Shown: positions 1 to 64,000 of the stretch, one piece after another
How the letters are laid out: each line of letters opens with the position of its first letter
How positions within the stretch are numbered: position 1 is the stretch's first letter
NCBI GenBank assembly: GCA_001692895.1
Contig: KV748194.1
Coordinates: forward strand, 2,166,746 to 2,230,745
Source of the DNA: Cenococcum geophilum 1.58
Lineage: Eukaryota > Ascomycota > Dothideomycetes > Gloniales > Gloniaceae
Direction of reading: 5' to 3'
DNA length: 64,000 nucleotides
Made by a program: the position numbers and the translations under genes
The notes under the pieces: model-generated
The model's input: only the letters and a program-made list of their open reading frames with translations
Told to the model about the DNA's origin: nothing
Database searches by the model: none

Positions 1-3000
1 ATGACAATGCCTCCAAGCGCCTCAAAGAAGTTGGGTGTCTCCTTTCCCTGTCGAAGGATGATGAGCTTGCCGTGGTTGTCTTTCGCTGCCTTGCGACCAA
101 AGAGCTGGGCGTCCTCTAAGGCACCTTCTGGAACACCGGCGCCAGCCCAGAGATAGACTTCTGTTATTTTTGCGCCTTTAGAATTTCCAAAGTCATGGGT
201 ACATAGATACATAGATTCTTCGAAAAGCACATGCTCCTCCTGCATCGGCACGGGTATTAGTTTGCCATCGCCTGATAATTCTTGTATCTGTTTACGGAGC
301 GTCCTAATCTTTCCCGCAGGCCCCATGTCATAAGGACCGGATGTAAGTATCTGCTGAGCATCGATATAGCTGGGAAGTTCGCCAGTTGTGACTGGCAGTT
401 CATCGAAGAAGTCTCCGAATAATTCGTTTGATTCGGCATTACCTGGAGTTGGAATTGCCTTGAACGGCTCTGAATGTCGTCCAGCACTTAGTGGTGGTGA
501 TACTGGATATTTGGAATAGACTGGTTTTGGCGGGCTGGACTCCCGCTTGAATTGGGGCACGCCAGCTCCGCCTAGGCTTGCAAGGCCCAGGCCAACCCGC
601 TTTGGTTTTGGTGCGAGAGGCGCTGGTTGCAGAGGCTGGGATGACTCAATTGGCTCTGATGTACGTGCTAAACCCGCACTCTCCATCGCAGCTTGCTCAT
701 CAGCCCTGGTCGGTAGTTTTATTGGAGATTTCGACCGGGTAAGAGGTGGAGAGGCTGACGCGGACTGCCTGCCCCATAATGCAGTAGCACTCCTCACGGA
801 GAAGCTAGAAGCTTCCGATGCTGGGGTCGAATCATTCTCCCGGGCAACTTCGGGCTTGGTTAAGGGCTTCTCCTCAGCAGGCGGGTCGGGAATGACAGAT
901 CTCTCTACTGGTTTTGGCGTTATGGAAGGCAATGGTCGCGCACCTGCTGGCTTCCATTTCTCAGCTGGTAATGTGGAAGCGTCTCGCGTTGACGGAGTTT
1001 CTGACGGAAGGTCTGCAGGCTTTTCTAATTTTCGTTCTAGTGATGAGGACTTCCTCTCGAGCTCTGGCGATGGTGTTTTCCTGGGTGGTTCTTGAACTGG
1101 TGGCTTCTCTATCTTTCTCTCTAGCTGCGGCGATTTGACGGGTGTTAAGGGCCTGGCCTTGATTGACTCCCGTGACGGCGTTCGCGCAATACTAGACATT
1201 GGCGCAAGCCCTTCCGCCGCATTTGAAGTGTCTGGAGACGATACATTGCTCGGCAGAATGCTTTCGGATTTCACGAGAGGCACAGCGACCACCGGCGCAA
1301 CTTTAGCGGGCTCAGATTTCTCTTCTTTGGTAACTGGTGCCCTCCTTTTTGGACCACGAGCTCTACCCTTCGTCATGTGTGTCAGCTGAGGTCCAGGACC
1401 ATCATTTTCACCAGAGGTTGACTTTGCCGTGCTTCCAATTTCAGGTAGACTCCCTGTTTTTGAGGCTGCGGTACCACTCGACATGGGCGAAGGCCCTCGA
1501 GCGAGCATTCCAGCAAGAGCAGGATTGAAGCGATCAGCAAGCTTGCTTGATCTTACTGCCTCCTTGGGGGGGAACGCCGGAGTTGGCTCTGGCTGTTTCT
1601 CCGGCATGGTAGGCTTGGACTTTTCCCTGAGGCTCTTCTGTCGCGCTATGGCTTCTGGGGTTCGAGCATCCTTCTCCTTGACTGGCGATGGATGACTCGA
1701 AACGCTCTCTAATTTACCAAGGGTTTTTCTTTTCGCTATCGCTTCGGGAGTTGTAGGCGTAGGCATGGGGTCATTGCTTTTCTTCGAGTCTACAGCCCCG
1801 GTCTCCAAAGCTTTGGCCTTTATTGCTTCTTTTTGTTTAATTAGGCTCTCTTTCAGCTCGTCTTTACGGCCTCCGAGCTTAGGTCCTGCGGTGACTTGCA
1901 GCCCGGCTTTGCCACGGAGTATGTTACTCTTTAGTTCATCTGGAGGAACATATTTCTCCGTTTGCGTACGCTTGAGTTTACCGAATACATTTTGAAATTC
2001 GAGTTCTTCCTTCGAGCCATCCGTAGCGCCTTGGCGAGGTTTGAGTGCAGAACGAAAGTCCTTCTTTGGAGGCGTCTCGGGTTTAGGTTTTGACAAGGAC
2101 GTAGATGCGGGAGAGCCTTTTGAGAATTCAGAAGTCGTTCCTGATGGTTTTGGTGTGGGTTGTTCCGAAGTGTCTTCAGACATTTCTTTGGTCGACTTAA
2201 TTGGGGTGTTTTTCTCTGGGGCTGGAATTTCTTCTATAGCAACAATCGTTGGCTTCGGCGAGGTAATAACTGGCTTCGACTTTGGGGGTGGTGTGGCTGT
2301 TTCTGCAGGCTTAGGGGGCGACGAATCTCGTGGCGCACGATCCTTGCCTAATGTGTCTGCGCCAGAATCGTTTGTTTTTGATGACAGGCTCACGGCAGCT
2401 GAAGGGAGCGGAGAGCCGGCGGGGGGACTTTTAAGCGCTGCTGCTCGTCCAAGGTCAACACTGCTCCGCTGCTGTTTAATTTTATTGATCTCTGCCATCC
2501 AAGCGGGCTGCTGGGGTGGCGGAAGTTTGGGTTTCGGAGAATCTGGCTTATTGAGTGCACTTTCGAGCCAGCTTGACTTGGTAGGACTCCATCGCTTCGA
2601 AGGACTCGGCGGAGGCGAGTTCTCTGTGGATCTGTTATCTTCACCAAATGTTGTTGTCGAAGCAGCTGTAACCGACTTTCCTCGAGTATGCTGTGGAAGC
2701 GCTGGTTTCACAAATTCGCCCTTGGAGTTGTCCGTAAATTCCTTCGTGATGGTCATATTGCTCGAGCTGGACCCGGGTCGCGAGTTTGGTTCCATAGAGT
2801 TACCGCGACTCAAACTGCTTGGTCTTGAATCTAATTTAGGTATGCTCACAGAGCCAGGCAAACCTCCCAAACCAGCTCCAACGCCACTACGGTTGCTTGC
2901 GGTAGAACTTTGCCTGCTAAGGCCCGGTGCTGCCTGTGCACTCCACCTTTTGCTCATACTATCATTGCGCTTGAGCATGGCACTTTGAACAAACCCACCC

Positions 3001-4083
3001 AAACCCTTTGTCGGTGATGCAGGACGGTCCATCCGCTCCGGAGAGATACGTCCTTGAGCTGGTGACATCGCCATGGACCGTCCCATGCTCAGCTGTTCTC
3101 CACCGTCAACTGAGGAGGCTTGGTCGGAGGGAGGGCTGAGCTTTTGCGATTCCAGCATCAGTAGTGGTGACTTGACCTTCTCAGAAGGCTCAGCCTCGCC
3201 ACTAGAAATGGACGTGTTTGTTGAGAATCTATTGCTCCATGCAGCACTCCCTCTGACTGAACTTGCTCTCGAGGGAGAGCTGGAGCGAAAGCTCTCGGGA
3301 GGCGGGCTCGTTGCCTCTGGTTCTGCCATAGGCTCGCGTGACATTCCAGGTAGCTGCTTTCTGCCTGATATCGCTGCCACGTCTGCGGTATCCTCTTGAT
3401 TCTTCCTATACGCTGCAGAGCCCATTCCTCTATCTGCGGTTTGCCTGAACCATGAAGGGTCTTTTGAACCCAGCGATTGTGCGATCTGACTCCTCGATAT
3501 GCCCGAATCCTCCGGCGATGTTGGTTCGGAGGTGTCCTGAAGTGATGGCGCCGTGTTCTTTTCAGTTGTCGCTATAGATAATGGCCTCCGTGTACCAGAT
3601 TGAGGCCTCCTCTGCCATGAAAGTGTTCCAGTGCGGGATAGTGCTACAGCTGCGCTTGCGGTGGGTTTCTTGGGCTCGTCTTCCTGGGTCGCAGCAGGCG
3701 ACCCCGTCAGGCGCTGCAGCGACTCTTCAAGTGGAGATTGACTTGGTGGAGGTTCCATTGTAGGTGTGGGAGATTCGGCGGCTTTTTCATGTATGCTTCG
3801 AGGGGTTGCAGCGGCTGAGTGTTGAGATTGCGGCGTGTTAGATTTTTCGGGGGAGAGTGAACGAGCGCGCTCTGTTGTTGCAACAAGCCATCAGTGAATA
3901 TCAAAACACGGGCTGGATCCGCCAGCACTCACCTGCTCTTCGTGCAAGTCTCTCGCTGCGACCTTGTATAATCTCTTCCTCCAGCTTGCGGACACGCTCA
4001 GCGTCTTGTTGGTCTCTCTGCTCCCCAAGCTGTCTGATGCGTTGGACAAATTCCGAGGGATCCAATTCATCAGCGGCAGACAT
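1..4083 (-). CDS. DUF4045 / gelsolin-repeat protein, 3' end beyond the window
   Basis: Two exons are visible: 4083-3933 and 3871 to the left edge. The 61-bp intron (3872-3932) runs GTGAGT...CAG. About 1,340 residues are encoded with no stop before the edge. The start MSAADELDP was chosen over an in-frame ATG at 4167 because an acidic start followed by a charged coiled coil (residues about 11-50, ERVRKLEEEI) is usual for this family. Residues about 50-1,240 are low-complexity Ser/Pro/Lys-rich. The block SPTKSSWLESALNKP, then PAWMAEINKIKQQR near residues 470-520, is what I recognise as DUF4045. The last about 75 residues form the start of a gelsolin-like repeat (EVYLWAGAGVP, then LFGRKAAKDNHGKLIILRQG). 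Family knowledge suggests an actin-associated role in the cytoplasm; that function is inferred. It is transcribed in the same direction as ARL2 and lies downstream of it. Confidence 0.9.
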
Positions 4084-4531
4084 GATGATGAAGAACACGT
4101 CGGACCCCGGTACCACCCTACGACGCGCGGGGGAGACAATGGAAAGAAGATCCTCGAAGGTCTTCAAAGCTAAACAGTCTCCGTTATACAGGCATTTTTT
4201 CGGCTATCTCATCCAGGGCCAAGCGTCGACTGTCAGCGGAGTCACGCATGGGGGGAATGCAGCCCGAAATTCCACTTGTACTGTACTGTACAGTAGCACA
4301 TTAACACAGCTCACCACTTGTATACATGGCTCTATTCAATTCACTATGATTACATCTACCGACTGAACCAGCCCTCGTTATGTCTTTCTCTCCATGTCTT
4401 TTAAAAACATTGACAACATTGGTAAGCCCTGCTGGCCGCGTCTCAGAACTGGCGTCTAGCACGCTATCCTTTTTTAAGACTTGGCAGGAAAGCTTGACAG
4501 CGGCCCTCCTTGCAGTAATGCGAGAGCTGTA
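4084..4531. promoter_or_regulatory. Intergenic: 5' flank of the gelsolin-repeat gene and 3' flank of ARL2
   Basis: This stretch of 448 bases has no convincing gene. It must hold the promoter and 5' leader of the leftward gelsolin-repeat gene and the 3' UTR of ARL2, both on the minus strand. A perfect 12-bp palindrome, TACTGTACAGTA, lies at 4284-4295. I see no classical TATA box that I would defend. Confidence 0.4.
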
Positions 4532-5362
4532 TCAGAAGAGAAACAGACGATCCTTTGCATCCTGTACAACCCATTGGAGCCCTTCCTGGAGGTTCATGCC
4601 GGTCATGGCACTGCAGGCCATGATGGTCCATTTGTGCGTCTTGATCGAGTCCAGTTGAAGCCCCTGTAGGAAATGTCATTGGCCGAAACGCCCGCGTCAA
4701 AAACCGAAAAATCTTTCAGCCCGCTTACCTGCCGAACTTCTCCCTCCGTCATTGATCCGGGCACGTCGCTCTTGTTCTTAAAAACAAGTAGACTGGCGCC
4801 CATGAGGCGCTGCAGTATTGGATTAGCCATGCCTAAATCATGGGTGCAGTGAAACACGAACCTCCTCCAGCAACAAGCCCTCTAGCTCCCTGCGGCAGTC
4901 GTCAATGCGCTCTCGGTCGGTGGCGTCCACTACCCATATCAGGGTATCTGTCTTCTCAAAGTAGTTTTTCCAGTAAGTCCTGAGCGTCTTCTGTCCGCCG
5001 ACATCCCCTAGTGGGAAAGTTGAGAGTCAGTGGGGGTTTGAAATGGATAGGGACTGGACTCCAGCACAGATGTTAAGTTTGTATCTTGAGTATGTGAGAA
5101 GTCAAAAACCCATCGGCTGTGGGAAGAGTGCATACCCGTCATAATCAATCGTCTTGATGATGAAGCCGAGAGTCGGGCTAACGCTGCTGACGTCCTCGTT
5201 CATAATCTTCTTGACTATGGTCGTCTTGCCTGCATTGTCAAGCCCTCTTCGCAACTCAAACTTAGTCGCAAATTACGAGTCCTGGAAAATGGGCGAAACT
5301 CACAACATCAAAATCCTCATTTCCTTGTCCTTTAATCGAGCCTTTCGTAAAATTGACAACAT
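4532..5362 (-). CDS. ARL2: Arf-like small GTPase ARL2 (Alp41/Cin4 type)
   Basis: The model is complement(4532-4663, 4729-4809, 4862-5007, 5068-5084, 5136-5246, 5304-5362), 181 aa with stop TGA. All introns are 51-65 bp and GT-AG. G1 motif GLDNAGKT is at residues 21-28, WDVGGQ at 63-68, and NKSD at 123-126. The protein ends KDRLFLF, typical of filamentous-fungal ARL2, and its length matches the family (about 184 aa). The 17-nt exon 5068-5084 supplies YKLNI between DYDG and WDVGGQ; without it the switch region cannot be assembled. There is no Gly-2, so no N-myristoylation is expected. ARL2 works with tubulin cofactors in microtubule biogenesis (family knowledge). Its 5' end faces a shared 450-bp promoter with the rightward genes. 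Confidence 0.95.
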
Positions 5363-5815
5363 TTTATTCTTCACACTTGTCTCGTCGGGGAGGTGGATTG
5401 CAGATGGACTTCAGTTTCGCACGGCAGGCAGTCCTGGCGTGTCTTGGCGAAACCTTTCCCATTTTCATATCATGATGATTTTCCATACTTTCGCTCAATG
5501 ACAGACAAAATAGAGAATATTCTATTGCCTTTGTTCTATTATGCTACATGAATTTCTTTATTTGCTAACCACGTGCACTTCGTACAGTAAACGTAAGGGA
5601 AACAACATCAATAATACTTTCTATTCATCGGATTCGCAAAGCAGGAACCACGTAGGTAGGTAAGAGGTAGAGAGGGAGTGGAGCGGGAGCCATCTCCTGC
5701 CAAAAGCTTACCTACATGCTTCTTCTGCACTTCATCTCTGAGCTACACCAACATCGTCCAGCAAACTACCTATAGGCTACCTGCATCGTCAATCTAGGAC
5801 TTGTATAGAGAAGTA
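5363..5815. promoter_or_regulatory. Divergent promoter region between ARL2 and the rightward small gene/GNAT pair
   Basis: This stretch of 453 bases separates the ARL2 start codon from the first rightward ATG at 5816. It contains pyrimidine-rich stretches and short CCTAC/GTAGG-type repeats near 5655-5790, common in fungal promoters. No coding frame fits. The assignment rests on position only. Confidence 0.45.
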
Positions 5816-6486
5816 ATGGCAACAACGCTTGAAATGCTTCCTCCGGCGTCAACTCGGGCTATTTGCGGAGTAAATGGCCTCGACGAGACTGCGGCGGTCG
5901 GCTCCCCAGCTCTGCCCAGTGGCAAAGGCGAGAAAGGTGAGTATCTCACCAAGTCATCTGTCCACCTACATTTCTCACGCAGCCCAGCACCTGGAGGGCC
6001 AAGCAAGCCGCGGCCCAAGGACAAATTTGGAAAGGAGTTGTATTCACGCCGACGCATCCCCGCATTCACCAACAGTCCTCTTCCTCAGAACACGTCGAAT
6101 CCGGCGGGTGAGGCCGTGGTGGTTGCTGAGGCAAAGACGGACCAGCAGAAGGCTAATACTCCACGCAGGCGGAAACGGCGGGCCAGAAAGACATTGGCAG
6201 CGATTCCTCCTGCGAACGAGACTATTGCACAGATCAATCGATTAATCTGTGGTGAAGAAGGAGGGGAAGCTCTCCGTCACTTCGATCCAGCACGTGCCCA
6301 GCAAGCTTTCATTGACCTTAACCCGTCCCCACTCACTTGCTGCTTCCACCGCCCTGATCTCACTTCTTCGCTCACTCAGGATTGGAACCAACCGCCCCAC
6401 CCACGACCCAGTCCTACAAACGACCATCCTCAGCCACCACACAACTCAACCCCGCACAACCCTCATCAGCGACCACCAAGAAGTAA
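5816..6486 (+). CDS. Possible small hypothetical gene, or upstream extension of the GNAT gene
   Basis: From ATG 5816 a frame with coding-like composition runs through MATTLEMLPPASTRAICG and KPRPKDKFGKELYSRRRIP to ETIAQINRLICG. One spliced model, join(5816-5936, 5988-6251, 6380-6486), uses introns GTGAGT...CAG and GTGAAG...CAG. It ends at TAA 6484-6486 after a Ser/Thr/Pro tail and encodes about 163 aa. The first putative intron is 51 bp, in frame and stop-free, so retention is harmless. Unspliced, the frame stays open past the GNAT start (6515) up to the first GNAT intron, so it could instead encode an N-terminal GNAT extension or lie in the GNAT leader. I do not recognise the protein. The region 6290-6514 is CT-rich like a leader, which argues for separate products. 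Confidence 0.35.
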
Positions 6487-6514
6487 GCCCTGGCCAACTC
6501 GCAAGGAAATCAAA

Positions 6515-8424
6515 ATGGCATCGCAATATGTGCCACCACATCTTCGCGTAGGCTATAATCGCAATCCACCTCCAACGCGAGTCGCGGAAGGTGAAGCAGC
6601 CGGAGCCTCCGCCGACCAAATTCGTCTTGCTTTGAGAGGTCACCCGACTGGTGGCGGCTCATCAAGAGTCAATCAACATTCACCGTACGTATTCAACGTC
6701 CGACCTTCCATTCATGCTTCGCCTTTCTCCTTTTCTTCCTTCCGTCCGGTGCTAACACTGGCGTAGAAATATAGTAAGGCAAGTATTCCCAGCAGCCGGC
6801 CTGCAACCATTCTCGCAAAATCTCTCCACGCCACCCCAAACTCGCGCCCAGCAACAGCATCCGGATAACGAAGTCCAAGAGATCAGCACTGCATCTACGA
6901 AGCAAGCGACTGGTACAACTGCTAGAGTTAGCAATGATACGCCAGCATCGTCTCCTCACGACGTTAACAAGCGAACCGCTGCAAAGAAGGTGGAGTTCCA
7001 CGTGGCAGCTAGATCTGGAGCATCGAAAGGCTACAGGTGGCCCAAAAACCGGGATATGAAAGCTCCCGTAAAGGGTAGTAGTAGTGATGGTGGCGCGTCA
7101 GTAAAATCGAATAGTGCCGGAGACCCTACCTACGACATCAAGAAGTTGACTGATTGGGAGGGAAACTGGCTTCCAGCGCCGGTAGAGTGGGAAGGCCGTG
7201 GAGGATTTTCGGACCGCAATCTGTACGACCGCCTCGAGACTTGGATTAACAAATCGGAAAAGGTAAGCAAGGAAAACATGGATATCAGCGATCCTGCTTT
7301 CGTTGCTGAAACCAACGGTGAGGTTGCACCACGCTTTTGGATCCCATCCACCCTTGACGCTGAGTCACCGCAATCATTTTGGCGGACATACCAAAGCCGA
7401 GCGCCAGCTCCGTTGTCTGATTGTGATCTTGCTGAGCAGCCATGGTGGGAGACTTATACATCAGCTGCCTCTGCCCTTCTTCCACCAATCAATGTTCCTG
7501 AAGCAAAGCTCGATACTGTTGAACTCACCTACGCCTTGGCGATCAAAGACTTCGGAAGCAATGGCGCTGTAAAGAAACGAGAAGACGCAAAGATAGCGAG
7601 AGAGCTTAGAGCCGCCGAGAGAAAACGCCGCAAGGCGCAAGAGCGTAATCAACGAGCACCCGCCGAACCTTCTGTACCGATCGACAGGAGCCTGAAGCTT
7701 AAGGCGAATGTATATCTTCGCCCTGCCTATCCCGCAGATATTGCCCAGATGACTGATCTCTATAACCATTACGTTACCAACACTGTACACTGTCCTGAGT
7801 TTAATCCGCGTACGACACAGAATCTTGCTGACCGCCTTGCCGACATCCTAACGAATGGACTGCCGTGGATTGTCGCGGTTGATCGGTCTAAAGGTACCGG
7901 ACTTCACAGCTCGTGGGTAACCCACATCCCCGAGAAAGTAGTTGGTCTTGCATACGCCGATGATTTCTGTCATCCTGGAAGCATGTACCGCTACACGGTT
8001 GAGTTGGATATCTTCGTCCACCCGGAGTACTGTCATAAAGGAATTGGCAGCTGCTTGATAGACAAGATGTTGAATCTTATGGATATTGAGTATCAGGCCA
8101 GGGCCGGATACGAGTGGACAGTCAAAGCAGACGCATCTGGGTCCGTGGGTAACCGAGTTGTTAAGACCGTGATCTGTCAAGTGCCGTATGATGCGGGTGA
8201 TGACACTGATATTCTCTGGACCACTAAATTTCTCCGACGCTTCGGCTTCAAGAAAGCGGGTGATATTCAATGCATGGGTTTCAAGTGCGACAAGACGTAA
8301 GCGGTACCTTCTATTTGAAACTAACGCGAACAAGCTAACTATACCTAGAGTTAACGTGGCTACGTTTCAATACGTAACCGGCGAGGACATCAACGTGGGA
8401 TTTGGTCCTATGAACCCGCTTTAG
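6515..8424 (+). CDS. GNAT-family acyl-CoA N-acetyltransferase
   Basis: The model is join(6515-6684, 6767-8296, 8349-8424), 591 aa, with introns GTACGT...TAG (82 bp) and GTAAGC...TAG (52 bp). Without the second intron the frame stops just after CDKT; splicing adds TVNVATFQYVTGED and ends at TAG 8424. The start MASQYVPPHLR is a common start of fungal proteins of this kind. Residues 1-365 are basic and low-complexity, with an aromatic block around 105-200 (LTDWEGNWLPAPVEWEG). The GNAT domain spans about 370-591: NVYLRPAYPADI is the first strand, and YCHKGIGSCLIDKML (near 478-493) is the acetyl-CoA pyrophosphate-binding loop, with a K/G-x-G variant of the usual Q/RxxGxG. Substrate is unknown. It converges with YSH1 across about 875 bp. 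Confidence 0.88.
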
Positions 8425-9299
8425 TTGATTATGGTCGCCTCGCCTCATGAGTCGCTATATCCACGCTATCTACCTGCTTCTTGATCGTCCAAAAGAAGCG
8501 GTCTATCTTACAAAGCTTCCATAGTTCCTTGCCCATGACATTGCGGAAAGTGTCACTCACATAGGCCTCACTTACACTAGGATGCCTGCAAGCTTTTGTG
8601 TAGAGATCAGTTGAAGATACATACACGGCATTATGGTTTGAGGCTATTCCTTTTGCTGTCATTTTTGCTTCATAAAATTAAGCTCTGGATCTCTGATCTA
8701 AACCATTCTTAAATTGCTCTAGATTTCACCAAATTTCAGCTTTGCTCTTTACTTCGACACTCAGGATGCAGTGCGTTAGATCATACCTGTGGTGTGTATC
8801 CCCTGATCTTATTTTCTAAGCAGCTTCATGTTTGTTGACTTTGTTTTTTTTAGAGGATTGGCATGAAAATGCTTGGCTCAAAAATTTGGCAAGTATTTTA
8901 GTATCAAGGACAGGGATTGCGTCAATGACTCTTTTTCCGAGGCGAGACCACAGATACTTGAATTTGCTGCTCTGGCTTGGTCTTTCTTTTGCATGTAAAA
9001 TAGATACAATATAACTAAGTTCCTCACTCTAATGCATCGAATATACTTGAAGACACATCTTGTTCGATGACTCCATCTGAGATAGCACCGAATGACCACG
9101 CTCAAGTATGCCTGGGGTAAACCATCTTTCCAAGCTGCCAACACGCTCTATACGGCAGCCACACCAGCCTCAATCCCCTCCACCCACCTACCACACCCCT
9201 CATCGACAGCCAAAAAGACGCCGAAACGCCACCCAGCCCCAATCCGCGACCATACATGCACCACTCTCCCCCCTAAAACCCTTCTAGACCCCGCCCCGC
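8425..9299. other. Convergent intergenic region between GNAT and YSH1
   Basis: This stretch must carry both 3' UTRs. A 77-codon minus-strand frame (8429-8662) and an 86-codon plus-strand frame (9092-9352, overlapping the YSH1 end) exist. Neither has a recognisable motif, and the second is proline-rich low complexity. I see no supported gene. Confidence 0.45.
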
Positions 9300-12200
9300 T
9301 CACACCCACAACCCACTCACCGTCTCCACCGCCCGCTCCACCACCGCCTTGATCCGATCCCTCAGCGCCGCGCTCTTGCACTCGACCGCCAGGTCCTCGA
9401 GCCACACGCGCGCGACATGGTTGTCGAACCGGATCTCGACGCCCGGGACGGGGATCCCCAGGCCGTGCAGGCGGCGCAGCTCGGCGCGCTCGGCGGGCGA
9501 GAACTGCGGTTCCTCGACCGGCTCGGGGTTTGCTGCGATGCCGAGTTTTACGGTGGTGGCGGAGGGGGTGGAGGGCGCGGAGGGCGCGCCGGCGGTGGTG
9601 GTTGTGAGGCGCGGGTGCGCGATCGGCGTGATGTTGGGGCCGAATTGGGCTTCGAGGAACATGAAGAGGCGGGAGGCGTGTGGAGGGGGTGGTGGGGCGT
9701 GGGGGTGGCTGCGGCGGGGAGGGGGCTGTGGGAGTGGCTGCGGGAGGATTCTGGGGGGTAGAAGGTTAGTTTTTTGTGTTTGGTAGGGCGGAGGGGGGCT
9801 CTGGAGGGAAGATGAATGGCATAGAATGGGGTGGGAATGGCTTGGGGATGGACACTTACGTCTCACGGCTGCGGGGCTGCTCTCGACGGTGAACAGCACG
9901 GCGAGCACGGCGTCGGCGATGCCGTCGTTGATCATGTTGCCCTCCCACTCGATCTCGACCTCGCCGCCGTGCCGGCAGTGGATCGTCACGCAGTCCATGA
10001 CCCGGAACGCGATGGTGGAGCGGGAGATCTCTTCGTCGGCCTCCTCGTGCCCGTGCGCCCCGTTGCCGTTCGGTTGCGCTTTGCCGTTGATGGCTTCGTC
10101 CCTGACGGTGATTTCCTTCAGCGCGCCAAACGTGCCCTCGAGCGCCCAGCGGATCAGATCCACGCCGGCGGCGCTGAGCGTGAGGTGCTGGCGGCAGGCG
10201 ATGGTCGTCGTGGTCAGGCCGGCATATTCACGCAGGTCTTCTGGAGCCATGAGGGACATCTTGAAGTCGTTTTGGACCAGCACTCCGGTGATGAGGTTGA
10301 CCTCGTCGCTGTCCTGCGCGTCTCTATTTTCCATAATATCGTCTTTGCTTCGGTAGGGTAATGGCGGTGGTATCTGAGCGAGCTTGCCGACGACTTTGGC
10401 GACTTTGTCGGCTTTGAATGGAATTCGGAGTTCTTCGCAGTTGGCGGGAGAAAAGATTTTGGCGGGGACTGCTTTGTCGGAATTTAGGGAGAGGAGTTTT
10501 GATTTCAGGCGCATCATGTTGTGTTTTTCGCCGTGGACGAGGATCTGGACATACAGTTAATCAAAGCCTCCTCTCCTGCCTGAAAAGCACGAAGAAGTCT
10601 GGAAGAACTTACAACAACAGGAGCAGAAACCTCTTCAATAAACTCCCGATTCTCTGTCCCATCCACGTGTGCCGCAAAACTATATTCCTGGACGCTACAC
10701 CGGCGTGGAATCATGACCTGCTCGCCTTCTCTCGCACCGCCAGGCCTCCTTGTCGCCGTGTTGCTTCCTCTTGTCATGATAGCTTGTATTTGATCCGGCT
10801 CGTGTACAATAAGTTTCGCCATTGTGCCTTCAACGGAATAACCTGTGATGATGACCCCATTTCTTTGATCTGGTGCCCATCGTTCCAGCAACTCTCTCGA
10901 GACACCGTTCTGCATCATACCCGGACTAGCCAGCATCACACAGCCGCCTACATCGTCGAATCGCTCTAGACTCTTCAAGCTCCTCACGAAGCGGAAATCC
11001 CAGGGTCCGCCTTTACCCACATCGCCCGCTGCTTCGGCTTCTGCCATCCGCTCTCGGAAGAGCCGCTTGATATTGTCGTTCATAGCGCTGACGTAGGTCT
11101 GGTACACAACCATACATTTACGCGCGAGGTTGGATGCGTAGTAAATGGGAATCTTCTGATACTCCGGATGCTTTCCCCAGTACTCATCAAGAATCAACAG
11201 TAACTCCTGAGCTCTTCCCAACGCGAAGACGGGCAGCAACGCTCGCCCGCCCCGGTTCAGCACGTCGGTGATGCTTTTCATCAACTGCGCTTCTCGCTGC
11301 ACGCGGGGGATATGCGATGCTATTCCGTACGTGCTCTCCGTGATGAGCACGTCGATCTTCACGTTTTTGGGCACCTCGGCGGATATTAAATGTCGGTCTT
11401 CCTCGCGCGAATAGTCGCCGGTGAACAAGATCTTGAGGCCTGCGATCTCGATCAAGAACATAGCGGCGCCGAGGACGTGGCCGGCTGGGTATGGTGTTAT
11501 GCGGATGGAGGAGATTGTGTGGGTGGTGTAGTAGTCGATGGCTTCAATCATGTATATAGAACTATAGCGCCATAGCCTAGAGGCTGCATGGGAAAGGTTG
11601 ATAGATGGTCGGCTTCGGTATATAACTGGACTTTTTGTTCTGACGAGGATGAGATGTTTCCCACTCGAACGCTGTCTTGGACGAGCCATTTATAGATTGC
11701 CTTGGTAGGGTGCGTCATGAAGACGCGTCCTTTGAAGTTGGTCTTAGCGAGGACATATGGTAAGGAAGCTGCATGATCGATGTGGAAACTGAGGGTCCGT
11801 CGTTAGCTTTGTTGGAGATGATGGGTTTAGAGAAGTGTAAGAGGATGTGGGTATGGAGCGGTCATTGGCTATGTACATTGGTATGCAAGTTGAATCCTAG
11901 GGCAGGTTGCACATCACTAGAGCTCGGTAGCTAGGATATGCAGAATGCAATATAGTTTCAATTGTTTCTCATGTACAAGATGAAGGTGTAAAGTGTATGT
12001 GAGGGAAAACCCAGTTCAGGGTAGTTAGGTGGGTCAAAATGGTTGTAAAATAACTCCACCGCAACAAGACATGGGGACCTTCGAAGCATGCTGGAGATAA
12101 ACCCCCGTTGCTCGTGTAGAATAGTATAGTCCCAACCATCATCGCCTAAACGGCAAAAGTAGCAATTAATTGGAGAGGATTACTTACTGGCTAATTAAAA

Positions 12201-12489
12201 GCACATCTACCGTGCTGAGATCAAATTCGTCATAAAACGGCAGAGCTGCCAGACCGTCGTATGCGGGATGCATTCCAGCATCGAGCTGCCTTCAGTCAGC
12301 CAGCGGAACCACATACCCCTGGGGTTCTTCCAAATGTACCATGACGGTCTTCCCCTTATATTGTATAATATGACAAGATCTCCCAACTTCGTTTCCTCCG
12401 CCTAGACATAGGAACATCAGTTCGTCAGAAGGGTCTACAGGTTCATCATCTGCAGGGGCCATGGCGGCCAATTTTCGTTTCGTCGCCAT
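9300..12489 (-). CDS. YSH1: Endoribonuclease YSH1 / CPSF-73 (metallo-beta-lactamase, beta-CASP), reading frame interrupted as sequenced
   Basis: Exons are 12489-12340, 12285-12188, 11788-10613 and 10544-9300. Introns are GT-AG: 54, 399 and 68 bp. The product is the catalytic subunit that cleaves pre-mRNA at poly(A) sites in the nuclear CPF/CPSF complex. [13 protein letters not shown] starts the metallo-beta-lactamase fold, and the zinc motif HFHIDH is at residues 83-88. The beta-CASP region includes [36 protein letters not shown] and [21 protein letters not shown]-terminal region follows from [12 protein letters not shown] to the TGA. Two problems exist: a 38-nt net insertion (11549-11590) shifts the frame after about codon 149, and a strong intron (9751-9859) would shift the frame before the last domain. 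Removing only the 38 nt gives 876 aa, the expected size. Because the gene is essential in yeasts, either expression tolerates this, another copy exists, or the assembly is wrong. Confidence 0.88.
11549..11590 (-). repeat. 42-bp CATG-flanked palindromic micro-insertion in YSH1
   Basis: Between the YSH1 codons for ...STFP and IEAIDYY lies a 42-bp segment starting and ending with CATG. One CATG copy plus 34 bp is foreign, so the net gain is 38 bp and the frame shifts. On the coding strand it contains the hairpin AGCC-TCTA-GGCT followed by CTATGGCGCTATAG. It lacks GT-AG ends and is too short for an ordinary intron. A near-identical sequence is at 28454-28493. The CATG repeat is consistent with a 4-bp target duplication (inference). 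Confidence 0.7.
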
Positions 12490-13091
12490 AATGAAGGGAT
12501 AAAGAGGGATTCGGTCTTTTGTTAATGCCTTGAAAGGGTGGCGGGATTAACAAGCTGATTTCGAGATAGTCGGGTCGCGTGGAAATTGGCGGACCTCAGT
12601 TGTCGCGGGGCAGAAGGTTCACGCTGGAGATTAGGAGGTTATACATGAGTTCTCTTTAAGTAGTGGTATGAGCTTGCAGTAGAGCTCCGTGGTAACAGCA
12701 AATTCGATGAGTCAAGTTCACAGTTGGCAGCGGATGGAGTTGGGAATGCGGCAGTTGGGGCAGCACGCGGTCCCTTGAGGCTCTTGTTTCCTGCGCTCGG
12801 AGAAAAGTTTCGTCTGGCCCGAACAGCTTTCCATTCCGATTCCGCGCCCGTCAAACACCATCACATCCCCATTCCACCATCACCAACGATCATATCTCGC
12901 TCTCGGGCGCCTCTTCCGTGCGCATAGTTCTCCGCCGGGACCTATTTTAACAGCTGCATTCCACTCTCTGGGTTACGGTGTTCGACTGCTGCAGATGACG
13001 GAGCGATAGACGAAGAGCAGGAGTGAGCCTGAATAGGCTGCGAGTCGAGGAAGGCGACGACAAGCCGAGTCTCTGTGTATAAAACCCGGCT
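12490..13091. promoter_or_regulatory. Divergent promoter between YSH1 and TAF4
   Basis: These 602 bases separate the two start codons and have no convincing ORF. A CT/CA-rich stretch around 12840-12900 resembles a fungal core-promoter pyrimidine tract. Both genes encode general mRNA-production factors, so co-regulation is plausible but only inferred. Confidence 0.5.
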
Positions 13092-14980
13092 ATGGCGCAG
13101 CAAAATCCCACTCTGCCGCCGCAGCAGACGCCTGCGCTGCCTCCCTTACAGCTTCCCCAGCAGACATATTCACCCTTCCAGACCCAACACTCTCCAGGAA
13201 CCATGTCTCCAGGCGGGGTCACGCTACCTCCTGCGAAGCGACCACGACTTTCACCTAACCCTCCTTCACCTTACACAAGCTCACCTTACGTGTCCTCGCC
13301 ATATGCCACTTCGCCGACAGCTCAATATCTTTCACTTCCAGGAACTCCTGCGCCCGCGCCAGCGCCGCTTCCTTTCAACCAGCCACAGCCTCTTTATCAT
13401 CAAAACGACATGGCATCGCGTGTAGCCCCGGGCTCTATGGGACCGCCTCGTCTACCAGCCGACAAGACTACCAACAAACAAGGTGATCAGTTAGACAAGC
13501 CTGAGAGGTCCACCGATATCAACGATTTGAGTGATCTTGTCACAGCTGCTGGAATTGATCTGAGAGAAGAGGAAGACTATCTAGCGAAGAATTACCGAAA
13601 TCAACACCAGGCAGCATCTTTTTCAACCTCGTTTAATTCGCAGTCCTCGTCAACTGCCTCACCGAACAATAGTTTTAATGCGTGGTCGCAAGGACCAGGA
13701 TCATATGGCGCATTTCAAGGGGCGGGGCCTTTAAGCCAGCCAGCTGTTTCGGAGCAAACCGTGCGAGATGAGTTAACTGAGAAGCACAAGCAAGCAGCGC
13801 GGGCGTTGAGCGAAGCACAACAGTACCATCTCACAGATCCCTTCCTGATTGGCAACAACGTTCGTCAGAAGCTACATCAGCGAGCATATGAGCATGGAAT
13901 CAGGATGGATGTCAATGGTTTATTTGATAAGATAGCACCGACTCCACAGAACGTGGGAGGGACTGTCGCATCCGGACCTGACGGTACATCTATAGCTGCC
14001 GTTCACGCCGACAGCGTGCTGAACAGAAGTGCTCCGATGGTCGAGATGCTTACTCTGCTTTCACTTGCTGCAAATGAGAGATTACGTGGAGTACTTGAAG
14101 ATGCATACGCCTTGAGTAGAGGTCGTCAAGTTGGTTCACAAGGTGTTGTACCGACAGAATGGGCATCTCTCGCAGTTGGAAATGGCAACCCTCAAGCGGC
14201 AACTGCCATTCCAACTAATCTCACCAAAACCGCATGGGAAGTGCCAGACAGCGCGGTCAGTCCCATGACGGTTCCTCTGCTAAAGCGTTCGTACGCCGTT
14301 CTGCGAAGTTCTTTTATGCATAGTTGACCAAATTTACAGAATCTGAGCCCAATGCTGGCCGACTTCCTACTCCACCGACCGAAACACCTCCCACACCTCA
14401 ACCTACAATCTCCTTTCCGAACCAGCTAGCAGGAGCTCTCCGGAAGATTGCAACGCGCGATCGGAAATTTGAGGAGGATAGAATCACAGCTCGCGCAAAG
14501 CGCCTTCGTTCTTCAGTGTCATCGATAGATTCTCCTACGGTGCCAGGGACACCTGTTCCTGGCGAGCGTATGCCAGAAAAGATGACAAAGAAGGAACGGG
14601 ATCGAATCGCGAGGATGGGGCAATCGGAGGAAGTGCTACACAGAGCTGCCAATGCGACAGCCAGTTTGGCCCTTGGTGGCAAGAAGAAGTACGGTTGGAT
14701 GTCAGGTGCTGGAGGCGGTTCCGGAACCTCTACACCCAGCCGGATTAATACGGCAGTAGGGGGTGGCGTAGGTAGCAGCTCTGGCGGCGCAACTGGAGGA
14801 ACGGGAGCACCGGATAGGGCTTTGATCGCACGAGACAGGCGATTTGGCGAGTTTAAAGAGGATGGGCCAAAAGGGAAGGGTATCCAGATTCGGGATTTAG
14901 TTCACGTGCTTGAACTTGATGGGAAAGAGAAGAAGACCCTGGTCCAGGCACTGGCGCGGCTAAAGTCAACGGAGACATGA
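13092..14980 (+). CDS. TAF4: Transcription initiation factor TFIID subunit TAF4
   Basis: Preferred model: join(13092-14255, 14324-14980), 606 aa, intron GTCAGT...TAG. A phase-compatible alternative pairs GTTCCT (14271) with the same acceptor, and another ends at the CAG just before 14341; all give nearly the same protein. Residues 1-140 are Pro/Ser/Gln-rich and disordered. TDINDLSDLVTAAGIDL at about 140-156 begins the conserved TAF4 histone-fold region. EKHKQAARALSEAQQYHLTD and the APMVEMLTLLSLAANERLR helix follow. The C-terminal part has the basic stretch MTKKERDRIARMG, a Gly/Ser linker, and the typical end IQIRDLVHVLELDGKEKK. TAF4 pairs with TAF12 in the nuclear TFIID complex (family knowledge). 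Confidence 0.92.
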
Positions 14981-15454
14981 GTCTATTCATTTCGGTTGAT
15001 TCGGATTTGGTAGAGAGTGGGTTGGAGAGAGGGCTATTGAGCTTCAAAACACCCCGGACAGGTTTTTTCTTTTCACAGGTTTGTATTATGCATGTCATCA
15101 GCGCGGCGTATAAAACGATGTTTCGTGGGCTGTTGGAGGAGAATGTCATTCCAACGTAGCAAAGGTTTGGAGCACTTGGTGCTGGTAATTGCATATCTTA
15201 CCAGATTGCCCCTCAGAATTGAGACTGCGAAATCATAATCGAGTGTTTTGACATGCATGTGGCTTTTTCTTCTGCATTTGTGAGATAAACCCTTGTTACG
15301 TACGTTCTTCGCTGGGACATAACAATACACACCATTCACTCATGCAGCAATACCACTAACGGTTAACTACACCTTCCACGTCCGCAGCAATTCGTTCCGG
15401 CATCCTAAAACTACTTCCATATTCTAACTTCAATTAGAAGTTATGCCGGGGCTA

Positions 15455-15492
15455 GAGCACCAGCGGTGTTACCGGTAACACTCTCCGTGCTC
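15455..15492. repeat. Nested 38-bp palindrome at the gene/repeat boundary
   Basis: The core GTGTTACCGGTAACAC (15466-15481) is a perfect 16-bp palindrome. It is flanked by outer arms GAGCAC (15455-15460) and GTGCTC (15487-15492), with five unpaired bases on each side. A smaller hairpin, TAACTTC...GAAGTTA, precedes it at about 15425-15443. Function is unknown. Confidence 0.7.
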
Positions 15493-15889
15493 AAACCTTA
15501 CCTCAGCAAGCTCTTTACCCCAGCAAGCAGACTGTAGAATCAATTAGCAGACATCCGCAAGTGGATATCGCTAACCTTTGTCAAAAAGTTAATTCTAGGC
15601 CACTGCTGGTCGTACACCCCCGACCAAACAGGCTTAGATCCTTCTTCAAGTTAGAATATCACGTGTGTTTAACTTGTTTATAGCATCTCTTTAATTCCGG
15701 TGGTTAGCGCAGCTACTTCCACACGGCCTTTTTATAGGGGAGATATTGGTATTTTTACTATTTAGGGAAAAGTTAATAAAATACGCCAACCACAGGATGC
15801 GCTAGGATGCTATATACCCAAATTATAATAATAATACCGCGTGCCTATCCCTTATATAGTGTAAGAGTACATATATTAGATCCCGCCGC

Positions 15890-15911
15890 GCTTGCGAACA
15901 AGTTCGCAAGC
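15890..15911. repeat. 10-bp-arm hairpin
   Basis: GCTTGCGAAC and GTTCGCAAGC are separated by two bases, giving a perfect 10-bp stem. The related perfect palindrome CGAACTAGTTCG occurs at 18146-18157 inside element A. The origin is probably a decayed element end. Confidence 0.6.
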
Positions 15912-16411
15912 ACTTTGTGTCTTTTTAGCCGAATAGCGACGTAGAGGCGGGATACGTTACATATAGATAGATTTGTGCTTAAAATAGTAGCCGATACTTA
16001 GCTATTTTAGCGGGGGGGTTTTTTTTTTCTAATATAGTAGTTTAGGATACTAGGTAGGTAGAATAAAGTCCTTATTATTACATATATAATTTTGGACTAT
16101 TATAATAGGTTATTTAATTACTAAAGTTAATTATTTATACTAACTTAAAGTTAATCTTCTTTAATGTAATATATACGCCTTATAAGCCAATCTAGAGGCG
16201 CTATACTATATAAAGCTTAGTATTAAAGCCTTTAGTCAGTGCGGTTGCTCTATTAATGCCTTATTTAACGCTTAGATATTATAATAAATAGTAGCAATAT
16301 AGCCAAGAAGCCTATAATATTTAGTATAGTTAATTAAAAAGTTTTAATATTATCGCCGTCTATTTAATTATTAAATTGTTAGTAAAATATCGTCCTTATA
16401 CTACCCAAAAA

Positions 16412-16836
16412 TGTTATAAACGCTTTAAGTACGATGCTACGTCTACTTAGGGAAGAGACGAAAGAAGCTAGTTAGTTAATTCAGGCACGGTCCAGGATAG
16501 AGCCAATAGAACCATATAACGAGGAATAGTAACTAAGGTTATATAATATGCTACGTGTTAAATGAGGGGAACAAGAGGAACTTACGTACCTTATATATAA
16601 GACGTATATTACGTATAAGAAGGATTTTATAGGAGTACGGTTGTGTATTTAAGGACCCTTAGTCCCTACCTAGATAGTTCCTTCTTTATAATGATTCTTA
16701 GAATATAATTAGAGTTAATTTATTAGGCAACCACTCCACCAATTATTATTACTTATTAACTTTTATACTTATATTTCCTACACACCTAGCCTAATAATAG
16801 GACCTACCGTAGTTCTTACTACAAGGTTCCGTTATA
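16412..16836 (+). repeat. Element A 5' LTR
   Basis: It starts TGTTATAAACGC, aligns over its full length to 25374-25798 and is 425 bp long. The original ending CATTACA appears here as CGTTATA, consistent with RIP. The internal region begins TAATTACTACC, the likely decayed primer-binding site. Confidence 0.9.
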
Positions 16837-19800
16837 TAATTACTACCTAGTTACGGTATTAATATAGAAAGTCGGACAACATACCACTAAAAGCAGCTAC
16901 TATAACGCTATTGACAGCGGCAACTACTTTAAGGTTAGGTAACGACACTAGTATAGTAGATACTAACTTACAGCAACCTATAACGGTTAGACAGTTATAA
17001 GAGATAGTTAACCAGTTAATAGAAAATAATATAATATTAGAAAATAGGATTAATAGGATAGGCGCAGTAAAGGTTAAGTTACTATTAATTAAAAGGTATT
17101 TAGGAGAGAGATTAAAGCTTAAAGGATTCCTTATACAGATATACTTTAAGGTAGTATAGAAGGGAGCTAAGCTGGCAATACCTATGGATTAAATAGCGTA
17201 CGCAGGATTATTCCTAATAGGAAGAGCACTTAAGTAGTTTAAGCCTTACCTTACGGAAATCTAGGTAAACGGGATGACGACTATAAACCAAGAAATACGG
17301 TTTATATTCTTAAGCTAGAATGGATTTATAGAATGACTTATATAAATGTTTAGAGACCTAGAGGTAGTAACTATAGTAGAAAGAAAACTCCAAGATATTA
17401 TGTAATGGACCTTAGCAATTAAGTATATAACGTAGTTCTAGACGTTAGTAATATAAGTAGAGTGGAATAATAGGGCGCTTATAGCATAGTATAAGTAAGG
17501 ACTTAAGGCTAAAGTCTAGGACGTAATTATCCTAATAGAAGATATGGACACCCTAAGGGAATTAATAGATTAGGCGATTAAGATTAATAATTAGATTTAC
17601 TAAAGGGAATAGGCTAAGAAGGGTTAGGATAGAGTTCTATAGTTATATAAGGCGTAGAGTATATAATAACTAAAGCTAAGTTAGAAACTATGGTATAGCG
17701 CAGAGCTAATAAACCTAAGTAGTACTAAAGAAGCCTATAAGAGATAAAGTAAGAAACTATAAAAACCTAGAGGTTAAGGATCTAGTAATTATAGGACTAA
17801 GGAGTAGAGGCTAAACCAAGAATCTTAGCAGCAGAAGATGTTTAGGTAAACTCTATAGCAAAAGTAATAGTTTAGAGAGGGAGCTTATATAAATTGCGGA
17901 AAATAAGGTTACTTTATAAGGGATTATAAAGATAGTTAGAGATACTATGTAATAAAGGGAATAAGACTAATGGTAGAAGATATATATATATAGAGGGATA
18001 ATAGTGTACTATAAAAAACAAAAGAATATTTAATTAGAAGTTTTGCGTTTTATTATAATAACGCATACTAAATTTATAAGGACGCTAAGTATAGCGTAAG
18101 CTACTAGCTATAGGAGCTAGCACCTATAGGATATAGAGGTACTAACGAACTAGTTCGCAGATCGGATATTAAGGACGATAAATTTAATATAGGTAAAATA
18201 TTTCGTAATAATAAGGTAATAAGAGCGGTTTATTAGGAATATATAGCCATCGGAGATATTATACTAGAGGTAGAGGATGATTCCACTATAAAATAGGGAA
18301 TATTAATAGGGATTAAGACCCCACTAAATATGATATCTATTGCTTTATAAGACGTAAGAGAAGTGGGATGGTAAGCTACTTTGGCACTTAATAAAGGTAA
18401 GAAGCTAAAGGCTTAAGATTTTTAAGATAAGATAAGAGACGACTAAAATTCTTAAAATAAGATGAGGTAAGCTTAAGGACCTATAATAGATAATAACCAA
18501 TAGAGTAGAGTAGTAGCTTAGTTTAAGAATATATAAATAAGCTCGGGACGAAGTTTTTTATAGGTATAAGATTCTTAAGATAAGATAAGAATACTAAGTA
18601 AGCTTAGTTAGACTAAGGCTAGAGTAAAGCTTAAGTTAGAAGCAAGCTTAGGATTAAAGAATTTAAGGGACTAAAAATTTAGAGTATAAATTAGGACACC
18701 TATAAGCAAGAGGTAAGGAGCTTCTTTATAGATTAAAGAATCTATAATATAAATAGTAACTAGACTAGGAGATAGATATATAAACCTAGAGGACTTACTA
18801 GTAGAACGCAGTATTTAGACTAAAGATCGAAAAGTTAATATTAAGATTAAGAAGTAAGAAAACTTTAAGAATTAAAGCATAAGGTGTAAACCAAAGGAAA
18901 CTATAGGAGAGTTTAGGTAAAGAATTATTATATAGCAAAAACAGAAACTAGATAAGAGATCTAGTATATTAGGATATATAAAGGATAGAGTGCTAGTATA
19001 AAGAATTACTAATAGGCCTAGGGTAGGCATACTAAGAGTTAAGTAGCTTACTAAACTAGAAGACGAAGAGGATCTAGAAATCCTAACTAGGTTTAAAAAA
19101 CAACATATAAAAGGCTATTATAATGTAGTAATAAGAAGATACTTCCTTACGGACAAGCTATACACACTTTAGTAGCTATATTAAAAGTAGTATAGGTAAA
19201 GGCATAATAATAAGTAGAAAGATTTTTATATATAGTTAGAGGAATAAGTTATCTAGGACCACCCAATTATAGAAAAGGCTATAACTTATATTAAAGGAGC
19301 CTTAATTATAACGTTAAAGGATTTAGAGGAATAATTAGAGGACTAAAAAAGCGAGTGATGTATCTTAGTACCTGCAAATAAAGTTATAACGTTTAGATTA
19401 GTATAATAGAGGTTTAAACTTAAGGATAAAGATAAGCCAAGAGTTAACCTAAAGCACCTAGCACACTATACGCTATTATAGATTATATACATAGACGATA
19501 TATATAAGATATATAAGAATCTAAAAGAAAAGAATCGGAAATACCCTATAAGGATATATTAGATAATAGATAAGTAGTAATATAGGAATGCTAAGTATAT
19601 ACACAGCTAGCATCTAGCAGAAGTTTAGGAGTTAAATAACTTAATACTTTAACCAGGAAGATTCCTTATAGAAGAATGCTTAGATAGATAATAGTGGTGG
19701 GAATGCCTAGAGAATATATATCTATAGTATATAGAGGATAAAAAGTAAACTAGGTATTAGCTAAAGAGTAAGCTAAGTATAACAGAATTAAGCAGCTAAT

Positions 19801-20844
19801 AGTTAGGAAAAGTAGAGGCCTATAGAACTAAAGAAAGCTAGTAGTAGAGCCTTAAACCCTTAAAGGAATTTAAGGACAACACCTAAATTTATAAATTAAA
19901 TAGTAAGATTAACAGTTTAAAGCGCTAATAGATAGTGGAGTAACGCAAAACTATATCTTACTAGTAGTAGTTAAGAGAATAGGACTACCTTATAGACAAA
20001 AGGAGGAACCTTACCTATTAGTAACAATTTTAGGAGATCTAATAGCCTATAGAGGAGGGATTATTAATATTAAAACAGGACCTATTTAGCTAACTATTAA
20101 GGGGAGACAAATTAAGATGTCTTTTAATATCCTACTATTAGGAATGCCTTAGTTATAGAAATATAATCTAAAGATTAATTAGATTATAGGTCAGGTTAAT
20201 ATTAGGGATACTTAATACTGTAAGATATAATAATAAGCTAAGTTAATATAGTACTAAGTTAGAGCAATATATAAAGAGACTAAGTAAGGCTTAAGTTATA
20301 TACTAAAGAAATACTATAAGTATGGTAAGAAACTATAGTTACCAAAAAGTAAAAAGCTGTTAGAGTATATAGCATAGAATTATAAAATAGAGTTAAAACT
20401 AGGAATAAGTCTAAAGTTCTTTCTAATCTATAAGCTTATTGAAGAAAAAGGGAGAGCATTAAAAGAGTTTGTTTAGAAGAATTTATAAAAGGGATATATT
20501 AAACTATTATAGTTATTAGCGGGTTATCCAGTACTATTTATACTAAAGAAAAATAGCAAACTAAGGCTGTATATTAACTATAGACAGTTAAACAGCATCA
20601 CTAGGAAGAATAGGTATCCTTTACCCTTAATTAGCGAAATTTAAAATAGAATAAATAACGCGCAAATCTTTATAAAGATATATCTAAGATGGGCGTACTA
20701 TTAGATTAGGATTAAGGAAGGTAATAAATAAAAGGCAGCCTTTAGGTTAAAGGAAGGACTATATAAACTATTAGTTATATAATTCGGGCTTATAAACGCA
20801 CTAGTAATGTTCTAGAAGCGTATTAACAATATATTAGGAGAATA

Positions 20845-22329
20845 CGTCAGGAAAACGGGAGGGTGGTAGGGGCTAGCCAGGGGCTAGCCCGGGGCTGGCC
20901 CGGGGTCATTTTAGCTGGATCCGCTGATCTGCTCATGTACACTTATTTACGCTAGCCCAGGGCTAGCCCGGGCCATATTAGCAACATTAACACATTTTAT
21001 ACGTTTTATACGTTTTATACATTTTATACATTTTTATAATATTTCCTATAGCTGCAATATGTATAATTATAATAAAATTCAAAATTAAAATTCAAAATTC
21101 AAAATCAAAAATTCAATTCAAAATCAAAATTAATAGTAGCTATAAGGGATATCTCTCGCAGAGTCTCCAAACGTCAATTGGCGGCGTTCCCGATGATCCG
21201 CGGCCATGTACTGATTTCCTAACTAGCCTAGTGCCTGTCCTGCCTGTCCTGGCCTGCCTACCTGTCCTACTGTCCTACCTGTCCTACCTGTCTACCTGTC
21301 TCCTACCTGTCCTACCTGTCTACCTGTCTACCTGTCCTACCGTCTGACCGTCCTACTTGTCGTGCCTACCTGTCTGTGCCTGCCGGTCGTGCCTACTTGT
21401 CTATGCCTACCTGTCTGTATCTGTAATTTGGGGGAGAGGTCGGCCGATCGAAGGCTCTGCTTGATTTAATTGCGATTAATTATATTAATTCGATCGTTCT
21501 CTCGGGCGTTCGCTGGCTGTACGTTTGAACAGTGGTCGTCTGGGGTGCTCCCTAAGAGCCTTGATTTCGATTTGATTTGGTAATGGGATGATATCAAGGC
21601 TCTAGTTCGATTCGATCGATCGATTGAATTGATCGTGTGTTACTGGCTGTCGTTTAAACGATTATCGTCTGGCTCTGGCGACGGTCGTCTGGTGGCGACG
21701 GTTCGTCTGGTTCTGGCGACGGTCGTCTGGTTCTGGCGACGGTCGTCTGGTTCTGGCGACGGTCGTCTGGTTCTGGCGACGGTCGTCTGGTTCTGCGACG
21801 TCGTCTGGTTCTGGCGACGGTCGTCTGGTTCTGGTCCACAGTCCTCTGGCTACCGTTCTGGTGCCTCCCTAAGTAGGGAGGATGTAAGGAAGGAAGGAAG
21901 GGTAAAGGTGGCATTTAGGTGTACAAGGGTATGCAAAGGCACGTGTAGGGCTGTCGGGAATATAGCGGGACCCGATGGTACTTCGGACGATTTAGATGAT
22001 AAGGAAATCAAAGTCCTGCTAGGAGCCTACTAGGAAGCCTGCTAGGAGCCTGCCGGAGGCCTTAGGATTTTAATACTAATAGCAATAAATATAATAATAG
22101 TAATAATATTTATTTTATAGCTATAAGCTAGCATAGTGCTAGCGTATAGCTCTAGGGCTTAGCTAATATGGCTAAAAGCTAGCCCTAGGCTAGGGGGGGT
22201 CAGCTAATATGGCTAAAAGCTGGCCCCGGGCTAGGGGGGGTTAGCTAATATGGCGGAAAGCTAGCCCCGGGCCCTAAAAACACTTTTAGCGAAACCAAAT
22301 TTCCTGCGCCACTTCCCGTTTTCCTGACG
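20845..22329. mobile_element. 1,485-bp TA-flanked TIR element inserted in the element A RT
   Basis: Terminal inverted repeats CGTCAGGAAAACGGGA (left) and TCCCGTTTTCCTGACG (right) are flanked by TA on both sides (20843-20844, 22330-22331). Removing the element and one TA joins the RT codons into EYLNEFVIVY, so boundaries are strongly supported. It encodes no transposase, so it is a non-autonomous element. TA duplication suggests Tc1/mariner-type mobilisation (inference). Inside are subterminal repeats containing GCTAGCCCCGGG, three about 41-bp direct repeats near the right end (TAGCTAATATGGC...), a CCTACCTGTC microsatellite (about 21236-21420) and a 20-bp minisatellite. It lacks RIP marks, unlike its host, so it inserted after host decay. 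Confidence 0.85.
21664..21833. repeat. Minisatellite, 20-bp unit
   Basis: About eight copies of a 20-bp unit (GGTCGTCTGGTTCTGGCGAC, with shortened variants) lie within the TIR element. The frames that run through it on both strands are artefacts of the repeat. Confidence 0.85.
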
Positions 22330-25300
22330 TACTTAAATGAATTTGTTATAGTATACCTTAATAATATTATTATCTACTTAATAACTAAGGAAGAATACGG
22401 GGAATACGTTAAATAGGTCTTAAAGAGACTATAAGAAAAATAGATGCTAATAGCAATTAAGAAATGCGAGTTCTTTACTAGGAAGACCGATTTTGTTAAA
22501 TTTATTATTAAACTAGGCTAACTCAGCATAGATCTAAAGAAAATTAAGGCTATAGTAAATTGGTAAGAACTAGAGAACGTTATATAGTTAAGATTGGTTT
22601 TAGGGTCTTGCAATTACTATAAAAGGTTTATAGCGCAATAGTTAAAGAATATTAAGCTATTTACGTAATTAACGAAGAAAGAAGAACTATAGGCATAGGG
22701 AGAGAAATAAAGGAAACTCTTTAAGAAAGTTAAGGAGTTATTTACCTAGGAGCCAGTTCTTAAGATCTATTAACCAGAATTAGAAACGGTTATAAAAACA
22801 GATATATTAGACTATATACTAGGGGCGTACTTTATATAAAGGCATTAAGATAGATGGCACCTAGTAGCATACTACAGTTAAAAGATAACACTACTAGAGT
22901 TAAACTATAACATCTATAACAAGGAGTTATTAGGTATAGTTACAGTATTAAAGAAATAGAGAGCATTCTTATAAGGTATAGAAAAACTATTTATAGTTAA
23001 GATAGATTATAAAAACCTAATGGGATTCCTAATAATAAAGGAACTTAACTAAAGATAGGTTAGATGGGCGGAGATGCTTATAGAGTACCATTTTAAGATT
23101 TAGTATACTAAGGGTATAGATAATACACGAGTAGATGCTTTAAATTAAAAAGCTAAACTATAAAATAACAAAAAGCCATTAGGGGCTTTACTGCGAAAAA
23201 ATATAGACGGATTAATTAGATATAATTATCTAAAAATTATAGCGACTTAGGAAGAACTAGAAAGAGTTTATAAGACACTAAAAAGCTTTTAGGTATAAAG
23301 GATTCTAAAAATATAACTAAAAGATCTATAAACGGATATATACAAAAATCAAAAAGTAAAGTATATCCTAAAAAATATAGTAGAGTAATTCGTAAAAGAA
23401 TTATATAAGGGATTAACTTAGGGATATAATAGAGCTATAGGCTTAGTGTTAAGACTCTAAGAGGAGTATATTATTAATGGAATTTAGAGAATAGCTAGGA
23501 GGGTTATAAAGGAATGCCTAAATTACTAAAGGAATAAACTAGTAAGGTATAAGCCATATAGAGGGCTACAACCTATTAAAACACTAGAGAGACTATAGGA
23601 GGTTATATTATGGGACTTTATTATTAAGTTACTAAAGTTAAAAGATTTTATTACCGGATAAAATTATAACGTGATTTTAGTAATAGCAGATAAGCTTATA
23701 AAGTAGGGATACTTTATAGCGTATATAGAAGAAATCTTAGCGGAAGATATCGCTAGAATCTATATTAAAGAAGTGTTTATAAGATATAGAGCATTAAGTA
23801 AGATTATATTAGATAGAGATCTAAGATTTATAGCAGTATTTTAGGAGGTATTCTTAGCGGAGTAAAGAGTTAGAGCAGTAACTTCTACTATATATTATCC
23901 GCAGACAGACGGTTAAATAAAAAGATTAAATTAGACACTAGAGCAGTATCTAAAGTATTATATTAATTACATATAGAATAATTAGGTATTGCTATTACTA
24001 ATTATATAGTTTACATATAATATAACACCTTAAGAGGGAATAGGTATATTACTATTTAAGGCAAATTATGGATATAAGCTAAGAATATCGTTATTACTAA
24101 GATAAGTAAAGAAGATAAGTAGTATAGCTAAAGAAAGAATAAAGATATTAATAAATCTTTATATAGACCTTATAGAATTAGTAAAGAGAGTATAAGAGAG
24201 AATAAAAAAGTACTATAATACTAGGAGATCTAAGGGACTAGATCTTAAGGAGGGAGATAAAGTATAGCTATTACACAAAAATTTTAAGAGTTAACGACTA
24301 AGCAAGAAGTTGGACTATGTTAGACTAGGACCTTTTAAAATTATATAGAGGATTTTACCGGTTATATATAAGTTAAACCTACTAGCTAAAATAAAGATCT
24401 ACCCTATATAGTATATTATAATGCTAGAGCCAGTATATGGGAATATTAAACTACTAGTTTATAAGGCAGATATGTATAGAGGATAAGAAGAAGACAAATA
24501 GTAAGTTTTAAAGATTGTTAGTTATAAGGACGTTAACAATAAAATATAGTATAAGGTTAAGTGGATAGGCTATAATAAGACTACCTAGAAACTACTAGAA
24601 AATTTAAAGAACGCTATAAGAAAGGTATAGGAGTATTAGAAGAGATTAGGTTAGGTAGCATTAAAAAAAAAGGATTACTAAAGAACGAGTCACCTAAGGG
24701 GGACCTAGAAAGAGCAGTTGCCGAACTACTTAAATCTATTTCCTTCTCTATTAGAAAAGAATCCGTTCTTTTATCGCAAAGTTCTTATAAACCTTATTCT
24801 ATAAGTTTCTACTCCTTAAAATAAACCTTTTTACGAACCTTCTTAAGACAAAGTAAATAGGTAGATGCCGCAATCTAAGTATTTAGGGCCTTCTATTCCG
24901 CATTATAAGAACGTTCTAATTTAGTAAGGGCTTAAGATAGTTTACTATCTAGCTGTATAGCAGCAGATTAAATATAAGACCTTAAGATAAATTAATTAGG
25001 GAACTAGATAACTATTAAGAGTAATAGGTCGCGTATATTTAGCATTAGAAGTAGAGTAAACGTTATAGGACGAACGAATATTTGCTTTAGTGTACTCTAA
25101 GTAAGAAAATGGTTGTTACGAAGATGGGTTCGCCAACGTAATATAAACTAACCCCTCTTTTAAATAATAAGAACACGGAGACGGTATAATCTTACTAAGA
25201 GATAATATTGCAGCAACAGTGCGAGCACGACGTTAGGCGTGTAAAGAAGAAATTGCTTTAGGTATAATAAGTAATAATATTAACTAAATTAATTAAACGG

Positions 25301-25373
25301 ATATTACACCTCTAGTAAACAACTTGGAGATATTTTAAATCTTTAAGGATAAAGATAGAAAGGAGGGAGATAG

Positions 25374-25798
25374 TGTTACGGACGCTTTAAGTACAATGCT
25401 ATATCTACTTAGGGAAGAAATGGAAGAAGCTAGTTAGTTAATTTAGGTATAGTCTAGGATGGAGCTAATAAAACTATATAACGAGGAATAGTAACTAAGG
25501 TTATATAATATGCTATATATTAAACGGGAGGAATAAGAGGAACTTATGTACCTTATATATAAGACGTATATTACGTATAAGAAGGATTTTATAGGAGTAC
25601 GGTTGTGTATTTAAGGACCCTTAGTCCCTACCTAGATAGTTCCTTCCTTATAGTAATTCTTAGAATACAATTAGAGTTAATCTATTAGGCAACCACTCCA
25701 CCAGTTGTTATTACTTGTCGACTTTTATACTTGTATTTCCTACACACCTAGCCCAATAACAGGACCCACTATAGTTCTTGCTATAAGGTTCCATTACA
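25374..25798 (+). repeat. Element A 3' LTR
   Basis: This 425-bp LTR starts TGTTACGGACGC and ends GGTTCCATTACA, followed by the AAAAA target duplication. Most differences from the 5' copy are transitions. Confidence 0.9.
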
Positions 25799-25977
25799 AA
25801 AAACGTTATACGTCTTTAAGCTTAAAGCCTCTAAAGCCTTTAAAAGCACCTTAAGCCTAGGGGTCCTATTTATAACCCTTTTAAACAACGTAATATATAT
25901 ATAATAGCTTATTAGCAGTAATTATACAGCCTCTAGAGGCTTTAGTAGCTTTAGTAGCTACGTAGTAAGTAGTAGTG

Positions 25978-26224
25978 TTATGGTAGTGGACGCGGTCCCT
26001 CTTAGATAGGAAGTCACAATGCAGTTTATCTGTCTGTCTATCTATCTATTAGTCGGTCGGTTAGTCGGTCGTTAGTTGTAATCAATTAGTAGGAAAGCAG
26101 TTAGTAAGAAAAAAGGAAAGAATGTATTCCAGTAGGTCGTGATAGAGAGAAGGAGAGAAGCCGAAGGCTTGATATATATAGGAAAATGCTAAGGCACTAA
26201 GTAGTGGCCCATTTTACCCCACCA
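25978..26224 (-). repeat. Solo LTR of the element C family
   Basis: Reverse-complement similarity to the C LTRs is clear (for example CGCGGTCCCTCTTAGATA, then GTCACAATG, then GTAGGAAAGCAGTTAGTAAG). The flanking 5-bp sequence TAGTG occurs on both sides (25973-25977 and 26225-26229). No internal region is attached, so it is a recombination product. RIP damage is milder than in C. Confidence 0.75.
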
Positions 26225-28453
26225 TAGTGTTAATTAAGGATATTAAGAAGGCTTAGCTAAGCAGCTAAATAGAGGATATTAAGAATAAATTAGGAGCCGT
26301 TTTTAAGGCCTATAGTTATGTTATAATATTTAATTACGCTATTGCGGCTCCTATTAGGGTCTATGGTCTATATGGGTATATATATATATATATATAAGAG
26401 GGGAACCATACCGCTGGGGCCGGATAAAACCTCTCCTTCTCTTGTTATACGGCCTATATAGCTTATGCGGCCTATATAGCCTCTCTTCTAATTAGTAACT
26501 ACCAAGCACAAGTAGACGTCTCTTTGAGGCGCTATAGAAAAGCCATCTTAATGCGTACTCCTAGGTCTATCCGGTGGGGTATATAGCTAGGGCCTAGGTT
26601 CCGTTCCCCAGTTGCATTTCTATATAGCCTTAACTATATACAAAGTAGAGTTACGGATAGCCTACCTACCTAAGCCCTCTACTATAGTCTCCGCCTAGGT
26701 AGCGTTACAGCACCTTTATAGCGATTATAAGCACTAAGCAGGCTTCTATAAGGGCCTATACCCTAGCCAGAAATAGGCCCCTTTCTATATGCACCTGATT
26801 TACACCTTAAGCCTACTATACAAGTTACCGCTTGCTTATAATAGTAAACCGACACACACATCCGTCCTTTCAGGCTATATAGACAGTGTCAGCTGTCGCT
26901 GCCATTATATACCACGCCCCACAGCTATAGGTAGCCCCTTCGCGTTACCTATAACGCTCTTGCAATAATAAGCCAACCGTGTTTTACAGATGGAGGCTTT
27001 ACTAACTCAACGCCATATAGCTAGTAGCCCTTACTATCTACTAACCAAACCTGCTACTATCCTTGCTCTTGCACCTTATCTAAGGTCCTAGTCCCTAGCT
27101 CCGGAGGTATAAGGGTAAGGGCTTCCATTGTGGCCCGGTACAGAGGTGTCCTATTATTCTATTAGATCCTTAGCTAGTAGCAGGCTAGCTTTTAGCCCTA
27201 GGCCCCCGGTTGGCCTAGGTAATAGAGCATCGGATAGTTATCGCTAGGTCTCCTCTATTTGTCTTCCGTTATGCTTTAGTAACGCTAAGGCTTATAAAAA
27301 CTCTGCAAATCTAGTGGCGTTGAAGAGGAAGTTAACAAACCCTTAACTAGCCACGACGTAACGTCGCTGCACTAGTATTTGACGTAATCCTCACTCTTAG
27401 GTAAACCGTAGGGTTTAAATAAGACGGAAGGAACCCCCGTACGGCAATACGGGTCGGATTACAATTGTTGGTGTTCCTTGTAAGGCCTATAGTAAAACTG
27501 CTAAAGATAAGGCAGATAAGGTAGATAATATTAAACTACTAGAGCTATTAGCTTAAAAAGTTATAAGGAATAGGCCTTTTTACTATTCCTACTTTATAGA
27601 AGCCTATAGTCGCTATCCCTAAACTAGACCTTAAAGTTAGTTAATATTCGTCGCTTAGCATACTAGTAAGCTTATTAGTAACATTAACGTAGATATTAAA
27701 TCTAATAACCTTTTTAATTAAAATAAGGATAGTAAGCGTTCTGCTTATTATATATTAGTAAATTAGATTTATATAGAGTCTAGCGGGTATAGATCTAGAT
27801 AAGACTTACTAATTTAAGTATTTATACTATTTTTTTGTATTAGTATATTTAAAAAGCTTATAATTAATATAAACTTATATATAGCCTCTTTATAAGGTAA
27901 GGATATAAATAGGGAGTCTAATAATAAAATAATAGGGTATATTGTATAGACAGAGACAAATCCTTAAGGGAAAAGGAGGAGTCTGTATATAAGGTAGGAA
28001 GGGGTTTCCCTAGGTACGTATAGCGCATATACCTTATAGGCGAATTACCCCTAGGTTACCCTAGGGTCGCCTATACCTTACAGCTATATAATTATCTACT
28101 TAGGTTTTACTTAATAATGCCCCCCCCCCTTTAAAAAGGGTTGTCCCCAATCCTTTATATACTTAAGCCTTAATAAAACCCCATAAAAAACCTTTGAAGG
28201 AAAAAAAATTTAAAAAAAAAAGAGTGTTTTAATTTTATATATAAAGAGACGGGTAGTATATATACGCGGCGTAAAGATATTAAGGAACTTTAACCGGCGG
28301 TTAAAGTTGTCTAATTAGTTAAATTTACCTTACTAAAACTCCCCTATATTTAATTAAGCTAATAGCAATTTTTTATTCCTAAGATAAAAAATCCTAATTA
28401 GTCTAAATTTTTTTTTTAAATATCCATTGTATTATACTACGTACAATACTGCG
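26225..28453. other. Unclassified, unevenly decayed repeat DNA
   Basis: Stretches with ordinary CA/TG content (about 26,840-27,480) alternate with strongly RIP-like ones. At about 27482-27880 a plus-strand frame, stopped only by TAA/TAG, keeps protein-like composition (RPFYYSYFIEAYSRYP; SGYRSR; LLIQVFILFFCISIF). I cannot name the family. C10 and A/T homopolymers occur near 28,120-28,220. No LTR pair or TIR could be assigned. Confidence 0.45.
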
Positions 28454-28493
28454 CATGCAGCCTTGGGCTATAGCGCTATAGTTCTATATACAT
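28454..28493 (+). repeat. Second copy of the YSH1 micro-insertion sequence
   Basis: This 40-bp segment starts CATGCAGCC, contains the perfect palindrome CTATAGCGCTATAG and ends TTCTATATACAT. It matches the coding-strand insertion at 11549-11590 over about 36 positions, with one substitution and one short length change in the first loop. Confidence 0.75.
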
Positions 28494-28938
28494 AAATCCT
28501 TTCTAGGCAGCTTAATATGTACTAGTAGCTATGTCCTAGTAGTTTATAACCCCTAAATTAGGAGTTTATAGTTTCCTAGTAAAATACTAAGATACTACAA
28601 CTACTAGGGAATGAGAAAATGGTAAGAAAAACTATAAGAAATCCTAACCCCTGTCCCTGTCCTTTTGCAATTTATTTCTATCCTTTTGCTCTCTAATATC
28701 ATTTTAAGAGCCTAGTGTCACAGCGACTCAGTCAATCGAGGCACGAGCGCCGTTTAGAACGTATGCAAGCCTGTATAATTGGAATGTCTATGGACCCGGA
28801 TATCAAGATGAGGAGCAGAAGGTGGAAAAGGACACGTCTATATACATATGCCAAGGCTCAAGTGAGCCCCCTGACTAGATCCGTTACGGAGCCGTAACAC
28901 CTAGTAGGAGTTGCCTCCTTCTAGAATCCTATCTGTTT
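28494..28938. other. Non-coding, mostly undamaged repeat flank
   Basis: Bases 28,700-28,938 are not AT-skewed. They include an inverted repeat, GTTACGG-AG-CCGTAAC, at about 28883-28898. A LINE ORF2 would be expected here or further left, but no endonuclease or RT motif is visible. Confidence 0.4.
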
Positions 28939-30501
28939 TTATTCTTCCATAGAATCTTCTTCACGTACTAGTTTAGCAGCTTTAAGAGTCTCGCAGTCTT
29001 TACTATTAGCAAAGTGTTTTTCTTTACAATTAATGCAAAGAGGGGTGGTATGCTGGCAAGGCTTGCCTGTTATTATATAGGTAGAACAGGAATGGTCTTT
29101 AGATAAATATGCAGCCGCACAGTATCTATAGGCCCTAGTAGAGCACCTGTCTCCTATATGGCCAAATTTTTGGCAGCTCGTACACTGCGTAGTAGGAGAG
29201 ACTTCGAGGTATTTTACTACCTTAGTAGCTGTACCTGCAATTGATATCTCTTTTTGCTTAAGGATTTCTTGTCTTTTTTCTTCGTTTTCTATAGTAAAAA
29301 CTATAGAGCCNAATCTNGTNTNTNGATNGTGTCTTTTTNCACTAGATAAGATCCATCTAGGTAGTCCTTATATCCTTATAGGATTAAAGGTCTCAATTTC
29401 TTCTTTTAGAAGCTTAGAGCCTCCTTCTCCTAGGAAAGGTAGGGTAGGAACCCCATGGGCTATAATTTNAACCCATAGTTCTAGTTTTTGTTCTCTTTAA
29501 AAAGTAAAGCAATTATGCCAGATTTCCTTATATTTAACTAGGAAATCCGNATTATACTCTTCCNTAGTTATAAGAAGAATATTTTATTTTCCTTTAGTTC
29601 TAGCTATAGATNCTAAAACAGGTTTTTNTACTTGCAGTTTTAATNCAAATAGTTAATTAACTTTGTTTCGTATAGAGAAGGTATCTAAAGGTTAGTCCTT
29701 TTGGTCTGTAATAAGGACTAGCTTCCTTTCTTATAGCTGCTTTTTCTTACTTCTAGTAGAAGTAGAAGGGGTAGGAGATNGTGTTAGTAAGGAGGGCAGG
29801 GGGGACNAGGAAGGGAGGTTCTTCTTTAGTCTCTCTGCGTAGGTTTCCTTAGTAGGAGCTACCTCCTTACGGAGAGCTCTTACTTCTTCGACTAATCCTT
29901 ATAGGATATCTTTTGCCTTTTCTTTTCCTTTTATAAAGGGATTTTCTCCTGCTAGAATACTCCGTATATAGTCCTCTAGCTATTTAACTTATTCTTTTTC
30001 TTCTTCTTTTTCTTCTTCTTCTAACCCTTTATAGGCCTGTATTAGGCTTTCTAGGGCCTTTTATAGGTGTTGTTTAGGANAAAGGGGAGGGAAAGATATA
30101 CTAGGTATACCAGCCGTAAAAGTCATTAATTTTATTGTCTTTTTTGCAGGTTTTTGGTTTTCTTTTTCAGTAAAAGACTAAGGATGTCCTCTTTTTTCTC
30201 CTGTCCCAAATAGGCCAGGAGAAGGAGAAGGGGCAGAAAAAGTGAATGTAGTCGTAGACTTATTATCACTTATTTCTATAGGAGGTTTTTTTTATGCCTA
30301 TTAGACTTTGGCATCTTATAGGGGGGTTTCCTAGTTTTTTCTACCCTTATACCCTTTCTCCTTACTAATTCTACTAGAAGATTTCTGGGGAGATTAGGCT
30401 AAAAGGGAGTAGAAAGACTAGCCCCTATTGGTATTAGTATTAGTAATGGTGGTAGTGGTTTTGGTATTCCTATCCGTGCCTCGCTTATAAGCTAGGACCA
30501 T
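28939..30501 (-). pseudogene. LINE (Tad1-like) ORF1 remnant with zinc knuckles
   Basis: Read leftward from ATG at 30501 to TAA at 28941-28939, about 520 codons. An acidic/basic coiled-coil region (LEEEEKEEEKE) and AERLKKNLPS are followed near the C-terminus by three Cys/His clusters: CTSCQKFGHIGDRC, then HSC...CQHTTPLC, then INCKEKHFANSKDC. This is the arrangement of ORF1/Gag-like proteins of Tad-type fungal LINEs. There are several in-frame stops and ambiguous bases (n). No ORF2 is found downstream, so the copy is 3'-truncated or a partial insertion. Confidence 0.75.
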
Positions 30502-30864
30502 CCCTAGAAAATTTTTTCTGTTAGGATAAGGGGGTAAAATGACAAATAAATCCACCTTTAGCTCGCTAGGCGGTAGGAATTAGGTCTTAAAAGTTGGAAA
30601 ATCAATTGTTTTTGATGGTAAGATGGGTATGCGTAAGTTTTAGAGTGTAGCGCTACCTTTTGGTAAGGTTGCATGTGCGGTAAAGGTTTTTAATTAGTCT
30701 ATTTAACGCCTAGAGCCTATAGCTCGACATTATCGCCTAAATTTAATAGACTATTAGAAGTATTCCAAAGCTTATTTATATACGTAGGTCGCTAATACCT
30801 TATAGGTAAGTTATAGGTTATTTATATATAGCTAGATTTATAGATAGTAAAGCTATATACTTAT
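30502..30864. other. 5' flank of the LINE remnant and left flank of element E
   Basis: This AT-rich, gene-free sequence ends in CTTAT (30860-30864), the target duplication of element E. Its right part should be continuous with 45,789 onward before E inserted, and so probably belongs to the distal end of element G. Confidence 0.45.
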
Positions 30865-31032
30865 TATAAGGGGATTTTATAGACAGGGGGCTATAAGGAC
30901 ACGATTGTAGAATAGGATAGATTGGTAAAAGAGACGAATCCTTAAGGAGGTAAGGCCTCTAGGATCGTGGAGACTATATACTACGGGTACGTACCTCTAG
31001 CACGTAACCGGCAACCATCTAAGGGGCGTCCG

Positions 31033-31392
31033 TGTCATGGGACACCCCCGTAACACCTTGCACACGTCTACCTATTTCCACCGACTTAGCAATTAGAGAC
31101 TAACCGTAAAATGGTAATCTAACGGCAATCTAGCGGCAATCTACGGCATTCTGCTATATTCTGTTAAGTTCTACTAAATTCTGCTAAGTTCTATTAGGAC
31201 CACGACCTAAACCCTATTCTACCCTATGCACATATTAACTAAGCAACTAAGTTAATAATATATGCCCTTTCTTCCTAATCTCCTACCTTTTCTTCTTACG
31301 TAACGTCTTAACCTTATTATATAGTTCATATATATAGCTTAATAATATCTACTTCGTTATATATTATTACCACTTATACTCACTCCGTGACA
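31033..31392 (+). repeat. Element D 5' LTR
   Basis: 360 bp, TGTCATGGGACACC to CTCCGTGACA. It is nearly colinear with 36622-36981. Confidence 0.9.
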
Positions 31393-31427
31393 CTACGTTG
31401 CGTTAACTACTTATACTACTACCTAAA

Positions 31428-34400
31428 ATGGAAAACGCACCTAAAGCCCCCGTAACGGCCGCCGATATTATATCCATCCTCTAAAAACAAATAGTAAGTA
31501 TATAGAAGTCCTTTATAGAGGCCCTTAAATAACAATAAGTTACCTTAACTTAATAATAAGCCGAATAAGAAGCACGGCATTAGAAAATAATGGAAGCCCT
31601 TTAAGAAGAAGTCCGTACCTTTAAGATGCCTACGCTAGAACCCTAAGACCGAACACTATCTCCGGAGATAAACACGCGAAACGCAAGTCCTAAACCTATA
31701 GTAGCTATTTACCCCAAACCGACTACCGCACTATAACAATCCGAGCGGTTACCTAACCCCCTAGTATTTACTGGTAAACAACAAAAGCTCCAATTATTCC
31801 TAAGCTAGCTAAAAAATAAGCTAACTGGTAACGCTAACTATTACCTAACTAAAGCTAACCAACTCTGTTACGCCCTAAGTTAACTAGGAGGAGAGGCAGC
31901 TAACCTTATTAAACCTCTTTAGCCAACCTTAGTATAAAGCCTAGTTGTACTTCTTAAAGCCTTATATAGTAACCTAAACCGCTAAGCTACTACCTAAAGA
32001 AAGATAAACTACATAGCTTAAGGAACGAAAAGTTTCCTAGTATACTTCTCCAAATTTAACCGTTACGCAAGGGAAATAGGCTGGAATAACTCCGCACTAA
32101 TTAACAGCCTCGTTAAATCTTTAAGCCCTAAACTAAAAACCTCCCTAATAGGCGTAGACCTACCGGGAGCCCTTAACGCCTACGCAAATGTCGTTAATAA
32201 ATAGTACAATAATATACTACGCCTGACACCGAAACACGCCCCTTAATACAATATAATAGCCCTATAAACGTCTACTAAGTTATCTTAGCCTAAGCACCCT
32301 AATGTTATGGATATTAACACTAGAACCCTAGAGTACGCCCTACTAGGGTCCCCTAAATAAGAAAGACGTATTAAGCTAGGCCTCTGCTTTAAGTGCGGAA
32401 GTAAGGACTACATCTTAAAATATTATCTCGTCTCCTTACCTACGCCCTAAAACAATTTATAAACGGCTAATACTAGCAGCCGTTTACCGTATTAATCTTC
32501 TAGTTACCGTCCCTAATCTTTACTTAGTTCTAGCCCTGCGTCTAGTAAGCACTATTTATAAGGATAAAGCTATAGCTAACGTCCTATAAGAACCCCACCC
32601 TAATCGCCTCTAAAAGGAAGGTCTTAGAGCTAAGTCGCTCTCTAGGACGGCTCTGCTATAGGATTTTATTAAATACATTTAACGTTACAAACTCCGACTC
32701 TTAGGACCGTAGCATAACTATTAACTACCGTCTTTAGTAGAATGGTTAATAGGCTAACGCTTAAATCCTAATTAATATAGGAGCTAGCGGTATAGGATTT
32801 ATTAACAAGATCTTTATATAAGATAATAGTTTTACCCTAACCCTCCTTAACCGGCATATTAACGTATTTAGATTTAATAGCAAACGCACTATCTTAGGCT
32901 GTATTACCTACGTAGTATTCCTAAGACTCTAATACCTAAACCACGAAGAATTAATTAAACTTTTTATTACCACCCTAGGTTACTTAGTAATCCTTAGACA
33001 ACCCTAAATAAAGCTATATAAGGTAACTATTAATTAGGACAACCTTAAGCTTTTATTTACCGCCTCCTGTTATAAGCAGAAGTGCCTTATAACTCGCTAC
33101 TTAGACCCAGAACTAAAATCTAAAAAACCCACTAGGATCCACCAGTCTAAAATTTCCACGACTGTCCACCCTGCGCCTAAAGAATCCACTAGATTCTACC
33201 AACCTAGGATTTTTACTAAATTCCACCGACGTAAGATTTCCACCAATATCTATCAAGGATCTAAAAATTCCACTAAACCCCACAAATAGACCCTAAGTAC
33301 TACACCGCCCTAAGCTAAGCAGAAGCTTAAGCTTAATATACAAAAATACTAGAAGGACTAGTATTCTACTATAAAAAGGATTCTTAAAGAACCCGAACCC
33401 AAATCTAATACTAACTCCGTACCTAATACTAAACCTAAACCTAAGTAAGAAACTACAAGCAATCTAAGCGAGCTCGGCACTCTAGATATCCGCATAATTA
33501 GAGCTACCCTATTAGCGTAACTTGCTAAGAAACCCGAGCATATAATCTTCGCTATTATAATAGCCAATATTAAGAAGGCCTTAGCACTAAGGAAGCACAC
33601 TAACCCTACTATAAAGGTACCAATAGAGTATTATTATCGCCTAGATGCGTTCTTATAAAAGGAAGCCAATAAGCTACTAGAACACCGACTATATAACTAT
33701 AAGATTATACTTAAAGAAGGAAAGCAGCCCGGATTTAGACCCTTATATAGGATGTCCCAAAATAAACTCTAAGTGCTATAAAAGTATTTAGACGAGAACC
33801 TAAGCAAAGGATTTATTAGAGCAAGCTNGTCGCCTATAGCCGCACNAGTNATCTTNATTAAGAAACCCAGCGGNGGTTTACNCTTCTGTGTAGACTACTA
33901 AGCTCTTAACGCCGTTACTGTTAAGAACTAATACCCGATCCCGTTAATATAAAAGACGCTAAACTAATTAAGTAAGGCTCGTTACTACACAAAGCTTAAT
34001 ATTATCTCTACATTTAACCGTCTCCGTATTACAAAAGGGGATAAATAGCTTACTATATTTCGTACCCGATATAGACTATTTAAATACTTAGTAATACCCT
34101 TTAGCCTCACAAACACTCCGAGCTCGTTTTAACATTATATAAATAATACCCTGCGCCCCTACCTAGACATCTTCTATACTGCTTATATTAATAACATCCT
34201 AATATATAGTAATAACCTGACCGAATATTGGAAACATGTTGACCTTATCCTATAAGCCCTATACAGAGCTAGTCTATAATTAGATATAGATAAATGCAAG
34301 TTCTATAAAACGGAAGTCCTATACCTTAAACTCCTTATTTCTATAAACGGTATATAAATAGACCTGAAAAAAGTTGAAGTAATTATAAACTGGTAAGAAC

Positions 34401-36610
34401 CCGAGAACGTTAAGGACGTAAGAGCCTTTATAGGATTCGCTAATTTCTACTAATGGTTTATTAATAACTTCTTCGCCCTAGTTTTACCTTTTATAGCTCT
34501 AACCTAAAAGGATAAAGTCTTTATCTTTAATAAGGAATGCAAAAAGGCCTTTGCCTATCTAAAGGTTATATTTACTACTACGCCCGTACTCTAATACTTT
34601 AACCTAAATTAAATAAGTATTATAGAAGCCAACTTATCTAACTACGTTACTAGAGGTATCCTGTCTTAATATAATAAGGATGGAGTATTATACCCTATAG
34701 CATACTTCTTAAAACGACTAAGCCTAGCCAAATATAACTACGAGATCTACGATAAGGAATTGTTAGCTATTATTAGATACTTTAAACAATAGCGACCTAA
34801 ACTAGAAGGCGCCGGATTTCTAATTAAGGTCCTTAGCGACTATAAGAATCTATAGTACTTTACAACTATAAAACAGCTAAGTCATTGTTAGGCCCGCTAG
34901 TTAGAATATCTATCTCGTTTCCGATTCTTAATTATATACCGCCTAGGCGTCTAAGGTTAGAAGCCTAATGCCCTAACCCAACGCTTATAAGACGCGCTAG
35001 CCCTAAAAGAAACGCGCTCTTACTAAAATTAGACCCTACTTCGCCCTAAACTATTTAACCCTCCTACTAAAGATCTTATGGTACTTATCCTTAAAATAAC
35101 TAATCGATTAATTAAGCAGATTATAGTTAACGAATACCCAAATAATGAGTTTATCTAAGAGACGCTTAAGCTAATATAAAATAGCACTAGACGCTCTAAA
35201 AAGATTTCTCTAAGTAAATATAAAGCCTGTGGAAACCGCTTGTATTACCAGAACCGTCTAATTATCCCTAATTACAATAAGCTTAAGCTTAAGCTCCTTA
35301 AACATATATATAACCTACTAGTAGCTAGCCACCTAGGCCGAGGAAAAACCCTAGAACTGCTCTAACGAGAATACTATTGGCCGAATATGTATAATATGAC
35401 ATAAAGGTATATCTCTAGCTGCCATATCTGCCGACGAGCTAAAGCTTCGCATAAGACGTACAACGGCCTTCTAAAGCCACTGCCTGCTTCGGACTAAAGA
35501 TGGAAGGATATCTTAATTAACTTTATTGTTGATCTCCCCGTAAGTAAAGGCTGTATAAATATTATAGTAGTTATAGACCGACTATCTAAAATAAGACACT
35601 TGATCGCCTGCCCCAATATATTAACACCTACCGTCGCCTAGCTATTCCTAGATTATATATAGAAACTCTATAGACTTCCCGAAACGATTATCTCTAATAA
35701 AGGTAGCTAGTTTATCTCTATATTTTAGGAAGAACTAACTACCCAACTCCGCATTAAAGTACTATTGTCTATAGCATACTACCCGGAAACGGATAGTTAA
35801 ATAGAATGTGTAAATGCTATAATGGAGCAGTATATTCGGATATGCACGTTATACTTATAAGATAACTGGATTGACTGGCTTACATTTGCTAAGTTTACGG
35901 CGAATAATTCTGTTTTAGAAACTATAAAGGTCTCCCCGTTCCTGGCTAACTACAGCTAGCATCTATAAATGGGTTTTAAACCCTTTAGTAACGTTCCTCG
36001 CCCCACTTATTAAGCCTTATAAGTTGTAGAAGCAAACAAATTCGTAGAAAAGATAGAGGAACTATAATAGTTCCTTACTAACGAAATAATATGGGCCCAA
36101 TCTGTCTATAAAGCCGCAGCGAATAAGAAATAAACCCTAGCACCAGCTTACCAAATTGGTAACTTCGTCTAGCTAGACATAAGAAATCTAAATATAAAAT
36201 AACCTGCTAAGAAACTTAATTGGAAGAACGCTGGCCCTTATAAGGTCGAGAAGGTCGTCTCTTCTCACTCCTACTAATTAAAGCTCCCTAATACGGTTAA
36301 AATCCACCCCGTATTCCACACGTTAGTTCTCCGTCCTGCTGCCCCCGTATTAGACGCCCTACCTAAACAGATACAGGACCCTCCCCCACCAGTTAAAGTA
36401 GATGGTAAGAACGAGTACTTTGTTAAAAGAATTAATAATATTAAGTATAATAAACGGAAACGCTAATATATGTATCTTATGAAATGGAGAGGCTTTACTA
36501 AGTCCTTATAGGAACCTGTTAACTCTATAGGACTTACATAAGCCGTAAAAGACTTTTACGAACTCTACCTAGAACTATTACAGCCCCACCTTACAGAAGC
36601 TCAAGTTTAA
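31428..36610 (+). pseudogene. Element D gag-pol remnant
   Basis: It starts MENAPKAPVTAADIISIL at ATG 31428 and stays in one discernible frame to TAA 36608-36610. A Gag zinc knuckle (CFKCGSKDY) is near 32390. The RT block FCVDY...LNAVTVKN is near 33880, and the active site YINNILIYS near 34190 has Asp codons changed to Asn. RNase H, integrase and a chromodomain-like tail (MKWRGFTKSL near 36480) follow. A polypurine tract, AGGGGGGG, directly precedes the 3' LTR. Not functional. Confidence 0.85.
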
Positions 36611-36621
36611 AGGGGGGGTAC

Positions 36622-36981
36622 TATTACGGGACACCCCCGTAATACCTTGTATACGTCTACCTATTTCCACTAACTTAGCAATTAGAGACTAACCGCAAAA
36701 TAACAATCTAACGGCAATCTAGCGGCAATCTACGGCATTCTGCTATATTCTGCCAAGTTCCACCAAATTCTGCTAAGTTCTGTTAGGACTACGACCTAAA
36801 CCCTATTCTACCTTATGTACGTATTAACCAAGCAACCAAGTCAACGATATATGCCCTTTCTTCCCGATCTCCTACCTTCTCTCCTTACGCAACGTCTTGA
36901 TCTTATTATACAGTTTATGTACATAGCTTAATAATATCTACTTCGTTATATATTATTACCACTTATGCTTACTCCGTAACA
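36622..36981 (+). repeat. Element D 3' LTR
   Basis: 360 bp, starting TATTACGGGACACC (from TGTCA-type ends) and ending CTCCGTAACA. GTCCG follows. Confidence 0.9.
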
Positions 36982-37035
36982 GTCCGGGGGTTATCCTAAG
37001 GGCAACCTAAGATATCCGCAATAATATCCCTTATA

Positions 37036-39345
37036 TTACCCCCCCCCCCTTCTTACGGTTAGCCCCTAATTGCTATTACCTTATAGTAGGGAGATTATAA
37101 GGGCTTATTCCGGAAGAGGTTTAGAGAGATATTAGAGAGGTATTAATATACCGCTATATATTATCTATCTATCTAACCCCTGCTTTAAACTTCTAAAAAA
37201 CCTTAATAAGGGAAAAATATAACTAGAGAAAAGATATAAGGATTATTAAGAGACCTATTAGAAGCCTACTAAAAGCATATTAGTGACTACCTAGGCTAAT
37301 ATAGGGATTTTTATATAACTCTACTTCCAAGCCTTTATGCTAGTCTATAATTAATTATAAGTATTATAGGCAATTTAGTATTCCAGTATAGTTCTGTAGA
37401 ACCTTTTAGTATAGGATTTAATATATAGAGCCTTAGCTTACCGTCGTCTTTAACTGCTAAGATGTGGTTTATAATTCTTTCTTATAATCCTTTTCTTATA
37501 ATCCTCTACGTCACTAACGCATTACTCCCGTATTTGCCCTCAGGCTATTAAATGCGGTTAAGGTATTAATTAGTTAGTTAAAGAGACTTATCTCTTAAGA
37601 TTTAGTGTATATAGTTTTAAATCTAGTAGTCCTGTGCCGTATATTTAGCGTAGCTCTACTGCCTAGCAAATAGGGACATTTTGCAATAGCAATTGTAGCT
37701 ATTATACGATTGTTAAGAACGTCTATAACGTTATTCTTTAATACTATAGTATTATTTTAGGTCTAATTTAACCTATATACGTCTTTGATTTAACGTCTTA
37801 ATTACCTTCCCCCGGCCGCGTAGTTAGTTTTTGTAAGGAAGTAATAGTTAAATAACTTATACGCGTGTTTCCTTTCTTCTAAATAGCGCTATTATAACGG
37901 AGTTATATTGGCAAGGTTGCGGCTATTTACTAAAAGGGTATTAGAAGGTAAAGTATAAAGACACCTTGTCTATTAAGCTGCTCCTTTTCTTAAATACCTT
38001 ACTTCTTGCCATTAACCATCGTCTAATTTTAGACGTATCTTTGATATATTATTAAGATTTTCTTCTTTTCCATTATTAATTTAATATGCCTTTTCGTTCT
38101 CCTACTAACTGCTCTTTTAAGTAGATCCTATAGCGTATCTTGGCCCTACCTTTGCATATAGAACCCTAACCTTTACTAACTCGCAACTAGTACTGGTCCT
38201 ACCTAAATAATTTTACCTACACGTCTTTAAAAGACTAGAAATCTAATAATAGGATTCTAGAGGCTTATAATAAGACGCACTGCGTTAAATCCAATACCTT
38301 TAGCCCTTATAATTAATGCATGCGTACTAAGAGCGGTAGTTGCGTTAAGGTAAGTTTTTCTATTCTTAATAGATTTCCATTACTAACTTTAAGTTTTAAT
38401 AGCCTGGGCCTAAGTGGCGACGATCCTTTAATGTCCTTAACTACTATATTACCCAGGCTTTGTCTTATTCTAGCGCTAATACTAAATATCTTAGTCGCAT
38501 TTAAGACTATGCTATAGCCATCTATACCGCCTATAATTCTTAGCAAGCTAGCTAGTAATGCCTAATGCGAGAGTAAAGTTAGTATACTAAGGATAGGGTG
38601 CGGGATGGGGGTAATAAGAAGAAGGTCGCTGTCTACTATAGAAAGGAGTTTGCGTATATACGTTAAGTTTTAAAAGAGCATAATATAATACGGTATTAGG
38701 TAGGTTACCCTTTGGGTACCTAGCGGATAGGTGACTAATAGTTGCCGTAGTAAGGTCTCGGTGGTTCTGGACTATACTAGCTAGCCAACGTCTCTGTTTA
38801 TTCTAGGCTTAAGCGTGTCTTTATTAACTATAAGCTTACGCCGTAAGAGCTTTATTAGTATTAGTTTGGACCTAATATTAGTGTTAAGCGTTTAAGAGTC
38901 TCTGCTCTAGCTATACCTTATTATCCCGCCCCTATTTTTATATCTACTTATACACCTACTAAGGCATCTAGATCCTATTCTTATTAGCCATTACTTAGTA
39001 GCCTAATGGATACTAATCCTACTCCTAATAGTAATAAGGCGTAGTGGCTTTTCAGATTAGGCATTTGTGGTTTGGACTTTTAGGATTCGTTCTTATATAT
39101 AGTAGTAATTAAGGACCTTAATTAGGTGCTCGGGAAGGCCTTATAAGGCTTTTAGAAAGGGCTTAGAAGCCCTAAAAACAATATTCCTAGTAGAGATTAA
39201 TAAATGGGAATGCAATTCTAGCAAAATGCCCTATTAACTCTATGCTATATACGTAAAAAGGCTGAGGACCTGTCCTGCCTTAGGCCGTAGCCCTATCCCT
39301 ATAGTTTCTGGAGCCTATCTGTTCTATATCTAATTTGACCTATTT
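37036..39345. other. Element E 2.3-kb region between pol and 3' LTR
   Basis: It lies downstream of the E chromodomain and is larger than a normal 3' UTR. Overlapping antisense frames (38320-38517 +, 38313-38546 -) are stop-free but have no motif I recognise. It may be an extra captured segment or an older insertion. Confidence 0.4.
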
Positions 39346-42300
39346 ACTTTTTTTACGAGCTTTCTTTATAGGTCGCGATAATACCGTAATATTAGAGTGC
39401 TTTTTATAACTTATAGATTGTGGACCTTGGTCCTAATATTCTTTTAGAATATCTTTATAATAATTAAGGTAATCCTCTAGTTTCTATATAGAGTCTTTAG
39501 CGGGCTAGCCTAGCTATTTAACTTTAAATTAAAGCTTGTTCTTAACAGACTTATAGCGTAGTATAGCTTTAACCTTGTACCGCTCGCCTACTACCTTAGG
39601 GTGTTTAATTGGGCCTAGACGGAAGTTTTTTTTCTAGCGGTGGTCTATGCTATAGCTTTAGTAGGTTTATATAAAATACTAGATATATATAGGCTATAAA
39701 TGGGGGTAGCTGAAGACGGTAGGCTAGCTTGCCAATTCGTTCCTTAACTTAGAAGGGACCTAGGTATCTTATATTAAGCTTCTTTAATAGTTAACAGGTC
39801 TTAATATTTGTTAAACGTAATAGAACTTTATTGCTTACTCTAAAATGCTTGTCCTAGTGCTTACAGTTATACTAAAGTCTCTGCTACTCTTAGGCATCTT
39901 ATAGGCTCTGCTTTATATGCTTCTATTACTCTTTTTATTCCTAAAGGTATCCTTATACTCTCTAGTAGATATCCTTAGACTTCCCGGTAGGATCCTATAA
40001 CTAATTATACGGCCTTAGCTAGTGATCATTAAGTATACCATTAAAACCGAATAGTTATACGCTATAGGCAATCTGGATTGGTGCATACTTATATAATACG
40101 TATTGCTTTAAATTGTAAGCGTACTCCGCGTACGGAAGTAGCTTATACTAGTTGTCTTACTAGTAGTTTAAATACATCCATAGGTAAGACTCTAGTTCTT
40201 AGTTCTGGCGTTTTATTTACCTATCTATCTGCGGGTAAAAAGCCATACTATACTAGTGGTCTATCTTTAAATAGAAGTATAGGTCCGACTAGTATTGGCT
40301 TATAAAGACGCTGCCCCTATTAGTAATAATAAAGTATAGCTAATCTACTTTAAGAAAGCATTTCTTCTTAATTAGGTTGGCGAGCTCTTATATATTAATT
40401 ATTTTATTAACAGGAAGGTATTAGACGTACTTTAAAAACCTATTAATAAGTACAAGGACCAAATTATATGTTCATCCTTAGCCATCTTTAAATGGCAGGA
40501 GATCCGTAATAAAGTCTATAACGTAATATTGCTATAGCTTACTAGTGGGGGGAACTGATTTAAGTAGACCCTATAGCTTATGCCTGCGGATCTTATATAT
40601 TTAACACTTCTTATAATAGCTAATGTACTTCTTTACTTCCTGATTAAGCCTTAGCTAATAGTATTTACGCTAAAGTAATTCCACTGTTTTTACTTAACCA
40701 TAGTAGCCGCCTAGAGGATTATTATAATTCTTTATAAGAATCTTCTGTTATAGATTTACTTTTTATAGTACCTAAACCTTGCTACCTTTATATAGTAGGC
40801 CTATTAGGTTTAGTTCCTAATAGTGGCGCCTAGCAGCTTCCTTTCTATTACGTTTCTAGTTTACTTCCGTATTAAGGATAGTATAGAAAGCGTCCCTCCA
40901 TTATACCTTATAGATAAGGTCCGTTAACCTTTTAGATAGTTCCTAAGTAAAAGCTGTTTTGTTCTATACTGCTCTAAGTATAAGACTAGATAGTTCCTAA
41001 GTAAAAGCTGTTTTGTTCTATACTGCTCTAAGTATAAGACTAGATAGTACTATGGATCTTATAACTCTTTAATACGTATACGTTAGGAAGGCCGCTATAA
41101 GGTTAAAGTCCTTTAGTTATTATAGGGCTCCGAGTTCTAATTGCTCTATGGCTTCGCTATTAGCTTAAGGGGATAGCTTAGTAATTAGGGATAGTGTATT
41201 ACTAGGTTCCGAGAATATATTAGGGACGTCCTATCTAGGTATATTTGGACCCTTATTAGTAATGGACCGGGTACTAGCTAGAACGTTAGTAAAAACTAAT
41301 AGGGCTTGTACTGCCTAAGACTTAATATATAGAGCTATAGGTGCTTAAGCATCCTATACTTAGAGCTTATTCTATAATATAGGGAGTAAGATATCTATTA
41401 TCTATTTTCCTTCTCCCGTTTTAAAGCCTTTAGTATAGTTTAGCCGTTATAACGGTCTATTAGCAGGGTTGTTTTCCCCTAGCTTATATTTAATCTTAAA
41501 ATTAAATCGCGTAAGCTCCTCTACCTATCTAGCTTATTAAGGTATAAGCTCCTTTATAGTTATAAAGTAGCGTAAATTATAGTGATTTAAGAGTATACGA
41601 GTGGTATAGCTCGCGTACTTAAGGTAGTGTCGCCACTATTTAAAGTAGTTAACTATAGCTAGCAGTTCCTTGTCGTGGGTATAATACCTAACTTTAGGTC
41701 TCTGGAATTTTTTACTATAAAATACTATTGGTTTCTAATAGAGCTAGGTAGCGTTTAGATGCCTATTAGGTTGTAATAGGATACCAATAAGGGCAAAGTT
41801 TAATACATTAGTGATTATTATTAATAGCTGATTTGGGTTAAAATGCCGTAGTAATAAAGCTTTTATAAACTTTATGTGAAGTTCCTAGAAGGCCTCTTAA
41901 ACCTTTCTGGGCCATAACCATGGCTTATACTATTTAGTTGGTCCCTTCTTAGTTTTCTTCCTTACCGCCTTTAAGCTTTTTGCTTCTTAGGTTAGGTCTT
42001 AGGAAGCTTCCGTAATATAGTTAGATAAGTATTAGGTGACGTCTAAGTAGTTATAGATAAAGCGCCTATAGAAATTAGTAAAGCCTAGGAATACTTAAAT
42101 ATCCTAATAGCTCTCTAGCTCTAGCTACTTCTAAATCATCTACACCCGTACTGGGTTTATAACTATACCTATAGGCATTATAATATAACCTAGGAACTTA
42201 ACTTACTTAGTGTTAAAGATATACTTTAATGCCTTAGCGTAGAGGCCCTAATTATCTAAACATTCTAGTACTTCGCGGATATATTACTTATGTTAATCCT

Positions 42301-45300
42301 TATCTTTTAAGTAGATTAAGATGTTATCTAAATAGATAATATATATGCGGTTAACTAGTCACCCTAAGGCTCTGTAAATGTATAATTAAAATATTATAGG
42401 CGTATTGGCTAGCCCGAAAGGTATTACTAGATACTTAAAGTGGCCGTATTAGGTCTTAAAAGCGGTCTTTTACTTATCCCCTTCTTTAATATGGAGCCTA
42501 TAGTAGCGTTTTATAGATCTAGCTTTATAAAGATCTTCGCCCTAAATAGTCGATCTAGCATTTTACTAACTAATGGTAGTGGGTAACGGTTCTTAATTAT
42601 AATCTTATTAAGACTGTAATAGTCTATACATAGCCTTATGGTTCTATCTAGTTTTAGGACAAAGAGGATTAGTACGCCTAACGGCGACTTACTAGGCTGG
42701 ATCTACCCCTTTTCTAGTAACCTATTAAGGTACTCCCGTAGGATCTTAAGCTTTTTGCGCGAGAGGTTGTAGATAAAAAGGTTCGGCGGTTGTTTGCCTT
42801 CTTCTAGATTAATTATATAATCGTACTCCGAGTTCTATGGTAGGACTTTTGCTCTCCTGCCCGAAAATACCCTTAGTAAGTCCCTTAGGCCTACTGGAAT
42901 ATTTAATAAATTGGGGTTGCGTTTATCCTTTATATTATTATTAGGTAGGTCCTAGAGCTCCCTTAGGATACTTACAGGCAGCGTTATACGCTATAGTAGT
43001 TGCTTATATATGGTTGCTACCGTATGTTATACCATTTTATACGGTAGCTAGTAGAGGGTAGGGAAATCCTTAATATAGCGCTTAAGATGCCGTAGTATAC
43101 TCTTTGTATATTGCTTGAGCTAGAGTAACCTATAACGGTTAAAGTATCTTATAAGATCCTTAAGATCGCCGCCTCTTTATAATGTCTCCGCGACCTATTT
43201 AATAGTTCCCTATAGGGTCTCCATTATAGAGGGGTTATTACCTATACTAGGCTTTATACCTATCTTGTTATTAAATAGGGGTTGGATTTAATACTCCTTT
43301 AGGTGTAAAGTGTATACTATTTCGCCTAGGGCTATATTCTCTAAGATGTCCTTTAGGCTTGTTAGTAATATACGCCCTTCTAAATCTTTATTATTCTACT
43401 ATTTAAAGGCTCTAGTTTTAAAGTGTATCTTAAGATCTACTTTTATAAGCTAAGGGTATTTAAGGATAAGGTTATAACCTATAAAGTTAGCCGCCTAGAA
43501 GGGTTACGGGCCGACTACCTTAGTGCGGTTATATATGTTGGCCACTAATACTATAAGCTTATAGGTACTATATAGCTTAATCCAATACTTATCTAGGAAG
43601 CCTGTAATAGGTTTCCGCTACCTTTATAATAGGGTAAGTTTATACTCTTTTACCAAATTATATTATATAAGATTAATTTTAGCGCCGCTGTTGTATAGTA
43701 CTTAGAACTGTCGTACCTTACCTATAGGGAGTATTATTTCCAGCTTAACAGCAATATAGAGAGTTTCTCCTTTTATATCTTGCCCTAGTTATAGCTAGGA
43801 GAGGTCTATAACTAGGGCTTTTTTTTTTTACATTATTAGTGCGGTTATCGCCCTACTTATTTTTCTAATAGGATCTGCCTCTAGAGTTTTCTCTTAACTT
43901 TTTGGAGTATTCCTATAAAGGTGCCGGATAGGTGTTGGGTTAACCCTAGGAGTCTTTCCCGTTATTTAAGGTTCTTAACTTTAACCCTTCTAAAGTTCTC
44001 TTTAAGAATGGCTTTTTTAAAGGTTAGGTCTGCCCTATATTACTATTAAAGTACCCGCGCTTTTGGTAACCCCCTAGCTTTCTACTAAAAGAGGTCTGGT
44101 TTCTTACTGTATCTTTAGCGTTTAGAACTGCTTGTTTGAAATCCGCGATAGGGCTTCTACGCGCTTTATTTCGTCATGAATTGCTAGCTTAATTTTAGCC
44201 TAGATAAACCCAATCTTCTCCTTCTTATAGATGCTACTGTCCTTATTTTTAAAGGGCTCTAAATCTATCTACTAAGCATGAGTTTTTATAAAGTTTATAA
44301 ACTAGCGGAAGTTATAGCGGTCTAGCTATGTCCTATTCTAGAATAGCTCTATATTATTATATTATATAATATGCGGATCTTAAGTCTATTTCTTTAGGAA
44401 GGTTTATAGCTATAGCTATATAGTAATTTACTCTTTATTAAGCTGATTAAGTATAATCTGGTTTAGTAATTGGTATTTAATCTTGCTAATAATCTAGCGT
44501 ATACGCTCTTTGGTATTATCTTATATTATTAGTATTTTAAAGAAGTTGTCTACCTTATAAACCTAATTGTCTAACTGCTGGGCGTTAGGTCTATAGCGGA
44601 GTTCTAGACTACTAAAGGCCTTAGCCAGTCGGTCTATATCCTTTTTCTATTTATAGCGTAGATAACTCTTTAAGTCTTTTATACCTCCTTAGGTAGGTAC
44701 TAAGTAGCTCTTAGAAAGCCCTTAGCCTTAACTAGGTTATAAAAGAATTTGCCTGGCTTGGATTAGACCCTACTAGATCTAGATTTACCCTTAAAGAGTT
44801 CTAATATATTTATTAGTAGCTTCCTCCCGTATGGCTTCTAAGAGCCTTGCAACAGCTTCCTAATATTTATCTTAAAGGAGATTGGTATAGGGCTCTTAAC
44901 CTTCCAAACTCGGGCCTAGGGAGGCTTTTGCTATAGAGGTAGTGTTAGTACTAGTAGCTAGTGTAGGCTTCCCAACGGGGCTTGGGTCTTAAGTTAGTAA
45001 TTAGCTTAGATTACCTAAAGGGGTAGGCCCGCTTAGCTTATAAGCAGTCTGTGCACTACTACTATGCTAATTATAGGCCGGTAGTCTTCCGGGAGGGTTC
45101 CGGTTGGTTCCCTAGTTAGATATATTAGTATATTTCTCTAGCATTTCTAGCTTAAGGGAAGATCTTAGAGTTGCCTTTAGCGCTTAATCTTCCGATTAGC
45201 TTAGGTGGGGCTAGAGGGGTTCCGGCTGTTTTTTAGTAGTATTATAACTATTATAGAGGGTGTTTATATTTTCCTTAGCGTTGCTAGTAACCGTAGGTGT

Positions 45301-45560
45301 ATGAGAGTCTTTAAGCTTCTAGAGCATCTAGGTATTAGGGCTTATTCAGCCGCCTTGCCTAAAGGGTTATATTATTATAATCTCTCGCTATTAGAGGGAC
45401 CTTCCTGCCTTTGCGCGATGGCTTTATATAAGGTATCCGTAGAGTTTCCGTTTAGGTCGTTGCGAGATTTTTAAGGGAGAATAGTGGCTGTAAATAAAAG
45501 ATATAAACAAATAATCTGGTCCTTAAAGCCAACTGCCCTTCTAAAAAAGAGTAGGAAGGA
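39346..45560 (-). pseudogene. Element E gag-pol remnant
   Basis: Read right to left. The RT is clear at about 42,760-42,300 ([21 protein letters not shown], here in two pieces: [14 protein letters not shown] and NRYPLPL; then YLDNILIYLKD). RNase H and integrase follow leftward. The pol end at about 39,560-39,346 is chromodomain-like (RYKSVKNKL, then KLEDYLNYYKDIL). Stops are TAA/TAG in RIP-like contexts. An exact 54-bp tandem duplication (40933-41040) interrupts it. Confidence 0.8.
40933..41040. repeat. Exact 54-bp tandem duplication
   Basis: Two identical 54-bp units (each starting TAGATAGTTCCTAAG) are followed by eight bases of a third. Perfect identity inside mutated DNA means the duplication arose after most RIP damage, or is an assembly artefact. 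Confidence 0.9.
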
Positions 45561-45566
45561 TTTAAA

Positions 45567-45783
45567 TGTAAGGGGATCTTGTAGATAGGGGGCTATAAGG
45601 ACACAATTATGGAATAGGATAGATTGGTAAGAGAGACGAATCCTTAAGAAGGTAAGGCCTCTGGGATTGTAGAGACTATATACTATAGGCACGTGCCTCT
45701 AGTATGTGACTGGCGACCATCTAAGGGGCGTCTGGGGGTTATCCTAAGGGTAACCTAAGGTGTCCGCAATAATATCCCTTACA
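45567..45783 (-). repeat. Element E 5' LTR (intact)
   Basis: 217 bp, TGTAAGGGGATCTTG to AATATCCCTTACA, followed by CTTAT. It matches the split LTR at 30865-37035. Confidence 0.88.
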
Positions 45784-46628
45784 CTTATTAAATCCGCTAT
45801 TAACCCATACTTTAGCCTTATGTGTTATCTATATAGTATATATATAGAATAGTATATAAGTTATTAGTATAGGTTATTACTAGTAGGTTACTAGTAGGTT
45901 ATAAACCTTAGTTAAATAGACCCTAGTTATAAACGGGCCTATTTTCTAATATAAATAATTTACTAAGCTAGTATAGAGTAACGGACTAGGTTTAGGAAGG
46001 GTGCTTTTTAAATTAAACTTTATTACTAGCGTACGCTATAGCCTCGCCTATAGGTTACTAGTATAGCTAGGTTATATTAGAGTATAGCTTATATAGAATA
46101 CCGATAAATTAAAACTTTACCCTATATATATGCCGTAGTTTTTACCATAAGCGTTACTTATTCTTTAATCCCTTAGGACGTCCTTTGCTCCGCTTTAATA
46201 TAGGTTATATTTTAGTAGCAGCGCTTACTTTTCGCCTACGCTTTAACTATAAGGCTAGGGTATTCCGCTTACGGTACTTATCTAATAATTATTAACAGTT
46301 CTTAAGTTCTATCTTATATTTCTATTTATTATACTTATTTAGCTATCCTAGCTATTTAATAAGGTACTATAGTTATCTAGTATAATCCTAGTAGGTAATA
46401 ATTACTTCTACTTCTTAGCTACCTTTTTTAAGCTCTTTTACTACTAGGGGTTAAAACCTAGGGCGTAACCTATAAGGCTTTAATAGGAAGATATAAAAGA
46501 CTAGGTAAAGCCGTACTATAATAGGTAGAAGCTCTAGCTTATATACTTACTGCCCTACACGCTCTAGGATTTAAAACGGTCCTATAAACTTATAGTTAAG
46601 CTTTTTATAGGGATGTTTTGTGCGAATA
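45784..46628 (-). pseudogene. Element G fragment 3: integrase C-terminus and chromodomain region
   Basis: Minus-strand reading continues from 49109 across the P insertion as SSKNIRTKHPYKKLNYKFIG, a Gypsy integrase C-terminal signature. Then come KLELLPIIVRLYLVFY and a chromodomain-like tail near 46,300. The part left of 46,200 is non-coding and probably 3' UTR/LTR, ending at E's insertion site. Confidence 0.75.
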
Positions 46629-49107
46629 ACGTGGTTAATAGGGTTTTGACCGCTCCCTGAGTTATAACTGCTTTAAAAATCAAAATTCGCCAAAATGCTG
46701 ATTTGGTGGTAGGTAACCAGTAAAAGCCATCGCAAGTCATCGCATCGTTGGTAAGAAGTCTTAAAGCCATATATATATTATAGAGTCTATATAAGGTCGA
46801 TTTTTGGCGTTTTAGAGTTTAATTGGCCACTGAGTTAGCTCTTAAATATTGCTAATTAATTTGGGCTCCTTATCTGACGACTCTTCGTTACTTAAATTGC
46901 TTATATTATTATTCTCCTGCCCTTTTTATAGGTCCTCTAGTAGAGCAGCTTCTTTTACTGCCTTCTTAGCGGCCTCCTGAAGCTGCTTAATAAGAGCTGC
47001 AGCTGTAATAGCGGCAGTAGAGGCCTCTTCCGCCCGCGTCTGGAGCTTATCCGCAGTTAATTGTTTTAACATTGCATAATTAGCTGCTATATTAGCCGCT
47101 AATTAAGCTTCTTTAGTATGCTTTCTATAAGCTATATTAGCAGCAGTAAGGGAGTCCTTTTGTACCGCCTTGGCTATCTTTCCTACCTCCCCTGCCTCTC
47201 TACGGTGAACCTTAGCCAGCTCCTTTATATTAGCAACCCTTTTCTAGGCTGCCTTTCTAGCCTTAACTTGCTGCTTAGTAAGCTCTACTACTACCTAATA
47301 ATCCTTTTTAAGCTATTTCTTAGTAAGCTAGGCTTACTCTTTAGCCTTCTAAGCGGCCTCTTTAGTAGTAGTAAGCTCCTTTACTGCTTCTAAAGTAAGA
47401 ACTGATTTAGTAGAGAGTACGTTCCGTTTACGCTTCTTCTTAGCCTTCCTCTCCTTAGTATGTTGCTAAAGATTGTTGTTTTTAACTTGTATAAGCTTAA
47501 GGCCTTCCTCTAAAGACTATAAGTGTTGCATTAATTTTAAGACGACTACCTCTATTGCCTGTGGCGTAGTTTCTAAATAAAGAATTGTATGCGTATATTA
47601 AGCTTAAGCATGCTTATTATCTAGCGGGGGAGGATATATAGGGGAGGACAAGATTGTCGCCACTATATAGCAAGGTGGAGGTGTAGATAGCTTAATAAAT
47701 ATAAACCGTTTGGAGTAGTGCGCGAGGGCTCGATTTGGGTTAAAGGGAAGGAGGCCTATAGCCTTAAAGGCGCTCCTAATCAATTCTAGAGTATATACTT
47801 GCGGCTAAATCTCATCAAGTATATATAGAAAGTAGTCTCTATTAATACTGGTAATACCGCAAGCTATAAACTTATTAACTTTAAATAAATATAGGCGCTT
47901 AAGAACTGAAAATATAACTAAGTTTAATGGCTATAGGAGGTGGGTTAAATATAGGGGGAGGTAGATTAGTATAATCTTCTTTAATTAGTAAAACTTAATA
48001 AATATAATATTAATATGGCTACTATAGCCGTTCATAATTAGGAGTTAATAGCCGTTATATTTACTATTAGTTCCGTTTTTAGCTGCCCTCTTCTATACCT
48101 TAGTTCGTTAGGTATAGCGCTTAAAGTACTTTAGCCATCGCACGCTAAGCTCTTAATTTAACTATCCATTTTTACTTATTGCAATTATACATTCCCCTAT
48201 AGTCTTTTTAGCTTCCTGCTATAGCAAATCTATATATTGGCGTCCTTTAAAGATAATAAACGGTGAAATCGTCTGCCTATATATACCGATTAAATTAATT
48301 TATAAGACCTACTCCTTAGAGCCGTTAATTGTTTTAAAATTAATAATATTGCCTCTTAATATAACTACCTTGGCGCTATAAGTAAAGCCTATAGCATAAC
48401 TAGTTTCATCCATATTCTATATATTAGCGTCGTTAATATTATACTAGGTCTTAGCTCTAGAGTAGTTAGTAAAAAACCGCTTAACTAGGGTAGGATTGTT
48501 GCTAGTAATAGCGCGTTCTAAGCTAATTAATTATATATAGTAAGTCCAAAGCTCTTCCTGGTGTCTTAGAAAAGATTATATCTAATTTTTACCTAATAGC
48601 GCAATTTCGTAATAGCAAGGGAAGTTAGAATTTTCTTACTAAAGGATAAGGGAGGCAATCGTCTAAATTGTATAAAATTAATATAGAAACCTAGCTTTGG
48701 CAAGGTATATATAGTATTAAATAATTACCGCCTCGCCAGCGGGAGTTATACGGTATTGGTTAGTATGGGCGACTTAGTAAGATTAGTGTTTAACCCAAAG
48801 TCGTTTTTAAAAGGTAGTAGGAGGAACTTTATAGGCATGCGCGTAGGCTTAGGGGCTGCAATATAAGCCACCTACTTGCTAGGTAGTAAGAGCAGCTTAT
48901 ATACAGTCTTCCGTACCTAGCGCTTAAGGCTAATAAGGCATAGGTATAGATTGGTGGTGTATTTCGTAGAGTTAAGATATAAGAAAGTCAATTGTTTACT
49001 TCTAAAGCGGTAGTATACTTCTTTAGGTAATAAGCTAGCTATAAGAAGCAAGCGGTCTACTAGCGCGGTTATAACTTAGGGAGTAGTCAAAACCACATTA
49101 ACTACGT
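46629..49107 (-). mobile_element. Element P: Fot1/pogo-type (Tc1/mariner) DNA transposon
   Basis: 2,479 bp with about 43-bp terminal inverted repeats (46629-46671 and 49065-49107; both begin ACGTrGTTAAT and contain GGTTTTGAC and CTCCCTrAGTTATAAC). TA flanks both ends (46627-46628, 49108-49109). Removing P and one TA restores the integrase frame of the host G. It carries a degraded minus-strand transposase. Confidence 0.88.
46860..48960 (-). pseudogene. Element P transposase remnant (CENP-B HTH plus DDE_1)
   Basis: Read leftward. An N-terminal HTH_CENPB-like region is near 48,740-48,560 (IASLIL; RHQEELWTYY). The DDE_1 domain begins with NMDETSYAIG and AKVVILRGNIINFKTING near 48,420-48,330. 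RWLKYFKRYT, MNGYSSHINIIFI and LTHLL (near 48,140-47,940) cover the middle and end of the catalytic core. A Lys/Glu/Ala coiled coil (KQLQEAAKKAVKEAALLE) lies near 46,930-47,000. Many TAA/TAG stops. Confidence 0.8.
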
Positions 49108-50258
49108 TATTCTTAGAGGAGAGTAGGACTTGTTTACTAATGGCGAAGTGCTTAGCTAGGTAGTAACAATTGTAGTATTTTACCTAAAGCTTTTAGGCGT
49201 GTATTATTAACGCTACCGCTACCTTATATATAAGGCGCAGGCGTTATAGATGTATCTTTATAAGTTAAACATTAATTAACTTAAACCCCTCCCTACCTTA
49301 CTAGGCGTCTTAAACGCTATCTAGGACTCCGTCTAAAACGTTTAGTAGCTAGCTATAGGCGAGCTTAATAGGGGAACGCTTTATTATAGTATAGACCTTA
49401 GAGTTATAGGTAAAGGCTATTTCTTTAAGTAGGGAGGCCTAATTAAACTATTCCTAGTTTGTAAATATATATAGATATACCTTAAGCTCCTAGTTCTAAC
49501 GCTCTATCTAACTATTTATTTATTAGTAGAATATAGTGCTAAGTTTATATTAAACGCGGAGATAGTAGTATATAGTGCTTTAGTACTCGCTTATAAATAT
49601 ACTACCCCTATTAGAGATAATATTATCTAGAGGCCCTATTTACGTAAAGACTCTAAATAAAAGTTCTATAAGTTGCGTAGCATTAATTTTCTTACGTACT
49701 AGATAGTAGCGCACTAGCTTTATAAAATGGTCTATAAGAATAAAAATAGAGTTATACTTTACGCTATTAGAAGTCTTAAACCCTAGAAAATCTATAATAA
49801 AGTTAAGTAAATAATAATATTAGGCTCGGGTAGGGACCTAAAGAGGCTATAGCTTACTATAGGGTTTATAGCGGCGCGATTTAAAGCGTTAGTAGGTATT
49901 ATAATTATCTAGGTATTTATAGAGGTTATAGGTAAGGCCGTTCTAAGTATACTTTTACGTAATTACCTTAAAAGTATAGTTAAAACTATAGTAGCCGCCT
50001 ATAGAATTGTCATAATTCTGCTTAAGGATCTCCTATTATAATAGTATATAATTTAGCACCTAAACCTTATTATTTTACCTTAGAAGTCCTTAATTATTAA
50101 GGGTATAGTTCTTATTACTAGTAAAAACTTATTTTTAGGTTAACTAATTATATATAGAGCGTATAAAGGCGTCTCTTTTTTATACTCTATAAATAAAATT
50201 AACTAGTAACTTAGGGGGGTATTCTAAAAATGCCGGTTTAGCTAAAGTAGCTACTACT
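49108..50258 (-). pseudogene. Element G fragment 2: integrase core
   Basis: Minus-strand reading gives FIIDFLGFKTSNSVKYNSIF, IDHFIKLVRYYLVRKK, GPLDNIISNRGSIFISEY and, beyond, HFAISKQVLLSSKNI, the Gypsy integrase catalytic core. It joins fragment 1 (60892 onward) across element C, and fragment 3 across P. Confidence 0.8.
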
Positions 50259-50259
50259 A

Positions 50260-50524
50260 TGGTGGTGTGATTTGGCCCCTAGATTTAATATCTAGATTAG
50301 GCATAGCTTTGGGAGAGCCCAGGCCTTCTATAAGTTATATAGATTGGTCTAAAGCCTTTAGAGTCTTCAATAACTTAGACAGGCACGAGGGATATAAAAT
50401 ACACTCTTTTCTTCTCTTCTTACTAACTGCTTTCCTACTAATTTTCACTAACTGACTACGACCGACCGACAGACCTAACAGCACTGTGACTTACTATCTA
50501 AGAGGGACCGCGTATACTACTACA
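50260..50524 (+). repeat. Element C 5' LTR
   Basis: It starts TGGTGGTGTGATTTGG and ends ACTACTACA; 265 bp. Just inside is TATGGCATTCCACGTGG, a plausible primer-binding site starting with TGG. Confidence 0.85.
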
Positions 50525-50996
50525 TATGGCATTCCACGTGGGGACGACGGCAAGCTCTTTGGATTAGAAGTCCAGCGCTATATACATAGGAGACGTATAG
50601 GAACGTGCTGCAGCCACAGAAGGACTAAAAACTGTTAAGTCACCATTACCGGAAGCCGTTAAGTCACTAATAGGTACAGAAATTAAGCACGGAACTACTA
50701 GCGACGTACGCGCAGATACTACTATTATTAAGATAAGTTAACAATACTCTTAGAGATTGTTATCTAAGATATATAGTAGACGGAATAGACGACTAGGAGT
50801 AGGAATATAAGTACGGGGTACGGTAGGACGGAGGATAAAAGAGAGGGTTATAATACATTAGGACCAGCAGAAAGAAGTCTTTAATTTTTTATTTATTATA
50901 TTTGCAACGATCTATATAATTTTTCTAGCATTTATATAAGCCTCCCTTAAATTTATAAGAGTAATAGTAATAGGACCGATAAAGGGAATACTAGGG

Positions 50997-53900
50997 ATGC
51001 TAGGCCCATTCTATAATGACGGCGAAGAAGAAAGTAGGCAGCCTGTTAACCTATAAAGTTTTCCTAACCTAGAGGATGCGGTACTAGACCTAACTTCTGC
51101 AACATCTAGAACTAATAACCTTTAGTAAAAAGAGGATAAGAACTAGGAGGTTAACTTACCTATCCTAGGAGAAACTGCTAGTCCATTACCTTATAATAAA
51201 CTACTAATAGAATAAGATAAGGTATATATTATAGCCTAGCCTATACTAGCTCTAGGAACTCTAGGGACTCCTTACTTTATAGAATAAAACGTATTATAAT
51301 TTATCGAACAGTACAAGCGACTATATATTCGGCACCGTGTTACAAACAATAAGAAGTATTAAGGACTTTTAGAATATTGCGACTATTAAATAGGGACCTA
51401 GATCTAAAGTCTACCTAAGTTTATTATTAGTAGATAGACGGAACTTATAGGAAGGCTTCGGACAGACTACCGAGGAAGTAACTACTTTTAATAAGTTAAA
51501 ATAGTAGAATTCTTGGAAGCGTATATACTATAGTGCAGGAATAACCCACCTAGTAGTATACGCGAGTACTATAGATAATTCACACTAATTTCCTAAAAGG
51601 TTACTAAAGCTAGTAATTTGGAAAACCGTAAATAAGGATACTGGTTTGCAAAAGGACTCCCATTTAAATATTAAAAATATACTATAACTAAGACAGGAGC
51701 TAACCCGGATAGATAAGAGTCTTTTAACTTTTACCTGCTAAGGAGGGCTGTAGAAGACAGGCTTAATTTATATAAGGGCGTAGACTGCTTATTAATAATG
51801 AACCCTAAGGAGCAAGGTCTCCGTTAGCTGGTTAAACAATTCTATAAGTAGTAGCCAGCTATATTAAACCAGAGAGATACTACTCTTTAGCCGCCTATAG
51901 TCTCTTAGCTAAATAAGTTAGTAAGTGCCCGTTAAATAACCTAAGAGACGGACCCTAAGCTAGAGAACCTTACTAGTTAACTCCGGAAGCTTAATCTTAG
52001 GATAGTTAAATTAGTAAGCATTACATCTTTAATAACGTTCCTTAATAGGATTCGCTAAGACCCGATATAGTATATATAGCTCCTAAATAAGGCGTTAGTG
52101 CGTTAAGAATAAGCAGGTTTATAACTAGTAACGAATAATAACGGACTGCTGCTATTCTATAAGGGGGCGCTATAAGAGCGATATAAGCTAGGCCTAGGAA
52201 GGTATAGAGGATTAGGAAACTTTAGTATATACTAGGTATAAGCTAAGACGTGTTATAGATATAGAGGCCCTTATTATTTTATTAACTAATACCTAGAGCT
52301 TTAAGAACTAGTTAGCCGGGGGTTCCTATATATAAATAAGAACAACCGAATCTGCACTAAAATATATTAGCGCCTAGGAAATCCACTCCTGTATTTACCG
52401 AGCAACTATTAAATTTAGTTTATTAAAGACTAGCTAAGGCAGAATGCGAATATTAATTCTAATGTGACGGTAATAGGTATCTAACTAAACGCGTCCTTAG
52501 TAGAGCTTGTAGAAAGCAATAGCGCTAAAAGTAAAGAAGAGCTTAGCAAGTCCTGAGAAGATGTGTATTAAGTAAAGTCGGTATATGTTAATCTAGTAGG
52601 AGCAGCAACCTAGTCGTAGCCTATGACATAGTTATACAATCTTAGGAAGCCGAGAGGAGACGTAAGGGTAACAAAACTACCTCTAAAACCGACTAGTTTA
52701 TAACCGGTAATAGTTTGAAATATATAACTAGGAGGATATATCTAAATCGCACTATAACTATAGTGGTAGGCCTCCTAATTACTAGTAAGTAATAAGGAGA
52801 CTAATAAAATGGACTATGTTAAATAGCTAAAAAGAGAAGTAGAATAAGGAACGGAAGTAACTGCGACCGCTAAAGCACCGCGACTAAAGCCGGTTAGGAT
52901 AATGGATATACTAAAAGGGAACATCCTAAGCTTAACCGTAATGGTGGATAAGATCTTATTAAAAACTATTAAAGTTACTATTAGTGACTGCCTTATGTAT
53001 ATACCTAAAGTCGCAAGGTTATTCTTTAAGCCTCTTCCGCCACCTTTTATAGAGCCTTACCAATAAAAGCAAGAGGGTGTTAAGGCATCTATATTATCGG
53101 CGTACCTGATATTTTATGCTAATTAAGCTGGCTTAATAACTATAGAGGTAGACCAGATTAAACGGGAAGCAGAATTCACCTAGTTTTGACGATGATGTCT
53201 AAAGGTAGAAGCACAGATAGGAGACAAAAGGGTTAAGTGCTTAATTAACTCTGGAGCGGAGCTTAACCTTATTAAGGAAAGTGTGGCTCTTAATACGGCT
53301 TGCCGATATTAAGTCTGCCCCTATAGTTATAGGGCGCATGTCTAACGTCTGCAAATAGGACTTAGTCTAAGTTCATTGGATTAGTATATGCAGCCCCTAT
53401 AGTTATAGGGGACGTCTTAATATTTACGACTTTTATTACTGTGGGAGAAATGTTATATAAGGTAATACTTAGTAAGCCGTAGTTAGTAAGGGCTAGACTA
53501 GTAATGTAGCGAACCGCAATAGGCCAGGTATCTTATATTATTTAATTAGAAGATAGCGGAGTTAAAATAAGGTTCTTAATATTTTATAAGGACGTAATAT
53601 TCCTTAGACTAGATAAAGGAATTAGTATAGGCAGTAGTTTAGAAAATATGTAACCGGTATAACCGCTAAGATTATATCCGGGGTTACTTATAACCTAGCA
53701 TATTAGAATAAAGAGGATACTAAGGATAAAGAGGAGGGAAATAAGGTGCGACTTCAATAAGGGCGTCTACTATTTTAGATATCCGCTGAATAGGGTAATT
53801 AACGGGAAGAAGAGTATAACGCTGGATAGAGAGAGCTTAACAGCAAAACGTTAAAGGAAGTCCTAAAGAAGTACTTGGGAGGAAGGTAGAAGCTAGTGTT

Positions 53901-56900
53901 TAAAGCAAAGGCTAGATCCCTTATATATTAAATATCAAAAATAACGGATTTATTTATAATATAAATAGAAGGCTATAGGAGTAAGGCCTGATAGAACGCT
54001 ATAAGTATAGCAACTGCGTATAAATGAAAGGCAGAGAAAGTCCGCCTAGTTAATTTGTTAGCACCAGACAGAACGGTTATAGGAGAAATAATATAGTGGC
54101 GAGAAGTGGCCTTGTATTAGTAAAAGGCGTCTATTTAAGGGTTGCCCCTTAGTCTATATAATTATTTCCTTAAGCCGCGGTATACTAAGCTGGCCTATAG
54201 TATACGGCTAAAGCCAGAATAATTAGAGCGCGTGATTATAGGGGACCTTTAGCTAAGAGAATGAGAAATCTTTAAGGCTATATTATTTAACCGAGAAGAA
54301 GCTCTAGTATAGGAGTTCTCTAAGATGGGTCGTGTTAGCAGAGACGTAACTCTACTATTAAAGATTAAGACTGTACCGTATAAAGTATAGTAAGTGCTAA
54401 ACTTCCCTATACTAAGGGCCCTATAAGGGGAAGTAATAAATATATTATAAAAACGACTAGCTTAAGGGACTCTAGAATATTGCGAAAGCCTATATAGGAA
54501 TTTATGGTTTCTTATAAGTAAAAAGGAATATAAGAAGTACCGGCTAATTAACGCGGCGATAAATATTAACTAAGTGACTATTAGGGATGCAAATCTACCG
54601 CTATATGCTAATGAGTTTTCTAAGGAGTTTGTGGGGTGTAAGGTTATATCTCTAGTTAACTTCTTCTCTAAATATAACTAATTAGAGCTAGATGTAGAAA
54701 GCAGGAACCTAACGGCCTTTATAATACCTTTAGGACTTCTATAATAAATGACGGTACCTATAGAAGGAATAAATTCGGTAGCCTAGTTTATAAGGACAAT
54801 TACTAAGATTCTAGAGCGACATATCCCATACTATACCTTACCGTTTCTGGATAATATTATAGTAAAAGGACCATAGATAGTATATAATGGAGAAGAGAGC
54901 CTTTTAGGCGTGCGTAGATATATTCTAGAATATATTATATAGCTAGATAGAGTACTTGCAGATTTAGAACGAGCTAGGTATATAATCTTAGGCGTAAAGT
55001 CTTATTTCTGCAAGGACGAGATTATAGTGGTTGGTTACCGCTATAATAGAAAGGGGCAATATCCGGAAAAGTCAAAAGTTATAAAGATTATTTACTAGAG
55101 AGACTATAAAGACGTTATATCTGCCTAAGTATTTATAGGAGTTATTATATATTACTAAATATGGATAGAAGACTTCGTAATAAAAGTAGAGCTAATCTAC
55201 TAACTACTATAAGTAAACGTTCTGTTTGTATAGGGTATAGAGCAAATAGCCGCTATAAAGACTCTAAAGCATATAATTACTACAGCACCCGCGTTAGTTT
55301 AGCTGGATTATAGTAAGGGGGCTAGGCTAATTGTTCTCGCCGTTAACGGATGTAAGAATGGGTAGGGATGCGGTCTTATGCAACTGGACGTATAAGGTTA
55401 TCGCTACCTATGTTAATATAAGAGCGGCATCTAGTCTTAAGTGGAGTAGAAGTACGATTTAGGAAAGCTTAAATATTAAGCATTACTGTATGTATTAAAG
55501 AAGTGTCGAGTGTACCTATACGGCGTCCGCTTTACAGTTAAGACGGATGCAAATACCTTAGTTATATAACTAAATTATGCTGCCACCGATTTACCAGGAG
55601 CCTTAATAATATAATAGCTAGCATAGATTTAGTTATAGGACTTTAATATTAGGTATGTTCTAGGGAAGAAGAATAGCCTAGCTAATGGACTATCATAATA
55701 ACCACTAGATGGCGAACGACCTAATGAGCCGACTAAGGATATTAAAGAGTTTATTAACTGCGAACTAAGTGCTTTAGATTATACGGCTAGCCCAATTAAA
55801 ATAGAGGTGGATCTGCTACTAGAAGACTCGTATTTAGGGGAGTTTTAGAAGATTATAAAATGGCTAGTGACCTTATAACATCTAGAAGAAATAAATACTA
55901 AAGAATTTAAAAAGTTTAAATGATATACGCTAAAATTCCTAGTGCGCAATTAACAGCTCTTCCGCTAATAGTTAAAAAATGTGCTAATGTAAAGGGTAAT
56001 TAATAACGAAAATACTTAGTAAGAGATCATCAAGAACCTTTATAATTGGAGTGGATATTATAGATAAAAAGGAATATATTAAAGAGTCTTAAATTAATAT
56101 TGGTGGCTAGGACTATGGGATTAGATATTGTAGTATATTAAGTTGTGCCCGTAATGCTAGGAACGACAGCTAGAATAAAAAGAAGAAGTAATACACCCTA
56201 TATAGGAGTCCATTTTATGGCACTAAGTAACTATAGATATTATATTTATGCTAATAACTCATCTCGGTTTCTAATACCTAGCTACTGCTTAAGAATATAT
56301 ATCTAGATGGGTGGAAGCTCAAGCCCTTCAGAAAAAGGATATAAAAAGCGTGGCAAAGTTTCTTTATAAAGACGTTATCTATAGATAGGGAGTATTCGGA
56401 CAGCTTTCTGTAGATAGTAGTGGAGAAAATGCTAATATAACCGCTGCGCTTGCGGAGCTCTATAATATTAAAAGGGTTATAGCTTCTGTATATCACCTAT
56501 AGGGATAAGGCTTAATAGAGCGAGGATATAAGCCTATAGTAGACGCTTTAGCAAAGATAGATGGCTTATAGCTGGACAATCTCTATACTATTTTATAGGT
56601 AGATAAAACAACCGTTAAGTAACCTACGGGAATAACGCTAGTGAGAGTTATATGCGGATATAAGTATGTCCTTTTTATTAAACTTTATATACCTACTTAG
56701 CAAACGCTGCCCTAGTAAACAGTCTGGACCACTGTAGAGCTACTAGCACTTTATACAAAGCAGTTTAACCAAAGAGATATAGATATGTAAGAGGCTATCG
56801 CGCGTATAAGACGACTAAGGGAGGCAAATAAAGAATATTTTAATGATATCTGCTATATTCGCTAGGACGTATTTAAGGTTAGGGATATAGTTATGCTTTA

Positions 56901-57285
56901 TAACGCGTAACTTAAGTAAGACTATTCTAGCAGTTGTAAGTTGGATTTAAAGTGGCTGGGCCCGTTCCGTGTACGTAAGAGTCACCCTTATAAAGGATGG
57001 TACTTAATTAAGGATCTTAATGGTACACTGTTCCGTAATTAAACTCCTAGAAATAGATTAAAGAGGTTCTATTAATAATAGATATCTAAAGTCTACTAGG
57101 AAGACCAGCTCAACTAATTAGGCGGAACTATGCTATAAGAAATAATAGTAGAGCCAGAGCCTAAGAAAGATATGCAAAATCCACTAGTATCGCAACGCCG
57201 CGTAGTTTAAGAAGTGCGCGTTTTAAAAAGATCGGTTAACAGAACTAAGTACGAAATATTTAACTAGGGGACAGTTAAGTTCTAC
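50997..57285 (+). pseudogene. Element C gag-pol remnant
   Basis: Gag starts MLGPFYNDGEEE at 50997 and includes a CYRYRGPYYFINQYLEL knuckle-like block near 52,250. The protease motif VKCLINSGAELNLI near 53,235 has the catalytic Asp codon changed to Asn. The RT region runs from RLINAAININ near 54,540 to the active-site block FLDNIIVKGP at about 54,844. RNase H is near 55,320. Integrase follows with SRWVEAQALQKKDIKSVAKF near 56,310 and LIERGYKPIVDALAKIDGL near 56,515. This FLDD..VKGP type forms a distinct fungal Gypsy group. All copies of stops are RIP-like. Confidence 0.82.
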
Positions 57286-57599
57286 GGTGGGGGAGGGGAT
57301 GTAGATAACAGCCGTGCAATTCTTTTATTTGCCGTATTTTCTAAAGCTCTTTCTATTGCGCGTTCTTATTTGCTTTTTTAGTTAGGAATCTAATGCGTAT
57401 TAATAGTAAGGTAAGGGTAGAAGAATGTTTACAAATAACCACATAGTATTATTCACTGCAAAGATATTAGTTCCGCTTACCGCCTTTACTAAGCTAATAG
57501 CGATTTTCTATGCCGGGCATAGAAAATTATAATTGGTCTATTTAACGATTAGAGCCGGCAGAACTCTATACTGCTACCTAGATTTAGTAGACTATTTAG

Positions 57600-60500
57600 A
57601 TTAGAAAACCCTATTTAGAACTTTACCTTTTTGCCCTTAATAAACCTTAGAGATAATTATAATTAGCTAAAGCAGAAACTAAGCAGAATTAAGAATAACG
57701 GTATACTTATTATATCTTTATCTAATAGACCACTGGTCCTCTATAAAGGAGCTAAGTAATAGATTAGTGACGTCCTAATAGAAGTCTAAGGCTTCGCGGT
57801 TAATTAGCGTCGAGTAGTGCTTATCTAAATCTATAACGGGATTTTGCTCTTATAAGAAAACTACGTAAATATAGCTAGTGTAGTAGTTAATTTTATTAAC
57901 CAAGATAACGGACTATAAGTATCTCTAGGAAAGGACGCATTTATATTAATCTTTAAGGACATCTCTAACGTTAGTAAAATGGCTGAAGATTAGAGAAACC
58001 AATATAACGAAGCTAGAGAAACCATCCGAAAGGCCTAGGGATAAGATGCTCTTAACAGACCGCTAAAATACGCAGTCTCCTATAATTTCCTCTCTGTCGT
58101 TTAAAAGCTCGCAATATACCTACTTCTTAAAGTTATAGTAAGAGTTAATGAAGCTCTAATCGATAGGCTCGAATATCTAGGATATGGTATTAAGAATACT
58201 ACTTAACTACAGCCGACCGATTTTACGCTCGTATTTAAGATATTAGAAAGGGCAATATTAGACCAGGTGGTGAATAAGTATGGTTTAAGAAGACACTTAA
58301 CTAGCTTTCTTATTCTAAATAAGGACCTACTGCTAAGAAGTAGGAGACTAACTACCGTGGGACTAGAGGTCACTAATATCGGAATTAGATAAGTAGGAGA
58401 GAGCTTAGCTCTTATACTGCGAATATATTTACGGCATGCTTCTAACGTAATAAATCCCTTAGCCTTTTAGCCATTAACACCTGTTTAAGGAGGAGGCGTT
58501 AGTATTATACCAAGCCCGTCTTAATAAGGATCGCCTATATTAGTTGACTCACCTTTATTATCTATAAACGAGAGCATTCTCGCAGCTAGAACGCCTGTTG
58601 GCTCGCCCCTATAGCTGCCAGTATCTTTATTAAAAAGGAATCTAAAAAGGGGGCTAATAATTACTTATCTGGAAGTAAGAGGGCTAGGAGTAGAATTAAT
58701 ATTTAATAAGAACATTATTAAGCTAAAAGATAATGTGGAGTATATTAAGGAGGCTATAGATACTATAGTGGTACTCTGTGTAAAATAAGGATGCGACTGT
58801 AAGGATAATGTGCTAGCATATTTTAAGGTGTCCCTAAATTAAACTACTAAAATCGAACTAATAGAGGTTATAAAGCTCTTACGCAGCTAGTATAGGGCGG
58901 CTGGTTTTAATCTGGAGATATATAAGGTCTACTAGATATATACTTAAGTAATAGGAGGATATATAGGTTTGGCGATAAAAGGTTTAAACTATACCGCACT
59001 ATATTACAGACTCCGTTTAATATATTACGCCTATAATTACCTTAGCACTATAAAGACCAATTCTACTATATACTCCTAGTTTAGAAAGGCTTATAGACCT
59101 CTAGTTCCGTCCAATTCCTTAGAACTATATAAGTTTATTTATAACTTAGCGCTAAGGTTTTCCTATAATAGAGAGGCTTTGCTTAATTGGATGATATTAT
59201 TAAAAGACTAAGAAGTATAGCAGCGAGAAGGATCCGTGATTTTAAACGTGTTTAGATGGTGGTGGGATTTTAGCATCTTAATAATAATTAATAAGGAAAT
59301 GCGTATATACCGCCATTATCAGCGTCTAATTAATAGGCGGCTAAATTATGGCTAATTAAGAATAATGGTCCACGGTTTTTACTAGCAGCTAATAAAATAA
59401 GATCCTCAGTATTATTATCTCTATTGCGCTTTTAGGCCTAATAATTAGTAGCAACTCATTTTCTACCCTTATTATGCGAAATTCGCGGTTAAAGGAGACT
59501 CTACAGCGTTCCGCTATATTAACGTTAATATTCCCTTACTTCTTAAAAGTGGATACGGTGCCAATATAATTTAAGGAAGCGTTTCTTTAGATAATAAGAC
59601 TGAGGACAACTGCATAATTATTCTACCCGGCATATATTATTACTTAGAATTATAGTAGGCAGATCTTAAAGCGTGAGGATCGACTAAGGGCAACGGATTT
59701 ATGCATAAAATCTCAGACTATAACTAGACTACTAAGGATGTAGAGAAATATGCGACCGACTGGGTAGCTTAGCCTTATAAGAAAGGAGATGTGCGTATAA
59801 CTATGCCTTACCTTCCTTATAGAGCAAAAGGACCTTTAACTAGGACCTAGCAAATAATGCTACCATAGTTCGTTGGCATTTAGGATAATTATAATAACCT
59901 TAAGGTTACGGAAGGAGGAACCTGGGTAGAGCTAGCAGATATATACTAAGACTTAAAAGCGCCGCCCTATACGCCATCTAGACATGCCAATCTTTATGGC
60001 GTAATCCTATACTGCTTCCCTACTGCAGTTAAACTTATAGCTGCTAGCGCCTTATTTAACGCTCTTTTGGGTAGACGGCAATGGGATTCTCCGGCGGTAA
60101 TTTAAGATTATAACCTTTTTCTTAATAGCAATAGGAACGAAGTTAGGAAATGGATATATTCCTACCGTCTTAGGGCTGTTAAAAACTATAAGGATGCGTT
60201 TTAGCTTATATATACAACCGAAATAGAGCGCTTTAATAGCCGCTTATACTTCTACTACGTTAATAATAGAATCAATCCTTTAACTATTGCAGTAGACCTA
60301 AGTAGAGTGCCCCCAGTTGTTGCAGAAGGACAGAGTTATGCGGAGTTACTTAAAGAATTATAGGATAGAACTAAGCAAATAGAAGGGCGCGAAAGAGCTA
60401 TATTATCTGAGAGCCGCTAGTCTAAAGTCTCTTATGCTGCTCAGCTAAATAGATAAGAATGGCCTCATTTAACCAGAACGGAGTCTCCTCGTTTACTATC

Positions 60501-60615
60501 TTGGGTTTGTGGTAAGGGCAAGGAACGCATACAATTACCTACCGCGCCTTCGTTTTAAAGATAAGGAGTTTTAGAGTTTTGGAAGTCGTTAGGGGATAAC
60601 AACTTAGGTGGGGGA
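57600..60615 (+). pseudogene. Extra ORF of element C with a 2OG-Fe(II) dioxygenase-like domain
   Basis: One plus-strand frame, interrupted only by TAA/TAG/TGA at RIP-type positions, runs about 1,000 codons from roughly 57,600 to the 3' LTR. The first half is unrecognised. The second half has FRWWWDFSILIIINKEMR (59257), GDSTAFRYINVNIP (59494-59535), SVSLDNKTEDN, ILPGIYYYLE, KKGDVRITMPYLPYRAKGP (near 59779-59835) and a following Arg. This is the order HxD ... GD-x-H ... R of double-stranded beta-helix 2-oxoglutarate oxygenases. The three iron-ligand codons (59515, 59521, 59818) read Tyr, Asn, Tyr; His, Asp, His are each one RIP-type transition away. PhyH-like or TET/JBP-like membership cannot be settled by eye. 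A short coiled coil and Trp-rich tail follow. Confidence 0.55.
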
Positions 60616-60621
60616 GGTATA

Positions 60622-60886
60622 TAGTAGTGTAATTTGGCCCCTAGATTTAATATCTAGATTGGGTATAGCTTTGGGAGAGCCTAGGCCTTCCACAAGTTAT
60701 ATAGATCGGTCTAAAGCCTTTAGAGTCTTTAACAACTCGGATAGGCACAAGGGACATAAAATACACTCTTTTCTTCTCTTCTTACTGACTGCTTTTCTAC
60801 TAATTTCCACTGACTGACTACGACCGACCGACAGACCTGATAGTACTGTGACTTACTATCTAAGAGGGACCGCGTACACCACTACA
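60622..60886 (+). repeat. Element C 3' LTR
   Basis: 265 bp, TAGTAGTGTAATTTGG to CACCACTACA, preceded by a polypurine tract GGTGGGGGAGG (60607-60617). CTACT follows. Confidence 0.85.
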
Positions 60887-60891
60887 CTACT

Positions 60892-63263
60892 ACCTCTTAC
60901 TATAGTACGAGACTTTACGTAAAGTTAGTGCTAGTAAAGTAACGTATAATATATAGGTAACTCGCTAGGTTATTATAGGGGACCGTAGCCTAAGCTAAGG
61001 GGTCTTCCCTAGGGTTAAGCGCTATTAGGCCAGTTAAAGTGGTTTTAGAGAGAATAGTAGGATACTCTAATCCGCCGTCGCTAAGTTTATAAGGGTTGCT
61101 TATATACTATATATATACTACTTACTAGTATAATATAGTAGCACTAGGGCCGCCTATAAGGCCTATAACCCGTAACTTTTACTACAATAAGGTAGCATAG
61201 CATTAAGGACTATCCTCTTACTACTATCTTTAAAGCCTTTAGTATAATCTAGGTACTAGGATAGTATATTAACGGGATTTACTTTACCTAGCTTATATTT
61301 AATCTTAAAATTAAACTTAGCTAGTTCTTTAGTATACTAGGCCTAGCGAGTAGATAAGCTCTTAGTGGTTATAAAATACCTAAGATTATTATAATTGCAG
61401 AGCACGCGCGTTATATACGCGGCGTATTTAAGGTAGTAACGCTACGTCTTAAAGCATTATACTATAGCGAGTAGTTCCTTATCGTGCGTATTATACCGTA
61501 CTTTTAGGCTAGTAAGCTTCTAACTATAATAGGCAATTAGGTGCTAGTAGAGTTAATTATCCTATTCTAAGGGCTATAGAAGTATACCGCCATAGGCATA
61601 GTTAGAAGCGTTAATAATTACTATTAAGGGTAGATTAGGGTTAAAGTGGCGAAGTAGCGGAGCTTATATAAATATAGCGCGTAGCTTACAAAACGTTTAT
61701 TAAGCGTTATTAGGCTAGAACTAAGGTTAATACTATTTAGTAGGTCCTTTTAACTTGCGCTTTTACTTTTTTTTCCCTATCTAATATTAGGTCGCGATGT
61801 GCTTATATAAAATATGCGTATAGAGGGTATACGGTATCTAAATAGTTCTAGATAAATCGCCTATAAAAGTTAGCAAAGCTAAGGAAGACCTAAATGTCCC
61901 TATAGAACTTAAGGTTAGGCTATTTTAATAGCTTTTACGCGGTTAGGGTCTATTATAATACCTCTAAGGGTAATAATAAAGCCTAGGAACTTAACGTTCT
62001 TAGTATAAAAAAATATTTTAATAGTTTGGCGTATAGGCCCCAAATATAGAGCTGTTGTAGTACCTACTTAACGTACTTATCCTTATTATTTAAATAGATA
62101 AGAATATTATCTAGGTAAATTATATAAATAGTATCTACTAGGGTTTCTAAAGCTTTATAAATATAGCTTTAGAACGTTATAGAGGCGTTAATAAGACTAA
62201 AGGGCATTACTAGGTACTTAAAGTAACTATAGCATATCTTAAATATGGTCTTCTATTTATCTCCCTTTTTAATATAAATCCTATAATACGTATTATAAAG
62301 ATTTAGCTTTATAAATATCTTTATATAGCTAAGCCTATTAAAGAGTTTGCTAACAAGTAGTAGGGGGTACCAATTCTTAATCGTAATCTTATTTAGGTAT
62401 CTATAGTAAATATATAGCCGTATTATACCGTCTACTTTTAGTATAAAGAGGATAGGCGCTCTAGTAGGTAACTTACTAGGCCTAATTTAGCCCTTTTTAA
62501 GAGCACTATCTAGGTACTCTTATAAGATCTATAACTCTTTCTATAAGAGGTTATAGAGGGGTATTTATAGTGGCGTCTTACCTTCTTCTAAGTCGATTAT
62601 ATAGTTATACTTAAAGTTCTGCGGTAGTATGCTTACTAGCTTATTAAAGAAAATATTAATTTCCTCCTTATATATATTTAGTAGGCCAGGGGCTATAGAG
62701 GGTAAAGCGACTATTATATAGTAGTGTGCTTTTAGAAGCTAGTAGAGAGAAGGGTATAGCTAATATGCGTTTTATAGGTATATTTGCACTAAAAGTGTAT
62801 ATAGCTCTGCTATAGTATACTTAATAGTTTTAGGGGTTTAATTACCTCCCCCTTATATATAGGTAATCTGCGCCGGCACCGGAGGGTCTCTAGGGGCACT
62901 CGCTGCTAGTAATAATAGGTCCTCTACTATATTTATAACCAATATCTCTACGTCTAAAGGGTCTACACAAGTACTCGCTGCTAGTAATAATAGGTTTTCT
63001 ATTATATTTATAACTAGTATAAAGAAGGAGTCTTCTAGCTATAACGAATAGACTATTTCGCTAGCCTTAATATCTACTAAGAAAGTATTAAGGATAATTA
63101 TCTAAAGGCGTCTAGGGTTTAAAGTACCCTAGATAAACTATCTAGAATGGAAGCTAATTAATAAATCTACTTCCGCGAGCTAATCCTATTTAAGAACTAT
63201 ATTATAGCTATTAAATAAGCCGCCCTAAAAGGTCTGCGGGCTAATAGTGTAAGGGGTACCCTA
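60892..63263 (-). pseudogene. Element G fragment 1: protease/RT/RNase H of an old minus-strand Gypsy element
   Basis: Read right to left. The RT is recognisable at about 62,500-62,080 (YRYLNKITIKNWYPLLLVSK; FKYLVMPFSLINASITF; IIYLDNILI), then RNase H (61,500-61,300). It continues into the integrase region at 50,258 across C (VV|ATLAKPAFLEYPPKLLVNF spans the C insertion site). A 72-bp-spaced duplication lies near 62,898-63,014. Truncated at the right by element H. Confidence 0.78.
62898..63014. repeat. Direct duplication, 72-bp period
   Basis: Two about 45-bp near-identical segments (each containing ACTCGCTGCTAGTAATAATA) start 72 bp apart, so the period is 24 codons. They lie in the gag/protease end of G. 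Confidence 0.75.
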
Positions 63264-64000
63264 TGTTACGAACGCTTTAAGTACAATGTTACGACTACTT
63301 AGGGAAGAGTTAGAAGAAGCTAGTTAGTTAATATAAGCACGGTCTAGGATAGAGCCAATAGAGCTATGTGACGAGGAATAGTAACCGAGGTTATATAATG
63401 TAATCTGTATAATCTATAGGATCTGTATAATCCGTAATAGAGTAGATAGAGTATATGTATATTATATACAAGAAGGATTTTATAGGAGTACGGTTATGTA
63501 TTTAAGGACCCTTAGTCCCTACCTAGATAGTTCCTTCCTTGTAGTAATTCTTAGAATACAATTAGAGTTAATTTATTAGGCAACTACTCCACTAGTTATT
63601 ATTACGTTATTAACTATATTTATATTTCTTATATACCTAGCCTATTAATAAGCCTATCGTAGTTCCTACTATAAGGTTCCGTTATATAATTACTACCTAG
63701 TTACGGTATTAAATATAGAAGGTCAAATAATATGCTACTAAAAGCAGCTACTATAACGCCATTAACGGCGGCAACTACTTTAAGGTTAGGTAACAATACT
63801 AGTATAGCAGACACTAACTTATAGCAACCTATAACGGTCGGACAGCTATAAGAGATAGTTAACCAGCTAACAGAAAATAATGCAACGTTAGAAAATAGGC
63901 TTAATGGGATTAGAGTAGCGAAGATCAAGTTACCATTAATTAAAAGGTACTTAGGCGAAAAATCCAAACTTAAGGGATTTCTTATGTAAATGCACTTTAA
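63264..64000 (+). mobile_element. Element H: second copy of the element A family, cut by the window edge
   Basis: A 423-bp LTR (63264-63686, TGTTACGAACGC to GTTCCGTTATA) aligns with the A LTRs. It is followed by the same TAATTACTACC internal start and the same gag start. The 5 bp before it (CCCTA, 63259-63263) is the expected target copy; its partner is outside the window. Confidence 0.88.
63732..64000 (+). pseudogene. Element H gag, 5' part
   Basis: It starts MLLKAATITPLTAATTLRLG and continues in frame, with TAG/TAA stops, to KLPLIKRYLGEKSKLKGF at the edge. It is colinear with element A near 16,880-17,130. RIP has hit both copies differently. Confidence 0.8.

What the first reader, a model, noticed from the sequence alone, without database searches (positions are those of the whole stretch)
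57600..60615. LTR retrotransposon carrying a putative 2-oxoglutarate/Fe(II) dioxygenase ORF
Between integrase and the 3' LTR, element C has a third ORF of about 1,000 codons. Its C-terminal half has the HxD, GD...H and Arg order of double-stranded beta-helix oxygenases (59515, 59521, 59818 and a downstream Arg). All three ligand codons are altered by changes RIP would make (CpA to TpA, TpG to TpA), so the ancestor probably had intact ligands. I know of TET/JBP oxygenases tied to DNA transposons in mushrooms, but not of such an enzyme as cargo of an ascomycete Gypsy element. A demethylation or anti-silencing role is a tempting but unproven guess.
Basis: partly seen in the sequence, partly recalled or inferred. 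Interest (0 to 1): 0.88.

Follow-up and report, generated by a model that had tools for sequence, protein, structure and literature searches.

The report
Gypsy retrotransposon carrying a dioxygenase gene
A jumping genetic element in a fungus carries, besides the genes it needs to copy itself, a third gene for an iron-dependent oxygenase enzyme that natural selection kept in shape before the host's mutation defence broke the copies examined; what the enzyme acted on is unknown.

The parts
50258..50524 (+). 5' LTR of the element
   Evidence: direct repeat with 60620-60886, 91%
53875..57174 (+). pol (RT, RNase H, integrase), stop-riddled
   Evidence: tblastn with intact relative P0122, 68%; RT_RNaseH 1.5e-11, Integrase_H2C2 1.1e-05; Pfam domains listed for P0122
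57284..57711 (+). spacer between pol and the third ORF (pol end approximate); most of it is also found upstream of the pol-less copy L009
57503..57527 (.). 25-nt palindrome in the spacer; one base pair differs by a paired double change between subfamilies
57712..60564 (+). third ORF: 950-codon PhyH/DUF1479-like 2OG/Fe(II) oxygenase, broken by 47 internal stops
58792..58941 (+). CxC...CxxH motif (P0002 residues 361-410), possible metal site
   Evidence: C361 and C363 in 111 of 119 (8 gaps), C407 in 118, H410 in 117
59515..59517 (+). codon of ligand His602 (reads Tyr here)
   Evidence: His in 119 of 119 homologues; Tyr in 20 of 30 own copies
59521..59523 (+). codon of ligand Asp604 (reads Asn here)
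   Evidence: Asp in 118 of 119; Asn in 30 of 30 own copies
59818..59820 (+). codon of ligand His703 (reads Tyr here)
   Evidence: His in 118 of 119; Tyr in 30 of 30 own copies
59848..59850 (+). codon of the probable 2OG-binding Arg713 (reads a stop here)
   Evidence: Arg in 119 of 119; Arg in 15 of 30 own copies
60620..60886 (+). 3' LTR

Best explanation
This is a Ty3/Gypsy LTR retrotransposon of an ascomycete fungus (probably Cenococcum geophilum) with a third gene downstream of pol that encodes an Fe(II)/2-oxoglutarate oxygenase of the PhyH/DUF1479 fold, with a helical N-terminal region and a Cys/His motif before the catalytic domain. Shown by computation: the ORF, its place in the element, its presence in all best-scoring pol copies, purifying selection, the conserved facial triad in intact homologues, and the predicted fold. 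Inferred: the ancestral enzyme was active, was made as a separate protein from its own start codon, and helped the element by oxidising a cellular macromolecule, most likely a mark or factor used in silencing (RNA, DNA or chromatin). RIP later broke the copies examined.
Against: No activity or substrate is known. P0002 falls below the PhyH cut-off (17.1 against 22 bits), 4 of 9 other homologues have no Pfam match at E 0.1, and the window frame has none. Foldseek TM-scores are modest (query-normalised 0.15-0.24 and 0.26-0.38 in the rows shown). The copies are strongly RIPped: TpA/ApT 1.50-1.64 against 1.56-1.80 in two other elements of the window, CpA+TpG index 0.51-0.63 against 0.37-0.44, so at best a little milder; the enzyme did not protect them. 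The nearest solved folds shown are not known to me as nucleic-acid or histone demethylases. No contig with both pol and this ORF was obtained from another genome.
Confidence: 0.5

Rival explanations
1. A host oxygenase gene of ordinary cellular function was captured once by this Gypsy lineage and is carried along; its action (for example on a small molecule) has nothing to do with silencing.
For: Homologues occur in records of at least 13 named fungi, partly grouped by taxon in the tree, where the window and P0002 form one isolated branch. Copy L009 at C42 has the ORF and most of its upstream spacer but no pol and no clear LTR in about 8.4 kb upstream and 4.5 kb downstream. The nearest folds include amino-acid and natural-product hydroxylases.
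Against: A useless passenger should decay; third-position transversions (8/4/33) show selection between element copies that both carry it, and the 41 best pol copies keep it. No intact host copy showed up in this genome: the 48 and 50 scored matches contain stops (capped lists, 334 and 273 candidates).
Confidence: 0.3
2. The family is an old mobile-element cargo in many ascomycetes, carried by Gypsy or other elements, rather than a host gene.
For: Named records are few, 14 of 120 listed proteins, one of them a moss record; in this genome the ORF is multicopy; L014 and L021 suggest that spacer plus ORF can be exchanged between subfamilies.
Against: Context in other fungi could not be read; the scans of viral and prokaryote contigs found no relative; the tree shows some taxon grouping.
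Confidence: 0.15
3. The ORF was catalytically dead already when the element spread and had a structural or binding role.
For: Asn and Tyr at two ligand positions in 30 of 30 copies, L009 included.
Against: The same happens at other RIP-prone sites (2 of 32 His, 7 of 24 listed Asp, ligands counted), and P0002 and 118 of 119 homologues keep each of these residues.
Confidence: 0.05

Closest known systems
AlkB-type 2-ODD in Phalaenopsis Ty3/Gypsy elements (PMC9289625; abstract and passages seen)
   Same: Gypsy element with an additional ORF for a 2OG/Fe(II) dioxygenase, presumed to act for the element
   Different: Orchid, 25 kbp elements, AlkB-like domain with m6A demethylase activity shown in vitro; here an ascomycete, 10.6 kb element, PhyH/DUF1479-like fold, activity unknown
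TET/JBP dioxygenases of fungal DNA transposons (PMC12730594; abstract and passages seen)
   Same: 2OG/Fe(II) oxygenase as transposon cargo in fungi, proposed to act against methylation-based silencing
   Different: DNA transposons (Helitrons included); [quoted passage not shown] different oxygenase family
PhyH (PF05721) and DUF1479 oxygenases (YbiU 4rgk, 7twe, Candida Gig2 6akz)
   Different: 11-14% identity in those alignments; P0002 below the PhyH cut-off; extra N-terminal helical region and Cys/His motif; carried by an LTR element
brtn of Boty-like Gypsy elements of Botrytis cinerea (Zhao et al. 2011 not seen; passages of PMC8365987 and PMC7264820 and section 5 of the latter seen)
   Same: Additional ORF between pol and 3' LTR of an ascomycete Gypsy element
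   Different: brtn is antisense; no sequence was compared here

Membership tests
2OG/Fe(II) oxygenase superfamily | HxD...H iron triad | tested here: met
   In homologues: His602 119, Asp604 118, His703 118 of 119; lost in the window copy
2OG/Fe(II) oxygenase superfamily | Basic residue for 2OG after the distal His | tested here: met
   Arg713 in 119 of 119; its role is inferred from position
2OG/Fe(II) oxygenase superfamily | Double-stranded beta-helix fold | tested here: met
   Two AlphaFold models and fold searches; predicted, not solved
2OG/Fe(II) oxygenase superfamily | Iron and 2OG dependent turnover | not testable with these tools
   needs purified protein
PhyH (PF05721) | Score over Pfam's cut-off of 22 bits | tested here: inconclusive
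   P0002 17.1 bits, window frame none; 5 of 9 other homologues tested pass with 23.4 to 41.4 bits, 4 have no match at E 0.1
DUF1479 | Match to the curated Pfam profile | tested here: inconclusive
   No DUF1479 row for P0002 up to E 10, although the best fold matches are DUF1479 proteins
TET/JBP | Match to a TET/JBP profile or fold | tested here: inconclusive
   No such row for P0002 in the Pfam scan
AlkB | Match to an AlkB profile or fold | tested here: inconclusive
   No such row for P0002 in the Pfam scan
Ty3/Gypsy LTR retrotransposon | Paired LTRs | tested here: met
Ty3/Gypsy LTR retrotransposon | RT, RNase H, integrase in this order | tested here: met
   RNase H before the integrase zinc-binding domain in the window, no RT match there; RT, RNase H and integrase domains listed for intact relative P0122, which aligns to the window in one stretch
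Ty3/Gypsy LTR retrotransposon | Gag and aspartic protease | tested here: inconclusive
   Protease match E 0.16, below cut-off; no gag match in the damaged frames
Ty3/Gypsy LTR retrotransposon | Many dispersed copies | tested here: met
   41 pol copies scored of 3133 candidates, 48 ORF copies scored of 334 candidates

The most novel reading that the evidence does not exclude
An undescribed fungal oxygenase family of PhyH/DUF1479 fold (183 database proteins at E up to 10, 120 of them seen) has been taken up by an LTR retrotransposon as a selected counter-silencing enzyme, oxidising a nucleic-acid or chromatin mark by a route different from TET/JBP and AlkB.
Probability: 0.22. Interest if true: 0.87.

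Novelty: new variant of a known kind. Interest (0 to 1): 0.66.

Why it matters
The oxygenase cargo of transposons that we found in print is TET/JBP in fungal DNA transposons and AlkB in an orchid Gypsy element. A different branch of the superfamily in a fungal retrotransposon would mean that 2OG oxygenases are recruited repeatedly by mobile elements, and would point to a family of unstudied fungal enzymes whose substrate may be a silencing mark. The prediction can be tested with intact natural homologues.

Tried and rejected
A Pfam scan and a PDB sequence search of the stop-as-X frame gave nothing useful; PDB sequence searches with P0002 and with profile A2 gave only chance matches; NCBIfam gave no match for P0002 and only weak ones far below cut-off for 2 of 3 others. 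Scans of viral contigs and of prokaryote genome contigs for the family gave 47 and 69 pattern matches but no relative, so no element context from other genomes. The contig lengths of P0002 (11780) and P0122 (10869) differ, so these two are not shown to lie on one contig. TET/JBP and AlkB do not appear in the rows shown of the fold searches, which excludes nothing. That the enzyme was dead before RIP was tested and disfavoured. That it is the Botrytis brtn gene was set aside because brtn is antisense; no sequence was compared. Rfam: no match in the window. Paper searches for such cargo: in the held open PMC library only; the closest papers listed were PMC9289625 and PMC12730594. Passages were seen of PMC5872316, PMC3248453, PMC8365987, PMC4227169, PMC5987419 and PMC5445492; other papers only as listings, among them PMC6338049 on accessory domains of retrotransposon polyproteins, which was not opened.

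Full report
What is there. The element spans 50258-60886 with LTRs of 267 nt that are 91% alike. One search compared 275 nt of each: 25 transitions and 6 transversions, the 6 all in the 8 flanking bases included upstream, so the LTRs themselves differ by transitions only. RNase H and the integrase zinc-binding domain pass the Pfam cut-offs in that order; RT and gag were not matched in the damaged frames. A metagenomic pol relative without stops and with RT, RNase H and integrase domains (P0122) aligns over 53875-57174 at 68%. This is a Ty3/Gypsy layout. The genome has 177.19 Mb in 162 contigs; Cenococcum geophilum is given as 177.57 Mb in PMC5445492 (passage), so I take it as the likely host, not as proven.

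The third ORF. In 57577-60615 the claimed frame has 50 stops in 1013 codons against 76 to 122 in the other five. Read with X at every stop it has no Pfam match. Among 7997 scored candidates one database protein matched at E 1e-3 or better: P0002, 950 aa, from a JGI metagenome contig, 66% identical over 950 residues with no gap. It fixes the ORF at 57712-60564; the start codon reads Met in 12 of 30 copies and Ile in 18, the window among the latter. A search with residues 480-800 of P0002 found 183 proteins with E up to 10, of which the best 120 were listed, all with E of 4.2e-87 or less; 14 of the 120 bear an organism name, 13 of them fungi (recalled as Pezizomycotina) and one a Sphagnum record.

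Ligands. Over the 119 listed proteins other than P0002, His602 is kept in 119, Asp604 in 118 (Asn in P0041), His703 in 118 (Tyr in P0056) and Arg713 in 119. A CxC...CxxH motif before the domain is kept in 111 (8 gaps) to 118 of 119. The window reads Tyr, Asn, Tyr and a stop at the four places. Of 30 own-genome copies, the window's included, 20, 30 and 30 have lost the three ligands and none keeps all three. This is not special to the ligands: counting them, 2 of 32 His sites are Tyr and 7 of 24 listed Asp sites are Asn in all 30 copies.

Part of the element. Of 30 ORF copies fetched with flanks, 29 (the window's own among them) have an integrase tail upstream and an LTR downstream; the exception is L009 at C42. 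Of the 41 best pol copies, the window's included (3133 candidates in the first look), 38 have a listed ORF copy within 2.5 kb downstream on the same strand; the other three do too, one of them over 195 residues only. All 48 scored ORF copies contain stops, L009 the fewest (33), and so do all 50; both lists are capped. Of 12 PhyH matches in the genome, 9 pass the cut-off; none of the 12 has stops and none lies at a listed ORF copy, so they are other genes.

Selection. RIP makes transitions, not transversions. Between the window and L009 transversions fall 14, 16 and 60 on codon positions 1, 2 and 3 (p 1.1e-10). Between the window and L010, both in full-length context, they fall 8, 4 and 33; over the pol tail the same pair gives 5, 4 and 11. 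Pol and spacer are homologous too, so the simplest reading is that the ORF was in the element before these copies diverged and was selected there; exchange between subfamilies (below) is a caveat. The copies are related, so the all-pairs total (2202, 1690, 9239) is not an independent test.

Modularity. L009 has the ORF and 247 bp matching the spacer but no pol match, and only LTR matches of at most 27 nt, in about 8.4 kb upstream and 4.5 kb downstream. It is the only member of its subfamily among the 40 scored, the next copies being 79% alike. Of 8 copies examined, L014 and L021 have a pol tail as far from the window as the others (20 and 21 transversions; others 14 to 21) but a spacer with none (others 6 to 9), so they look recombinant. 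The spacer holds a 25-nt palindrome. These facts suggest that ORF plus upstream region is a unit with its own expression signal; this is inference.

Mechanism. Shown: triad, predicted fold, presence in the best pol copies, selection. Inferred: an active oxygenase working for the element. Counter-silencing is the most natural reason for a retrotransposon to keep such an enzyme, by analogy with orchid AlkB (PMC9289625) and fungal TET/JBP (PMC12730594). Against it: the nearest folds act on small molecules or are uncharacterised (recalled), and the copies are RIPped nearly as much as two other elements of the window (TpA/ApT 1.50-1.64 against 1.56-1.80; CpA+TpG index 0.51-0.63 against 0.37-0.44). 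[quoted passage not shown] this case does not contradict that, because the family differs.

Limits. No context from other genomes could be read, so whether the homologues are host genes or element cargo is open; the tree shows some taxon grouping and an isolated branch for the window with P0002 (quick method, and the window row was flagged for odd composition). That we found no description rests on the searches in the held open library.

Noticed in passing
window 57503-57527: A 25-nt palindrome in the pol-ORF spacer; in one subfamily one pair is changed on both sides (G-C to C-G), apparently a single event; also present in the pol-less copy L009. RNA fold z -1.84, 9 of 200 shuffles fold as well.
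   Followed up: partly
L009, L046 (G000:C42:1175063-1177888): Copy of the oxygenase ORF with most of its upstream spacer but without pol or a clear LTR, sole member of its subfamily among the copies scored, fewest stops of the 48 scored: host relic, other element or remnant.
   Followed up: partly
L014, L021: Pol tail diverged (20 and 21 transversions) but spacer without transversions against the window: probably recombinant elements that exchanged the spacer-ORF module.
   Followed up: partly
window 16412-25673: A second element-like unit of about 9.3 kb with direct repeats of 300 nt (90%) and about 29-30% GC inside, interrupted at about 20800-22300 by a mostly 40-60% GC stretch whose reading frames show short repeats.
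   Followed up: partly
window 31021-36909: A third element-like unit of 5.9 kb with direct repeats of 300 nt (87%); a further repeat pair of 164 nt lies at 30867 and 45569.
   Followed up: no
L046, about G000:C42:1178930-1179348: A roughly 400-bp sequence that matches itself on the opposite strand and is repeated through the genome, like a small inverted-repeat element (40 scored of 647 candidates).
   Followed up: no
P0002 residues 361-410 and family: CxC-x43-CxxH motif conserved in 111 to 118 of 119 homologues before the oxygenase domain, a possible zinc site.
   Followed up: partly
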